In this document: piece by piece, positions 1 through 40,900 of the stretch | Layout of the letters: each line of letters begins with the position of its first letter | Position numbering within the stretch: position 1 is the first letter of the stretch | From: a virus | Reading direction: 5' to 3' (one strand) | Length of the DNA: 40,900 nucleotides | IMG/VR virus record: IMGVR_UViG_3300027833_000099 | Coordinates: 1 to 40,900 of that record | Notes under the pieces: generated by a model | The model's input: the letters and a program-made list of their open reading frames with translations, nothing else | Database searches by the model: none | Told to the model about the DNA's origin: nothing | Made by a program: the position numbers and the translations under genes

Positions 1-140
1 TTTCTGGTTATATGCTCCAGGATACTCTCCAGTTAACGCTCCAGTACACGCTCCAGTTAACGCTCCAGTACACGCTCCAGGCCGTTAGTTTATTAAACCT
101 TATAACGGCTGCACTAGGTCAAAAGGCCTATTATATAACA
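1..140. repeat. Left copy of the terminal direct repeat
   Basis: These bases recur at 40737-40900. Positions 1-20 equal 40737-40756, and 15-140 equal 40775-40900 without mismatch. The only difference is the number of GATACTCTCCAG units: one here, three in the right copy. This is what an assembler leaves when it runs past the join of a circular or terminally redundant molecule, with a tandem repeat of uncertain copy number. A true fixed direct terminal repeat cannot be excluded. The copy carries the CTCCAG array and the GCCGTTA inverted repeat described at the right end. Confidence 0.9.
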
Positions 141-500
141 TGAGCAGCAGGAGTTTAATCTGGTGTTGTTGTTGGTGTTGGTGTTGGTGTTGTATTGGCT
201 CCAGTATATGCTCCAGGTGTTACTCCTAGACATTCTATTTTACACTAATCAAGGCCACAAAGAGCACAAAAAAATGAGCAGCAAACCACAAACAGAAACC
301 AAAAAAGAAGCAAAAAAATAATTACAGCAGTTAAAAAATGCAGCAATTAGGCCAGGAATCAAGGCCAAAAATCAAAAAAATAAATTATTAAAAATCATTG
401 ATTTACGCAATTTGAGCCTTGTTTTAGGGTAGTCTAATATTCACACTAGATTTTCGGATTTTCAACTTTTATTACACTTACTGCATAATATATATTTTAG
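141..500. other. Non-coding stretch with GGTGTT and CTCCAG repeats
   Basis: No convincing gene is seen. Bases 165-194 are a short tandem array of GTT/GGTGTT units. CTCCAG recurs at 199 and 211 with CTCCTA at 223, again in 12-bp steps, so the junction array continues here in degenerate form. Two tiny frames open with the same ATGAGCAGCA word: 140-229 (29 codons, Cys/Trp-rich) and 274-321 (15 codons, Lys-rich). Both look incidental. From 322 to 500 the sequence is A+T-rich with no clear structure. Confidence 0.6.
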
Positions 501-555
501 TTCCAAACTTTATTATTTATTCTTTGTTATATTGTACATAAATATTGTAACTTTG
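501..555 (+). promoter_or_regulatory. Candidate promoter of the packaging/tail operon
   Basis: TTCCAAACT (501-509), 17 nt, then TTATATTGTAC (527-537). The same words with the same 17-nt gap precede the head operon (23881-23917), and a close variant lies at 3323-3359. A second box, TAACTTTG (548-555), fits the Bacteroidetes -7 consensus TAnnTTTG with a TTTG at 523-526, and ends four bases before the ATG at 560. Either or both boxes could drive the terminase genes; from the second the mRNA would be nearly leaderless. Reading based on motif identity only. Confidence 0.55.
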
Positions 556-559
556 TAAA

Positions 560-1069
560 ATGAACAAAAGAGATCAAGAAAGAGCTGATAAGAGGAATGC
601 CAAGCTGCTTCAAAAGGAGGAAGATTTAAAAACTATTAAGGCTGTAGTTTCTAATAAAAAAACTTCAGCTTTAGACATCACAAAAGACTCAGGAAAGGCT
701 ACATCATTGGTTAGTTATAAAAGAACTACTGAAGTTGTAAAATTAATTTTAAGAGGAGTAAGATATACTGATATAATGGAGTATTGTGAAGCTCATTGGG
801 GGATTAAGAGGAGGATGGCTAGTATCTATTATAAAAAGGCATTAGAAACTTTTGCAGAGCAATTTTCTGAGGAAAGAGAATATGAAATGGATAAACATGC
901 GATCATGTTGCAAGATTTATACAGTCAAGGATATAAGGCAGGGGATTTGAATATCTGTAGATTGTTGCTTCAGGATATTGCAAAAATGAAAGGGATTGTA
1001 ATTGATAGAGTTGATGTTACTAGTGGTGGGGAAGGTTTTGTATTTAACTATAAGCCACCAGAGGAGTAG
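560..1069 (+). CDS. Terminase small subunit
   Basis: 169 aa, DNA-recognition subunit of the packaging motor, expected to bind the phage packaging site and load the large terminase. A lysine/glutamate-rich N-terminus is followed by a helix-turn-helix-like stretch at about residues 58-95 (RYTDIMEYC, then RRMASIYYKKALE), a helical oligomerisation region, and a C-terminus with DVTSGGEGF, a tail very common in small terminases of gut and marine phages. It lies at the head of the operon just upstream of the large terminase. The ATG at 560 sits four bases after a TAACTTTG promoter box, so no ribosome-binding site is possible on a transcript from that box. Confidence 0.75.
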   Translation: MNKRDQERADKRNAKLLQKEEDLKTIKAVVSNKKTSALDITKDSGKATSLVSYKRTTEVVKLILRGVRYTDIMEYCEAHWGIKRRMASIYYKKALETFAEQFSEEREYEMDKHAIMLQDLYSQGYKAGDLNICRLLLQDIAKMKGIVIDRVDVTSGGEGFVFNYKPPEE

Positions 1070-1078
1070 ATATAATAT

Positions 1079-1137
1079 CCCCATATAATCGCTTAAACAA
1101 AAGCACGACAACTCCGTTATCACTTTTGTTAAAGGGG
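1079..1137. other. Inverted repeat between terminase small subunit and next gene
   Basis: AACAAAAG (1096-1103) and CTTTTGTT (1123-1130) form a perfect 8-bp inverted repeat around a 19-nt loop, flanked by CCCC (1079-1082) and GGGG (1134-1137), which could extend the pairing. There is no T-run after it, so it is a poor intrinsic terminator; an RNA structure or protein-binding site, or an element of the packaging site, are equally possible. The 154-bp gap otherwise holds only a 12-codon frame (1183-1221). Confidence 0.4.
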
Positions 1138-1223
1138 TATATATCTTTAAAGTAATTAACTAAACTTTAGAGTGCTAATATAATGAAAATAATTAACATA
1201 GTTTGGAATAAAAAAGAATAAAA

Positions 1224-1814
1224 ATGACATACATAATTAAAGCTAGAAAAGTTAAGAATGCTGGTAAATCTGCACATGTAAGAACAACATTAGACAGAGG
1301 AACTACAAGTAAATCACTTGTTAAGTCTTTAAAGAAACATACATCTGAAGGTAAATATATTAAGGCAGAAACACAAAGAGAAGATATTATAAAATCAGTT
1401 GGTGGGAGCAAAACAGAGTTTGTAGAAGGAACTGTCTATGCTATAACAATAACTTTTTTTGGAACAGAAGAAGATGTACTGCATCCTGGATTAACTCTTG
1501 GGGAAATAAAAAACTTATCTTCCTATGTTGTAATGCCAGAAGAATCAGAAAGTTTCTATGATACTATAGTTGCTCATGCTGCTTTTCTTGAAAATGATCC
1601 TGCAACTCCATCTACTCCATCTGGAACAATAACATTAGAGCAATTTAAAGTAATGGTTAATAAAAGTAAGCAATTTCCAGATTTAAAGTATGTTGTTAAT
1701 AATGGTCAAGGAGCAAACAGTACGATACAGAATTATATTAAAACAACTTGGCTTCCTGCTAATTTACCTTCTGATGTTCCAAGTCTTGAGCAAAATCAAA
1801 TATTTAACCTATAA
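1224..1814 (+). CDS. Unknown protein between the terminase subunits
   Basis: 196 aa, not recognised. It is soluble in appearance, with a basic N-terminal third (residues 1-55, many Lys/Arg), a central beta-rich stretch (about 65-110) and a Pro/Ser/Thr linker near residue 128. The C-terminal part (about 133-185, TLEQFKVMVNKSKQFPDLKY) looks helical. It sits between the two terminase genes, so a role in packaging or DNA binding is possible but unproven. The ATG is preceded by an A-rich leader without a Shine-Dalgarno sequence, as in most genes here. Confidence 0.6.
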   Translation: MTYIIKARKVKNAGKSAHVRTTLDRGTTSKSLVKSLKKHTSEGKYIKAETQREDIIKSVGGSKTEFVEGTVYAITITFFGTEEDVLHPGLTLGEIKNLSSYVVMPEESESFYDTIVAHAAFLENDPATPSTPSGTITLEQFKVMVNKSKQFPDLKYVVNNGQGANSTIQNYIKTTWLPANLPSDVPSLEQNQIFNL

Positions 1815-1824
1815 ATAAAAAACA

Positions 1825-1998
1825 ATGAAAGAATTTAATAAAGGAATTGACAAGGTAATGGATAATGCTGGGTTTTTAGAGTATTTTTTTGGCATTATAG
1901 CTTTTTGTGCTGTATTTCCAGTTGGAATGACATATTTTATACTGGTTAAACTTATAATGCAACCATCATACAAATTATTTCGTAAAATTTGGAAATAG
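1825..1998 (+). CDS. Small membrane protein overlapping the large terminase start
   Basis: 57 aa, unrecognised. One long hydrophobic span at about residues 20-45 (FFGIIAFCAVFPVGMTYFIL) predicts one, perhaps two, membrane segments, followed by a basic C-terminus (KLFRKIWK). ATG 1825 follows an A-rich leader ten bases after the previous stop. The last ten bases overlap the TTG start of the large terminase, suggesting translational coupling. Membrane proteins are unusual between terminase genes; function unknown. Confidence 0.5.
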   Translation: MKEFNKGIDKVMDNAGFLEYFFGIIAFCAVFPVGMTYFILVKLIMQPSYKLFRKIWK

Positions 1999-3308
1999 AT
2001 TTTAATCCCACCCCAAAACAAGATAAAGCTTGGAATTATCTTCACGATCAAGAAACAAGTGAAGTTCTTTTTGGAGGAAGTGCTGGAGGAGGTAAAAGTT
2101 ATTTTGGAGCAGCTTGGTTATTGTATTCTTGCCTTCGTTATCCTGGAACTCGCTGGTTAATGGGTAGAGCTGTATTGAAAACACTAAAAGAAACAACTTT
2201 AAACTCTTTTTTCATGGTTTGTAGTGATTGGGGAGTTAAAAAAGGAGAAACTTACAAATTTAATGCCCAAAGTAATGTTATTGAGTTTACAAATGGCAGT
2301 ACAATACTTTTAAAAGACCTTTATCAATACCCTGCTGATCCAAACTTTGATTCACTTGGTTCACTAGAAATTTCAGGTGCTTTTATAGATGAGGTGAACC
2401 AATGTACAGAAAAGGCAAAGAATGTTGTAGCTTCCAGGATTCGTTTTATGCTTTCTGACTATAAATTACGACCAAAAGTGCTTATGAGTTGTAATCCTGC
2501 GAAAAATTGGGTGTATGACTTCTATAAACAAGATAGAGATGGTACTTTAGCTACTCATAAGAAGTTTGTTAAGGCTAAATTATCAGACAACCCTCATATT
2601 TCAGAATTTTATGAAGAACAATTAAAGAAACTTGATCCAGTATCAAGAGAAAGACTATTACATGGTAACTGGGAGTATGATTCTGGAGAAGATAGACTTT
2701 TTGACTATGAATCAGTATTAAACATGTTTACTAACTCATCTGTATCTGAAGATGAAGGAGAAAGGTATCTTTCATGTGATATTGCTCTACTTGGAAGTGA
2801 TAAATTAGTGATTTGTGTCTGGTATGGCATGGTTGTTAAAGAAATAGTTACAAAAGACAAGACATCTGCCGATAATGTGGAGAAACTGATAAGAAACCTA
2901 GCAGAAATACACAAAATACCACAAAAAAACATCATAATAGATAGTGATGGAGTAGGCCAATATCTCTCTCATTACATGAAAGGAGTGCAACCTTTTGTAA
3001 ATAATGCCAAACCTTTAAGTAAAGAGAGTTATCAGAATTTAAAGACACAATGCTATTATAAACTTGCAGAACAGATAAATGTAGGTAATATCTGGGTAAA
3101 ATGCAATGATACTGACCTTAGAAACAAGATTATTGAAGAATTTGAGGTTATTAGAAGAAAAAACATAGATAATGATAGTAAATTGGCAATTCTATCAAAA
3201 AAAGAAATGAAAGCTGTTTTAGGGCATTCTCCAGATTTTGCAGATGCTCTTATGATGAGAATGAGATATTTATTTAAAGGAGGTAACAGAATATTAGGCT
3301 GGAGGTAA
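1989..3308 (+). CDS. Terminase large subunit
   Basis: 439 aa, the ATPase-nuclease that pumps DNA into the prohead and cuts it. The N-terminal ATPase carries a Walker A (GGSAGGGKS, residues 29-37) and Walker B (GAFIDE, 130-135). The C-terminal RNase H-like nuclease shows acidic candidates at D264 (SCDIAL), D318/D320 (IIIDSDGVG) and D416/D419 (SPDFADAL). Length is usual for the family. The only start that keeps the residues before Walker A is TTG 1989, which overlaps the upstream small gene; the next ATG would remove the P-loop. It should act with the 560-1069 small subunit and the portal at 27000-28313, which is oddly far away. Confidence 0.93.
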   Translation: MEIDFNPTPKQDKAWNYLHDQETSEVLFGGSAGGGKSYFGAAWLLYSCLRYPGTRWLMGRAVLKTLKETTLNSFFMVCSDWGVKKGETYKFNAQSNVIEFTNGSTILLKDLYQYPADPNFDSLGSLEISGAFIDEVNQCTEKAKNVVASRIRFMLSDYKLRPKVLMSCNPAKNWVYDFYKQDRDGTLATHKKFVKAKLSDNPHISEFYEEQLKKLDPVSRERLLHGNWEYDSGEDRLFDYESVLNMFTNSSVSEDEGERYLSCDIALLGSDKLVICVWYGMVVKEIVTKDKTSADNVEKLIRNLAEIHKIPQKNIIIDSDGVGQYLSHYMKGVQPFVNNAKPLSKESYQNLKTQCYYKLAEQINVGNIWVKCNDTDLRNKIIEEFEVIRRKNIDNDSKLAILSKKEMKAVLGHSPDFADALMMRMRYLFKGGNRILGWR

Positions 3309-3322
3309 AAAGTGATTTTTTG

Positions 3323-3359
3323 TTCCATAAAGTTCCAGATACTTTTTGTTATATTGTAT
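3323..3359 (+). promoter_or_regulatory. Candidate promoter after the large terminase
   Basis: TTCCATAAA (3323-3331), 17 nt, TTATATTGTAT (3349-3359): same layout as the elements at 501 and 23881. The TATATTG box ends at 3356, so the ATG at 3361 lies four bases downstream and the transcript would be leaderless or nearly so. It would give the tail genes their own promoter. Confidence 0.55.
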
Positions 3360-3360
3360 A

Positions 3361-3759
3361 ATGGATAAATATGTTGAGATTTATTGCTTAAACAAGTTAC
3401 ATTCTAGGTTAGTTTGTACTTTTTTAAAAGATCTACAAGATATTATAGATGATGCCACTTATTATGATGAAGATGTTTTTAGTTTTGAAGAAGTTATTGC
3501 AGAATGTGTTATTTATCACAATAAACTAGGAGCTTCTTGTGTTGCAGGAGAAGTAGAGATTAAAAATTGGTATCATTCATTAGCAAATAATGTTTATTGG
3601 GCTACTAATGGTTATTTTGCAGCTCTTGAAAACGAAGGTAATATAATGATTTATAAGAAAAAAGTTATATCTTTGATTGAAAATTTTATACTAGAGCTTG
3701 ATCTAGCTTTAGTTATAGATCCTTTAACTTATGTAGATGGAAAAATAAACCTAAACTAA
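3361..3759 (+). CDS. Unknown acidic protein upstream of the tail chaperone
   Basis: 132 aa, not recognised. Mostly helical in appearance, acidic in the first half (DDATYYDEDVFSFEE) with a hydrophobic C-terminal helix (LIENFILELDLALVI). I take ATG 3361 as the start rather than the in-frame TTG at 3346, because the TTG lies inside a promoter-like element. Its last base overlaps the next gene's ATG (TAATG), so the two are probably translated together. Position suggests a virion or tail-assembly role, by context only. Confidence 0.55.
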   Translation: MDKYVEIYCLNKLHSRLVCTFLKDLQDIIDDATYYDEDVFSFEEVIAECVIYHNKLGASCVAGEVEIKNWYHSLANNVYWATNGYFAALENEGNIMIYKKKVISLIENFILELDLALVIDPLTYVDGKINLN

Positions 3760-4409
3760 TGACTGAATTTAATCTAAATGATAATATTATAGAACTTCCA
3801 GATAATTGGATGGAGGTTAGTTTTGGCGATTTTGTAGGGTTTACTAAACTGATACAAAACTTTGTTAATAGAGAAGCTGCTAATAAAAATGATGTTACAA
3901 AAGAATGGGAAAATGCTCTTTTAGATTTAAAGGATAACACTCAAATACTTTGTTATTGGTCTAAGCTAACAGAAGAGCAAGTAAGTATGCTAGATATAGA
4001 TGTAGCTGCTAATTTAATGAATCATCTTACATTCTTAAATGAGTCTTATGTTCCTATACATATAGAATCATTTGTATTAAAAGAAGAAAAATTTTATTTA
4101 CCAGTAGAGTTTATGCAAAAATCATCTTTTGGTAGATATATAGAAGCCGAACAATTAGAATTACATAGTAATATGTTAGATAAAGGTAATTTAGATATAT
4201 TGCCAAGACAAATTGCTATACTTTGTAAAAAAGAAGGAGAAAGTGAAAAGCTAGATGATGGAATAATAGATAAACGAGCAGAAATGTTTAAAAAATTAGA
4301 TATGGCAACCATTTGGGATGTCGCTTTTTTTTTGAACAAGTTAGAACAAAGATTAGTGATCAGTTCCCTAACCTTTCAGGAGGTGGAGGAGATGCAAAAG
4401 CAAGGATAG
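3759..4409 (+). CDS. Tail assembly chaperone-like protein (gpG-type short form)
   Basis: 216 aa. N-terminus IIELPDNWMEVSFGDF resembles proteins of Bacteroidetes phages that open with an 'LP..W.ev' motif; the rest is helical and acidic. The identification as a gpG-type chaperone, which would coat the tape measure protein before tail polymerisation, rests on a second overlapping frame (4313-4609) that has no ATG of its own and is reachable by -1 slippage on a T9 run. The short form ends at TAG 4407-4409. Unlike in lambda, the tape measure gene is not next; about 7 kb of tail genes lie between. Confidence 0.5.
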   Translation: MTEFNLNDNIIELPDNWMEVSFGDFVGFTKLIQNFVNREAANKNDVTKEWENALLDLKDNTQILCYWSKLTEEQVSMLDIDVAANLMNHLTFLNESYVPIHIESFVLKEEKFYLPVEFMQKSSFGRYIEAEQLELHSNMLDKGNLDILPRQIAILCKKEGESEKLDDGIIDKRAEMFKKLDMATIWDVAFFLNKLEQRLVISSLTFQEVEEMQKQG

Positions 4410-4609
4410 CTGCAAAATCAACAATAGATGGTTATGGTTGGTTAAATTCCTTGTATAACATTGCTCAAGATGGAATATTTACCTTGCCAGGTGAAACTCC
4501 CCTTGTAAGTGTTCAGTTAGCTAATCTTTTTGATATATTGACATATTTATCTTGGAAATCTGCTTGTAATCAGTATGAAAAAAGTTTAAATGAATTACAT
4601 AATAAATAA
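3759..4609 (+). CDS. Candidate -1 frameshift product (gpGT-type long form)
   Basis: If ribosomes slip back one base on the T run at 4325-4333, the 3759 frame continues in the 4313-4609 frame to give a 283-aa fusion: ...DVAFF from frame one, then FEQVRTKISDQFPN onward. The added segment has a GGGG linker (about residue 205) and a helical C-terminal domain (WLNSLYNIAQDGIF, then LANLFDILTYLSW). It has no ATG, only a TTG at 4313, so a fusion is the simpler reading. This mirrors the G/GT arrangement of many long-tailed phages. A homopolymer length error joining one longer gene is the main alternative. Confidence 0.5.
4325..4333 (+). promoter_or_regulatory. Candidate -1 slippery site (T9)
   Basis: In the upstream frame the codons read GCT TTT TTT TTG, so T_TTT_TTT fits the X_XXY_YYZ heptamer and both tRNAs can re-pair after a one-base backward shift. 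An AGGAGG-containing purine block lies about 45 nt downstream (near 4378), unusual in a genome that lacks Shine-Dalgarno sites. Confidence 0.5.
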
Positions 4610-4612
4610 AAT

Positions 4613-5320
4613 ATGAGTACCTATAATACTACCTACGATTTAACATCATTAATGACAGACTTTCAGACTTGTGCAAAAGCTGCTGGTTTTTGTACTGTTA
4701 AATTTGGAAAGCCAGACCATATAAATTTTGATCATAATATTTGTTATGATTTGCTTAATATTGATTACCCTTCATCTTATATTGCAGAAGGTATTAAAGA
4801 AGTTTATACTTTTGAATTAGTATTAGCTAGACCATTAAACAGAGGTAGCAAAGAGGGTATTCAAAAATTTGACAATTATGCTGTTACAGCAATGGCTGCT
4901 CTTGAATTAAAGTTATGGAATATGTTGTCTTGCCTTGCACTTGGTATTAGTGGTGGTGGTGGGTGTAAAGCTCATATACCAAAACATAAAATTCAAATAT
5001 ATAGAGATAAAGGAACTTACAATGATAATTTAATAACTTTAAAAGTTAAGTTTGATGCTATAGCAAATATTGCTGTAACTGTAGATCCTTGTAGTAATGG
5101 TGGTGGTGGGGAAGGATGTGATAGCCCTTGTGCAGAGTATTTTGGTGCTTGTGGATGTACTGATCCATTAGCAATTAACTATGATCCTAATGCTGGGGTT
5201 GATGATGGAACTTGTTGTTATGGAGAAGGAGAACAGCCATGTGTAGAGAATGATGGTAGTGTATTCCCTCCAGCTTTCCCTGATGATCAAACAAGTAACC
5301 CAGAATTAGACATAGACTAA
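4613..5320 (+). CDS. Virion protein with a flavobacterial Cys-rich CTDP repeat
   Basis: 235 aa. Residues 1-157 resemble a small tail-completion or tail-terminator fold by position and beta-rich pattern, but I do not recognise the family. After a GGGG linker (about 163-166), residues 181-202 carry one copy of the GCTDPLAINYDPNA...DDGTC motif, a Cys-rich repeat abundant in secreted and surface proteins of marine Flavobacteriia. About ten cysteines cluster in residues 160-210. The remainder is acidic and proline-rich. The repeat is probably displayed on the virion and was likely taken from a host. It is the strongest single host clue in the window. Confidence 0.6.
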   Translation: MSTYNTTYDLTSLMTDFQTCAKAAGFCTVKFGKPDHINFDHNICYDLLNIDYPSSYIAEGIKEVYTFELVLARPLNRGSKEGIQKFDNYAVTAMAALELKLWNMLSCLALGISGGGGCKAHIPKHKIQIYRDKGTYNDNLITLKVKFDAIANIAVTVDPCSNGGGGEGCDSPCAEYFGACGCTDPLAINYDPNAGVDDGTCCYGEGEQPCVENDGSVFPPAFPDDQTSNPELDID

Positions 5321-5322
5321 GA

Positions 5323-5862
5323 GTGAGTAGATTAAGCAGTATAGATAATTTAGTAAAAGGAGCTGGTAAAATTGCTGAAAAAAGAATAAGAAAGCAGTTA
5401 AATATTATCAGAACTAAAGGTGGTGATCCTAGTACAAAAAGGATGACAACTTCTGGAGATTTATCAAAAAGTCTTAAATCAGAGGTTACAAATGCTGGTG
5501 GTAATAGAATAACTGTAGTTGTAACTACAGAACATAAATATGGTTTATTTTTAGACAGAGGAATTAATGATGTTCCTTTTTCTAAAGGTTCAGGAGAAGG
5601 AGGAAAGCCAGGAAGTGCATATATAAGAGGATTAGCTGCCTGGGCTGCTAAAAAGTTTTATAAAGGAGATTATAAAAAAGGATTAAAAGCTGCTTTTCGT
5701 ATTGCAGCAACTCAGAAGCAGAAAAACAAAGCTCCTATGAATTTAGGTTGGGTGCAAGAGATAGTAAGACAATTAGATAATGAATTAGTAGAGTATATGA
5801 GATCACAAGTTATGATGGCTGTTAATATAGATGCTCATAGAGCTTTACATAGAACAATATAA
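5323..5862 (+). CDS. Tail completion / neck protein, HK97 gp10-like
   Basis: 179 aa. The arrangement GDLSKSLKSEV, then a beta hairpin (ITVVVTTEHKYGLFLDRG), then YIRGLAAWAAKKF and a C-terminal helix matches the HK97 gp10-like head-tail joining family in pattern; these proteins sit at the head-tail junction. The start is GTG 5323, two bases after the preceding stop; no ATG is available before the conserved region. Its neighbours are tail genes, which supports the call. Moderate certainty. Confidence 0.55.
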   Translation: MSRLSSIDNLVKGAGKIAEKRIRKQLNIIRTKGGDPSTKRMTTSGDLSKSLKSEVTNAGGNRITVVVTTEHKYGLFLDRGINDVPFSKGSGEGGKPGSAYIRGLAAWAAKKFYKGDYKKGLKAAFRIAATQKQKNKAPMNLGWVQEIVRQLDNELVEYMRSQVMMAVNIDAHRALHRTI

Positions 5863-5866
5863 AAAT

Positions 5867-7354
5867 ATGGCAACAGCAATGAAATTAATGATGATGCAAG
5901 ATATAAATAGAGTCTTTGTATCTGCATATAGGCCTATTTTAATGACTGCTTATATATCTGATGGTGATGTAGCACATTTAAGAGGAGAATTATATATAGA
6001 TTCTGGTTATCAAAATGGAATTAAAGATCAATGGGTTTCTACTGGAGTTATGATGAATGCTTACACAAAAACACTTGATGGAACAGCACAACCTGGAATG
6101 TTTGAATTTAATGTTATGGAATACTGTAGACATTATACTGGTCAAGCTAATAGTCCTATGTGGTCATGGGCTACTTATGTTTCAATGGGTAGATTAGAAA
6201 CTAATAGATTTCAACTTAGAATTTGGCCAGTAAGATATTCTGCTACTGCTCAAGGACAAACTTATGATGCTCTTGAAGATATAATAAGCTCAACAGCTTT
6301 TATAGCAACTCCAGCAAATACAGATATAAACATAAGTACATCATCTTGGAGCACTTTTGGTCATTTAGATAGATACACTTTAGGAGCAAATTTAATTGCA
6401 GGTAGTACCCCTGAAACTACACTTCCATTAACTAGGATGCCTAATCCTTTTAATAATGATTATAGACATGGGCAACACATAAGTATGTTTGACCAGCAAG
6501 GAGATTCTTTATATACATATTTTAATAAAACCACATCTAGTCCTAAATTATATGTACTTATAATTAGATATAATGATGGAATTAATGCGACTGGAGCAGA
6601 CTTTATAGATGTTACTCCCAAAGTTGAAGAAAAGTTTAGATTACCAGTACATCCAAAATCACTTGATATGTTTTTAGCATTTTCCTCTGGAGCTCCTTAC
6701 AATAAAATAGTAAACGCTAGTGGTGAATTAATTTGTAAAAGAGTAGCAATCTGTATGATGGCTGGATCTGGTTTTTTTTCTATTAATAATTTTTGGAGCA
6801 CTAGTCATTATGAAAATACTAGCTATGTACTAGCACATTGGCAAAATATACATTATGATAATTCAACTAAAAATTTTTTAGACCACAATGATTTTAATAA
6901 AGTACATGATATAAATCAAGGAAAATGTGAAAGAACTAAGTTTATTTTTCAAAACAGATTAGGAGGTTTTGATTGGTTTAGTTCTTATGGAACTCATAAG
7001 CAAGGTGTTACATTAAGTGGAACTAAATATGAAAGAGGTAATAATGGTAGTTTTCACAATGGTTATCACACAAGAACTTGGTTAAACACAGAAAGAGAAG
7101 ATAATTATACTGTAGTAACTCAACCAGTTGATAAAAAAACTGCACTCTGGTTATCTGAATTAGCTACAAGTGCAAGAGTATGGGTGCAAATGCCATACGA
7201 ACATGTAGAGAATCACGATCCTATGGGAGCAAATCAATTATTTCCTATATTAATTAACCCTAACACTTTTGAATTATATTCATCAGATGAAAGCACATAT
7301 TTTGTGCAATTTGAATATACTTTATCTAGTCAAAAAACACAACCTAGAGGATAA
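5867..7354 (+). CDS. Tail structural protein (distal tail / tip region)
   Basis: 495 aa from ATG 5867. An in-frame ATG at 5831 lies inside the upstream gene and is less likely. The protein is beta-rich with no membrane segment. A C-terminal block (IFQNRLGGFDWFSSYG, about residues 362-377, and DKKTALWLSELATSARVWV, about 434-452) recalls tail-tip or baseplate-attached proteins of Bacteroidetes phages. Its stop overlaps the ATG of the next, very large tail gene (TAATG), so both are probably made together. Assigned to the tail by position and pattern; the exact role (Dit-like or collar) is inference. Confidence 0.5.
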   Translation: MATAMKLMMMQDINRVFVSAYRPILMTAYISDGDVAHLRGELYIDSGYQNGIKDQWVSTGVMMNAYTKTLDGTAQPGMFEFNVMEYCRHYTGQANSPMWSWATYVSMGRLETNRFQLRIWPVRYSATAQGQTYDALEDIISSTAFIATPANTDINISTSSWSTFGHLDRYTLGANLIAGSTPETTLPLTRMPNPFNNDYRHGQHISMFDQQGDSLYTYFNKTTSSPKLYVLIIRYNDGINATGADFIDVTPKVEEKFRLPVHPKSLDMFLAFSSGAPYNKIVNASGELICKRVAICMMAGSGFFSINNFWSTSHYENTSYVLAHWQNIHYDNSTKNFLDHNDFNKVHDINQGKCERTKFIFQNRLGGFDWFSSYGTHKQGVTLSGTKYERGNNGSFHNGYHTRTWLNTEREDNYTVVTQPVDKKTALWLSELATSARVWVQMPYEHVENHDPMGANQLFPILINPNTFELYSSDESTYFVQFEYTLSSQKTQPRG

Positions 7355-10300
7355 TGGCTGAAAGTAATGAACCCTACAATGTAGTATTAGAGATTGGAGA
7401 GCTTGATGGAACTAAGAATATTTCTAATAATGTAATAATAGGGTATAATGATATAGATGTTTACCATGGATGTACTGAACCTGCAAATTCATCAGGAGAT
7501 ATGGGATTTAATCCTACTAATGCATTTCCTGATATATACAAGGAAGGTTATAGTGGAGCTTACATAGGTTATTATTGGGGAGTAGGAGATACTGCTCTTG
7601 GATGTTCTCAAACTCAAATACAGCCTAATTTAGCTGGAATAGCTTACGAGCCTTCTAGTAATGCTAAATTAATTATGTTTAACTTAGGTGTTGTTGGATT
7701 TAGCCCTCCCAATTTTCATAGACTAGAGCCTTGGAGTTGGGGTAATGGATTGCATAGGCCTTATAATGGTGTTCAACAAGCTAGACAAGGAGATTGGAAT
7801 GTTCAAGGTAGATGTCTTTATATAAAAAGAACTGTAGGTAGTGTAGTTACTATGTGTTTTGATATAGTAGACTCTTATGGTAACGATATGTTAATTGTAA
7901 AAGGTAATGGTGGAGATCATTTAGATGATTATGCTCAAATAGATAATATATGGCATGTAGGTAATCAAGCTTTTAATCATGAAGATTATACTTGGTATGT
8001 TTCTCCTTATGTTCATTCTGGGAAATGGGATAGTAGTGGAAACACATTAAGCTGGAATGCAGAAAGTCAGTCAAAAGCAATGTCTTATAGAGGTAAAATG
8101 TTTAGTGGTTCACAACAAAACTTAGAAATAAATGAATGTTTTGTAAATGAAGGTTATCTTGGATTAAGAGGATCAGATTTTAGAGAAGCTATAGTTGGAA
8201 CTAATTGGGATGATAATCAGCCAGGTATAAATACTGGATTGCAATCATGGGAAATTAAAATTACTGTAGCTTCAATAGTAAATGCTAAAATTCAACTTTT
8301 TGAAGGAACTCCTGAAAATTCAGCTATAACTTCTGGATTAACTAATGGTTTTGAAATTGTAACTCCTGGTGTTTATACTGTTTGTCTGGCAGCATTACCT
8401 CATAGTGCTGTTTGGAAAGGAAAAAATAATAGTGGTAATTTTGCACTTGCTGATACTGGCATGGAAAGAGTTGCAGGAAGTCCATTGCCTGAATTTGCTG
8501 ATATGATGGATGGTCAGCTAACACTTTTAAATGTTGAGCAAATAGATTCTGGTGCTGGTGCAAGTGTAATTATAGAATCAATAGAACTTAATAAAAAAGA
8601 TCCAGACTTAAGAAGAGAGCAAGAGCCTATTTATGGATCAACTCTTGATTATGATGTTGATAATTACAAATGGAATTTTCTTGAAGTATTTGAAAGTGAA
8701 GGAGTGCCTTTATCTTTAAATTTTAGTGTAGGAGATATTAGTGATATTTCAAAAAGAACTGCTGGATATTCAAAAACATTTATGTTACCAGCAAGTCCTC
8801 ATAATAATTCAGTTTTAACACCAATGTTAGGTGTAAACTCAGAAAAAAGAACTATTGGATGGCAAAGAGGTAGGGTTAAAGCAAATGGAGTTCATGTCTT
8901 TGAAGGATTAATGCGTATAGAAGAAGGTAATACTGCAAATGGAGGTTTTTACAAATGTCATATAGTTGAAGATACTATTGATTGGACTGAAGAATTAGGA
9001 GAAGGTAAATTATGTGATATACTTATGTTGGGTGAAGATTGGAATGGTCAAGTTTCTCCTACAACATCAAAAAACTCTGAGTTGGTACAATTAAGCTGGT
9101 TATTTAACAAACCATTTCCTACAAAAGATGAAACTGGAGTTGAGATTCCTGCTCAACCTTGGTTTTGGGGATTAGCTCAATACGGAGAATGGTATCACAA
9201 ATCTATAAATACTGCTAATAAACAATATACTCATAATGCTCAAGATTTTCATCCAGTTGTTTATACTAAAATCTTAGTAGACAAAATATTTGAATCTATT
9301 GGTTATACTGTAGAAAGTAGATTTTTTAACAGTACAACAGCACATTTACTATGCCAACCTTTTGGTGCTGGAGAATCATATTTAATTTCTAATAATATTT
9401 TTGGTTCTAATGGTGATTATTATGCAAAAGCCAAAATATCAGGAAGTCATCAAGCTGATGACCTTTTAGGACAATCTAACTTTAAAAATGGTGGATATAT
9501 TCCTCAAAATGGTCATAATAGAACTTGGTACCCTTCAATACATATACATAGTGATTTAAGTAATTGCCTTTCTGGTAATGGTGGTACTGGATCGGCTTAT
9601 GGATCTTCTAACCATGGCTATACAGTTCCTTTCGCTGGAGATTACAAAATGGTTCTTTCTGGGGATATAGATGTTAGTTATGGAACATTTGGAGATGGTG
9701 GACATGTAAGGATTCATTTTTTAAAAAATGGTGTAGTTCAAGGAGATGTATGGTGGGGACAATTACCAGGATTGGGAGATCATGGCCTTCATGCTTATGC
9801 AGATGATATTACAATGACTGGATGCCAAGCTGGAGATGTATTAAGTTGGAGAATAGTAGCAGAATCATATATGTATGCATATAAATATTGGGTTAGAGGT
9901 GTAGGTATGGAAGCCCTAGTTTATCCTTTAGCATCTGGAGGAATACCATCTGTAGATGTAAATAATAATCAAATATTAAGTTGTGAAACAAAACAAATTG
10001 ATTTATTAAAAGGATTGACAGAAATGTTTAATCTTCAATGGAAAGCAGATGCTATTAATAGAACTATTCATATAGAGCCTTATAATGATTTTTTTGGTAG
10101 TGGAGAAACAAAAGATTGGTCTGAAAAATTAGATGTTTCTAAATGGAATGATAAATTTATAGTAGAAGAACTAGCTAAAGAAATAGTATTTAGATACACT
10201 AGAGATAGTGGAGATGAATTAATAGAAGTTATTGATCGCTGGAGAGAAAATGTAGGAAAAGGTGAATATCAAACTCATATTGAAATTCAAAGTGAAAGAT

Positions 10301-11565
10301 TTAGAAAAAAAACTGTAGAGCTTGGAACAAAAGAAGTTGCTATTTCAGTAAGAACAAACCAATATGGAGTTCAGCCTAATCCTTCTCAACATTCTAATGG
10401 TCATTATGGTTGGGGAGATCAGTCTTGGAATAATCCTGCTACTAAAAAAGCAAATCCAATAATGCCTATTTATTGGTATGATGATGGAGGATCTATAAAT
10501 ACAGCAGCTAGACCTGAAAGAATAAGGTTTCCTAAAATGAAATTAAGAATATTAAATCATTACAGTTTACTAAATGGGCATCATAATGAACAACCTGATT
10601 GGTGGATGGATAGCTCTTCAACTAAAAGATCAACTCATAAATGTAGTCCTTACCAATGGGAAAATGATGCTGGATTTGCTCAAACTAAAGATGAATATCC
10701 TTACATGGATTGGGTAGATGGCTGGAAGCAGGGTATTGATACAGATCCTTATTGCTTATCATGGTGTAATCATGATGATCAAAATGGTAAAGAAAGTTTA
10801 GGTCTTTTTGAAAAGTATTGGAGAGTTGCTTATGAAAAAATGAATGGTGGTTCTGTTTTAAGAACAGCATATTTTAATCTTACTCCTATTGATATTGCAA
10901 CATTTGATTTTAGAGATTTAATTCATTTAAGAATTGATAGTGTTTCAACATATTGGACTGTAAATAAAATAATTGATTATCAACCTAATAAAAACACACT
11001 TACTAAAGTAGAGCTTTTAGAATTTAAACAAGCAAAAGATTTTGCAAGAGAATATTCTGGAAATGTAGAAAAAAGAAAATTAGATTTAAGTGGTGCTCCT
11101 GGTAAAACAAAAAATTCTTTAAAAAGAAGTGGAGGTTTTGCAATAGAAAACGAAACCAATAATACTGCTTTAGGAAAAGGTGTTGCTATAGGTACTGGTG
11201 TTGTAGCTAATGACAATCAAACTGTACTTGGAAGGTTTAATAACCCTAACACTACAGATATATTTCAAGTAGGAATGGGAACAAGTGATGATGACAGACA
11301 TACTGCTTTTTCAATTAGCCAGGATGGTTGTGTAAAGATTGGAGGAGGAGAAATTTATGTAGAAGAAGCAGATGGAACAATACATGATTTAATTATTAAA
11401 AAAGATCCTTATCAAGTGGCAGAAAGAGAGATAAATGAAAATGGAGATAATGTTATAAAATCAGTTGAATTTACAGATACAGACATAGAAAAACTTTTTT
11501 CATCAGAACAAACACAAGAAGAAAAAGATAATAAAAATAAAATACAAGGGGGTTCTAAATATTAA
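7354..11565 (+). CDS. Large tail-tip / receptor-binding protein
   Basis: 1403 aa, the largest gene. Residues about 1-430 and 755-850 look like jelly-roll or carbohydrate-binding-type beta domains. Residues about 877-1000 (ILSCETKQIDLLKGLTEMF, then TIHIEPYNDFF) resemble the hub/Tal-type core of phage tail tips. Near residues 1262-1300, a block with ALGKGVAIGTGV and QTVLGRFNNP resembles head repeats of trimeric adhesins and ends of phage spike proteins. The C-terminus is acidic and lysine-rich. It probably forms the tip that contacts the cell surface. Domain names are from pattern reading only. Confidence 0.55.
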   Translation: MAESNEPYNVVLEIGELDGTKNISNNVIIGYNDIDVYHGCTEPANSSGDMGFNPTNAFPDIYKEGYSGAYIGYYWGVGDTALGCSQTQIQPNLAGIAYEPSSNAKLIMFNLGVVGFSPPNFHRLEPWSWGNGLHRPYNGVQQARQGDWNVQGRCLYIKRTVGSVVTMCFDIVDSYGNDMLIVKGNGGDHLDDYAQIDNIWHVGNQAFNHEDYTWYVSPYVHSGKWDSSGNTLSWNAESQSKAMSYRGKMFSGSQQNLEINECFVNEGYLGLRGSDFREAIVGTNWDDNQPGINTGLQSWEIKITVASIVNAKIQLFEGTPENSAITSGLTNGFEIVTPGVYTVCLAALPHSAVWKGKNNSGNFALADTGMERVAGSPLPEFADMMDGQLTLLNVEQIDSGAGASVIIESIELNKKDPDLRREQEPIYGSTLDYDVDNYKWNFLEVFESEGVPLSLNFSVGDISDISKRTAGYSKTFMLPASPHNNSVLTPMLGVNSEKRTIGWQRGRVKANGVHVFEGLMRIEEGNTANGGFYKCHIVEDTIDWTEELGEGKLCDILMLGEDWNGQVSPTTSKNSELVQLSWLFNKPFPTKDETGVEIPAQPWFWGLAQYGEWYHKSINTANKQYTHNAQDFHPVVYTKILVDKIFESIGYTVESRFFNSTTAHLLCQPFGAGESYLISNNIFGSNGDYYAKAKISGSHQADDLLGQSNFKNGGYIPQNGHNRTWYPSIHIHSDLSNCLSGNGGTGSAYGSSNHGYTVPFAGDYKMVLSGDIDVSYGTFGDGGHVRIHFLKNGVVQGDVWWGQLPGLGDHGLHAYADDITMTGCQAGDVLSWRIVAESYMYAYKYWVRGVGMEALVYPLASGGIPSVDVNNNQILSCETKQIDLLKGLTEMFNLQWKADAINRTIHIEPYNDFFGSGETKDWSEKLDVSKWNDKFIVEELAKEIVFRYTRDSGDELIEVIDRWRENVGKGEYQTHIEIQSERFRKKTVELGTKEVAISVRTNQYGVQPNPSQHSNGHYGWGDQSWNNPATKKANPIMPIYWYDDGGSINTAARPERIRFPKMKLRILNHYSLLNGHHNEQPDWWMDSSSTKRSTHKCSPYQWENDAGFAQTKDEYPYMDWVDGWKQGIDTDPYCLSWCNHDDQNGKESLGLFEKYWRVAYEKMNGGSVLRTAYFNLTPIDIATFDFRDLIHLRIDSVSTYWTVNKIIDYQPNKNTLTKVELLEFKQAKDFAREYSGNVEKRKLDLSGAPGKTKNSLKRSGGFAIENETNNTALGKGVAIGTGVVANDNQTVLGRFNNPNTTDIFQVGMGTSDDDRHTAFSISQDGCVKIGGGEIYVEEADGTIHDLIIKKDPYQVAEREINENGDNVIKSVEFTDTDIEKLFSSEQTQEEKDNKNKIQGGSKY

Positions 11566-11575
11566 AAATAAATAA

Positions 11576-14500
11576 ATGGCTACAGAAACAACTCTATATA
11601 GATTTAAAGCTAATCTCAAGGAATTAATATTACTTAATACAAAGCTTAAGGAAGCAACAGCCCAGTTAAAACTTTTAAAAAGTGGAACAGCACAATATGC
11701 TGCTACCTCTAAACAAATGTCTACTATGACTGCTCAAATGGGCAGAACATCTAGTGCTATTAAAAAAACTACTGCATCTACTAAAAGATTAAATTCTTCT
11801 GGGATTAGAATGGTATCTATATTTAAGTCTGCAAGTATAGCTATTGCTGCTGCATTTGCCTTTAGAGCTATTATTAGTGGTATAAAGGGTGTTATTACTG
11901 TCTTTGCTAAGTTTGAAGAGCAGATGGCTGCTGTAAGGGCTATTTCAGGAGCTACTGATGAACAGTTTAAAGAATTATCAGCTAGTGCTAAAGAATTAGG
12001 TAGAACAACAGTTTTTACTGCTATACAAGTAGCACAACTACAAGAAGAATTTGCTCGTTTAGGTTTTACTACTCCAGAAATATTAGCAGCTCAAGATGCA
12101 ACATTAGATTTAGCTGCTGCAACTGGTGAAAGTTTATCTTCAGCAGCAGCCATTGCAGGATCATCATTAAGAGCTTATGGATTAGAAGCATCACAAGTAG
12201 TTAGAGTAACAAATGTCATGGGAGCTTCTTTTACTGGTTCAGCTTTAAATCTTGAAAGATTTACGCAATCTATGAAGTTTGCAGCTCCAGTAGCAAAGAC
12301 AGCAGGATTTACTATTGAAGAAACAAGTGCAATGTTAATGACATTGGCTGATGCTGGTATTCATGGATCTATTGCTGGTAATGCACTAAAAAATGTTTTT
12401 ATAAGATTAGGTGATGCTAACTCTTCATTAAACAAAAGCATAGGTCATACTGTTCAGGGACTACCTCAACTTATAGTAGAGCTTGAGAGAATGAAGGAAG
12501 AAACTTTTAATCTTACAGATGCAACTACTCTTCTTGACAAAAGGTCTGCTCCAGCATTCTTAATATTAATTGATAATATTGAAAAATTAAAATTATCAAG
12601 CGATTTATTAAATCAAGCTGAAGGAGATATAAATAGAATGGCATCTATTAGACTTGATACTCTTACTGGAGATTTTACATTATTAAAGTCTGCAACAGAA
12701 GGTTTGGGTATTGCTATAGGAGAAACATTTAATTTAGCATTAAGAGAGTCTACAACTGGATTAACAAAATGGGTTCAAAGTTTAGCAGAAAGTGATAAAT
12801 TTTTAAATGGAGTAAATGGAACTTTTAGAGCATTATCATTTTTAATAAAAGGTTATATAGCAAGATTAGCTATAATGAGAATAACACAAATAGCTACTGG
12901 TAGATCAGTAGTTAGTTTAACTAGATTTATGCAAGTTTTTCAAGTACACCTAAGAAGAGGAACAGCAGCAGTTTATGCACAAACTATAGCATTACAAGGT
13001 TTAAAGGTAGCATTAGCTACTACTGGTATAGGATTACTTATAGTTGGTCTAGGAGAATTAGTGGCTTGGTTAGGAAAAACAGATGATAGCATGAGAGAAG
13101 CTAAATTTAATGTAGAAAGATTAAATGAAGCTTTTAATGATGAAATGAAAACTGTAAAAGAACTAGGTACATTTACAGAAGAAAGACATGATGCTCTTAG
13201 AGAAATGACAGCAACCTATGGAGATCTAGTTGGAATGATAGATTTAGAAATACTTTCTCTTGAAGAATTAAAAAAAGTAAGAGATATTGTAAATTCAGGT
13301 TCAGGGGAACAAGTATTAATTGATGCTGCTAATAATAGAATCAAGAAAATAGAAGAAGAGAGAAATGCAGCAGATGCTGCTTTTATAGCAGAAATAGATA
13401 GGTTGGAACAAACTGGAGAAGCTGGGAAAAAATTGGTTAAAAACCTTAATTTTAATCCTACTCAGCAATTTTCACAACCTTTTAATGAAATTAAAATTTC
13501 TAATAATGAAGCTATTGAAGAACAACAAAGAAGAAGAGAAGCTATGCTTGAGAGCAAGAATCAAGAAATAGAGGATCAAATTAAATATGTAGAAGAAAAA
13601 CAAGCATCAAGGGATGAAGATATAGCGAATCAAGCTGAAGCTAACGGAATTGACCTGAAAGGACAAGAAAGCTATAGACAAAAAGAAAGAATGATAAATC
13701 TTTCTGCTCTTGAAGATTTTAGAGTAAAGACATTTAAAGAACAAGAAGTAATCCAAAGTAAAGCAAAAGTTAGATTAGAAGATTTACAAAGAGCTAGAGA
13801 TTTACTAAATGCTTCACAAGAGTTAGATAAAATAAAAGCAAAAGGTGATGATGAAACTACAGCTAAATACCAGGCATTATACACTAAAATGTGGAATAAC
13901 ACAAGTAAAGAAGGTAAAGCTTTTTATGATGAATTTGTTTCTCAGCAAGGAACTATAAATGTAAAAATATCTGAGTTCAGAAAATTTGTTACAAATCTTT
14001 CTAAATCATTAACTAAAAATGGTGATGCCTTTGATAAATCAGGTCTTTCAGGTTTTAAATTAAACAAAACAAAAGACAGATTAAAAGAATTAATGGATGT
14101 TCAAATTAAAACTATTAATGATGTGCTTGTAAGACAAGCTGATGCTGCTGATCAAGGTTATCTTTTAAAGATGCAACAATATAATGATGAAGAAGAATTA
14201 ATAAGAACAAATCAGGAGTCTATTGGGATTATTATGGGTAAAAGTAATGTTGCCCAAATACAAGCAGACATAAAAGCAAATAGAAATAAGTTTGCCACTT
14301 TGAAGAACATGAATGAAGATGAATGGAATGATTTAATGGCTAAGACTGGAGTAAAAAAAGAAGAGCTTACTGCTGTATTGCTTAAACTACAAGGAGAAGA
14401 AGATGCTAAATTAGAAACAAACTTAGAGCTACAATCTGCTACTTTTGATTACTGGGAAAATGAAAAGTTAAAAATTGCATATAAAACTAACAAAAGAGAT

Positions 14501-15592
14501 ATAGATGCAATAAGAGATAAAAACAAAACTGAATTAGCAATGATGGATACCAGTCTTGTTAATATAGGTAAAGTATGGAAAAAAAGAGCTTCACTTGCCA
14601 CTCAAACTAATACAGAAGAATTAGCTGATATAAAGACAAGAGAAAAATTAGGTATTATAACAGAATTAGAAGCAAATGCAGAGAGATTAGCTGCTGCAAA
14701 AACTCTTTCTGATGAAATGAATGCTATTGAAGATGCAAGGATAGGTAAAATGAAAGAGGTTTATTCCCAAATCTCTGGAATGATATTAAGTGTATTTAAC
14801 AATATAGCTGAAGCAAGAATAGCAGATTTAGAAACAGATTTTACTACTACATCAGAAAATGAACAAACTAAGTTTGACAGAAAACTTGAAATAGCAGAAG
14901 CAGCAGGACAAGATACTCAAGGAATGGAAGAAGAGCATTCTATGAAAATGTTAGCATTAGAAAGGCAAAAAGAATTTGATATAACAGAAATTAAGAGAAA
15001 GCAGTTTATGATGGAGAAAGCCAATAATGTTGTAATGGCTGTTATTAATGGAGCACAAGCTATTACTAAAGTAACAGCACAAACTGGTATTGGTGCTATT
15101 GCTGCTGCTCCTTTAACATCTGCATTAGTAGCTGCTCAAATAGGAATGATAATGGCACAAAAGTTTGTTGGTGCTAAAGGTGGTATTACTCCTAGTGCAA
15201 CATCAGATGGAACTTTAGAGAAGTTTGCTGCTGGAGGAATGGTTCATGGAAAATCACATGCACAAGGAGGGGAAAAATTTAAAGCAGGAGGTAGAGTTGT
15301 AGAGTTAGAAGGTGGTGAAGCTGTAATCAATAAAAAATCTACAGCAATGTTTAAGACTCAGTTATCTTCTATGAATGTTGCTGGAGGGGGTAAAAAGTTT
15401 GCTTTAGGAGGAATATCTCCTGGTACTAAAACACAAATGGATTCAGCTACAGATGGATGGAAAGCTAAAGATGTTGCTAACTTAATATCTGGTGCTATAA
15501 ATTCACAACAAGTTTTTGTTTCAGAATCAGAAATAACTACTTCACAATCAGTTGTTGAAATCTCTGAAGGTAGAGCTTCATTATTTTCATAA
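11576..15592 (+). CDS. Tail tape measure protein
   Basis: 1338 aa. Residues about 80-280 match the phage minor tail protein / tape measure domain: FEEQMAAVRAISGATDEQF, then ELGRTTVFTAIQVAQLQEEF and LADAGIHGSIAGNALKNVF. A hydrophobic helix follows near residues 480-500 (ALATTGIGLLIVGLGELVAW). Most of the rest is charged coiled coil, as expected of a ruler that sets tail length. The C-terminus has the Gly-rich AAGGMVHGKSHAQGG and VELEGGEAVINKKS motifs frequent at tape-measure ends. By the usual 1.5 Å per residue rule the tail would be roughly 200 nm. It lies after the tip genes, the reverse of the lambda order. Confidence 0.92.
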   Translation: MATETTLYRFKANLKELILLNTKLKEATAQLKLLKSGTAQYAATSKQMSTMTAQMGRTSSAIKKTTASTKRLNSSGIRMVSIFKSASIAIAAAFAFRAIISGIKGVITVFAKFEEQMAAVRAISGATDEQFKELSASAKELGRTTVFTAIQVAQLQEEFARLGFTTPEILAAQDATLDLAAATGESLSSAAAIAGSSLRAYGLEASQVVRVTNVMGASFTGSALNLERFTQSMKFAAPVAKTAGFTIEETSAMLMTLADAGIHGSIAGNALKNVFIRLGDANSSLNKSIGHTVQGLPQLIVELERMKEETFNLTDATTLLDKRSAPAFLILIDNIEKLKLSSDLLNQAEGDINRMASIRLDTLTGDFTLLKSATEGLGIAIGETFNLALRESTTGLTKWVQSLAESDKFLNGVNGTFRALSFLIKGYIARLAIMRITQIATGRSVVSLTRFMQVFQVHLRRGTAAVYAQTIALQGLKVALATTGIGLLIVGLGELVAWLGKTDDSMREAKFNVERLNEAFNDEMKTVKELGTFTEERHDALREMTATYGDLVGMIDLEILSLEELKKVRDIVNSGSGEQVLIDAANNRIKKIEEERNAADAAFIAEIDRLEQTGEAGKKLVKNLNFNPTQQFSQPFNEIKISNNEAIEEQQRRREAMLESKNQEIEDQIKYVEEKQASRDEDIANQAEANGIDLKGQESYRQKERMINLSALEDFRVKTFKEQEVIQSKAKVRLEDLQRARDLLNASQELDKIKAKGDDETTAKYQALYTKMWNNTSKEGKAFYDEFVSQQGTINVKISEFRKFVTNLSKSLTKNGDAFDKSGLSGFKLNKTKDRLKELMDVQIKTINDVLVRQADAADQGYLLKMQQYNDEEELIRTNQESIGIIMGKSNVAQIQADIKANRNKFATLKNMNEDEWNDLMAKTGVKKEELTAVLLKLQGEEDAKLETNLELQSATFDYWENEKLKIAYKTNKRDIDAIRDKNKTELAMMDTSLVNIGKVWKKRASLATQTNTEELADIKTREKLGIITELEANAERLAAAKTLSDEMNAIEDARIGKMKEVYSQISGMILSVFNNIAEARIADLETDFTTTSENEQTKFDRKLEIAEAAGQDTQGMEEEHSMKMLALERQKEFDITEIKRKQFMMEKANNVVMAVINGAQAITKVTAQTGIGAIAAAPLTSALVAAQIGMIMAQKFVGAKGGITPSATSDGTLEKFAAGGMVHGKSHAQGGEKFKAGGRVVELEGGEAVINKKSTAMFKTQLSSMNVAGGGKKFALGGISPGTKTQMDSATDGWKAKDVANLISGAINSQQVFVSESEITTSQSVVEISEGRASLFS

Positions 15593-15612
15593 TTTAATAT
15601 AATATTTGTAAC

Positions 15613-15849
15613 ATGAAAGATTTAAGGAAATTATTTTATCAGTTAATTTTAGGAAAAGGAATTAAAATCGCTTCTAAAGAACTTTATGAAGAAAGGATGT
15701 CTATATGTAGGAGCAACCCTTGTAATGTCTACCAGAACCCTCTAAAGCTTAATGTGCTTGAAAAATGTGGTGCTTGTGGATGTTTCTTGAGAGCTAAGAA
15801 CAATATAGATGAAGATTTTATAAAGTGCCCAAAAAACTGGTGGAGATAA
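15613..15849 (+). CDS. Small zinc-ribbon-like protein
   Basis: 78 aa with six cysteines: C32 and C37, then C52, C55, C57 (KCGACGCF), and C72 before a Trp-Trp end (KCPKNWWR). The spacing suggests a zinc-binding fold and resembles a small family often found after tail genes in Bacteroidetes phages, where CGCF.AK...CP..KW is typical. The box AATATTTG ends at 15608, four bases before ATG 15613. Abuts the next gene (stop 15849, start 15850). Function unknown. Confidence 0.55.
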   Translation: MKDLRKLFYQLILGKGIKIASKELYEERMSICRSNPCNVYQNPLKLNVLEKCGACGCFLRAKNNIDEDFIKCPKNWWR

Positions 15850-16170
15850 ATGCCAAATAGCATAGAGGTTATTGAAGAGTTTAAAGACTCTGTATTTAAA
15901 GAATCTATTATAAGGTGGGGTAATGATTTTACAGTTAAAGATTTAGTTTATCATCTAATTGAAAATGGAATCATCTCTCCTAAAACTTTAAGAAATTATA
16001 TGATGTTTAAAGATTTTGATAAATTTTTAATACAAAATCATGGGCATATAGGACATACATTTATGGATCTATCTATTAAGCATAATATATGTGAAAAGCA
16101 ATGTAGAAATATTATCTACAAGCAAAGATATAAAATGAATAAAGACTTTAATATAAAAAGAGAAGATTAA
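15850..16170 (+). CDS. Small protein with a possible helix-turn-helix
   Basis: 106 aa, not recognised. The C-terminal part (about 74-100: DLSIKHNICEKQCRNIIY) reads like a helix-turn-helix ending in basic residues, and residues 28-50 form another helical pair (VKDLVYHLIENGIISPKTL). It could be a small DNA-binding regulator. It starts directly after the zinc-ribbon gene and its last four bases overlap the end of the convergent resolvase gene, so there is no room for a terminator between the opposing operons. Confidence 0.45.
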   Translation: MPNSIEVIEEFKDSVFKESIIRWGNDFTVKDLVYHLIENGIISPKTLRNYMMFKDFDKFLIQNHGHIGHTFMDLSIKHNICEKQCRNIIYKQRYKMNKDFNIKRED

Positions 16171-16547
16171 TATATCCTTACTTCTATGTCTTTGTAAAAC
16201 TCAATAGATCCTTCTTCACTCCAAACTTTTTTTGAATAAACAGTATGTATATGCGAATCCTCTTCAAGAAGAGCATCCATTAATCCTTTTAAAAGATTGT
16301 CAATATCTGGTCTTTGCTGATGATGTTTACCCAACATTTGAGCTTTCTTTTTTTTACTCCAAGAAGGTGGCATAGGTATATTAAAAACACAATATATGTC
16401 ATTGCCTAAGTTAAAGTCATTTTGACTAGACCAGTTTTTTATATGATCTTTATATTCCCAATATTTTAAAACGATAGGTCTTTTTTTCCAAGAATCAGCT
16501 TGTGTCATTCTTGGTTTAGCCATTCCTTTTTTGGGATATAAAATCAT
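16167..16547 (-). CDS. rusA: RusA-type Holliday junction resolvase
   Basis: 126 aa. RusA-family endonucleases cut four-way DNA junctions and debranch phage DNA before packaging. The family signature is at residues 80-97: RPDIDNLLKGLMDALLEEDS, with D81, D83, D91 and D97 as candidate metal ligands. The basic N-terminus (KPRMTQADSWKKRP) and the KKKKAQM loop are also typical. Last gene of the leftward early operon; its start overlaps the stop of the upstream gene by one base. Confidence 0.82.
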   Translation of the reverse strand: MILYPKKGMAKPRMTQADSWKKRPIVLKYWEYKDHIKNWSSQNDFNLGNDIYCVFNIPMPPSWSKKKKAQMLGKHHQQRPDIDNLLKGLMDALLEEDSHIHTVYSKKVWSEEGSIEFYKDIEVRIY

Positions 16548-16807
16548 TATTTCATAAAAGGAACTGGATTGCTTATTTTCATTGCTTCTTCTTTACCTAC
16601 TTCCTGACAAACTATTTCTAAATTATAAGTGCCATCATAAACGATTCCAACAACTTTCATTTTACCATCTTTTTCAATTTTTTCTACATGCTCTACTAAA
16701 TCACTTCTTAAAAAAATTCCTCCTTTAGCTGCTCCAGTAGCATCTAAATCTATAAAAGCTCTAACATTTTCCCCTAGTTCTTCTTTTAAATTTTCTTTAT
16801 TTTCCAT
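16547..16807 (-). CDS. Small early protein, paralogue of 17256-17540
   Basis: 86 aa from ATG 16807 (an in-frame TTG lies two codons upstream). Not recognised. It shares with the gene at 17256-17540 a GG-F start, an 'H..KL/dAIEkIeK' helix and the block VVGIVYDGTYNLEI, so the two are diverged paralogues. Compact alpha/beta, about 60 conserved residues. The start overlaps the end of a 59-aa Cys-rich gene by 11 bases, and the stop abuts the resolvase. Perhaps a small regulatory or anti-host protein, by position only. Confidence 0.55.
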   Translation of the reverse strand: MENKENLKEELGENVRAFIDLDATGAAKGGIFLRSDLVEHVEKIEKDGKMKVVGIVYDGTYNLEIVCQEVGKEEAMKISNPVPFMK

Positions 16808-16976
16808 TTTCAATTTTATTTAATTTTAACATGTGATTATATTTCTTTAAACAATTAGCATGAACTACTTTTTCATCATCAGCTCTTTTTCTATTGCATG
16901 GGCAACCTTTAAAGCCTTGATTACACATAGGGCATAAATCTTTTAAATCTGGCTGCAATATATTAGATCTTTTCAT
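16797..16976 (-). CDS. Short Cys-rich zinc-finger-like protein
   Basis: 59 aa, easily missed because of its size. Cysteines at about 15, 18, 25, 27 and 42 (LCPMCNQGF, then GCPCNRK, later HANC) suggest a zinc knuckle. Starts at ATG 16976 inside the end of the upstream gene (14-base overlap) and ends inside the start of the downstream gene (11-base overlap), which is the tight packing expected of a real gene in this operon. Not recognised. Confidence 0.55.
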   Translation of the reverse strand: MKRSNILQPDLKDLCPMCNQGFKGCPCNRKRADDEKVVHANCLKKYNHMLKLNKIENGK

Positions 16977-17166
16977 CTTCTTTATTTTTCAACTTATCCA
17001 TTATTGTCTTTAGTTTAGTTTCTACAGCTCCATCTACACTTGAGTTATAAGTACCCCAATCTCCTGGCCAAACTTTAACTCCTTTTAATCTTCTTTTAGT
17101 TTTTATGTTGTCTTGCTTTCTTCTCTCAACATAATCTTCATAAGATTCATTTTCTTTTCTTTTCAT
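16963..17166 (-). CDS. Small basic early protein
   Basis: 67 aa, charged. The N-terminal helix SYEDYVERRKQDNIKTKRRL is followed by KVWPGDWGTYN and a Lys/Asp-rich helical tail. Short proteins with this 'ESYEDYV.R...K...LKG..VWPG..GTY' layout occur in other phages as far as I recall, without known function. Member of the leftward operon. Confidence 0.5.
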   Translation of the reverse strand: MKRKENESYEDYVERRKQDNIKTKRRLKGVKVWPGDWGTYNSSVDGAVETKLKTIMDKLKNKEDEKI

Positions 17167-17255
17167 AATCCTCTAAATTTTCAAATAATTTGTTTTTATA
17201 TCCATAGTTTGCACTTAAACACATTTTAACAAGCTCAATAATATTTTTAAAAAAA
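17167..17255 (-). other. Short gap in the leftward operon
   Basis: Contains a 25-codon frame (17224 to 17147, minus strand) opening MCLSANYGYK and overlapping the next gene by 20 bases. It could be a leader or coupling peptide, but nothing else supports it. Confidence 0.25.
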
Positions 17256-17540
17256 TTAATCAATTTCTTCAGCAGTTTCAAATTTTTCTTTAGGTAAATT
17301 TTCTATAATATTTTGTGTTAAAATCTCCAATCTATCTGTGCCATCATAAACTAATCCAACCATTCTATTTATGCCTTTTTTTTCTATTGCTTCAATAGCA
17401 TCTTTTAATCCTTTATGTTCTACAAACTGACCTCCTCCAGCTTTACCTGAAGCTCTCATGTCAATACAAACCCTATATTTTAAATCATTATCAATAACCT
17501 CTACTCTATCATTTGTTACTAGCTTATTTTTTTTACCCAT
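17256..17540 (-). CDS. Small early protein, paralogue of 16547-16807
   Basis: 94 aa. Contains GKAGGGQFVEHKGLKDAIE and VGLVYDGTDRLEIL, both mirrored in the gene at 16547-16807 (GIVYDGTYNLEIV). The N-terminal 20 residues are charged and the C-terminus is acidic. Function unknown. Duplication and divergence inside one operon suggests either a dosage benefit or two partners/targets. Confidence 0.55.
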   Translation of the reverse strand: MGKKNKLVTNDRVEVIDNDLKYRVCIDMRASGKAGGGQFVEHKGLKDAIEAIEKKGINRMVGLVYDGTDRLEILTQNIIENLPKEKFETAEEID

Positions 17541-17544
17541 TTTA

Positions 17545-17856
17545 TTAATTTTTAAGTCTTTCTATTTTTTCTAATTCAAACTCTAAATGTGCTATTGCCT
17601 TAGTAAGACATTCTACTGGACTATCATGCTTGTGATAGCTTCGTAAAATGTAAGTAGTTGCTGTAGCAAGGTGGTAAGGAAGTTCAAAATTATCACAAAC
17701 TTTTCTTGCTTCATAACCTTCTTTGCCTTTATAATATTCAGGCACTCTGCTATCACTCATAATACCTCCACTTCTAGTTTTACCATCATACTGATCACTC
17801 ATATTTCTTTTTTTATCATAATAATACTTGCTATGTTTATCTGTTTGTTTCTCCAT
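17545..17856 (-). CDS. DUF3310-like phage protein
   Basis: 103 aa from ATG 17856; an in-frame TTG at 17868 is less likely. The order PEYYKGKEGYEARKVCDNF, then LATATTYILRSYHKH, then ECLTKAIAHLEFELE follows the DUF3310 pattern (P.HY, 'KYi.Ra..K', 'Dl.KA..yL'), a small early-phage protein of uncertain, possibly nucleotide-related, role. Overlaps the upstream gene by 20 bases. Confidence 0.6.
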   Translation of the reverse strand: MEKQTDKHSKYYYDKKRNMSDQYDGKTRSGGIMSDSRVPEYYKGKEGYEARKVCDNFELPYHLATATTYILRSYHKHDSPVECLTKAIAHLEFELEKIERLKN

Positions 17857-18082
17857 ATTGGCCTTCAATATCTATATTTGTAATTTTAATTTGAACTTCT
17901 CCTTCTTTTTTACCAATCTTTCTTAATAATTTACTTTTAATTTGATCATATATTTCATCTTTATCTTTTGATAAAGCAAAAGTATCTATATAGTCTTGCT
18001 TAACTTGAGTTCTAATATAATTACTTCTGCTATTATTTCTGTATTCAAAATTAACTAGCACTCTGTATATTGGTTTTTTCAT
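17837..18082 (-). CDS. Unknown small early protein
   Basis: 81 aa, basic in the middle (residues 12-25), then a helical segment (DKDEIYDQIKSKLLRKI) and a beta strand ending VQIKITNIDIEGQY. Unrecognised. Start ATG 18082 overlaps the upstream gene by 32 bases, and the end overlaps the DUF3310-like gene. Confidence 0.5.
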   Translation of the reverse strand: MKKPIYRVLVNFEYRNNSRSNYIRTQVKQDYIDTFALSKDKDEIYDQIKSKLLRKIGKKEGEVQIKITNIDIEGQYGETNR

Positions 18083-18248
18083 CTATTTTATCAAGTAATT
18101 GTTGTGTAGTATATATTGGTAAATTATCATTATAGTTCTTGTAAATACAAGTAAATTCTTCATTTTCACCTTTTCTCCAAGTCCAAAAAACTTTTGCATT
18201 ATTTTTTAATTGACTCTTCAATACTGATTTGATGGTTTTATATTTCAT
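18051..18248 (-). CDS. Unknown small early protein, first gene of the left sub-operon
   Basis: 65 aa. The sequence KVFWTWRKGENEEFTCIYKNY suggests a small beta fold; not recognised. It is the first gene after the gap 18249-18362, which carries two promoter-like boxes and a 9-bp inverted repeat. The TAATTTTG box (minus strand, 18260-18253) ends four bases before the ATG, so the mRNA from this box would be leaderless. Confidence 0.5.
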   Translation of the reverse strand: MKYKTIKSVLKSQLKNNAKVFWTWRKGENEEFTCIYKNYNDNLPIYTTQQLLDKIDEKTNIQSAS

Positions 18249-18252
18249 AGAT

Positions 18253-18260
18253 CAAAATTA
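18253..18260 (-). promoter_or_regulatory. TAATTTTG -7 box of the left early sub-operon
   Basis: Read on the minus strand, TAATTTTG matches the Bacteroidetes -7 consensus TAnnTTTG exactly and is separated from the ATG at 18248 by four bases. A clear -33 TTTG is not seen at the usual distance. Confidence 0.45.
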
Positions 18261-18277
18261 ATATATTATTACTAAAG

Positions 18278-18305
18278 TTAATAACTAACAATTACAAGTT
18301 ATTAA
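18278..18305. promoter_or_regulatory. Perfect 9-bp inverted repeat, candidate operator
   Basis: TTAATAACT (18278-18286) and AGTTATTAA (18297-18305) are exact reverse complements around a 10-bp spacer. The pair lies between two promoter-like boxes (18330-18337 and 18253-18260, both minus strand) and has no T-run, so a dimeric regulator site is more likely than a terminator. Confidence 0.5.
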
Positions 18306-18329
18306 GAATTGAAACTTAATTTCTTTTTA

Positions 18330-18337
18330 CAATATAA
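18330..18337 (-). promoter_or_regulatory. TTATATTG box upstream of the left early sub-operon
   Basis: On the minus strand this reads TTTTTTGTTATATTGTA, the same core as the elements at 527, 3349 and 23907, but without the TTCCA word upstream. It lies 80 bp before the first gene (18248), with the inverted repeat in between. Confidence 0.45.
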
Positions 18338-18362
18338 CAAAAAATATTTCACAAATGCTTGA

Positions 18363-20060
18363 TTATAGCATACTTTGTTGCATTTCCTTAAGATAAGAAT
18401 CATCATCTAAGTTTTCTCCTATCTCACTATAACGACCATTTTTTAAGTTAAACTTAAATGTTGCTTCACCTATTTTTCCAATATGTCTAAACTTTACTTT
18501 CTGAACATAAACATTAGTAAGTTTATTTTTAAAATCCCTATAAACAGTCATTCCATTATCAACTTGATTATAAAAGTTAGCAGAACCAGCTACATCATAA
18601 AGAGTTGGAATTTCGTATTGACCATTATCTTTCTTTTGCATCTTTCTTGGATGTGCTACAAGGAAGATATGAATATCATATTTTTGTTTAAATATAGTTA
18701 GCTTAGTTAAAAATTTATTTATAAAATTAGTTTCATTTTGATTACCAATATTAGCATCTATTTTATTATATGGATCTATTATTAAAGCATTTATACCATG
18801 CCTTCTTATTAGGCCTTTAGCAGTATTTAATATTGAATCAATAGTATATACATCTCCATCAGGTCTAATCCAATGAAAGTGTTGAGATATAAATTCTTTA
18901 GCTGAATGTAATTCATTTTTAGTCATCCTATCATATCTAGTTATTTTTCTAAATGATTTGCCAATTAACTTTTCAGCTAATACTGAAAAATGTAATTGCA
19001 TAGGATAATGTTCTGGGCTAAAAACACCAAACTTCCAATTATGTTTAGCAGACAATCTCATTGCTAGATGTTCTAAAAAATTACTTTTACCATGTGTAGG
19101 GATTCCAGTTATAACAGTTAGTTGTGAGGATGAAAAACTAAATAAACTATCAAAAGATTCATGTTCTACAGTTAAACCTCTCTGTAATCCGTTTTCATAC
19201 AATGTGTCAATATCTACATCAAAATCATTTACATTCAACACTCCTTCCAATGGATAGGTTTGCGAACTTTCTATGCAATATTTAACAGCATCTATATCAT
19301 AGTTTATTAATACATCATTTATATCTTTACATCCTTCAGGATAAAAAACTCTATAGCATATATCTCTACCTATTCTTCTTGATAACTCTTCTTGTAATTT
19401 TTTTCCAGGCTCATCATTATCTACTGCTAAATAAACTTTTTCTAAATTTTCAGGAAAGTCTTTTAAATATTCCATCTTTAAATTAGATGCTCCGTTAGGA
19501 ACAGAAACACAATTTTTAAATCCAGCTTCATAAAAAGCTAATTTATCCATTTCTCCTTCAACTATAATAACATCTTTTTTACCTAATATATCATCCAAAC
19601 CATACATAATCCTTTCAGCATCCTTAACTAATTTAAAGTTTTTAGCAGCATCCCTATATTTTATATTAATTAATTTGCTATCTCTAAAATATTTAAACTG
19701 TATAGTTTTAGCTTCTTTACCTATTTGTGGCATATACTCTTCACCTTCAGCTATTCTATTTTTCATCATAGTTTCAGCAGATATTCCCCTAGAATTAAAC
19801 CATTTTATAAGTTTTTCAGAATAAACTTGATTTACATTTATCTCTTTAGGTAATATAAAAGGTTTTTCTTTCATGTATTTGTTTTGTTTTTTTAAACCTC
19901 CAGCCCATCCACAGTTGTGGCAATTCCAAACTCCTTCATCTATATTAACTGAAAGGCAAGGATCAGATTTCTTTTTTCTATCTTGTGAACATTTAGGACA
20001 TTGTGTTTTTACTTGCCCTGAATTTCTTTTTATCTTTATACCATTTTCATGAAAACTCAT
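18363..20060 (-). CDS. Primase-helicase (T7 gp4 type)
   Basis: 565 aa, combining primase and replicative helicase. N-terminal zinc motif C21-C24...C47-C50 (CPKC, WNCHNC). TOPRIM-like part with VIIVEGEMDKLAF (E168) and LAVDNDEPG (D214, D216). C-terminal RecA/DnaB-type ATPase with Walker A GIPTHGKSN (319-327), a Walker B-like INALIIDPYNK and the LVAHPRKM segment. Together these would prime and unwind the phage fork. One-base overlap with the upstream initiator gene. No DNA polymerase gene is seen here, so the phage probably uses the host polymerase. Family assignment is firm. Confidence 0.92.
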   Translation of the reverse strand: MSFHENGIKIKRNSGQVKTQCPKCSQDRKKKSDPCLSVNIDEGVWNCHNCGWAGGLKKQNKYMKEKPFILPKEINVNQVYSEKLIKWFNSRGISAETMMKNRIAEGEEYMPQIGKEAKTIQFKYFRDSKLINIKYRDAAKNFKLVKDAERIMYGLDDILGKKDVIIVEGEMDKLAFYEAGFKNCVSVPNGASNLKMEYLKDFPENLEKVYLAVDNDEPGKKLQEELSRRIGRDICYRVFYPEGCKDINDVLINYDIDAVKYCIESSQTYPLEGVLNVNDFDVDIDTLYENGLQRGLTVEHESFDSLFSFSSSQLTVITGIPTHGKSNFLEHLAMRLSAKHNWKFGVFSPEHYPMQLHFSVLAEKLIGKSFRKITRYDRMTKNELHSAKEFISQHFHWIRPDGDVYTIDSILNTAKGLIRRHGINALIIDPYNKIDANIGNQNETNFINKFLTKLTIFKQKYDIHIFLVAHPRKMQKKDNGQYEIPTLYDVAGSANFYNQVDNGMTVYRDFKNKLTNVYVQKVKFRHIGKIGEATFKFNLKNGRYSEIGENLDDDSYLKEMQQSML

Positions 20061-20710
20061 TAAAATACCATTCCATCATATTCACCTCCTTGAATTTTGT
20101 TCTTATCTCTTGATGTTTCTTTTATTATTTCATCATCCCAGCAACCTTGATTTAACCAAGTGCCTGGATGTTTTTGATATTGTTTATCAATTATAGATTC
20201 TGAATATATCTTTGCTGCATCTACACATTTAATGCAAACCTCAATCTTTAAGGCCATAAATTTATCATAGCATAACTTCCTGCTTTTCTTTACATTATAG
20301 GCATCCCAAAATTTATTAAATAACACAATCTTTTCTTTTTTAATATTAACTTTTATATTATCATTATCATTTTTGACTACCCCCCCTTGCGATTTTTGAC
20401 CATGGCTAATGATGTTTTTGAGTACCTCTATTTCTTTTATCTTTATTAATCTTTTATCAATCTTATGCTCTACTTTAATTATTGAAATATCAATTAAATT
20501 TAATGCAGATAGTTTATTTATAGATCTGCTAATAGTTCCTTTAGATTTACCATAAAGATTGCCAAAATAATTATTAGTTGCCCAACAATATCCTTTATAA
20601 TTAGTAAGGCAAGTAATCTCTGAATACAATAATTTCTCTAAAGAAGTTAAATCTTTTGAATACCTTACGCTTGAAGGTAATACTGAATAATAGTTTGGTT
20701 TTTCATCCAT
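20060..20710 (-). CDS. Replication initiator-like helix-turn-helix protein
   Basis: 216 aa. Residues 5-70 carry the phage initiator winged-helix pattern: YYSVLPSSVRYSKDLTSLEK, then EITCLTNYKGYCWATNNYF and LYGKSKGTISRSINKLSAL. The C-terminal part (FNKFWDAYNVKKSRK, then HPGTWLNQGCWDDE) is the 'TWLNQ..W' end seen in phage O-like or DnaD/DnaT-like proteins that load helicase. Directly upstream of, and overlapping, the primase-helicase, so it is the best candidate to recognise the origin. It is preceded by a terminator-like hairpin (20741-20802). Confidence 0.75.
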   Translation of the reverse strand: MDEKPNYYSVLPSSVRYSKDLTSLEKLLYSEITCLTNYKGYCWATNNYFGNLYGKSKGTISRSINKLSALNLIDISIIKVEHKIDKRLIKIKEIEVLKNIISHGQKSQGGVVKNDNDNIKVNIKKEKIVLFNKFWDAYNVKKSRKLCYDKFMALKIEVCIKCVDAAKIYSESIIDKQYQKHPGTWLNQGCWDDEIIKETSRDKNKIQGGEYDGMVF

Positions 20711-20740
20711 AGTTTTGTATTAATTTTAATTAAAAAAAAA

Positions 20741-20802
20741 GGGGGAGCTAAAACATTTAATAATATTAATAGTAAATTTCGCCAGTAGTTGGCACTCCCC
20801 CC
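20741..20802 (-). terminator. Terminator or attenuator before the initiator gene
   Basis: On the minus strand the stem GGGGGAG/CTCCCCC (20795-20801 with 20741-20747) is followed by a run of nine T. The 47-nt loop holds a second small hairpin, GCCA/TGGC with a 5-nt loop (20781-20793). It lies between the SSB-like gene and the initiator gene, within an otherwise continuous leftward operon, so it may set the level of replication proteins rather than simply end transcription. Confidence 0.6.
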
Positions 20803-20811
20803 TTTGTTTAT

Positions 20812-21111
20812 TTAGAATGGCAAATCATCTGCATCCCCATTCATCATGCTATCTTTATTGTCTAGTAGGTTTTTAGAGCCACCACTAGCTTTTTTTGGCT
20901 TCCAGGTATCTACATAAGAATAATGAGTTACACCAGTTTCAGAAGGCTCTTTTCTTCTTGAAATAATTAAATTTACCCAACCATCATTATCTAGTTCTTT
21001 AATTTGTTTTAGGAAATCTTCAAGCTTAATGCTTAATTTAAGCTGAGTTCCTCCATTATCAAATGTTTTTTCTTTGATAATCATACCATTTACATACTGT
21101 TTTTCTGTCAT
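20812..21111 (-). CDS. Possible single-stranded DNA-binding protein
   Basis: 99 aa. The last residues, GDADDLPF, match the acidic D-D-x-P-F tip by which bacterial and phage SSBs recruit partners. The front has a short beta-rich core (GGTQLKLSIKLEDFLKQI, then WVNLIISRRKEP, then HYSYVDTWKP) shorter than a standard OB fold, so it may be a divergent or minimal SSB. Position between the DnaA-like gene and the initiator supports a replication role. The call rests mainly on the tail. Confidence 0.45.
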   Translation of the reverse strand: MTEKQYVNGMIIKEKTFDNGGTQLKLSIKLEDFLKQIKELDNDGWVNLIISRRKEPSETGVTHYSYVDTWKPKKASGGSKNLLDNKDSMMNGDADDLPF

Positions 21112-21116
21112 TTTTT

Positions 21117-21521
21117 TTATTTATTAATTAATTTAGTTGTGTTCATTTTTAAAGTCCTTATTGACTTTTGCATTACATCTATCTGCTCCTGCATGTGATC
21201 TATTTTTGCTGCTCTATAACCAGTTGCATACTCATCTTGTACAGCTAGATACATATCTTTATATTTTGGGTAGTATTTTAAATTCCACTTATGATCTTTT
21301 GTGTATTTTAAAACAGAAGCATGATGTCTACCTACTAAAACACCTGCTCTAGTGGCAGAACAACCCTCTTCTCTTAACATAGAGCCTAAAATACTTCTTG
21401 CTATTGCTATTTTATGTTCTCTATTTTTACTTCTAATAGTTTGTCTTGTGAAGCCTGAAACCAATTCTACTATTTTGGTTAAAGCTTCTTCATTACTACT
21501 CATACTTATTTCTTTCATCAC
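21117..21521 (-). CDS. Free-standing DnaA domain IV-like DNA-binding protein
   Basis: 134 aa. Residues about 22-90 follow the DNA-binding C-terminal domain of DnaA: TIRSKNREHKIAIARSI, then a helix (LGSMLREEGCSATRAGVLVG) and GRHHASVLKY, corresponding to the GGRDHSTVLHA signature with RHHAS in place of RDHST. No AAA+ part is present. The C-terminal third is a predicted coiled coil. It may bind phage or host origin sequences or a promoter. It overlaps the upstream gene by 26 bases. I saw no TTATCCACA DnaA box in the window, so its target is unknown. Confidence 0.6.
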   Translation of the reverse strand: MMKEISMSSNEEALTKIVELVSGFTRQTIRSKNREHKIAIARSILGSMLREEGCSATRAGVLVGRHHASVLKYTKDHKWNLKYYPKYKDMYLAVQDEYATGYRAAKIDHMQEQIDVMQKSIRTLKMNTTKLINK

Positions 21522-22029
21522 TTAATTTTCTTGATTGTGTTAATATTTTTTTTGCTCTTTCTATGTTTAAATTTTCTGAAACATAATGTAATGAAGCTAT
21601 AAATCTTTTCTTTTCAGAATTAAAGCTTTTAAATTTTGACACTTCATTATCTAAAACCCTGGCTATCTCTAAACCTACCTCTTTGTAACATAATTGTAAG
21701 TATTTAGTCCTTAATGTTGATGAATGTATCTTTTCTCCTAATAAACCTAAAGAATCCCATTTATTATCTCTGAAGTAAAATATTGGTTTATCACTAAACA
21801 TTTCTTTTGGAATAGCAGATAAAAAATTTATAAAATATTCTATTGGTATATAACCCTCTTTATTTCTAGCTATAATTATATCTCTGTACTTTTGAATATA
21901 GCTGTAATTTTTTCTAGCTTTTTGTTCATTACTTAAACACTCCTCTTTTAAACATCTCTTGATACTGGTCTTTAGGATCTCTAGGCCAGTCGTTCTCCCT
22001 AAGATCCTTGATGATTTTTTCTGCTTCAT
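21496..22029 (-). CDS. Unknown early protein
   Basis: 177 aa, basic and helical, not recognised. The only ATG is at 22029, which makes the gene overlap the preceding one by 101 bases in another frame, an unusually long overlap for this operon. A later non-ATG start is possible. Residues 45-70 (YIQKYRDIIIARNKEGYIPI) and the C-terminus (NIERAKKILTQSRKLSDER) look helical. Context suggests a replication or recombination helper. Confidence 0.45.
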   Translation of the reverse strand: MKQKKSSRILGRTTGLEILKTSIKRCLKEECLSNEQKARKNYSYIQKYRDIIIARNKEGYIPIEYFINFLSAIPKEMFSDKPIFYFRDNKWDSLGLLGEKIHSSTLRTKYLQLCYKEVGLEIARVLDNEVSKFKSFNSEKKRFIASLHYVSENLNIERAKKILTQSRKLSDERNKYE

Positions 22030-22165
22030 TATAAGTCAAATCGTTAAAATTAATATTATCATATTCTCTGCCTACAGCAGATGTTTGCATAAGCTGTTCA
22101 ATAAATCCTATTTGCCACATAGAGCATTCTTCATCTCCTAGTATGTCATCAATCCAGTCAGTCAT
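21929..22165 (-). CDS. Unknown acidic early protein
   Basis: 78 aa, acidic N-terminus (MTDWIDDILGDEEC) followed by IGFIEQLMQTSAV and a segment LTYNEAEKIIKDL reminiscent of short helices that bind other replication proteins. Not recognised. Starts two bases after the stop of the upstream gene; its 3' end overlaps the next gene by 101 bases. Confidence 0.5.
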   Translation of the reverse strand: MTDWIDDILGDEECSMWQIGFIEQLMQTSAVGREYDNINFNDLTYNEAEKIIKDLRENDWPRDPKDQYQEMFKRGVFK

Positions 22166-22167
22166 GT

Positions 22168-22563
22168 TTATTTCTTAAAGTCATCAGACTCATCTTCCCC
22201 AAAAAATCCGTTTTCATAAAAACCAGCTAACTTAAGTACAATTCTGCTCATAGCTCTTTTTTCGGCCATAGCAACTGGATATGCGTTCTTATTGTTTTTA
22301 GGACTAGCTTCACCAAAAGTTTGTATTACCTTACTTCCCATTTTACCTTTTGCTTTAATTAAACAATGAGAATGATCTTCTGATAAATTAATTAATTCAT
22401 AGTGTATTTCAATAGATTGGGCAGACATAATTTTATCTACACCAGCCCTAGTTATGATTGTATAATGAGCATGTTTAAAAACATCTTCTTTAACTAAGTT
22501 ATTGGCAATAAACAATCTTCTTAATACATCTTTTTTTGTTTCTGGAATTTTTTTATCTGACAT
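22168..22563 (-). CDS. Conserved phage protein, possibly recombination-related
   Basis: 131 aa. Middle section IMSAQSIEIHYELINLSEDH is beta-rich, then the conserved block PVAMAEKRAMSRIVLKLAGF and an acidic end (FFGEDESDDF). The aEKRA..R helix resembles helices in Sak/Rad52-type and Erf-type single-strand annealing proteins, which phages place beside SSB and resolvase, but the fit is loose and the protein is short. Overlaps the upstream gene by 11 bases. Confidence 0.4.
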   Translation of the reverse strand: MSDKKIPETKKDVLRRLFIANNLVKEDVFKHAHYTIITRAGVDKIMSAQSIEIHYELINLSEDHSHCLIKAKGKMGSKVIQTFGEASPKNNKNAYPVAMAEKRAMSRIVLKLAGFYENGFFGEDESDDFKK

Positions 22564-22738
22564 TTTTTTCTTTTTTTAATTTATTACTAGTTTTAATTTT
22601 AATTGTTGCTTTGTATAATTCTTTAAAAACATGTTCAGTATTCATGTATTTAGATAGCTCATACATATCTGAATAGTGTCTTTCAAAATCATCCTGCTCT
22701 TCTTGGTGTTGAGCAAATACCTCCTTCATTTTTCCCAT
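22553..22738 (-). CDS. Small charged early protein
   Basis: 61 aa, glutamate/lysine-rich and probably helical throughout (QHQEEQDDFERHYSDMYEL, ending KLKKEKNVR). Unrecognised. Its 11-base overlap with the next gene supports it being real. Confidence 0.45.
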   Translation of the reverse strand: MGKMKEVFAQHQEEQDDFERHYSDMYELSKYMNTEHVFKELYKATIKIKTSNKLKKEKNVR

Positions 22739-22752
22739 ATTATTTATTTTAG

Positions 22753-22902
22753 TTATTTAATTTGATTAAAGTGTATTGAAGCTTTTTTTCTTTCTTCATT
22801 ATGTATATCAGCATTTTTTTCTGCCATTGCTATTGATCCACTTAAAAATCCAAAACCATAAGCTAATACTATTGAAAATACTGTTAAAATTGTTGATGCC
22901 AT
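22753..22902 (-). CDS. Small single-span membrane peptide
   Basis: 49 aa, below usual length cut-offs. Residues 4-26 are a hydrophobic helix (TILTVFSIVLAYGFGFLSGS), followed by a charged cytoplasmic-type tail (EKNADIHNEERKK). ATG 22902 follows an A-rich leader, like its neighbours. It fills a gap in the early operon. Early membrane peptides of phages often act on the host envelope or exclude other phages; here this is speculation. Confidence 0.5.
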   Translation of the reverse strand: MASTILTVFSIVLAYGFGFLSGSIAMAEKNADIHNEERKKASIHFNQIK

Positions 22903-22912
22903 TTTTTTATTT

Positions 22913-23137
22913 TTAATTATTAATTTTCTTGTAATCCTTCAGCACATATTTTGACATATCATTATTTATCTTTTTGTTTCTGTATTTAGGTGTTAGAGAT
23001 GATAATCTTTGATTAAACTCTCCTTTACCACTATATGCAAAATAATCATTCATATCTATTGTATTTAATTTATATTGTTCTTTGAAGTACCTTTCATCCT
23101 TTAGTTCTTTAATTAAATATTTACTTGAATCTTCCAT
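22913..23137 (-). CDS. Unknown small early protein
   Basis: 74 aa from ATG 23137, which overlaps the end of the Cys-rich gene by 17 bases. An upstream TTG in the same frame (near 23281) would run across that gene and add residues that look like a shadow translation, so I reject it. Charged, helical, tyrosine-rich; no family recognised. Confidence 0.45.
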   Translation of the reverse strand: MEDSSKYLIKELKDERYFKEQYKLNTIDMNDYFAYSGKGEFNQRLSSLTPKYRNKKINNDMSKYVLKDYKKINN

Positions 23138-23450
23138 CTGCTTCTTCAACTGCTGCTTCCCAAGAACTACAACAATGTTCTTTACAGCTATAACATAATC
23201 CTGATTCAGACATTCTAGCTTCACAACAAGCTGAAACTTGACTCCATTCATCCTCACAATCACAATCATCATTATCTCCACAAATCACACACCTTTGATG
23301 ATCTTCACAATAATCATCATCATGTTCTATGTCTTTTTCACATCCATCTATACAGCAAGGAGGGTTTTTTCCATCAAAATCAGTAGGATCATCTCCATAA
23401 CTTGCATGTGTTGCTTTTACCCATCCCTCAAAAAATTCTTTATTTATCAT
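23121..23450 (-). CDS. Cys-rich multi-zinc protein
   Basis: 109 aa with 14 cysteines, many as pairs: PCCIDGCEKD, DYCEDH, RCVICGDNDDCDCED, ACCEARM, LCYSCKEHCC. Several His add possible ligands. Two or three zinc sites, zinc-ribbon or LIM-like, are plausible. The first 25 residues (FFEGWVKATHASYGDD) may form a separate small helix. Strongly acidic, so nucleic-acid binding is not assured; it may bind a host protein. Second gene of the leftward early operon. Confidence 0.5.
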   Translation of the reverse strand: MINKEFFEGWVKATHASYGDDPTDFDGKNPPCCIDGCEKDIEHDDDYCEDHQRCVICGDNDDCDCEDEWSQVSACCEARMSESGLCYSCKEHCCSSWEAAVEEADGRFK

Positions 23451-23451
23451 A

Positions 23452-23793
23452 TTAAAAGTTTACAATTATTTCTTTGTTTTCAATATCAACATATATATCA
23501 TAAGGCTGAATACATTGACCAAATTCAATATCTGATGTATCAGATTTAAGCTCCCAACCCTTATCATCACTATCAATTTCTTGTCTTTCTGATTCTAATA
23601 TATCTTCATCTGATTTGTAAACTACTCCTGAAACTCTAGTTGCATAAACTCCTATTTCTTTTACACCCCAATCTCTCATTTCAGTATAATAATCCCAACA
23701 TACAATAAAAGCTCCTTCTAAGTCGTAAGTGTTTTTGTAATTACCATTGTGTATGCTGACATTTAATTCAGCCAATCTTGTTTCAAAATTCAT
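23452..23793 (-). CDS. First gene of the leftward early operon, unknown
   Basis: 113 aa, acidic, unrecognised. Contains a hydrophobic patch (GAFIVCWDYYTEM), then VYATRVSGVVYKSDED and a C-terminal strand pair (IYVDIENKEIIVNF). It starts at ATG 23793, 26 bases after a TTATATTG box, with an A-rich leader. As the promoter-proximal gene it is expected to be made first after infection. Confidence 0.5.
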   Translation of the reverse strand: MNFETRLAELNVSIHNGNYKNTYDLEGAFIVCWDYYTEMRDWGVKEIGVYATRVSGVVYKSDEDILESERQEIDSDDKGWELKSDTSDIEFGQCIQPYDIYVDIENKEIIVNF

Positions 23794-23818
23794 ATCTTTT
23801 TAGTTTTGTTTAGTATTA

Positions 23819-23826
23819 CAATATAA
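23819..23826 (-). promoter_or_regulatory. TTATATTG box of the leftward early operon
   Basis: Minus strand reads TTATTATATTGTAATAC, with a TTTGG about 26 bp upstream that could act as the -33 element. It faces the head-operon promoter (23881-23917) across a 126-bp divergent gap, so both operons could be controlled from one site. Confidence 0.5.
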
Positions 23827-23880
23827 TAACTAATATTTTACTTTACCAAATTATTTAGCATAAATATTTATTCCACTAAC

Positions 23881-23917
23881 TTCCAAACTCTATAAAAAAC
23901 ATTGTGTTATATTGTAC
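23881..23917 (+). promoter_or_regulatory. Candidate promoter of the head operon
   Basis: TTCCAAACT (23881-23889), 17 nt, TTATATTGTAC (23907-23917): the same two words and gap as at 501-537. The ATG at 23920 lies five bases after the TATATTG box, which predicts a leaderless message. Shared use with the terminase operon suggests a common late regulator. Confidence 0.6.
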
Positions 23918-23919
23918 TT

Positions 23920-24918
23920 ATGAATTGGTATAGTATAAAAAATGTTGCTGAAAGTCAGATGACTGAAGTAATGATATATGATGAAATTGGTAATTTTGGA
24001 GTTGATGCCAAGTCTTTTATTAATGAGATAAAAAATATTCCAAACGACAAATCTGTTCTTTTAAGAATAAACTCACCAGGAGGTTCTGTTATAGATGGTT
24101 TAGCAATATATGATGCTATAAATAGGATGCCACAAAAGGTTACTGCTCGTATAGAAGGTATTGCTGCTTCAATGGCTAGTGTTATTGCACTTGCTGCTGA
24201 TGAAGTAATAATGAGTGAAAACTCTCTTTATATGATACATAATGTATGGGGAGGTGAAGTTGGAGAATCAGATGATTTAAGAAAAGCTGCTGACCTTATG
24301 GATAAAATGGGTGAAAGGCTAATTAACATATATGTTTCAAGATCTGGTCAATCAGAAGAGCAAATCCGTTCATGGATGGATGCAGAAACTTGGTTTAACA
24401 GTTCTGAAGCACAAGAAGCAGGTTTTATCAATTTAGTAGAAGAGCCTATAAAAATGGCAGCTAAGTTTGATATAAAGAAGTACGACTACAAGAACAAAGG
24501 TATTGTAGAAAAATTATTTAATAATCAAAAAAAAGAAAATCAAATGGAAAAAGAGTTTGAAAACTTAAAATCTTTTATTTCTGACATGTTTAATAAAACA
24601 GCAGAATCAAAAGAAGTAAAAATTCTTGACAATGAAGAAGTGTCTAGTAAAATGAGTGCTATAGAAGAGTCTATTGAAGAGTCTAACAAAGCAATCCTTG
24701 AGCTAAATGGTTCAATAGTTGAAAAGGATGGTTACATTGCTACTTTGACTGAAGAGCTTAATGGCTATAAATCTAAAGAAGCTAAAATGGAGGGAACTCC
24801 AAGTGATGTAGTACCTAGTAAAGATCCTAATCCATCTCCAATGGCTAAATCTGAAAATCAATGGGATGTTTACGCAAATAACATTGCATCAGACAGTAAA
24901 GTTTACTTTAAAAATTAA
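23920..24918 (+). CDS. Head maturation protease (ClpP type) with C-terminal scaffold
   Basis: 332 aa from ATG 23920 (a TTG six codons upstream lies in the promoter). The ClpP/S14-like domain spans about residues 14-170: RINSPGGSV (49-57), catalytic Ser84 in GIAASMAS, and His107 in MIHNVWGG. Residues about 195-280 are charged coiled coil, and the end is Pro/Ser-rich. Phages with this layout make the capsid scaffold as part of the protease, which cuts scaffold and capsid precursor in the prohead. It directly precedes the capsid gene, which fits. Confidence 0.88.
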   Translation: MNWYSIKNVAESQMTEVMIYDEIGNFGVDAKSFINEIKNIPNDKSVLLRINSPGGSVIDGLAIYDAINRMPQKVTARIEGIAASMASVIALAADEVIMSENSLYMIHNVWGGEVGESDDLRKAADLMDKMGERLINIYVSRSGQSEEQIRSWMDAETWFNSSEAQEAGFINLVEEPIKMAAKFDIKKYDYKNKGIVEKLFNNQKKENQMEKEFENLKSFISDMFNKTAESKEVKILDNEEVSSKMSAIEESIEESNKAILELNGSIVEKDGYIATLTEELNGYKSKEAKMEGTPSDVVPSKDPNPSPMAKSENQWDVYANNIASDSKVYFKN

Positions 24919-24944
24919 AAATTAACAATTAAAAAAATAAAAAA

Positions 24945-25955
24945 ATGGCAAATGTATTATCAACTAGTTTAACATGGAGTCAAGAGGATGCTCAAAAGTA
25001 TTTTTTAGCTCCTTTATTCTATGAAAACAACCACCTAGTAGGGATGGATGTTATATCGGATGTTTCTGGAGCTTCTATCTTATTAGATAGATACACTTCT
25101 GTAAAAGACATCACAAAATCAATGAGTCAAGTTTGTTTTCAATCAGATGATGACCAATCAACTAACTCTAACATAACTTTAACATTATGTAGATTAGAAG
25201 TTGAACACGCACAAAAAGCTGTAGCTTTACTTTCTCATATCAAATCTCAATTACTTAAAAAAGGAATTAACAGAGCTGATTTATCTGGAACAGTATTTAT
25301 GGAAATTGTTTCTGAAATTGTAATGCAAGGAATAATGAGAGATTTCTCTACTATTTTATGGTGGGGTGATTCAGTAGGAGGAACAACTGATACGACACAA
25401 AAACTTTGTAATGGAGTTTGGAAATATTTAGATGGTCATGTTGGAGGTTTATTACCAGCAGCTCAAGTAAAAGTATTTAATACTAGTATTATTCAAACTT
25501 TAGAAGATATGTTAGCTGCTCGTTCTGTAGAATTAGCTACTGCTGACAATCAAATAATTTACTGTTCAAGAGCTTTTGCTGAAGGTTATGCAAAAGAATT
25601 AAGAGCTTCTAATGGTTCTCATGTTGCTGCTTATGCAGATTTACAAAATGGTGTTGGATCTTTAAGATTTAATGGTGTAAGATTAGAGGTTGTAAACTCT
25701 TGGGATGTTGATATTGTAGCAAATCATGCTGCTTTAGCAACTATGACTAATGGTTTAGCTCCAAATGACATTACTTCTACTCAATGTGCTTTGTGGACTG
25801 TAGTTAATAACATTACTGTAGGTACTGACTTTGTAGCACAAGATGTTGATATGTGGTACAATAGAGATTGTAAAGAAAACAGATTCAGAATGTTATATTC
25901 TATGGGTGTTGCTGTAAAAGAGCCTGGAATGGTTGTAACAATGACTAAGGATTAA
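24945..25955 (+). CDS. Major capsid protein (HK97-like fold)
   Basis: 336 aa, right after the protease-scaffold gene with an A-rich leader and before a strong terminator. No long delta region is present, in line with the scaffold being fused to the protease. The body alternates helices and strands (HAQKAVALLSHIKSQLLKKG, VFMEIVSEIVMQGIMRDFS, LEDMLAARSVEL) in the order expected for HK97-type capsids, and the C-terminus returns to a strand pair (MGVAVKEPGMVVTM). Identity rests on position, length and pattern, not on a recognised short motif. Confidence 0.75.
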   Translation: MANVLSTSLTWSQEDAQKYFLAPLFYENNHLVGMDVISDVSGASILLDRYTSVKDITKSMSQVCFQSDDDQSTNSNITLTLCRLEVEHAQKAVALLSHIKSQLLKKGINRADLSGTVFMEIVSEIVMQGIMRDFSTILWWGDSVGGTTDTTQKLCNGVWKYLDGHVGGLLPAAQVKVFNTSIIQTLEDMLAARSVELATADNQIIYCSRAFAEGYAKELRASNGSHVAAYADLQNGVGSLRFNGVRLEVVNSWDVDIVANHAALATMTNGLAPNDITSTQCALWTVVNNITVGTDFVAQDVDMWYNRDCKENRFRMLYSMGVAVKEPGMVVTMTKD

Positions 25956-25967
25956 TAATTAATATCT

Positions 25968-25999
25968 CTTAGGGGAGTTAATAGCTCCCCTAAGTTTTT
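25968..25999 (+). terminator. Intrinsic terminator after the capsid gene
   Basis: Perfect 10-bp stem CTTAGGGGAG/CTCCCCTAAG (25968-25977 with 25985-25994), 7-nt loop, then TTTTT. Strong hairpin with a short T-run. Readthrough would reach the next virion gene, so it may set the high capsid-to-other ratio. Confidence 0.85.
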
Positions 26000-26022
26000 A
26001 ACTTAAAAAAAAATAAATAAAA

Positions 26023-26697
26023 ATGGCTTTAACACAAGGACACGCAATAGCATGTTGCGATAGAAACAGAAGAGGTGGTATAAAAAGAATCTGGTTAATG
26101 GAAACTGATAAATTGACTGGTGCTGTAACTTATGCAGTAGCTGGTACTCCAACTGGAGCTGCTGGTGGAGAAATAACAGCATTCCCAACAACTCCAGGAA
26201 CAACTCCTAACGAGGTTGCAAACTGGTTTGAATTTGAATTTGAAAGAGGTACTGCTGGTTTCAATGCAAATGCAAGTAGAGAGAATGGATCTACTATGGT
26301 AAATGTAGAATTAGAATTTTATGTTCCAAAAATTACTGAAGAAATTAACACTAGACTTAGAGAATTAACTGAATCATGTGGTATTTATGCTTTATGTGAA
26401 TCTTATGCTGATGATTGTGATACAGCAGATCCAGAAACATATTTCTTCATGTTAGGATATGATAAGATTTTTGAAAAGAAAGCATATTTAGAGTTCGCTT
26501 CTGGTGAGCAAACTACTGGTGTTGGACTTCAAGATGCTAATGGTACTGCTGTAAAATTAGCTGGTATTCATGCTGAATATCCAAGAGAAGTTTTGATAGC
26601 TTTAAACTCTACTACTAATGTTCAGGCATCTACTGCCAACATGGTAGACATGTGTCAGATTACTACTGGTGCAAATCTTGCTTGGACTACAGACTAA
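26023..26697 (+). CDS. Probable major tail (tube) protein
   Basis: 224 aa. Early segment GGIKRIWLMETDKLTG, then FEFEFERGTAGFNANASREN with VELEFYVPK, and late FASGEQTTGVGLQDANGT followed by AEYPREVLIAL, a pattern I associate with major tail proteins of Bacteroidetes siphoviruses. Flanked by terminators on both sides, as expected for an abundant structural protein. It lies with the capsid genes, not with the other tail genes. Alternative: a capsid decoration protein. Confidence 0.6.
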   Translation: MALTQGHAIACCDRNRRGGIKRIWLMETDKLTGAVTYAVAGTPTGAAGGEITAFPTTPGTTPNEVANWFEFEFERGTAGFNANASRENGSTMVNVELEFYVPKITEEINTRLRELTESCGIYALCESYADDCDTADPETYFFMLGYDKIFEKKAYLEFASGEQTTGVGLQDANGTAVKLAGIHAEYPREVLIALNSTTNVQASTANMVDMCQITTGANLAWTTD

Positions 26698-26714
26698 TTA
26701 ACTTTATTATGAGA

Positions 26715-26750
26715 AAAAGGGAGGGCATACCTCCCTTTTCTTGTAATTTT
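26715..26750 (+). terminator. Intrinsic terminator after the tail-tube-like gene
   Basis: Stem AAAAGGGAGG/CCTCCCTTTT (26715-26724 with 26730-26739), 5-nt loop, then a T-rich tract TTGTAATTTTTTG. The A and T arms make it able to work in both directions. Confidence 0.8.
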
Positions 26751-26753
26751 TTG

Positions 26754-26761
26754 TATATTTG
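26754..26761 (+). promoter_or_regulatory. TATATTTG -7 box of the portal operon
   Basis: Exact fit to TAnnTTTG directly after the terminator and 15 bases before ATG 26777, so the portal operon could be restarted here. No clear -33 TTTG at the usual distance. Confidence 0.45.
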
Positions 26762-26776
26762 AAAAATAATTAAATT

Positions 26777-27055
26777 ATGAAATATAAATTTGACAATAAA
26801 TATTTTTTATCTAATGATGATGAATTAGTTTTTCTAGGTAAAAATTCAGTTAGTGTAAATTTTTCTTCTAACTTTAGTCAAAAAGTTTTAAGTAAGTTAC
26901 ACATTATAGGCAAATCTTATGTTAGTTTAGAAGGTGATGATGTTCAAGAAGTCAAAAAACCTAAATTAGATATAAAACCAACAAAAAAAGTTAAATTAGA
27001 TGAGCCGAAAAAAACAACAAAATACACCTCTAACTCAAACGAAAAAAAGTCCTAA
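26777..27055 (+). CDS. Unknown small protein overlapping the portal start
   Basis: 92 aa, very basic C-terminal half (many Lys from residue 58), N-terminal half beta-like (ELVFLGKNSVSVNFSSNF, then LHIIGKSYVSLEG). Overlaps the portal gene by 56 bases in another frame. Not recognised; similar short genes stand before portals in related phages, I believe, with no role known. Confidence 0.5.
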   Translation: MKYKFDNKYFLSNDDELVFLGKNSVSVNFSSNFSQKVLSKLHIIGKSYVSLEGDDVQEVKKPKLDIKPTKKVKLDEPKKTTKYTSNSNEKKS

Positions 27056-28313
27056 AATATTAGGGTATTCGTTTTCTAAAGATGTATCTAAAGCTGCTCC
27101 TAAAGAGCCAAGTCTTACTTCAGATGTACTGAGGGATGACTGGATTCCTTTTGGAGAGAATAATCTATTTCCACAAGAGCTGTCAGAACTATCAAGAGCT
27201 GCATCTACACATAGGGCAATACTTAGCACAAAAACAACATTCAGTATAGGTGAAGGTTTAATAACTTCTAACAAAGCATTAACAGCTTTACTAGAGGATG
27301 TTAATGTATATGGTGAATCCATGGATGATGTTGCAAAAAAAGTTATATCAGATTACTGGAAATTAGGTAATGCTTATATGGAGGTAGTTGTAGGTCAGGG
27401 TTATATAAATTTTTTCCACCAGGATGGAACTACAGCTAGAGTACACAAGTTAGGAAAACACATTTTATTACATCCAGACTGGGAACATGCTAGAAGATAC
27501 CCAGATGATATGAGGAAAGTACCAACTTATCCAGATTTCAAAAAAGATGGTGATGTATATAGGACTATAATTCATTTTTCTGACTATGAAAGCACATATT
27601 ATTATTATGGAATGCCTGATTACTGTGCAGCTTTAGACCATATTCGCATTGCCAACCAAATAGGAGTTTATAATCTTACACGCTTCAAAAACGGATTTAT
27701 GCCAAGTGCTATTGTTGAGCTAAATGCAGATATGGGAGAGGATGAAGCACAAGATTTTATAGATGATGCTGTAGCTAAATTAACTGGTGCTGGAGATAAT
27801 TCTAAAATATTATTTATAGCAAAAAATGGGGATGGAGATGCTACAAATGTTCAGATAATAAATGATACTAGTGATGGTTCTTTTATGGAATTACAAAAAA
27901 TCACTAATGATAATATAATATCGGCACATAGATGGAATCCAGCTTTATCAGGTATTCAAGTTGCTGGTCAATTAGGTAATAATCAACAAATACTTACTGC
28001 CTATGATATAGCAATGAGTACAGTAATTAAAGAACCTCAACAAATGTTTTTAAAATGTCTTAAAAAGATACTTAAAACAGAAAGAGGGATAAGTGCTAAT
28101 GATCTTAGATTTTATACTAAACCTCCAGTTTCCTTATTAGGAGCTATTGCTCCATCAGAATTTATATCAATTAAAGAGGGAAGAGAAATATTCCATTTGC
28201 CAGAACTAAATGAAAAGCAAATGAAAGAGTTGATGGAAGAAAAGGCTGCTAATAAACAAGTTAAAGAGGAATCTAACGATAAAAAAGAAGAACAAGATGG
28301 CACTAATAACTAG
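27000..28313 (+). CDS. Portal protein
   Basis: 437 aa. Forms the 12-subunit ring at the capsid vertex through which DNA enters and leaves. Features of the portal pattern: WIPFGENNLFPQELSELSR near the N-terminus, the wing/stem region with RFKNGFMPSAIVELNAD, a tunnel-like helix (IISAHRWNPALSGIQ, then GQLGNNQQILTAYDIAM) and a charged C-terminal helix (LNEKQMKELMEEKAANK). Length is normal. It comes after the capsid and tail-tube genes, not before the protease as usual. Its stop overlaps the next start by 17 bases. Confidence 0.85.
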   Translation: MSRKKQQNTPLTQTKKSPKILGYSFSKDVSKAAPKEPSLTSDVLRDDWIPFGENNLFPQELSELSRAASTHRAILSTKTTFSIGEGLITSNKALTALLEDVNVYGESMDDVAKKVISDYWKLGNAYMEVVVGQGYINFFHQDGTTARVHKLGKHILLHPDWEHARRYPDDMRKVPTYPDFKKDGDVYRTIIHFSDYESTYYYYGMPDYCAALDHIRIANQIGVYNLTRFKNGFMPSAIVELNADMGEDEAQDFIDDAVAKLTGAGDNSKILFIAKNGDGDATNVQIINDTSDGSFMELQKITNDNIISAHRWNPALSGIQVAGQLGNNQQILTAYDIAMSTVIKEPQQMFLKCLKKILKTERGISANDLRFYTKPPVSLLGAIAPSEFISIKEGREIFHLPELNEKQMKELMEEKAANKQVKEESNDKKEEQDGTNN

Positions 28314-28776
28314 AGGAGAAGTTGTAATTAAGGCAATGACTAATGCTAATTTTGACAAGCATTTAGTTAAACCTACTTTTATTGAAATAGCAGAACTTAA
28401 TCATGTAAAACCATTTTTAGGTGATGATTTATATAAGGCTGTTTCTCAAGGACAATATGTAGTATTAGTAAATGATTATATAAAAGATTATTTAGCATTT
28501 TGTATAAAGTTTGAAATTCTACCAGATATAACATACAACACAACATCCCAGGGTGTTGTAGATAACTTGGCTGATTTTACAAGCCCAGTTAATGAAAAAA
28601 AATTAAATTACCTTAGACAAGAAACATATAAAAAAGCAGAAACTTTTAAAAAGAAAATGCACTTATATTTAGATGATAATAAAGCATTATACCCAGAATG
28701 GAATGGATGTGGAACTTGTAGTTCTTGTAATGGAGGGAGCTCTGTAAGTAAAAGACATGGCATAATAACTTATTAA
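28297..28776 (+). CDS. Head-tail adaptor / connector protein
   Basis: 159 aa. The opening (IEIAELNHVKPFLGDDLYKAV) and the later KLNYLRQETYKKAETFKKKM resemble the connector-type protein that follows the portal in many Bacteroidetes phages. The C-terminus has a small Cys cluster (GCGTCSSCNGG) that may bind metal or crosslink. It overlaps the portal gene, supporting co-translation and assembly on the portal ring. Confidence 0.6.
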   Translation: MALITRGEVVIKAMTNANFDKHLVKPTFIEIAELNHVKPFLGDDLYKAVSQGQYVVLVNDYIKDYLAFCIKFEILPDITYNTTSQGVVDNLADFTSPVNEKKLNYLRQETYKKAETFKKKMHLYLDDNKALYPEWNGCGTCSSCNGGSSVSKRHGIITY

Positions 28777-28779
28777 TAA

Positions 28780-29553
28780 ATGAAGAATCATAATAATTTA
28801 ACAGATTCACAAATACATAAGCCAAAAGGCTTTGAAACAGCCAGGAAAAGAAGTGTGTCTACAAAGAACCATCTTAATTCTGTAGAATGGGTTAAATCAA
28901 ACTATAATAGTTCTGTTTTATTAGTTGTTCCTGCTGACAATCAAGGTTATTTGCATCATAAATATTTTTGCCTATATAATAGTAATGATCTAATTAAGTA
29001 TGCTGTTTATTTTAAAGTAACAGCATCAACTGCAATGGCTACTCCTACTGGTTATGGTGGGGTAATAGCTGTAGATTTAACTGCTAGTGGAATAAACTCT
29101 ACTGCAATACAAGTAGGAACAGCATTACAATCTGTTTTAAATGCTCATGCTGATTTTTCTGCTTCAAGAAATGGTGAAACTGGTAATGTTACATTAACTG
29201 GACTAACTACAGCTAGTCCTGCTGTAGATGTAGATGCAGGAATTACTGTAAGCATTACAGATACAGAGGTTGTGAATGAAGTTTTACATACTAATGCTTC
29301 AGGTCATTTAAAATTCACTCCATTTAGTTCAATAATGTCTGGGTTAAATGTTTTATCAGACAAGGCATATACTCACACCCAGTCTGTTTCTGCTACAGTA
29401 TGGGTTGTAACACATGGTTTAGATAAATACGCTAGTGTAACAGTAGTAGATTCAGCAGGAACAGTTGTAATAGGACAAGTGGATTACAACTCTTTAAACC
29501 AAATAACTTTAACATTCAAAGCAACTTTCTCAGGAAAGGCATATTTCAATTAA
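28780..29553 (+). CDS. Virion surface / fibre-like protein
   Basis: 257 aa. N-terminal 50 residues are polar; residues about 75-170 are Thr/Ala/Gly-rich and beta-like. The last 60 residues (THTQSVSATVWVVTHGLDKY, then VDYNSLNQITLTF and SGKAYFN) match a fibre-end module that I know from tail fibres of many phages (W...H.L......V.D..G....g.v.Y.s.n...i.F). First gene of the fibre block. Probably a fibre or spike that docks to its neighbours. Confidence 0.55.
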   Translation: MKNHNNLTDSQIHKPKGFETARKRSVSTKNHLNSVEWVKSNYNSSVLLVVPADNQGYLHHKYFCLYNSNDLIKYAVYFKVTASTAMATPTGYGGVIAVDLTASGINSTAIQVGTALQSVLNAHADFSASRNGETGNVTLTGLTTASPAVDVDAGITVSITDTEVVNEVLHTNASGHLKFTPFSSIMSGLNVLSDKAYTHTQSVSATVWVVTHGLDKYASVTVVDSAGTVVIGQVDYNSLNQITLTFKATFSGKAYFN

Positions 29554-29577
29554 TTAATAAATAAATAAAAAAAAACA

Positions 29578-31299
29578 ATGGCAATTAAATTTTTACATGA
29601 TCTTGATGTTTCTGGGAACATAGATCTTAATGACAATCAAGCACTTAATATGGTGCTACAACAATTAACAACCAACCCTGCTACAGTAGTGGAGGGTAAA
29701 ATTTTCCAAAACACTACTTCAGATAAAGTTTATGTAGGTCTAAATGGCTCTTGGGTTGAGTTATCATCTGCAATAGGAGATATTACAGAAGTAATTGGTG
29801 GTAACAACATTGATGTTTCAGGTGGTACTAGTGGTGCTGCTACTGTAAACCTTGATAGTGCTACAATTAGTGCAATTAGTGCTAACACATCAAAAACTGG
29901 AATTACTAGTGGTCAAGCTTCAGCTATAACAGCTAACACATCTAAAACTGGCATAACAACTGGTCAAGCAAATGCAATTAGTGCAAATACTGCTAAAACT
30001 GGTATTACTGGTTCACAAGCAACTGCAATAAGTAATAATACTGCTAAAACTGGTATTACTTCTGCTCAAGCAAGTGCTATAACTGCAAATACAGCTAAAG
30101 AAACAGATGTAAATCACAATGTTTCTACTGATTTAAGTGCTACAGCGACTGCAACTTCATTAACTATAGAATCTTCAGATGGAGATAATGCTTCACTTCC
30201 AGCAGCTACAACTTCTGCTTGGGGTGCAATGACTGATGAACAAGCTGCTGCTGTAATAGCAAATACTTCTAAGACTGGTATTACTTCAGGACAAGCTTCA
30301 GCTATAACTGCTAATACTGCTAAGACTGGAATTTCAAGTGGTCAGGCTTCTGCAATTACTGCAAATACTGCAAAAACTGGTATAACTTCAGGACAAGCTA
30401 GTGCAATTACTGCGAATACTGCTAAAACTGGTATTAGTGCTGCTAATATTAGTGCTATTGAAGCAAATACTGCAAAGGCAACTGATGTTAATCATAATGT
30501 TACTACAAATTTATCTTGTGCAAGTAGCACAACTAGTAGAGTTATAGCATCTTCTGATGGTACTGATGCTACTATTCCAGTAGCAACAACATCTGTATCT
30601 GGTGTTATGTCTGCTGCTCAAGTAACTACTTTAAATGGAAAAGCTCCAAAAGCTTCTCCAACATTTACTGGAAACCCTAGTGCTCCAACACAAACAGCAG
30701 GAAATAATACTACAAGATTGGCTACAACTGCTTTTGTATCTACTGCTGTTTCTAATTTAGTAGGTGGTGCTCCAGGTGCTTTAGATACTTTAAATGAATT
30801 AGCTGCTGCAATAGGAGATGATGCTTCTTATGCAAGTGGAATTACAACTGCTTTAGGAAATAAAGCTAATACAGCTTCTCCAACATTTACTGGAACAGTA
30901 AGTGGTATAACTAAAGAAATGGTTGGACTAGGAAGTGTGGCAAATATTGCAGTAAGTGGATCAAATACTGGTGATGAAGTAAATGCAAGTGTAACTGTAA
31001 AAGGTGTTGTTGAATTAGCTACAGATGCTGAAGCTTTAGCTGGAACAGATACTTCAAGATATGTAACTCCTAAACATTTAGCTAATAGAACTTATACTGC
31101 TGAAATTGGTGGTGCTACATCTATAACTGTAACTCATAATTTAGGCACAAGAGCTGTAATGGTTCAAATGTATGATACTTCATCTTATGAAACTATATAT
31201 GCTCAAGTAACTAGAACTTCTACTTCAGCAGTAAGAGTTGATTTTAATTCAGCTCCAGCAAGTGCAGATGTAACAATAATGATTTCTAAAATACAATAA
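29578..31299 (+). CDS. Tail fibre with 17-residue repeats
   Basis: 573 aa. Residues 1-100 form a head region. Eight copies of a 17-residue unit (ANTAKTGITSGQASAIT type) lie in two sets of four, at about 102-169 and 228-295, each set followed by a matching linker (TDVNHNV, then SSDG, then ATTS). Next come fibre-shaft segments typical of trimeric phage fibres: KASPTFTGNPSAPTQ, NNTTRLATTAFV, and a second SPTFTGTVSG near 434-443. The last 65 residues (THNLGTRAVMVQMYD) are a tip module akin to that of the upstream gene. Confidence 0.8.
   Translation: MAIKFLHDLDVSGNIDLNDNQALNMVLQQLTTNPATVVEGKIFQNTTSDKVYVGLNGSWVELSSAIGDITEVIGGNNIDVSGGTSGAATVNLDSATISAISANTSKTGITSGQASAITANTSKTGITTGQANAISANTAKTGITGSQATAISNNTAKTGITSAQASAITANTAKETDVNHNVSTDLSATATATSLTIESSDGDNASLPAATTSAWGAMTDEQAAAVIANTSKTGITSGQASAITANTAKTGISSGQASAITANTAKTGITSGQASAITANTAKTGISAANISAIEANTAKATDVNHNVTTNLSCASSTTSRVIASSDGTDATIPVATTSVSGVMSAAQVTTLNGKAPKASPTFTGNPSAPTQTAGNNTTRLATTAFVSTAVSNLVGGAPGALDTLNELAAAIGDDASYASGITTALGNKANTASPTFTGTVSGITKEMVGLGSVANIAVSGSNTGDEVNASVTVKGVVELATDAEALAGTDTSRYVTPKHLANRTYTAEIGGATSITVTHNLGTRAVMVQMYDTSSYETIYAQVTRTSTSAVRVDFNSAPASADVTIMISKIQ
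29881..30480 (+). repeat. Two blocks of 51-bp tandem repeats in the fibre gene
   Basis: Coding repeats of 17 codons, four per block, with the blocks and their linkers themselves duplicated (about 378 bp apart). Codon choice differs between copies, so the repeats are old or under selection at protein level. Such shafts can vary in length by recombination. Confidence 0.8.
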
Positions 31300-31303
31300 T
31301 TAG

Positions 31304-31765
31304 ATGTCTGTAAATAAATATGAAAAATTTGGTTCTAGGGGGTTTGCTCCTAGTTCCAATAATGATGGTGATGCCGAAGGCGATATTGTATTTATTGGCA
31401 GTACAGCTAGTGGTGAATCAGATGTTATTGCAGGAAGATTATATTACTTAAATGATGCTTTAGATTGGTCTTATGCTGATGCTGATGCTGTTAGTACATC
31501 TACAAATTTATTAGGTATAGCCATAGGTAGTGGAGCTCCAGGTGTTGTTGGTATGTTATTAAGGGGAATGGTAACAATAAGTGTTGCTCCTGGTGCTGGT
31601 GCAGGAATACCTTTATATATATCTACTAATGCAGGTCAAATTACTAGAGTAGCTCCAAGTGGAGCTGGTGATGTAGTTAGAATAGTAGGATATAATGTTG
31701 CTACTGGTACTAATAAACAAATTTGGTTTAATCCTGATAACACTTGGGTTGAAATTGCTGGGTAA
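31304..31765 (+). CDS. Virion surface protein of a fibre-associated family
   Basis: 153 aa, beta-rich and Gly/Ala-rich. The order VIAGRLYYLNDALDWSYADA, then LLGIAIGSGAPG and VGMLLRGMVTI resembles a small domain that I recall in phage fibre or decoration proteins (start of residue processing, 'W..AdAd...t..LLGiA.g'). One-base overlap with the next gene (TAATG). Function in detail unknown. Confidence 0.5.
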   Translation: MSVNKYEKFGSRGFAPSSNNDGDAEGDIVFIGSTASGESDVIAGRLYYLNDALDWSYADADAVSTSTNLLGIAIGSGAPGVVGMLLRGMVTISVAPGAGAGIPLYISTNAGQITRVAPSGAGDVVRIVGYNVATGTNKQIWFNPDNTWVEIAG

Positions 31766-32709
31766 TGGGTAATACTATATCTAAAATATCAGGAGTTCCG
31801 ATTGCTAATGTAGGCAAGGTTGATACTACACCTATTGCTAATGTAGCTAATATATTTGGAGTAGATTATTCTGCTCCCTCGGCATCTTTTGCTGATAGTT
31901 ATGCTGCTTCAAAATCTATTACTACTGGAGTAGGACAAACTATTAGAATTGCTGATAGTAATGGTAAATTTAATTTTCAACATTCTGATGCTTATTCTTT
32001 TAGTATTTGGGTAAAAGCAGGTTGGAATAGTAGTTTAAATACCAATATACATTTGTTTACTGCTAATAGTAATCCATCATCTTCTTATGAAAATTTAATT
32101 AGATTATATTATAACGAATCAAATAATAGATTTTATTTTCAATATGCTTCTTCTAATCCTACTAGATATTCGCAAAACTTTTGGCTTATGCACTCTAACG
32201 GAGGAAACTATGCTGCTGCATATCAAGCTTCTGGATTAGGAAGCAGTTATTGGAGTGCTTCAAATAGAGGGAATGTTGGAGATGATAATTTTACTTTATT
32301 AACTATTTGTAAAAGTGCTACAAATAATGCAGGAGGTAATTATACTAAAATGTATTGGAATGGGACTGATATGGGATTAGGTTTTTATGCTAATGGAAAT
32401 AGTAATGGAACAGTTAATCAAACTGGAACAGACAGACAAATACTAGTAGGTAGTAATGCTTGGAGTTATGCAAAATCTGGTAATAGTGCTGAAACACAAT
32501 TTAATGATTTGTCTTGGTGGAATAAACAATTATCAGCTTCTGAAGTTGCAGAAATATATAATAATGGCACAAGAATGGATTTAACTACACATTCGGCAGC
32601 AACTAATTTAAAGGGATATTATAAATTTGAAAATGATGGAGCTGATAGTAGTGGTAATAGTGGTAATCCTTTTGTATTTAGTGGTAACTCTAATTTAGAA
32701 TCAATATAA
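31765..32709 (+). CDS. LamG/concanavalin-like lectin domain protein
   Basis: 314 aa. N-terminus (GNTISKISGVPIANVGKVD) is a phage-type attachment arm with a repeated IANV word. Residues about 55-300 fit a LamG/jelly-roll lectin domain: FSIWVKAGW, NRFYFQYASS, LLTICKSATN, TKMYWNGTDMG, QILVGSN and FNDLSWWNKQLSASEVAEIY, the last being the strand-helix signature of LamG-type domains, then NLKGYYKFEN. It probably binds a surface polysaccharide on the host. Overlaps neighbours by one base on both sides. Confidence 0.7.
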   Translation: MGNTISKISGVPIANVGKVDTTPIANVANIFGVDYSAPSASFADSYAASKSITTGVGQTIRIADSNGKFNFQHSDAYSFSIWVKAGWNSSLNTNIHLFTANSNPSSSYENLIRLYYNESNNRFYFQYASSNPTRYSQNFWLMHSNGGNYAAAYQASGLGSSYWSASNRGNVGDDNFTLLTICKSATNNAGGNYTKMYWNGTDMGLGFYANGNSNGTVNQTGTDRQILVGSNAWSYAKSGNSAETQFNDLSWWNKQLSASEVAEIYNNGTRMDLTTHSAATNLKGYYKFENDGADSSGNSGNPFVFSGNSNLESI

Positions 32710-32963
32710 TGAAATATTACATAGTAACATCAGAAGTGTTTGAATCTTTAGATCAAGATAAGATAGAATTTGCATCAGTAAGTAATAATGGTGATGAATG
32801 GGTAGTAAGTACAACAGAAGTAGTAGAAGATGTAATAGATAGCTTTAGAAGTGGGGAGGAATTATCTTCACATACTTTTGAAAATGGTTCTTTCTGGACT
32901 GGAGATGATACTGGTATTGAAGAGTGGGAGCTAAATGAGATAGAATATAGAAATGAAATTTAA
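32709..32963 (+). CDS. Small acidic protein in the fibre block
   Basis: 84 aa, acidic (many Asp/Glu), with an N-terminal strand (MKYYIVTSEVF) and Trp-containing ends (WVVSTTEVVEDVIDSF, GSFWTGDD, EEWELNEIEY). Not recognised. It may be a fibre chaperone or a small virion component, by position only. Start overlaps the upstream stop by one base. Confidence 0.5.
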   Translation: MKYYIVTSEVFESLDQDKIEFASVSNNGDEWVVSTTEVVEDVIDSFRSGEELSSHTFENGSFWTGDDTGIEEWELNEIEYRNEI

Positions 32964-32989
32964 AAATAACAAATAAAAAATAAACAAAA

Positions 32990-33442
32990 ATGGCAACAAC
33001 AGTATTAAACGCAAACTTAACAGTAACACTAACGGATTCAGTTAGTTTAAATGGGCAATCTTATGGTAACACTAATACTTTAACTGTATCAGAGATAGAT
33101 GAGGTTTACAACAGAGTAGTAGAAGTACCTATTTCTGCTTTTACTAATGTATTAGAGCTTGGAGCAGCTTCAGGTCAAGGTGTTTTAAAGGCAACTAATG
33201 TAAAGTACATAAGAATAACAAATTTAGATGATACTAATTATGTTAATTTAAAAGTTTTTGGAACAGATGCAATGGTTATTAAGCTAGAAGCAGGTAAATC
33301 TTTTATATTAGGTGGTGTAAGTTTTGATGCAGCAGCAGCAGATATTGCTCAAGGAGCAGTAGCTCATAATACAGCATTTATAATTTCAGCAGAAGCATTA
33401 GTAGCTCCTTGTGATTTAGAAGTATTTGCAGCAACAATCTAA
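32990..33442 (+). CDS. Small beta-rich virion protein
   Basis: 150 aa. LNANLTVTLTDSVSLNGQ followed by an 'EVYNRVVEVP' strand, TNVKYIRITNLDDTNYVNLK and a hydrophobic C-terminal half with an AAAADIAQGAVAHN segment. It looks like a beta-sandwich used in fibres or head decorations, where 'yirItNlDdtn.v.L' is recurrent in marine phages. It ends exactly where the lysis gene begins. Not assigned further. Confidence 0.5.
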   Translation: MATTVLNANLTVTLTDSVSLNGQSYGNTNTLTVSEIDEVYNRVVEVPISAFTNVLELGAASGQGVLKATNVKYIRITNLDDTNYVNLKVFGTDAMVIKLEAGKSFILGGVSFDAAAADIAQGAVAHNTAFIISAEALVAPCDLEVFAATI

Positions 33443-33918
33443 TGAAGCTCAAAGTTCTAAGATTTAGCAGCGAAGCTGATTGCACAAACGGACTTCTTTT
33501 TGAGGAGTCTGAAATGGGTATGAAGTTTCTTTGCTATACTTTAGAAGATGAGCATAGAGCATTAAAAGTAAAAGGAGAAACTAGAATACCTAGTGGAACT
33601 TATCACATAAAATTTAGAAATGAAGGGGGATTTAATGAGAGGTATAAAAAAAGATTTCAGTCATTACATAAAGGTATGCTGGAAGTTTGTAATGTTCCTA
33701 ATTTTAAGTATATCCTTATCCATTGTGGTAATGATGATTCTCATACTTCTGGATGCCTTCTTGTGGGTGATTCGCAGGAAAATAATGCTATCATCAAAGA
33801 TGGCTGGATTGGAAAATCCACTAATTCGTATAAGAGAATATATCCATCTATTGCGAAAGAACTAGAAAGAGGTAATGAAGTTATTATAGAATATGTTGAT
33901 TTAGATAATAGAATATAA
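33442..33918 (+). CDS. DUF5675-like protein (YkuD-type fold), probable lysis enzyme
   Basis: 158 aa. Matches DUF5675 in order: FLCYTLEDEHRALKVKGETR, then IPSGTYHIKFRNEGG and FKYILIHCGN with TSGCLLVG. H94 and C105 in the H...SGC arrangement parallel the His and Cys of L,D-transpeptidase/YkuD domains, so a peptidoglycan role is plausible. It heads the lysis block, before membrane-anchored proteins and the holin, and no other endolysin is evident, so it may be the lytic enzyme. Catalysis is inferred. Confidence 0.65.
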   Translation: MKLKVLRFSSEADCTNGLLFEESEMGMKFLCYTLEDEHRALKVKGETRIPSGTYHIKFRNEGGFNERYKKRFQSLHKGMLEVCNVPNFKYILIHCGNDDSHTSGCLLVGDSQENNAIIKDGWIGKSTNSYKRIYPSIAKELERGNEVIIEYVDLDNRI

Positions 33919-34163
33919 TGGCAACTAATAAAGACATAGTAAAGGAGATGGCATTAATGGAACATAGAATGGACTCAATGGAAGATAAATTAGATAAAAT
34001 GGATGCTAAACTAGATATGCTTACTGAAAGGCTTTTAGATCCTGATAGTGGTGTTACATCAAGAGTAAATAGAAATACATCTGCAAGAAAAACTTTAGCT
34101 AGATCTCTTTGGGTTCTTTATGGTATTGTTGCTGGATTTATTATAAAAATGTTTTTTAGTTGA
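33918..34163 (+). CDS. Coiled-coil membrane-anchored protein (XhlA-like)
   Basis: 81 aa. Residues 8-40 are a heptad-type coiled coil (MEHRMDSMEDKLDKMDAKL); residues 62-79 form a C-terminal membrane helix (LWVLYGIVAGFIIKMFF). This is the layout of hemolysin XhlA-type and other phage lysis accessory proteins. Its ATG overlaps the previous stop, and its stop overlaps the next start. Confidence 0.6.
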   Translation: MATNKDIVKEMALMEHRMDSMEDKLDKMDAKLDMLTERLLDPDSGVTSRVNRNTSARKTLARSLWVLYGIVAGFIIKMFFS

Positions 34164-34378
34164 AATCGCCAATTAACTTTAAAGACTTTGCTGCTAATCC
34201 AATGGCAGGAGGATTATTTTTCTGCATTATTGCTATAGGTTATTTATATATAGACAACAAAACTACACTTACTAATCAAATAGAAGATTTACAAGAAGAA
34301 GTTATAATACTTAGAAAGGATTATAAAAAACTTAATGATAAATTTATAGAAACATTGAAAAACATAAATGAAGGTTAA
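34160..34378 (+). CDS. Inner-membrane spanin-like protein
   Basis: 72 aa. One membrane helix at about residues 16-32 (GGLFFCIIAIGYLYI) followed by a charged coiled coil (NQIEDLQEEVIILRKDYKKL). Start TTG 34160 overlaps the previous TGA as TTGA. With the lipoprotein frame that overlaps its 3' end, it resembles an i-spanin/o-spanin pair used to breach the outer membrane. The assignment is from layout. Confidence 0.5.
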   Translation: MKSPINFKDFAANPMAGGLFFCIIAIGYLYIDNKTTLTNQIEDLQEEVIILRKDYKKLNDKFIETLKNINEG

Positions 34379-34805
34379 ATGTTGTATATTATTGCTTATA
34401 TTATCCTCATGCTTCTCATCAGAAGAGCAAGTGGAAGAGATAAAATCCTTTAACACAAACCTAGATAGTCTTTTTAATTCAGCAGATATGGCTGTTCAAC
34501 AAGTAATTTCCAGTAAAGAAGAAAAAACATTATTAAAGCAGGATTTATGGAGAAAACAAAGAGATATTAAGCTTTTAAACAATAAAGTAGATGCCTATCA
34601 TGATAGTATGTTTGAAATGAATGAATTGAGAATGGGAGATGATAGTTTACAATACAATTATAAGATAGTTTTAAAGACAATAATAGATACTGTAAGAATT
34701 AATGTTGTAGATACAATTTGTGGTGTATGTGAAACAAAACAAAACAAAAAGGATAATAGATGGTACAAAAAAACTTTTAGGTGGATTAAAAATATAGAAT
34801 TATAA
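34368..34805 (+). CDS. Lipoprotein, candidate outer-membrane spanin
   Basis: 145 aa. N-terminal signal with a lipobox: CCILLLILSSC, cleavage expected before C15. The mature part is charged and helical (about 50-85, KTLLKQDLWRKQRDIKLLNNK) with a Cys pair near 118-121 (CGVCETK). Overlaps the spanin-like gene by 11 bases and the holin by one base. A diacyl lipoprotein beside a membrane coiled coil is the classic two-component spanin arrangement, but it is longer than most o-spanins. Confidence 0.55.
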   Translation: MKVKCCILLLILSSCFSSEEQVEEIKSFNTNLDSLFNSADMAVQQVISSKEEKTLLKQDLWRKQRDIKLLNNKVDAYHDSMFEMNELRMGDDSLQYNYKIVLKTIIDTVRINVVDTICGVCETKQNKKDNRWYKKTFRWIKNIEL

Positions 34806-35197
34806 TGAGTATAATATCAAAAATATTTTCAAGTGGAGCTACTGATCTTATAAAAGAAGTTGGTGGTGTTATAGACAATTTAACAACTTCTAAAGAAGAA
34901 AAATTAGAAGCTGAACAAAAAGTACGGGATTTAGTTCTTTCTTATGAAGCAAAAATGCAAGAACAAATCACAAATAGATGGAAAAGTGATATGCAATCCG
35001 ATTCTTTTTTATCAAAAAATGTAAGGCCTATGGTGTTAATATTCTTAGTTGTATGCACTATGTTGTTAGTTTTCATAGATGCTGGAGTTTTTTCATTTAA
35101 GGTAGAAAATTCATGGATAGAGCTAATAAAAATGACTTTATTAACAGTCATTGGTGCATACTTTGGTGGAAGGAGCTGGGAAAAGGTTAAAAAATAG
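34805..35197 (+). CDS. Holin
   Basis: 130 aa. N-terminal amphipathic part and KLEAEQKVRDLVLSYEAK, then NRWKSDMQSDSFLSKNVRPM followed by two membrane helices (about 75-97 and 106-124) and the C-terminal motif GAYFGGRSWEKVKK. This SDSWLSKNVRP...GAYFGGRS layout is a frequent holin family in Bacteroidetes phages. It would time lysis by opening the inner membrane. Confidence 0.75.
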   Translation: MSIISKIFSSGATDLIKEVGGVIDNLTTSKEEKLEAEQKVRDLVLSYEAKMQEQITNRWKSDMQSDSFLSKNVRPMVLIFLVVCTMLLVFIDAGVFSFKVENSWIELIKMTLLTVIGAYFGGRSWEKVKK

Positions 35198-35210
35198 CTT
35201 ATTATTACCT

Positions 35211-35342
35211 ATGGCAAAAAAGAAGAAGCTTAACAGTAAAAATCCTAAATACTTACCAAAAGAAAAAGTTAAAGAATATAAAAAGATAGTTGTCAAGGAG
35301 GTAAAGGGATGTAAAATAACTTTAATATGGGAAAAAGACTAA
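35211..35342 (+). CDS. Very basic small protein
   Basis: 43 aa from ATG 35211; an upstream start at 35151 would run inside the holin gene. About one third lysine (MAKKKKLNSKNPKYLPKEK), ending VKGCKITLIWEKD. May bind nucleic acid. It overlaps the next gene by 16 bases. Confidence 0.45.
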   Translation: MAKKKKLNSKNPKYLPKEKVKEYKKIVVKEVKGCKITLIWEKD

Positions 35343-36412
35343 GATTATCAGATAAAGAAGTAGATTTAATTTATCAGCATAGAGCTGGAGATTTAGAAAA
35401 CCTAAATTATAACCTTTCGCACAATTCAGCATTAGATGATCATTTACTTGAAAGAGGAATTGATAGAAAAGATGTTGTTAGTGTAAAGCATTGGCAAAAC
35501 ATGGGTGGTGAATTAAGGTTTTCAGTAGTTACTAAGACAAGCATTGTTGATGAAAAAAATGTATTTAGTAATGTATTAAAACTGATAGAAGATAATGCTC
35601 CAGAATATCCAAAAATAAAACATAAACCTGGTAAACATTTATTGGTTATAAATCCTGCTGATGTTCATATAGGTAAATATGCTAATGCAAAAGAAACTGG
35701 GGATGAATACAACATGGATATAGCTGTAGCAAGGGTTTTAAGTGGTGTTAGTGGGCTTATAAATAAAGCTAAAGGTTTTGGTGTTGAAAGAGTGCTTTTT
35801 TGTATTGGTAATGATATTCTCCATACAGACAATGTTATGTCAAGTACGACAAAAGGGACTTATCAGGACACAGATGGAAAATGGTGGGAACATTATGAAA
35901 TTGCTTTGCAAGTTTATGTTCATTGTGTAGAAATGTTAAGAGAAGTTGCTCCAGTAGATTGTGTTCACTCTATGAGTAATCATGATTATCAAAGTGGATT
36001 TCATTTAGCTCATGCTTTAAAATCTTGGTTTAGAAAAGCTGATGATGTTTCTGTAGATTGTGGAGTTGCAAATCGTAAGTATTACAAATATGGAAGTAAT
36101 TTAATAGGCCTAGAACATGGAGATGGTGCTAAAATGGATAAACTACCCTTGTTAATGGCATCAGAAAAACCTTTACTTTGGTCTGAAACTACTCATAGGT
36201 ACTGGTATTTACATCATCTTCATCACAAGATCAAGCATAAATGGTTAGATGCAAAGGATTTTATAGGGGTTACAGTAGAATATATGAGAAGCCCATCTGC
36301 TAGTGATTCATGGCACTCTGGTAAAGGCTTTACTGGAGTACCAAAAGCAGTAGAAGGCTTTTTACACGATAAAGAAAGTGGTCAAGTTGCCAGATTTGTT
36401 CATTATTTTTAA
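35327..36412 (+). CDS. Metallophosphoesterase-like protein
   Basis: 361 aa. Calcineurin-type metal ligands are visible in order: NPADVHIG (D-x-H, about 108-115), GNDILH (162-167), SNHDYQ (213-218), EHGDGAK (about 264-270) and HHLHHK (H-x-H, about 294-299). The N-terminal 90 residues form a separate small domain (KEVDLIYQHRAGDLENLNY). Such proteins occur in phages of several hosts; the substrate could be nucleic acid or a nucleotide second messenger. It is the last gene of the late operon and is followed by a terminator. Confidence 0.7.
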   Translation: MGKRLRLSDKEVDLIYQHRAGDLENLNYNLSHNSALDDHLLERGIDRKDVVSVKHWQNMGGELRFSVVTKTSIVDEKNVFSNVLKLIEDNAPEYPKIKHKPGKHLLVINPADVHIGKYANAKETGDEYNMDIAVARVLSGVSGLINKAKGFGVERVLFCIGNDILHTDNVMSSTTKGTYQDTDGKWWEHYEIALQVYVHCVEMLREVAPVDCVHSMSNHDYQSGFHLAHALKSWFRKADDVSVDCGVANRKYYKYGSNLIGLEHGDGAKMDKLPLLMASEKPLLWSETTHRYWYLHHLHHKIKHKWLDAKDFIGVTVEYMRSPSASDSWHSGKGFTGVPKAVEGFLHDKESGQVARFVHYF

Positions 36413-36453
36413 TAATATATCACAATTTACTTTTTTATTTAAAAAAATTGTTG

Positions 36454-36472
36454 TTATATTGTTTTAGTTTTG
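36454..36472 (+). promoter_or_regulatory. Promoter-like boxes directly before a terminator
   Basis: TTATATTG (36454-36461) and TAGTTTTG (36465-36472, exact TAnnTTTG) lie in the same orientation just upstream of the hairpin at 36487-36521. No gene starts between them. A transcript from here would be only some 40-55 nt long, so a small RNA is possible. Confidence 0.35.
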
Positions 36473-36486
36473 TTTTAGTTGTAAAA

Positions 36487-36521
36487 AAGAGGAGGGGGGT
36501 TCATGATACCCTCCTTTTCTG
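36487..36521 (+). terminator. Intrinsic terminator after the late operon
   Basis: Stem AGGAGGG/CCCTCCT (36490-36496 with 36509-36515) extended by A/T pairs, 12-nt loop, followed by TTTTCTG and TTTTCTG. The repeat cluster begins eleven bases further on. Confidence 0.75.
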
Positions 36522-36531
36522 TTTTCTGCCT

Positions 36532-36636
36532 AATTGGTAACAACTTTTCTCTTAATATTTTTTTATACTGAATTGGTAACAGTTTTTCTCTTAATTGGTA
36601 ATGGATCTGCTCTTAATTGGTAACAGATTTGCTCTT
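36532..36636 (+). repeat. Iteron cluster A: AATTGGTA-N9-CTCTT, four copies
   Basis: Units of 22 bp start at 36532, 36571, 36593 and 36615; the last three are back to back. Each has AATTGGTA, nine variable bases and CTCTT. The fixed 22-bp step equals two helical turns, so one protein could bind the same DNA face repeatedly. The half motif AATTGGTA is kept best. No open frame crosses the cluster. Confidence 0.85.
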
Positions 36637-36806
36637 AACCTTTTTTTTTAAAAAATTTTTCATTTGATTTCTTCCTGGTGCAGCATGTTGCATGTAATTT
36701 CAGCTAATTTCATGCTATTATATTTTATTGCATATAATTTGTTTATATCAAATATTAATGCTTATATGTAATTACAACAAAACTAAATTAATCAAAAAAA
36801 ATTATT
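36637..36806 (+). other. A+T-rich gap before the first accessory operon
   Basis: Holds a T9 tract, direct copies of AATTTCA, and a 28-codon hydrophobic frame (36685-36771) that may be chance. CATATAATTTG (near 36741-36751) resembles the word TATATAATTTG near 39809-39819, which also precedes an accessory operon, so it may be the promoter. The gene at 36807 has the A-rich leader AACTAAATTAATC. Confidence 0.45.
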
Positions 36807-37304
36807 ATGAAAAAGTATGAAGTTAAAGTAAAAAGTGATTATGAATCAGGATTCTCCTGGGATATGTATATAGATTATGTAAAAGAATTAGCAATAGAAT
36901 TAGATATTGCAGTACATAATAGTAATAGGAGAATGAGTAACTTATTGCCTAGTAAAAAAATAGATACTGATGGTTATCATAAGTCATGTATAGTAGGATG
37001 TAAAGGTTATAGTCAATCAGACTGGGATGATTATAAGATATATTATAATGAAGAAAGTAAAGAATTGGAATTACTAAAAGAACAAATATCCAGGGCCTTT
37101 ACGCATAAACATGATTATTGGATAGAAACAATAGAAACTTTGGAATCAGGACATTCTAAGGTTATAGATAGTTGTGTTATAAGTATTGACTGGATAGAGT
37201 TTCCTGATGAAAATGATATTAAGGATGCAGTAAGAGAATCAGAAATTTACTTTGGTCTGAAACTTATTGATAATGATTTATTAACTTGGAACTTTGCTAT
37301 ATGA
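36807..37304 (+). CDS. Unknown accessory protein
   Basis: 165 aa, not recognised. Starts MKKYEVKVKSDYESGF; contains ELAIELDIAVHNSNRRM, KIDTDGYHKSCIVGCKGY and an acidic C-terminus (FPDENDIKDAVRES). First gene of a three- to five-gene unit of small proteins. Stop overlaps the next ATG as ATGA. Confidence 0.55.
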   Translation: MKKYEVKVKSDYESGFSWDMYIDYVKELAIELDIAVHNSNRRMSNLLPSKKIDTDGYHKSCIVGCKGYSQSDWDDYKIYYNEESKELELLKEQISRAFTHKHDYWIETIETLESGHSKVIDSCVISIDWIEFPDENDIKDAVRESEIYFGLKLIDNDLLTWNFAI

Positions 37305-37561
37305 AAAAGTTAATAGATAAAGTAGATGATGGTTTTAATTATTTTCATTCTGGAATACTTCAGGAATTAACTACTGATAAAAAGTTTTATGTTCAGGCCT
37401 TCATGGATTATATAGAATACCTGGAGAGTAGAACAAAGGAATTAGCTGAAGAAGTTAGGGCCAAAACTATTACTCCTACTAAGTGTATTGAATGTAATAA
37501 TATTAATACGCATGATACAGATTCTTTTGGATTCTGTACTGAATGCTTAAACCACTTATAA
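37301..37561 (+). CDS. Small protein with C-terminal zinc ribbon
   Basis: 86 aa from ATG 37301 (ATGA overlap with the previous stop; an upstream TTG at 37286 is rejected). Helical N-terminal part, then a C-terminal Cys4 ribbon: KCIECNN, 11 residues, GFCTECLNHL. No family recognised. Confidence 0.55.
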   Translation: MKKLIDKVDDGFNYFHSGILQELTTDKKFYVQAFMDYIEYLESRTKELAEEVRAKTITPTKCIECNNINTHDTDSFGFCTECLNHL

Positions 37562-37562
37562 T

Positions 37563-37808
37563 ATGGTATATTGCAGTATAACTAATGAAGAAATGTATGA
37601 TGGATGGTACAATGAGTGTTCAGGAGCATACTTTAAATATGAAAAAGATTATTTAAAACATATTGACGACATTATTAAAGAAGAAAAAGAATTTCTTATA
37701 GATGAATTAGAATTAGATTATCCCAAAACAAAAGATGATAAAATTGAATTTGCATATAACCACTTAGGATGCTACTGGTCAGAATGGCTGGAAGATGAAG
37801 AAGAATAA
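37563..37808 (+). CDS. Small acidic accessory protein
   Basis: 81 aa, strongly acidic. The front (YCSITNEEMYDGWY, then GAYFKYEKDYLKHI) resembles small phage and bacterial proteins with 'C..t...m.eGy......yf.~~~~l', possibly a short Cys-containing domain with C4, C19 and C70. Function unknown. Begins one base after the previous gene. Confidence 0.5.
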   Translation: MVYCSITNEEMYDGWYNECSGAYFKYEKDYLKHIDDIIKEEKEFLIDELELDYPKTKDDKIEFAYNHLGCYWSEWLEDEEE

Positions 37809-37828
37809 ATAACTAAAAATAAAACAAA

Positions 37829-37996
37829 ATGAAAAAAGAAATTGCAGTAAACCAAATAGTTTTGCCGACTTATTATATAATAAATGAAGATGGCAGTATA
37901 ACTTATGATCTTGAAATGATGGCTGAAGAGTTTGAAAATGAATTATCTAAATTAGATGATAGTGTAGTAATAATGTGTTCAGTAGAAACTAAATAA
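37829..37996 (+). CDS. Short acidic protein
   Basis: 55 aa, too short for routine gene calling. ATG 37829 follows the leader AACTAAAAATAAAACAAA, the same kind that precedes the other accessory genes. Sequence runs IVLPTYYIINEDGSITYDL and then an acidic helix (MMAEEFENELSKLDD), ending VVIMCSVETK. Not recognised. Confidence 0.5.
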   Translation: MKKEIAVNQIVLPTYYIINEDGSITYDLEMMAEEFENELSKLDDSVVIMCSVETK

Positions 37997-38019
37997 AAAC
38001 TAAATAAAAAAAATAATAT

Positions 38020-38082
38020 ATGATAACATACTTAATATTCGTAATAATTCTAGCAATATGGGAATTTTTAAAACAAAATTAA
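38020..38082 (+). CDS. Tiny membrane peptide
   Basis: 20 aa, almost all one hydrophobic helix (ITYLIFVIILAIWEF) with a basic end. It has the usual A-rich leader and ends seven bases before a strong terminator, which suggests that it is the last gene of the unit. Possibly a toxin-like or envelope peptide; could also be chance. Confidence 0.35.
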   Translation: MITYLIFVIILAIWEFLKQN

Positions 38083-38089
38083 TCAAGAG

Positions 38090-38117
38090 AGTAACCAGAA
38101 ATGGTTACTTTTTTTTT
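38090..38117 (+). terminator. Intrinsic terminator of accessory unit 1
   Basis: Stem AGTAACC/GGTTACT (38090-38096 with 38103-38109), 6-nt loop, then nine T. Cluster B starts six bases later. Confidence 0.85.
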
Positions 38118-38122
38118 GGCCT

Positions 38123-38180
38123 AATTGGTACAGATGTAAATTATTTACAATAAGGGGAAATTGGTAGTGTTTCTTCTCTT
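38123..38180 (+). repeat. Iteron cluster B
   Basis: AATTGGTA at 38123 (half unit, no CTCTT) and a full AATTGGTA-N9-CTCTT unit at 38159-38180, 36 bp apart. Same bipartite motif as clusters A and C. The remaining gap to 38314 is A+T-rich with no gene seen. Confidence 0.7.
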
Positions 38181-38314
38181 AAGTAAGATAGGCCTTATAA
38201 AATTAGCAGAATTTTAAAGTCAATAGCTACTAGGTTAAAAATGCACCTTATTAACATATAACAAAAAACTTTTTAATAAATAAAACTTTTTTATGCTTAT
38301 ATTAAAAATATTTT

Positions 38315-38322
38315 TATCTTTG
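38315..38322 (+). promoter_or_regulatory. TATCTTTG -7 box of accessory unit 2
   Basis: Exact TAnnTTTG match, followed by the leader ACAAAACTAAATTTAAC and ATG at 38356, giving a 5' leader of about 25-30 nt. Confidence 0.55.
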
Positions 38323-38355
38323 ACAAAACTAAATTTAACTAAAAACAAAAAAATC

Positions 38356-39249
38356 ATGAGAAAAGTATTAAAAAACAATTCTGAAGCAATACACTACTTT
38401 GCTAACGAAGTACAAGAATCAGGCCAAAACCAAACCAGGAGCATATTTTTTAATGGTAACAAACTTTATAGCTATGGTTACCACTACTTATTAGGTTTAA
38501 GGCTAAACAATGGAACTTTAATTATTAATGATGATGGTTATAGTGTATCAACTGGTAGGCATATTAGTATATTAAGAAGTGCAGCTACTCACAAAAAAGT
38601 TTTTTGTTTATCTGAAATACATTTAGATAATATGTTTAAAAATATTGTTATCAATAACCAAAAAATGAAAAAAGCCTGGAAACATAAAATATTCTATGCT
38701 AGAAGTATTGTTCGTAATTTTGAAAAGTATGAAGAGTTTTTAAGCTATTGTAAAAAAAATAGAACTACTATAAAAGAAATATCAAGAGAGTTTCCTGGTG
38801 TTATAGCTGATAAAAGAAGTAGTTATTATAAAGATATGAAGTCTATATATTTAAGTGTTAAAGAAGATCTTCCTTTATTAGAAAAAACTGATGCAGCAGA
38901 AGCAGCAATTAGACTAAAAAAATTAGCTGAAAAAAATAAAAAAAATCAGATAAAATGGAGAGCAGATAGCAATTTTACTTTTTATGGTGGAATGTTTAAC
39001 GAACCAGCACTTTTAAGGATTTGTAAGGCATCCAAATATATTGAGAGTACAAAAGGTGTAAAATTACCAATAGATGTATGTAAACACTTTTTAAACCTAT
39101 TATTTTCAGGAGAGAATTTAGTTAATAGTAGGCTAGATAATTATGTAGTTAATTTTTATGATGGTAAAACTTTAAAAATTAATTGCCATACCTTTTTACA
39201 AAAAGAATTAGAAAATATACTAGTATTAATCAATAACTTAAAAAAATAA
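38356..39249 (+). CDS. Accessory protein of a widespread phage family, function unknown
   Basis: 297 aa from ATG 38356; an upstream in-frame ATG at 38293 precedes the promoter box and is unlikely. The N-terminal 75 residues (RSIFFNGNKLYSYGYHYLLG, then LIINDDGYSVSTGRHISIL) show a pattern that I know from many phage and some bacterial proteins: F....YSYG...., a strand, then N...YS.sT..H. The rest is helical and very basic (KYEEFLSYCKKNRTTIKEIS; KKLAEKNKKNQIKWRADS). Largest gene of the accessory region and so a candidate to bind the nearby repeats, though nothing in it is a clear DNA-binding motif. Confidence 0.55.
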   Translation: MRKVLKNNSEAIHYFANEVQESGQNQTRSIFFNGNKLYSYGYHYLLGLRLNNGTLIINDDGYSVSTGRHISILRSAATHKKVFCLSEIHLDNMFKNIVINNQKMKKAWKHKIFYARSIVRNFEKYEEFLSYCKKNRTTIKEISREFPGVIADKRSSYYKDMKSIYLSVKEDLPLLEKTDAAEAAIRLKKLAEKNKKNQIKWRADSNFTFYGGMFNEPALLRICKASKYIESTKGVKLPIDVCKHFLNLLFSGENLVNSRLDNYVVNFYDGKTLKINCHTFLQKELENILVLINNLKK

Positions 39250-39251
39250 TC

Positions 39252-39554
39252 ATGAAAAAATCAATAATTAAATTAGAAATAGATATATTCTTTAATAGAA
39301 ATGCTACTAGCCCATTGATACCTAATAAAATAGCACAAATTAAAGATTATCTAAGTATAAATTCCCCTATCTATTATAATTCTGTAAAGTTTGTAGGAGG
39401 GTATAAAATTGAAGAGCAAAACCAAAGTGTTGCTAATTTTGTAATTTTTACTGATAACCAGGAGGAAATAAAAAAGCAATTTATAACAATTTTTAAAAGC
39501 TATCCTTTATATATTAGTTTTAATAATAAAATACCTGAATTAATAAAAAATTAA
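39252..39554 (+). CDS. Unknown small accessory protein
   Basis: 100 aa, alternating strands and helices (IIKLEIDIFFN, then IAQIKDYLSINSPIYYNSVKF, then FVIFTDNQEEIKKQF), similar in outline to a ferredoxin-like fold. Starts two bases after the previous stop and ends before a terminator. Not recognised. Confidence 0.5.
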   Translation: MKKSIIKLEIDIFFNRNATSPLIPNKIAQIKDYLSINSPIYYNSVKFVGGYKIEEQNQSVANFVIFTDNQEEIKKQFITIFKSYPLYISFNNKIPELIKN

Positions 39555-39569
39555 TTTAAAAAAAAAATT

Positions 39570-39601
39570 AAGGCCTGGAATAATATCTAGGCCTTTTTTT
39601 T
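39570..39601 (+). terminator. Intrinsic terminator of accessory unit 2
   Basis: Stem AAGGCCT/AGGCCTT (39570-39576 with 39589-39595), 12-nt loop, then a T-run to 39601. The next bases, GTCT, lead straight into repeat cluster C. Confidence 0.8.
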
Positions 39602-39605
39602 GTCT

Positions 39606-39667
39606 AATTGGTAGCTAATTGGTAGCTAATTGGTAGCTAATTGGTAATTGGTAGGTACTTTACTCTT
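39606..39667 (+). repeat. Iteron cluster C
   Basis: AATTGGTAGCT three times in 11-bp steps (39606, 39617, 39628), then AATTGGTA at 39639 and an overlapping one at 39646. The last is a full AATTGGTA-N9-CTCTT unit (39646-39667). The 11-bp step equals half of the 22-bp step in cluster A, so the same helical face is kept. From 39668 to 39858 the sequence is poly-A rich with no gene; TATATAATTTG near 39809-39819 may be the next promoter. Confidence 0.85.
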
Positions 39668-39858
39668 AATAGAAATAAAGCAAAAAAATTTTTACAAAAA
39701 AAATAGTAGGCTAGAGTAAAAATGAAAAAATAAAATCAGATCCTAATAATTATTGAAAAAATAACCAGGAAAAAAAAAGTTAAAAAAAATTAGGATAGTC
39801 AAAAAATATATATAATTTGCAGCCAACTAAAAACAAAAAATTAATTTAAAAAAAAATC

Positions 39859-39957
39859 ATGCAAGAAAAAAAAGAAACCAAAATTGAGAAAATATTTAAT
39901 TTATTTTATTTATTATCTTTACCAGTAGCAGTACTAATTTATTTTATAAACCTTTAA
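39859..39957 (+). CDS. Small membrane peptide
   Basis: 32 aa: charged front (MQEKKETKIEK) and one membrane helix (IFNLFYLLSLPVAVLIYFI). Leader AAAAAAAAATC before ATG 39859 and the same leader type before the next gene nine bases on. Third single-helix peptide of the window. Confidence 0.4.
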   Translation: MQEKKETKIEKIFNLFYLLSLPVAVLIYFINL

Positions 39958-39966
39958 AAAAAAATC

Positions 39967-40191
39967 ATGAAAAAATCAAAATCACCAGGAATCAGAATCA
40001 AGAGAGCAGTTACAGAACTAAAAGCAAAATCCAACGGGTACGAAATAGGGCCCTTTATACTAGAGCAAATTATAATCCAGGGAATGCAACAATTAGAGGA
40101 GGATTTAAAGGAGGGGAACCTGGATAGGTCTATAATTGCTCCAGGTTTATACCAGGAAACACTTAATATTTTAAAAAATCACATTCAATAA
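39967..40191 (+). CDS. Small accessory protein of unlike composition
   Basis: 74 aa, basic front (KKSKSPGIRIKRAVTELK), then helices (FILEQIIIQGMQQLEEDL). Uses GGG, CCC, CAG and ACG codons (for example AACGGGTACG, AGGGCCC) that are scarce in the main phage genes, so it probably came from elsewhere. Not recognised. Confidence 0.5.
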   Translation: MKKSKSPGIRIKRAVTELKAKSNGYEIGPFILEQIIIQGMQQLEEDLKEGNLDRSIIAPGLYQETLNILKNHIQ

Positions 40192-40219
40192 TTAATCAAT
40201 AAAACTAAAAAAAACTATC

Positions 40220-40567
40220 ATGAAAAATTCAATAAAAGCAGAACTAAAGGAGTACATCCTAGAGGGAATCAAAGATTTAAACCTAGATAATCTAACCAGT
40301 AAACCAGGCCGACTAGATGCAAACGAATTGCACCAGTCTTTATTTAACGAGGATTATTATATAATCGGATATTTTAACGCTCAACAATGGCTAGATAAGC
40401 ACTTCATTGACACATTTGAAGCCCTAGAAGATATTAAGGAATACGAAGAGTTTAATTTTGGCCAGGCTAAACATTATACAAACGCTGAAAGCATGGTCAA
40501 TATGTTGGTGTATATATACGGAGAGGAATTAATACACGAATGTTACAAGGAACTAGAACTATTATAA
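40220..40567 (+). CDS. Accessory protein of a widespread uncharacterised family
   Basis: 115 aa. The middle (ELHQSLFNEDYYIIGYFNAQ, QWLDKH, IKEYEEFNFGQAK) and end (NAESMVNMLVYIYGEEL) follow a pattern that I know from small uncharacterised phage and bacterial proteins: 'lf..dyyiig...a..wl......fea...v..ye..nfGe......~~e~~vNm~vyi~geel'. Composition matches the preceding gene. Leader AACTAAAAAAAACTATC before the ATG. Followed by a terminator and the CTCCAG array. Confidence 0.6.
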   Translation: MKNSIKAELKEYILEGIKDLNLDNLTSKPGRLDANELHQSLFNEDYYIIGYFNAQQWLDKHFIDTFEALEDIKEYEEFNFGQAKHYTNAESMVNMLVYIYGEELIHECYKELELL

Positions 40568-40592
40568 TCTAAACACATAAACCAGTTAAAAG

Positions 40593-40621
40593 GGCTTTAT
40601 TAATTTAAAGCCTTTTTTTTT
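40593..40621 (+). terminator. Intrinsic terminator of accessory unit 3
   Basis: Stem GGCTTTA/TAAAGCC (40593-40599 with 40606-40612), 6-nt loop, then nine T and GTCTTATTTT. The CTCCAG array begins ten bases later, as the other repeat clusters do after their terminators. Confidence 0.85.
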
Positions 40622-40631
40622 GTCTTATTTT

Positions 40632-40840
40632 CTCCAGCCTATGCTCCAGGCCTTGAGTCTGATAAAATAGCTTAGAACGGCTAAAAATACGCTCCAGGTG
40701 TTGCTCCTGGTATTGCTCCAGGTGTTGCTCCTGGTGTTTCTGGTTATATGCTCCAGGATACTCTCCAGGATACTCTCCAGGATACTCTCCAGTTAACGCT
40801 CCAGTACACGCTCCAGTTAACGCTCCAGTACACGCTCCAG
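40632..40840. repeat. 12-bp-phased CTCCAG array
   Basis: CTCCAG (or CTCCTG) starts at 40632, 40644, 40692, 40704, 40716, 40728, then after one shifted unit at 40751, 40763, 40775, 40787, 40799, 40811, 40823 and 40835, nearly always 12 bp apart. The six bases between are GGTGTT-like, GATACT, TTAACG or TACACG. One plus-strand frame stays open through the array (TAA at 40682 to TGA at window position 141 after joining), reading APGV and LQDT/LQYT repeats, with ATG only at 40748. A coding role is possible, but binding sites seem likelier. Confidence 0.8.
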
Positions 40841-40900
40841 GCCGTTAGTTTATTAAACCTTATAACGGCTGCACTAGGTCAAAAGGCCTATTATATAACA
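40737..40900. repeat. Right copy of the terminal direct repeat
   Basis: Equals window positions 1-140 except for two extra GATACTCTCCAG units (24 bp). Supports a circular or terminally redundant genome of about 40.76 kb, with the junction lying in the CTCCAG array. Confidence 0.9.
40841..40869. promoter_or_regulatory. Nested inverted repeat at the array end
   Basis: GCCGTTA (40841-40847) and TAACGGC (40863-40869) pair perfectly; inside lies GTTTATTAAAC (40848-40858), itself an inverted repeat. A similar AACGGCT word lies at 40676-40682 after another CTCCAGGCC. The same structure is at 81-109. No T-run, so a binding or origin structure is likelier than a terminator. Confidence 0.5.

Follow-up and report, generated by a model that had tools for sequence, protein, structure and literature searches.

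The window, the whole stretch of 40,900 nt that was analysed, is a phage genome with overlapping ends, and the host group of this uncultured phage is probably Flavobacteriia. Beyond its exonuclease gene lie three clusters of short repeats, A, B and C, each directly 3' of a terminator and 5' of an accessory operon (Table 1), and the distances between units and start codons are 169, 174 and 190 nt. A promoter-like sequence is found ahead of each operon. That of operon A, which we take to be of Bacteroidetes type on the consensus TTTG / TAnnTTTG, has similar counterparts at cluster A of the related genomes G004, G005, G008 and G012, and the -7 sequence TATCTTTGAC of operon B and the sequence ATATAATTTG of operon C are likewise presumed to be promoter-like from a consensus. 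The 165-aa protein of operon A had no match in PHROG or Pfam. Relatives of the 297-aa protein of operon B were absent from the viral contigs and phage records searched, and diverged forms of it occur in records fetched by other routes. A search for tRNA genes returned none, and the lack of an integrase remarked on in the preliminary description held among the scanned proteins, a set that left out several ORFs including large tail genes.

Table 1 Features of the repeat-bearing region and of the replication operon in the window
Feature	Coordinates	Strand	Basis or remark
Rep-like initiator (HTH_36)	20060..20710	-	no co-variation with the word
Candidate reader, stand-alone DnaA domain IV, 134 aa, long C-terminal helix	21117..21521	-	profile and predicted fold
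177-aa protein gene, overlapping the DnaA domain IV gene	21496..22029	-	best co-variation with the word
Exonuclease gene, anchor for finding relatives	35327..36412	+	PHROG 704
Intrinsic terminator T_A, 3' of exonuclease gene	36488..36520	+	stem also seen at 36491-36517
Unit A1	36532..36553	+	exact match; begins 14 nt past T-run
Unit A2	36571..36592	+	exact match
Unit A3, tandem 22-bp step	36593..36614	+	exact match
Unit A4	36615..36636	+	exact match
Promoter-like sequence, operon A (AATTTG ... TTATATG)	36736..36768	+	
First gene of accessory operon A, 165 aa	36807..37304	+	ORF
Terminator T_B	38088..38117	+	stem 38088-38111, T-run after
Half unit B0, AATTGGTA without CTCTT	38123..38130	+	word match
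Unit B1	38159..38180	+	exact match
Promoter-like -7, operon B	38315..38324	+	
First gene of operon B, 297 aa from its ATG	38356..39249	+	PHROG 7247, function not assigned there
Terminator T_C	39570..39601	+	stem 39570-39595, T-run after
AATTGGTA half-unit array, 11-bp steps (39606, 39617, 39628, 39639)	39606..39646	+	
Unit C1	39646..39667	+	exact match; G001 counterpart lacks the CTCTT half
Promoter-like sequence, operon C	39810..39819	+	
First gene of operon C, 32-aa peptide with hydrophobic stretch	39859..39957	+	similar peptides in relatives

The full unit consists of the word AATTGGTA, nine bases and CTCTT. Six exact copies are present, all on the + strand and none on the - strand of the whole window, compared with a mean of 0.003 and a maximum of 1 in 300 dinucleotide shuffles; the six positions and the invariant nine-base gap given in the preliminary description were thereby confirmed. 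Full units are confined to 36532-39667. When up to two mismatches were allowed, 12 matches were observed on both strands vs 2.97 expected. The word alone was found 14 times when both strands were counted (shuffle mean 3.3, maximum 10), always on the + strand, and 11 of these copies fall between ORFs of at least 45 aa, the other three lying inside such ORFs at 3565, 23923 and 23985. The 11-bp steps described for the half units of cluster C are real except for the last step, which is 7 bp. Not every step is of 11 or 22 bp: steps of 39 bp (the first of cluster A), 36 bp (cluster B) and 7 bp (the last of cluster C) also occur. The claim that steps of 11 and 22 bp hold the motif on one helical face fails outside the window, and helical phasing was rejected as a conserved feature: the unit steps over relatives showed no phase (36 hand-listed steps, p 0.17), and in a 28-step set that included two 1-bp artefact steps the resultants were 0.07 and 0.09.

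The preliminary description had named absence of the unit from all relatives as grounds for abandoning it; since the motif search found the unit in relatives, those grounds fell away. Relatives at least 78% identical at the exonuclease carry repeated bipartite units in the same layout and at the same place. Repeated 8-mers 3' of the exonuclease exceeded shuffles in 16 of 17 loci at this identity and in 7 of 61 more distant loci, and locus L034 failed the repeat count (p 0.38). The terminase, portal, head protease, primase-helicase and exonuclease of the relatives are 73-97% identical to those of the window, yet the word at their accessory operons varies by lineage (AATTGGTA, CAGTTGGTA, ATGTACGCT, TTGTACGG, ATGGCCTGA, AGTACACTG and others). 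Sites and candidate readers thereby come as a series made by nature, which would predict which uncultured phages can or cannot cross-regulate. The second half, of the CTCTTTA type, is nearly constant across lineages. The close relative G001 has one extra 22-bp copy at the place of A3, and its cluster C comprises four copies, all half units without CTCTT.

Clusters belonging to one genome use almost identical words. In hand-compiled lists, agreement between clusters of one genome averaged 0.90 (15 cluster pairs, 11 records), and agreement between genomes at cluster A was 0.54 (55 pairs). The pairing of cluster A with its own B or C was matched by none of 10,000 permutations of the hand-compiled words, and by 2 of 5040 after collapsing to 7 lineages. 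Words that are near-uniform per genome and shift jointly between genomes, as seen in these 11 hand-compiled records, are what we looked for in a multi-site operator. Because the clusters of a genome share nearly one word, we infer one trans-acting factor per phage, and it is very likely that the units are read by a single factor. Of the layouts proposed in the preliminary description, the multi-site element and the dispersed regulon are supported, and the Rep-bound iterons are not.

With strict patterns, 56 units were forward and none reverse in 14 records (two double counts removed), and a letter-reversed control gave no match; asymmetric sites in a single orientation to transcription are the arrangement of stoperators, and the one exception, in G010, came from a looser pattern. 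Looser word patterns produced nine reverse-strand matches, every one inside ORFs, and forward matches also within the gene preceding the exonuclease (G004, G005 and G008). The relatives' units lie nearly all in the accessory region, the exceptions being in G010, G011 and G003; a strict match of G011 at 9508 falls within the exonuclease gene, and at 9693 G010 has a unit flanked by leftward genes, to which it is antisense, at a site distant from the accessory operons. These matches and units, like the failure of L034 in the repeat count, weigh against the operator reading given below. The median distance to the next start codon was 165 nt (range 1-213; 25 of 26 clusters measurable), the earliest ATG in any ORF of at least 28 aa being taken as the start, a rule that yields some false short distances. 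By these distances the units hold a similar place before the next gene, as operators would.

We favour, with moderate confidence, the reading that the units, oriented and in several copies, make up an operator or an upstream activating array at each accessory operon, read by one phage protein. A single phage-encoded, sequence-specific protein would read the arrays at the heads of operons A, B and C and would switch the three operons jointly, presumably by acting on DNA and on the promoter-like sequences that follow each cluster. Because relatives keep the layout and swap the words, the comparison suggests that the units serve a phage DNA-binding regulator that changes fast, and not an origin of replication. 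The half-only 11-bp array of G001 cluster C, and the second halves that sit in terminator stems in G003 and G008, are further signs of action at the DNA level. The word diversifies like phage immunity operators, and for this reason we lean to repression as the mode, which might serve to shut genes off early or to exclude a second phage that infects the cell.

As the reader, the protein at 21117-21521, perhaps together with the overlapping 177-aa protein, is the leading candidate, a tentative one that we consider quite possible. The statement in the preliminary description that no repressor is visible is doubtful in view of this protein, a stand-alone DnaA domain IV with a helix-turn-helix. It matched PF08299 with an E value of 9.2e-6 and 26.0 bits, under the gathering score of 31.5, and DnaA of the PDB in a profile comparison with an E value of 7.7e-6. 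Its AlphaFold model (pLDDT 90.5) was aligned by Foldseek to DnaA-DBD/DNA structures with TM 0.82-0.84 by target and a best E value of 2.0e-3, none being at or below 0.001. The recognition motif in relatives reads GRHH, GKHH, NRHH, NRNH or GRDH, and on the model the protein appears to combine the domain IV fold with a recognition motif of the GRDH type. The DnaA box is TTATNCACA, from which the words here differ. Likeness to a DnaA box system would lie in the predicted fold of the reader and in the sites being asymmetric direct repeats; on the other hand, the 134-aa protein lacks an AAA+ domain and the sites precede accessory-gene operons. Neither this protein nor its 177-aa neighbour had a match in phage records.

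The identity of the DnaA domain IV protein averaged 0.56 between same-word subgroups vs 0.46 where the words differed, which placed it fourth among 33 proteins, and its helix-turn-helix part, a hand-picked region, gave 0.69 vs 0.51. Across 9 genomes the Mantel test against the word gave P 0.0125. By rho the protein ranked seventh of 39, below the 177-aa protein, two large tail-region proteins and others, and no co-variation with the word was significant once corrected for 39 proteins (9 genomes). The co-variation of the DnaA domain IV protein is only suggestive because of a sliding-window control, in which its best six windows ranked 67-90 of 1177. It is also not dedicated to the units, since it occurs in 12 of the 14 relatives without evident units. 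The 177-aa protein (Mantel P 0.003, 9 genomes) gave no fold match at E of 0.001 or below and no sequence match in the PDB; it was not found in 14 relatives without evident units, an empty result that carries no weight because the set had no positive genome, and it may simply be clade-specific.

If the DnaA domain IV protein is the reader, a domain that reads DnaA boxes would be used as a specificity-switching regulator. A more specific scenario, which we rate as unlikely, is that a phage lineage with no recognised integrase turned this stand-alone domain into a fast-diverging transcription regulator, the clusters serving as silencer or enhancer arrays that shut early accessory operons, both those of their own phage and those of a second phage that infects the cell. 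Each phage would then have its own word-reader pair, and relatives would form specificity groups that resemble immunity groups, although a temperate life cycle is not known for these phages.

The tandem 22-bp direct repeats of cluster A on one strand, followed by an A+T-rich run at 36639-36661, recall Rep iterons, and the replication operon holds genes for both the DnaA domain IV protein and a Rep. In plasmid P1, extra iteron clusters act in copy control. An origin bound by either protein, with the further clusters in copy control, is nevertheless very improbable. The clusters stand one at each operon head, pointing with transcription, rather than at a single locus, and lie more than 15 kb from rep; the A+T-rich run is kept in neither G008 nor G010 at their cluster A, and a second array, which precedes the terminase genes, would qualify as an origin equally well. 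Around rep (20000-21200) there is no short-spaced iteron array; the direct repeats there are two families of two copies each, with spacings of 244 and 332 bp. The Rep-like protein does not follow the word, as an initiator would its iterons: it shares 52% identity between the window and G001 although the word is common to both, and its co-variation was low (rho 0.13, Mantel P 0.21, 9 genomes; excess -0.02). GC skew, proposed earlier as a check for an origin, tracks gene direction. Units at dispersed operon heads, a word that Rep does not track and the lack of a conserved helical phase all differ from Rep iterons, which were rejected as first choice on the missing co-variation and the lack of short-spaced iterons near rep.

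The near-constant second half is unaccounted for by a single fast-changing reader, and this speaks against the operator reading. Lambda nut sites (boxA/boxB) and rRNA boxA combine a near-constant and a phage-specific half at near-fixed spacing, oriented along transcription. By this logic the constant half would be a boxA for host NusB/S10 and the variable word would be read in nascent RNA by a phage antiterminator, carrying RNA polymerase through later terminators. All 56 strict units are oriented with the accessory operons, and the spacing of units lacks helical phase; units adjoin terminators, and T_B and T_C come after clusters A and B, respectively. In the flavobacterial order, many 16S leaders contain, by eye, GTTC[TA]TT[GA]A, loosely like CTCTTTA. 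The boxA likeness appears weak, however: scored with a matrix from rRNA leaders, the second half had its median in the best 11% of local windows, and 8 of 50 units were in the best 5%. The halves stand in a different order from those of nut sites, and neither the half-only arrays nor a second half buried in a terminator stem suits an RNA signal. Each cluster is directly past one terminator, although upstream of the next, and would be transcribed only via readthrough unless fed by another promoter. The G010 unit is antisense to local genes, Rfam gave no match within 35300-40900 at E up to 0.5, and no antiterminator was recognised among the scanned proteins. We consider antitermination improbable.

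Closeness to terminators, which qualifies the operator reading, could equally indicate termination. The first unit begins 4-20 nt past the T-run in 14 of the 19 clusters for which the script, searching upstream of the first unit only, found a terminator (26 clusters listed), and the orientation is fixed as in Cluster A mycobacteriophages (PMC6550527, PMC9283540). A bound protein might thus halt RNA polymerase at each operon end and back up the terminator. Cluster A of G007, however, has units and keeps a start-codon distance of 164 nt with no terminator found, the terminator at 40588-40617 has no units, and compact genomes place neighbours close in any case. This is the least probable of the readings considered here.

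As operators, the units resemble mycobacteriophage stoperators in logic. According to those two reports (PMC6550527, PMC9283540), the Cluster A phages L5, Bxb1 and TipsytheTRex carry asymmetric short intergenic sites, mostly in one orientation to transcription, whose motif diverges between related phages along with the repressor. Site asymmetry, intergenic position, one main orientation and a lineage-divergent motif are shared with the units. Stoperators are 13-bp single sites, more than 20 and genome-wide, whereas here bipartite units of 22-25 bp cluster at three operon heads, and the relatives' units lie nearly all in the accessory region. The units go with no known repressor family, and a repressor of the mycobacteriophage stoperator family was not recognised among the scanned proteins.

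The genome collection held one exonuclease relative, a Flavobacteriales MAG contig (69%), with no units 3' of the exonuclease by eye; its assembly gave no 16S match. Among the titles listed in literature searches none describes these units, and this speaks weakly for their absence from print. Among phage repeats whose function is not known, according to two reports (PMC3203893, PMC4351075), are the SAS/ESAS of Cluster K and the 17-bp repeats of Cluster O mycobacteriophages. By the same accounts (PMC3203893, PMC4351075), SAS solely and the Cluster O repeats mostly lie in one part of the genome, as the units do here; SAS, however, stand 3-7 bp before start codons, compared with about 170 bp for the units, and the Cluster O sites are palindromes, whereas the units are asymmetric.

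All six units of the preliminary description, in which exactly nine bases separate the first word AATTGGTA from CTCTT, were recovered as exact matches on the plus strand, with a chance level near zero. Clusters A, B and C are each preceded by a terminator and followed by a promoter-like sequence, judged by the Bacteroidetes-type consensus, and then by a gene, whose start codon lies 169, 174 or 190 nt past the last unit. Another terminator of the window, at 40588-40617, is not followed by AATTGGTA. The promoter-like sequence before the cluster A terminator could give a very short RNA.

Coordinates of features in the window or in the record named (G, compared genome records)
Feature	Position	Remark
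Noncoding ATTCACACTAGATTTTCGGATTTTC	439-463	Upstream of ORF 560; near-unchanged in G004, G005, G007, G010, G012; altered in G003
1338-aa protein	11576-15592	
DnaA-IV, stand-alone DnaA domain IV protein	21117-21521 (-)	
177-aa protein	21496-22029 (-)	
257-aa protein	28780-29553	
573-aa ORF	29578-31299	Internal 51-bp repeats, 29871-30476
Stretch with promoter-like TTATATTG	36445-36520	About 27 bases upstream of the cluster A terminator; also after the exonuclease in relatives
Terminator before cluster A	36488-36520	
Second short repeat TAATTTCAGC	36695-36715	Between cluster A and promoter-like sequence; one extra 10-bp copy in G001
20-aa micropeptide	38020-38082	One hydrophobic stretch; directly before the cluster B terminator; similar in G001, G009, G007
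Terminator before cluster B	38088-38117	
Terminator before cluster C	39570-39601	
32-aa micropeptide	39859-39957	One hydrophobic stretch; heads operon C; similar peptides in G001, G008, G010, G007
12-bp tandem array (GCTCCAGnnnAC type)	40687-40841 and 14-80	Gap upstream of terminase genes; G007 and G003 have own, unlike arrays there
Unit in L158 (G010)	9693	Adjoins methyltransferase-like gene; antisense to local genes
DNA adenine methyltransferase-like gene in L158	9798-10616	DPPYW motif, by eye

A tandem-unit pattern matched two IMG/VR records, L007 and L008, in a search that may omit the closest neighbours of the window. Both are arranged as in the window; on alignment, L007 has one more 22-bp copy in cluster A, the same layout in cluster B and half units only in cluster C. 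From a search with the exonuclease upstream of cluster A, the best 80 of 596 loci were taken. The stretch after its stop codon was inspected in 15 of the 17 closest loci (the other two, L019 and L020, are contigs of L007 and L008), and by eye every one of these 15 carries repeats built of the same two halves, with a first word of its own. Of the 63 more distant loci, 26 were inspected and none showed units by eye. In a count that did not rely on inspection, repeated 8-mers were in excess of shuffles, at p up to 0.02, in all close loci except L034 (16/17) and in 7 of the 61 distant ones; near-duplicates among the close loci (L019/L020; L022-L024) make these fewer than 17 independent lineages.

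First word of the unit by genome record
First word	Records
AATTGGTA	G000, G001, G017
A[AG]TTGGTA	G016, G009
AAATGTACG[CG]T	G004, G005 (cluster B of G005, AAAAGTACGCT)
AAA[AT]GTACGCT	G012
AAATGCAC and AAATGTACGCT	G008
AATTGTACG[CG]	G003
AAAAGTACG[CG]	G011
AAATGGCCT	G010
TAGTACACT	G006, G007

On inspection, the second half reads CTCTTTA or something close to it (only T-rich in G006 and G007), and the spacing varies by about one base. Strict matches in 14 records numbered 56 forward and 0 reverse (non-duplicate). Looser patterns added 9 reverse matches, every one within an ORF, as would fit chance matches to the word only.

Word similarity was 0.90 among clusters of one genome versus 0.54 among genomes at cluster A, and pairing of clusters within their own genome outdid permutation. 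Since the word is common to clusters A, B and C while their surroundings are otherwise unlike within one genome, the data suggest a single reader (the presumed factor recognising the units); something reading all clusters of a genome would most simply maintain their common word.

Across 26 listed clusters, the next start codon lies a median of 165 nt past the last unit, and the T-run precedes the first unit by 4-20 nt in 14 of the 19 having a terminator found. In L032 and L033, a terminator-like hairpin missed by the script is visible upstream of the units. No terminator was found at cluster A of G007, yet a distance of 164 nt to the start codon is kept; in cluster B of G003 and G008, a terminator stem takes in the second half of the first unit, and another unit follows. 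Together with the terminator lacking the word, these cases moderately favour coupling of the units to the promoter.

A nut-like RNA site would also suit the fixed orientation, the missing helical phasing and the fact that later terminators lie downstream of clusters A and B. However, the constant half only weakly resembles boxA, arrays of half units alone exist, two units overlap terminator stems and one is antisense to neighbouring genes, so that action as DNA sites appears favoured, though not strongly. Stoperators are likewise asymmetric and oriented and diverge along with their reader (PMC6550527, PMC9283540). The units share this logic but differ in size, number and distribution, and SAS and Cluster O repeats (PMC3203893, PMC4351075) are more remote; we claim membership in none of the three.

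When word similarity was compared with 39 proteins in nine genomes, the 177-aa protein correlated most strongly (rho 0.57, P 0.003), DnaA-IV came seventh (rho 0.37, P 0.0125) and the Rep-like initiator showed no correlation (rho 0.13, P 0.21). Among 33 proteins tested for same-word versus other-word pairs, DnaA-IV ranked fourth (helix-turn-helix part, 0.69 versus 0.51) and Rep gave no signal. DnaA-IV is backed by its predicted fold (best E 2.0e-3). DnaA-IV is a candidate reader only, because its six best windows rank 67-90 among 1177 in a sliding control (the top 25 all come from the 1338-aa and 257-aa proteins), it falls short of the Pfam cut-off, and 12 of 14 relatives without evident units carry it too. 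Neither it nor the 177-aa protein matched any of 50,697 phage records (tblastn, E up to 0.01).

The window, a virus contig of 40,900 bases, ends in 126 bases identical to positions 15-140, which makes the genome circular or terminally redundant. Its gene products include a large terminase, portal, head protease, primase-helicase, Rep-like initiator and exonuclease. By terminase, the closest named phages are Flavobacterium phage 11b (52% identity) and Cellulophaga phage phi10:1 (45.5%); we infer a flavobacterial host. Both micropeptides fall under the 60-aa ORF cut-off. The 12-bp array is a second lineage-specific array and a candidate origin or packaging site.
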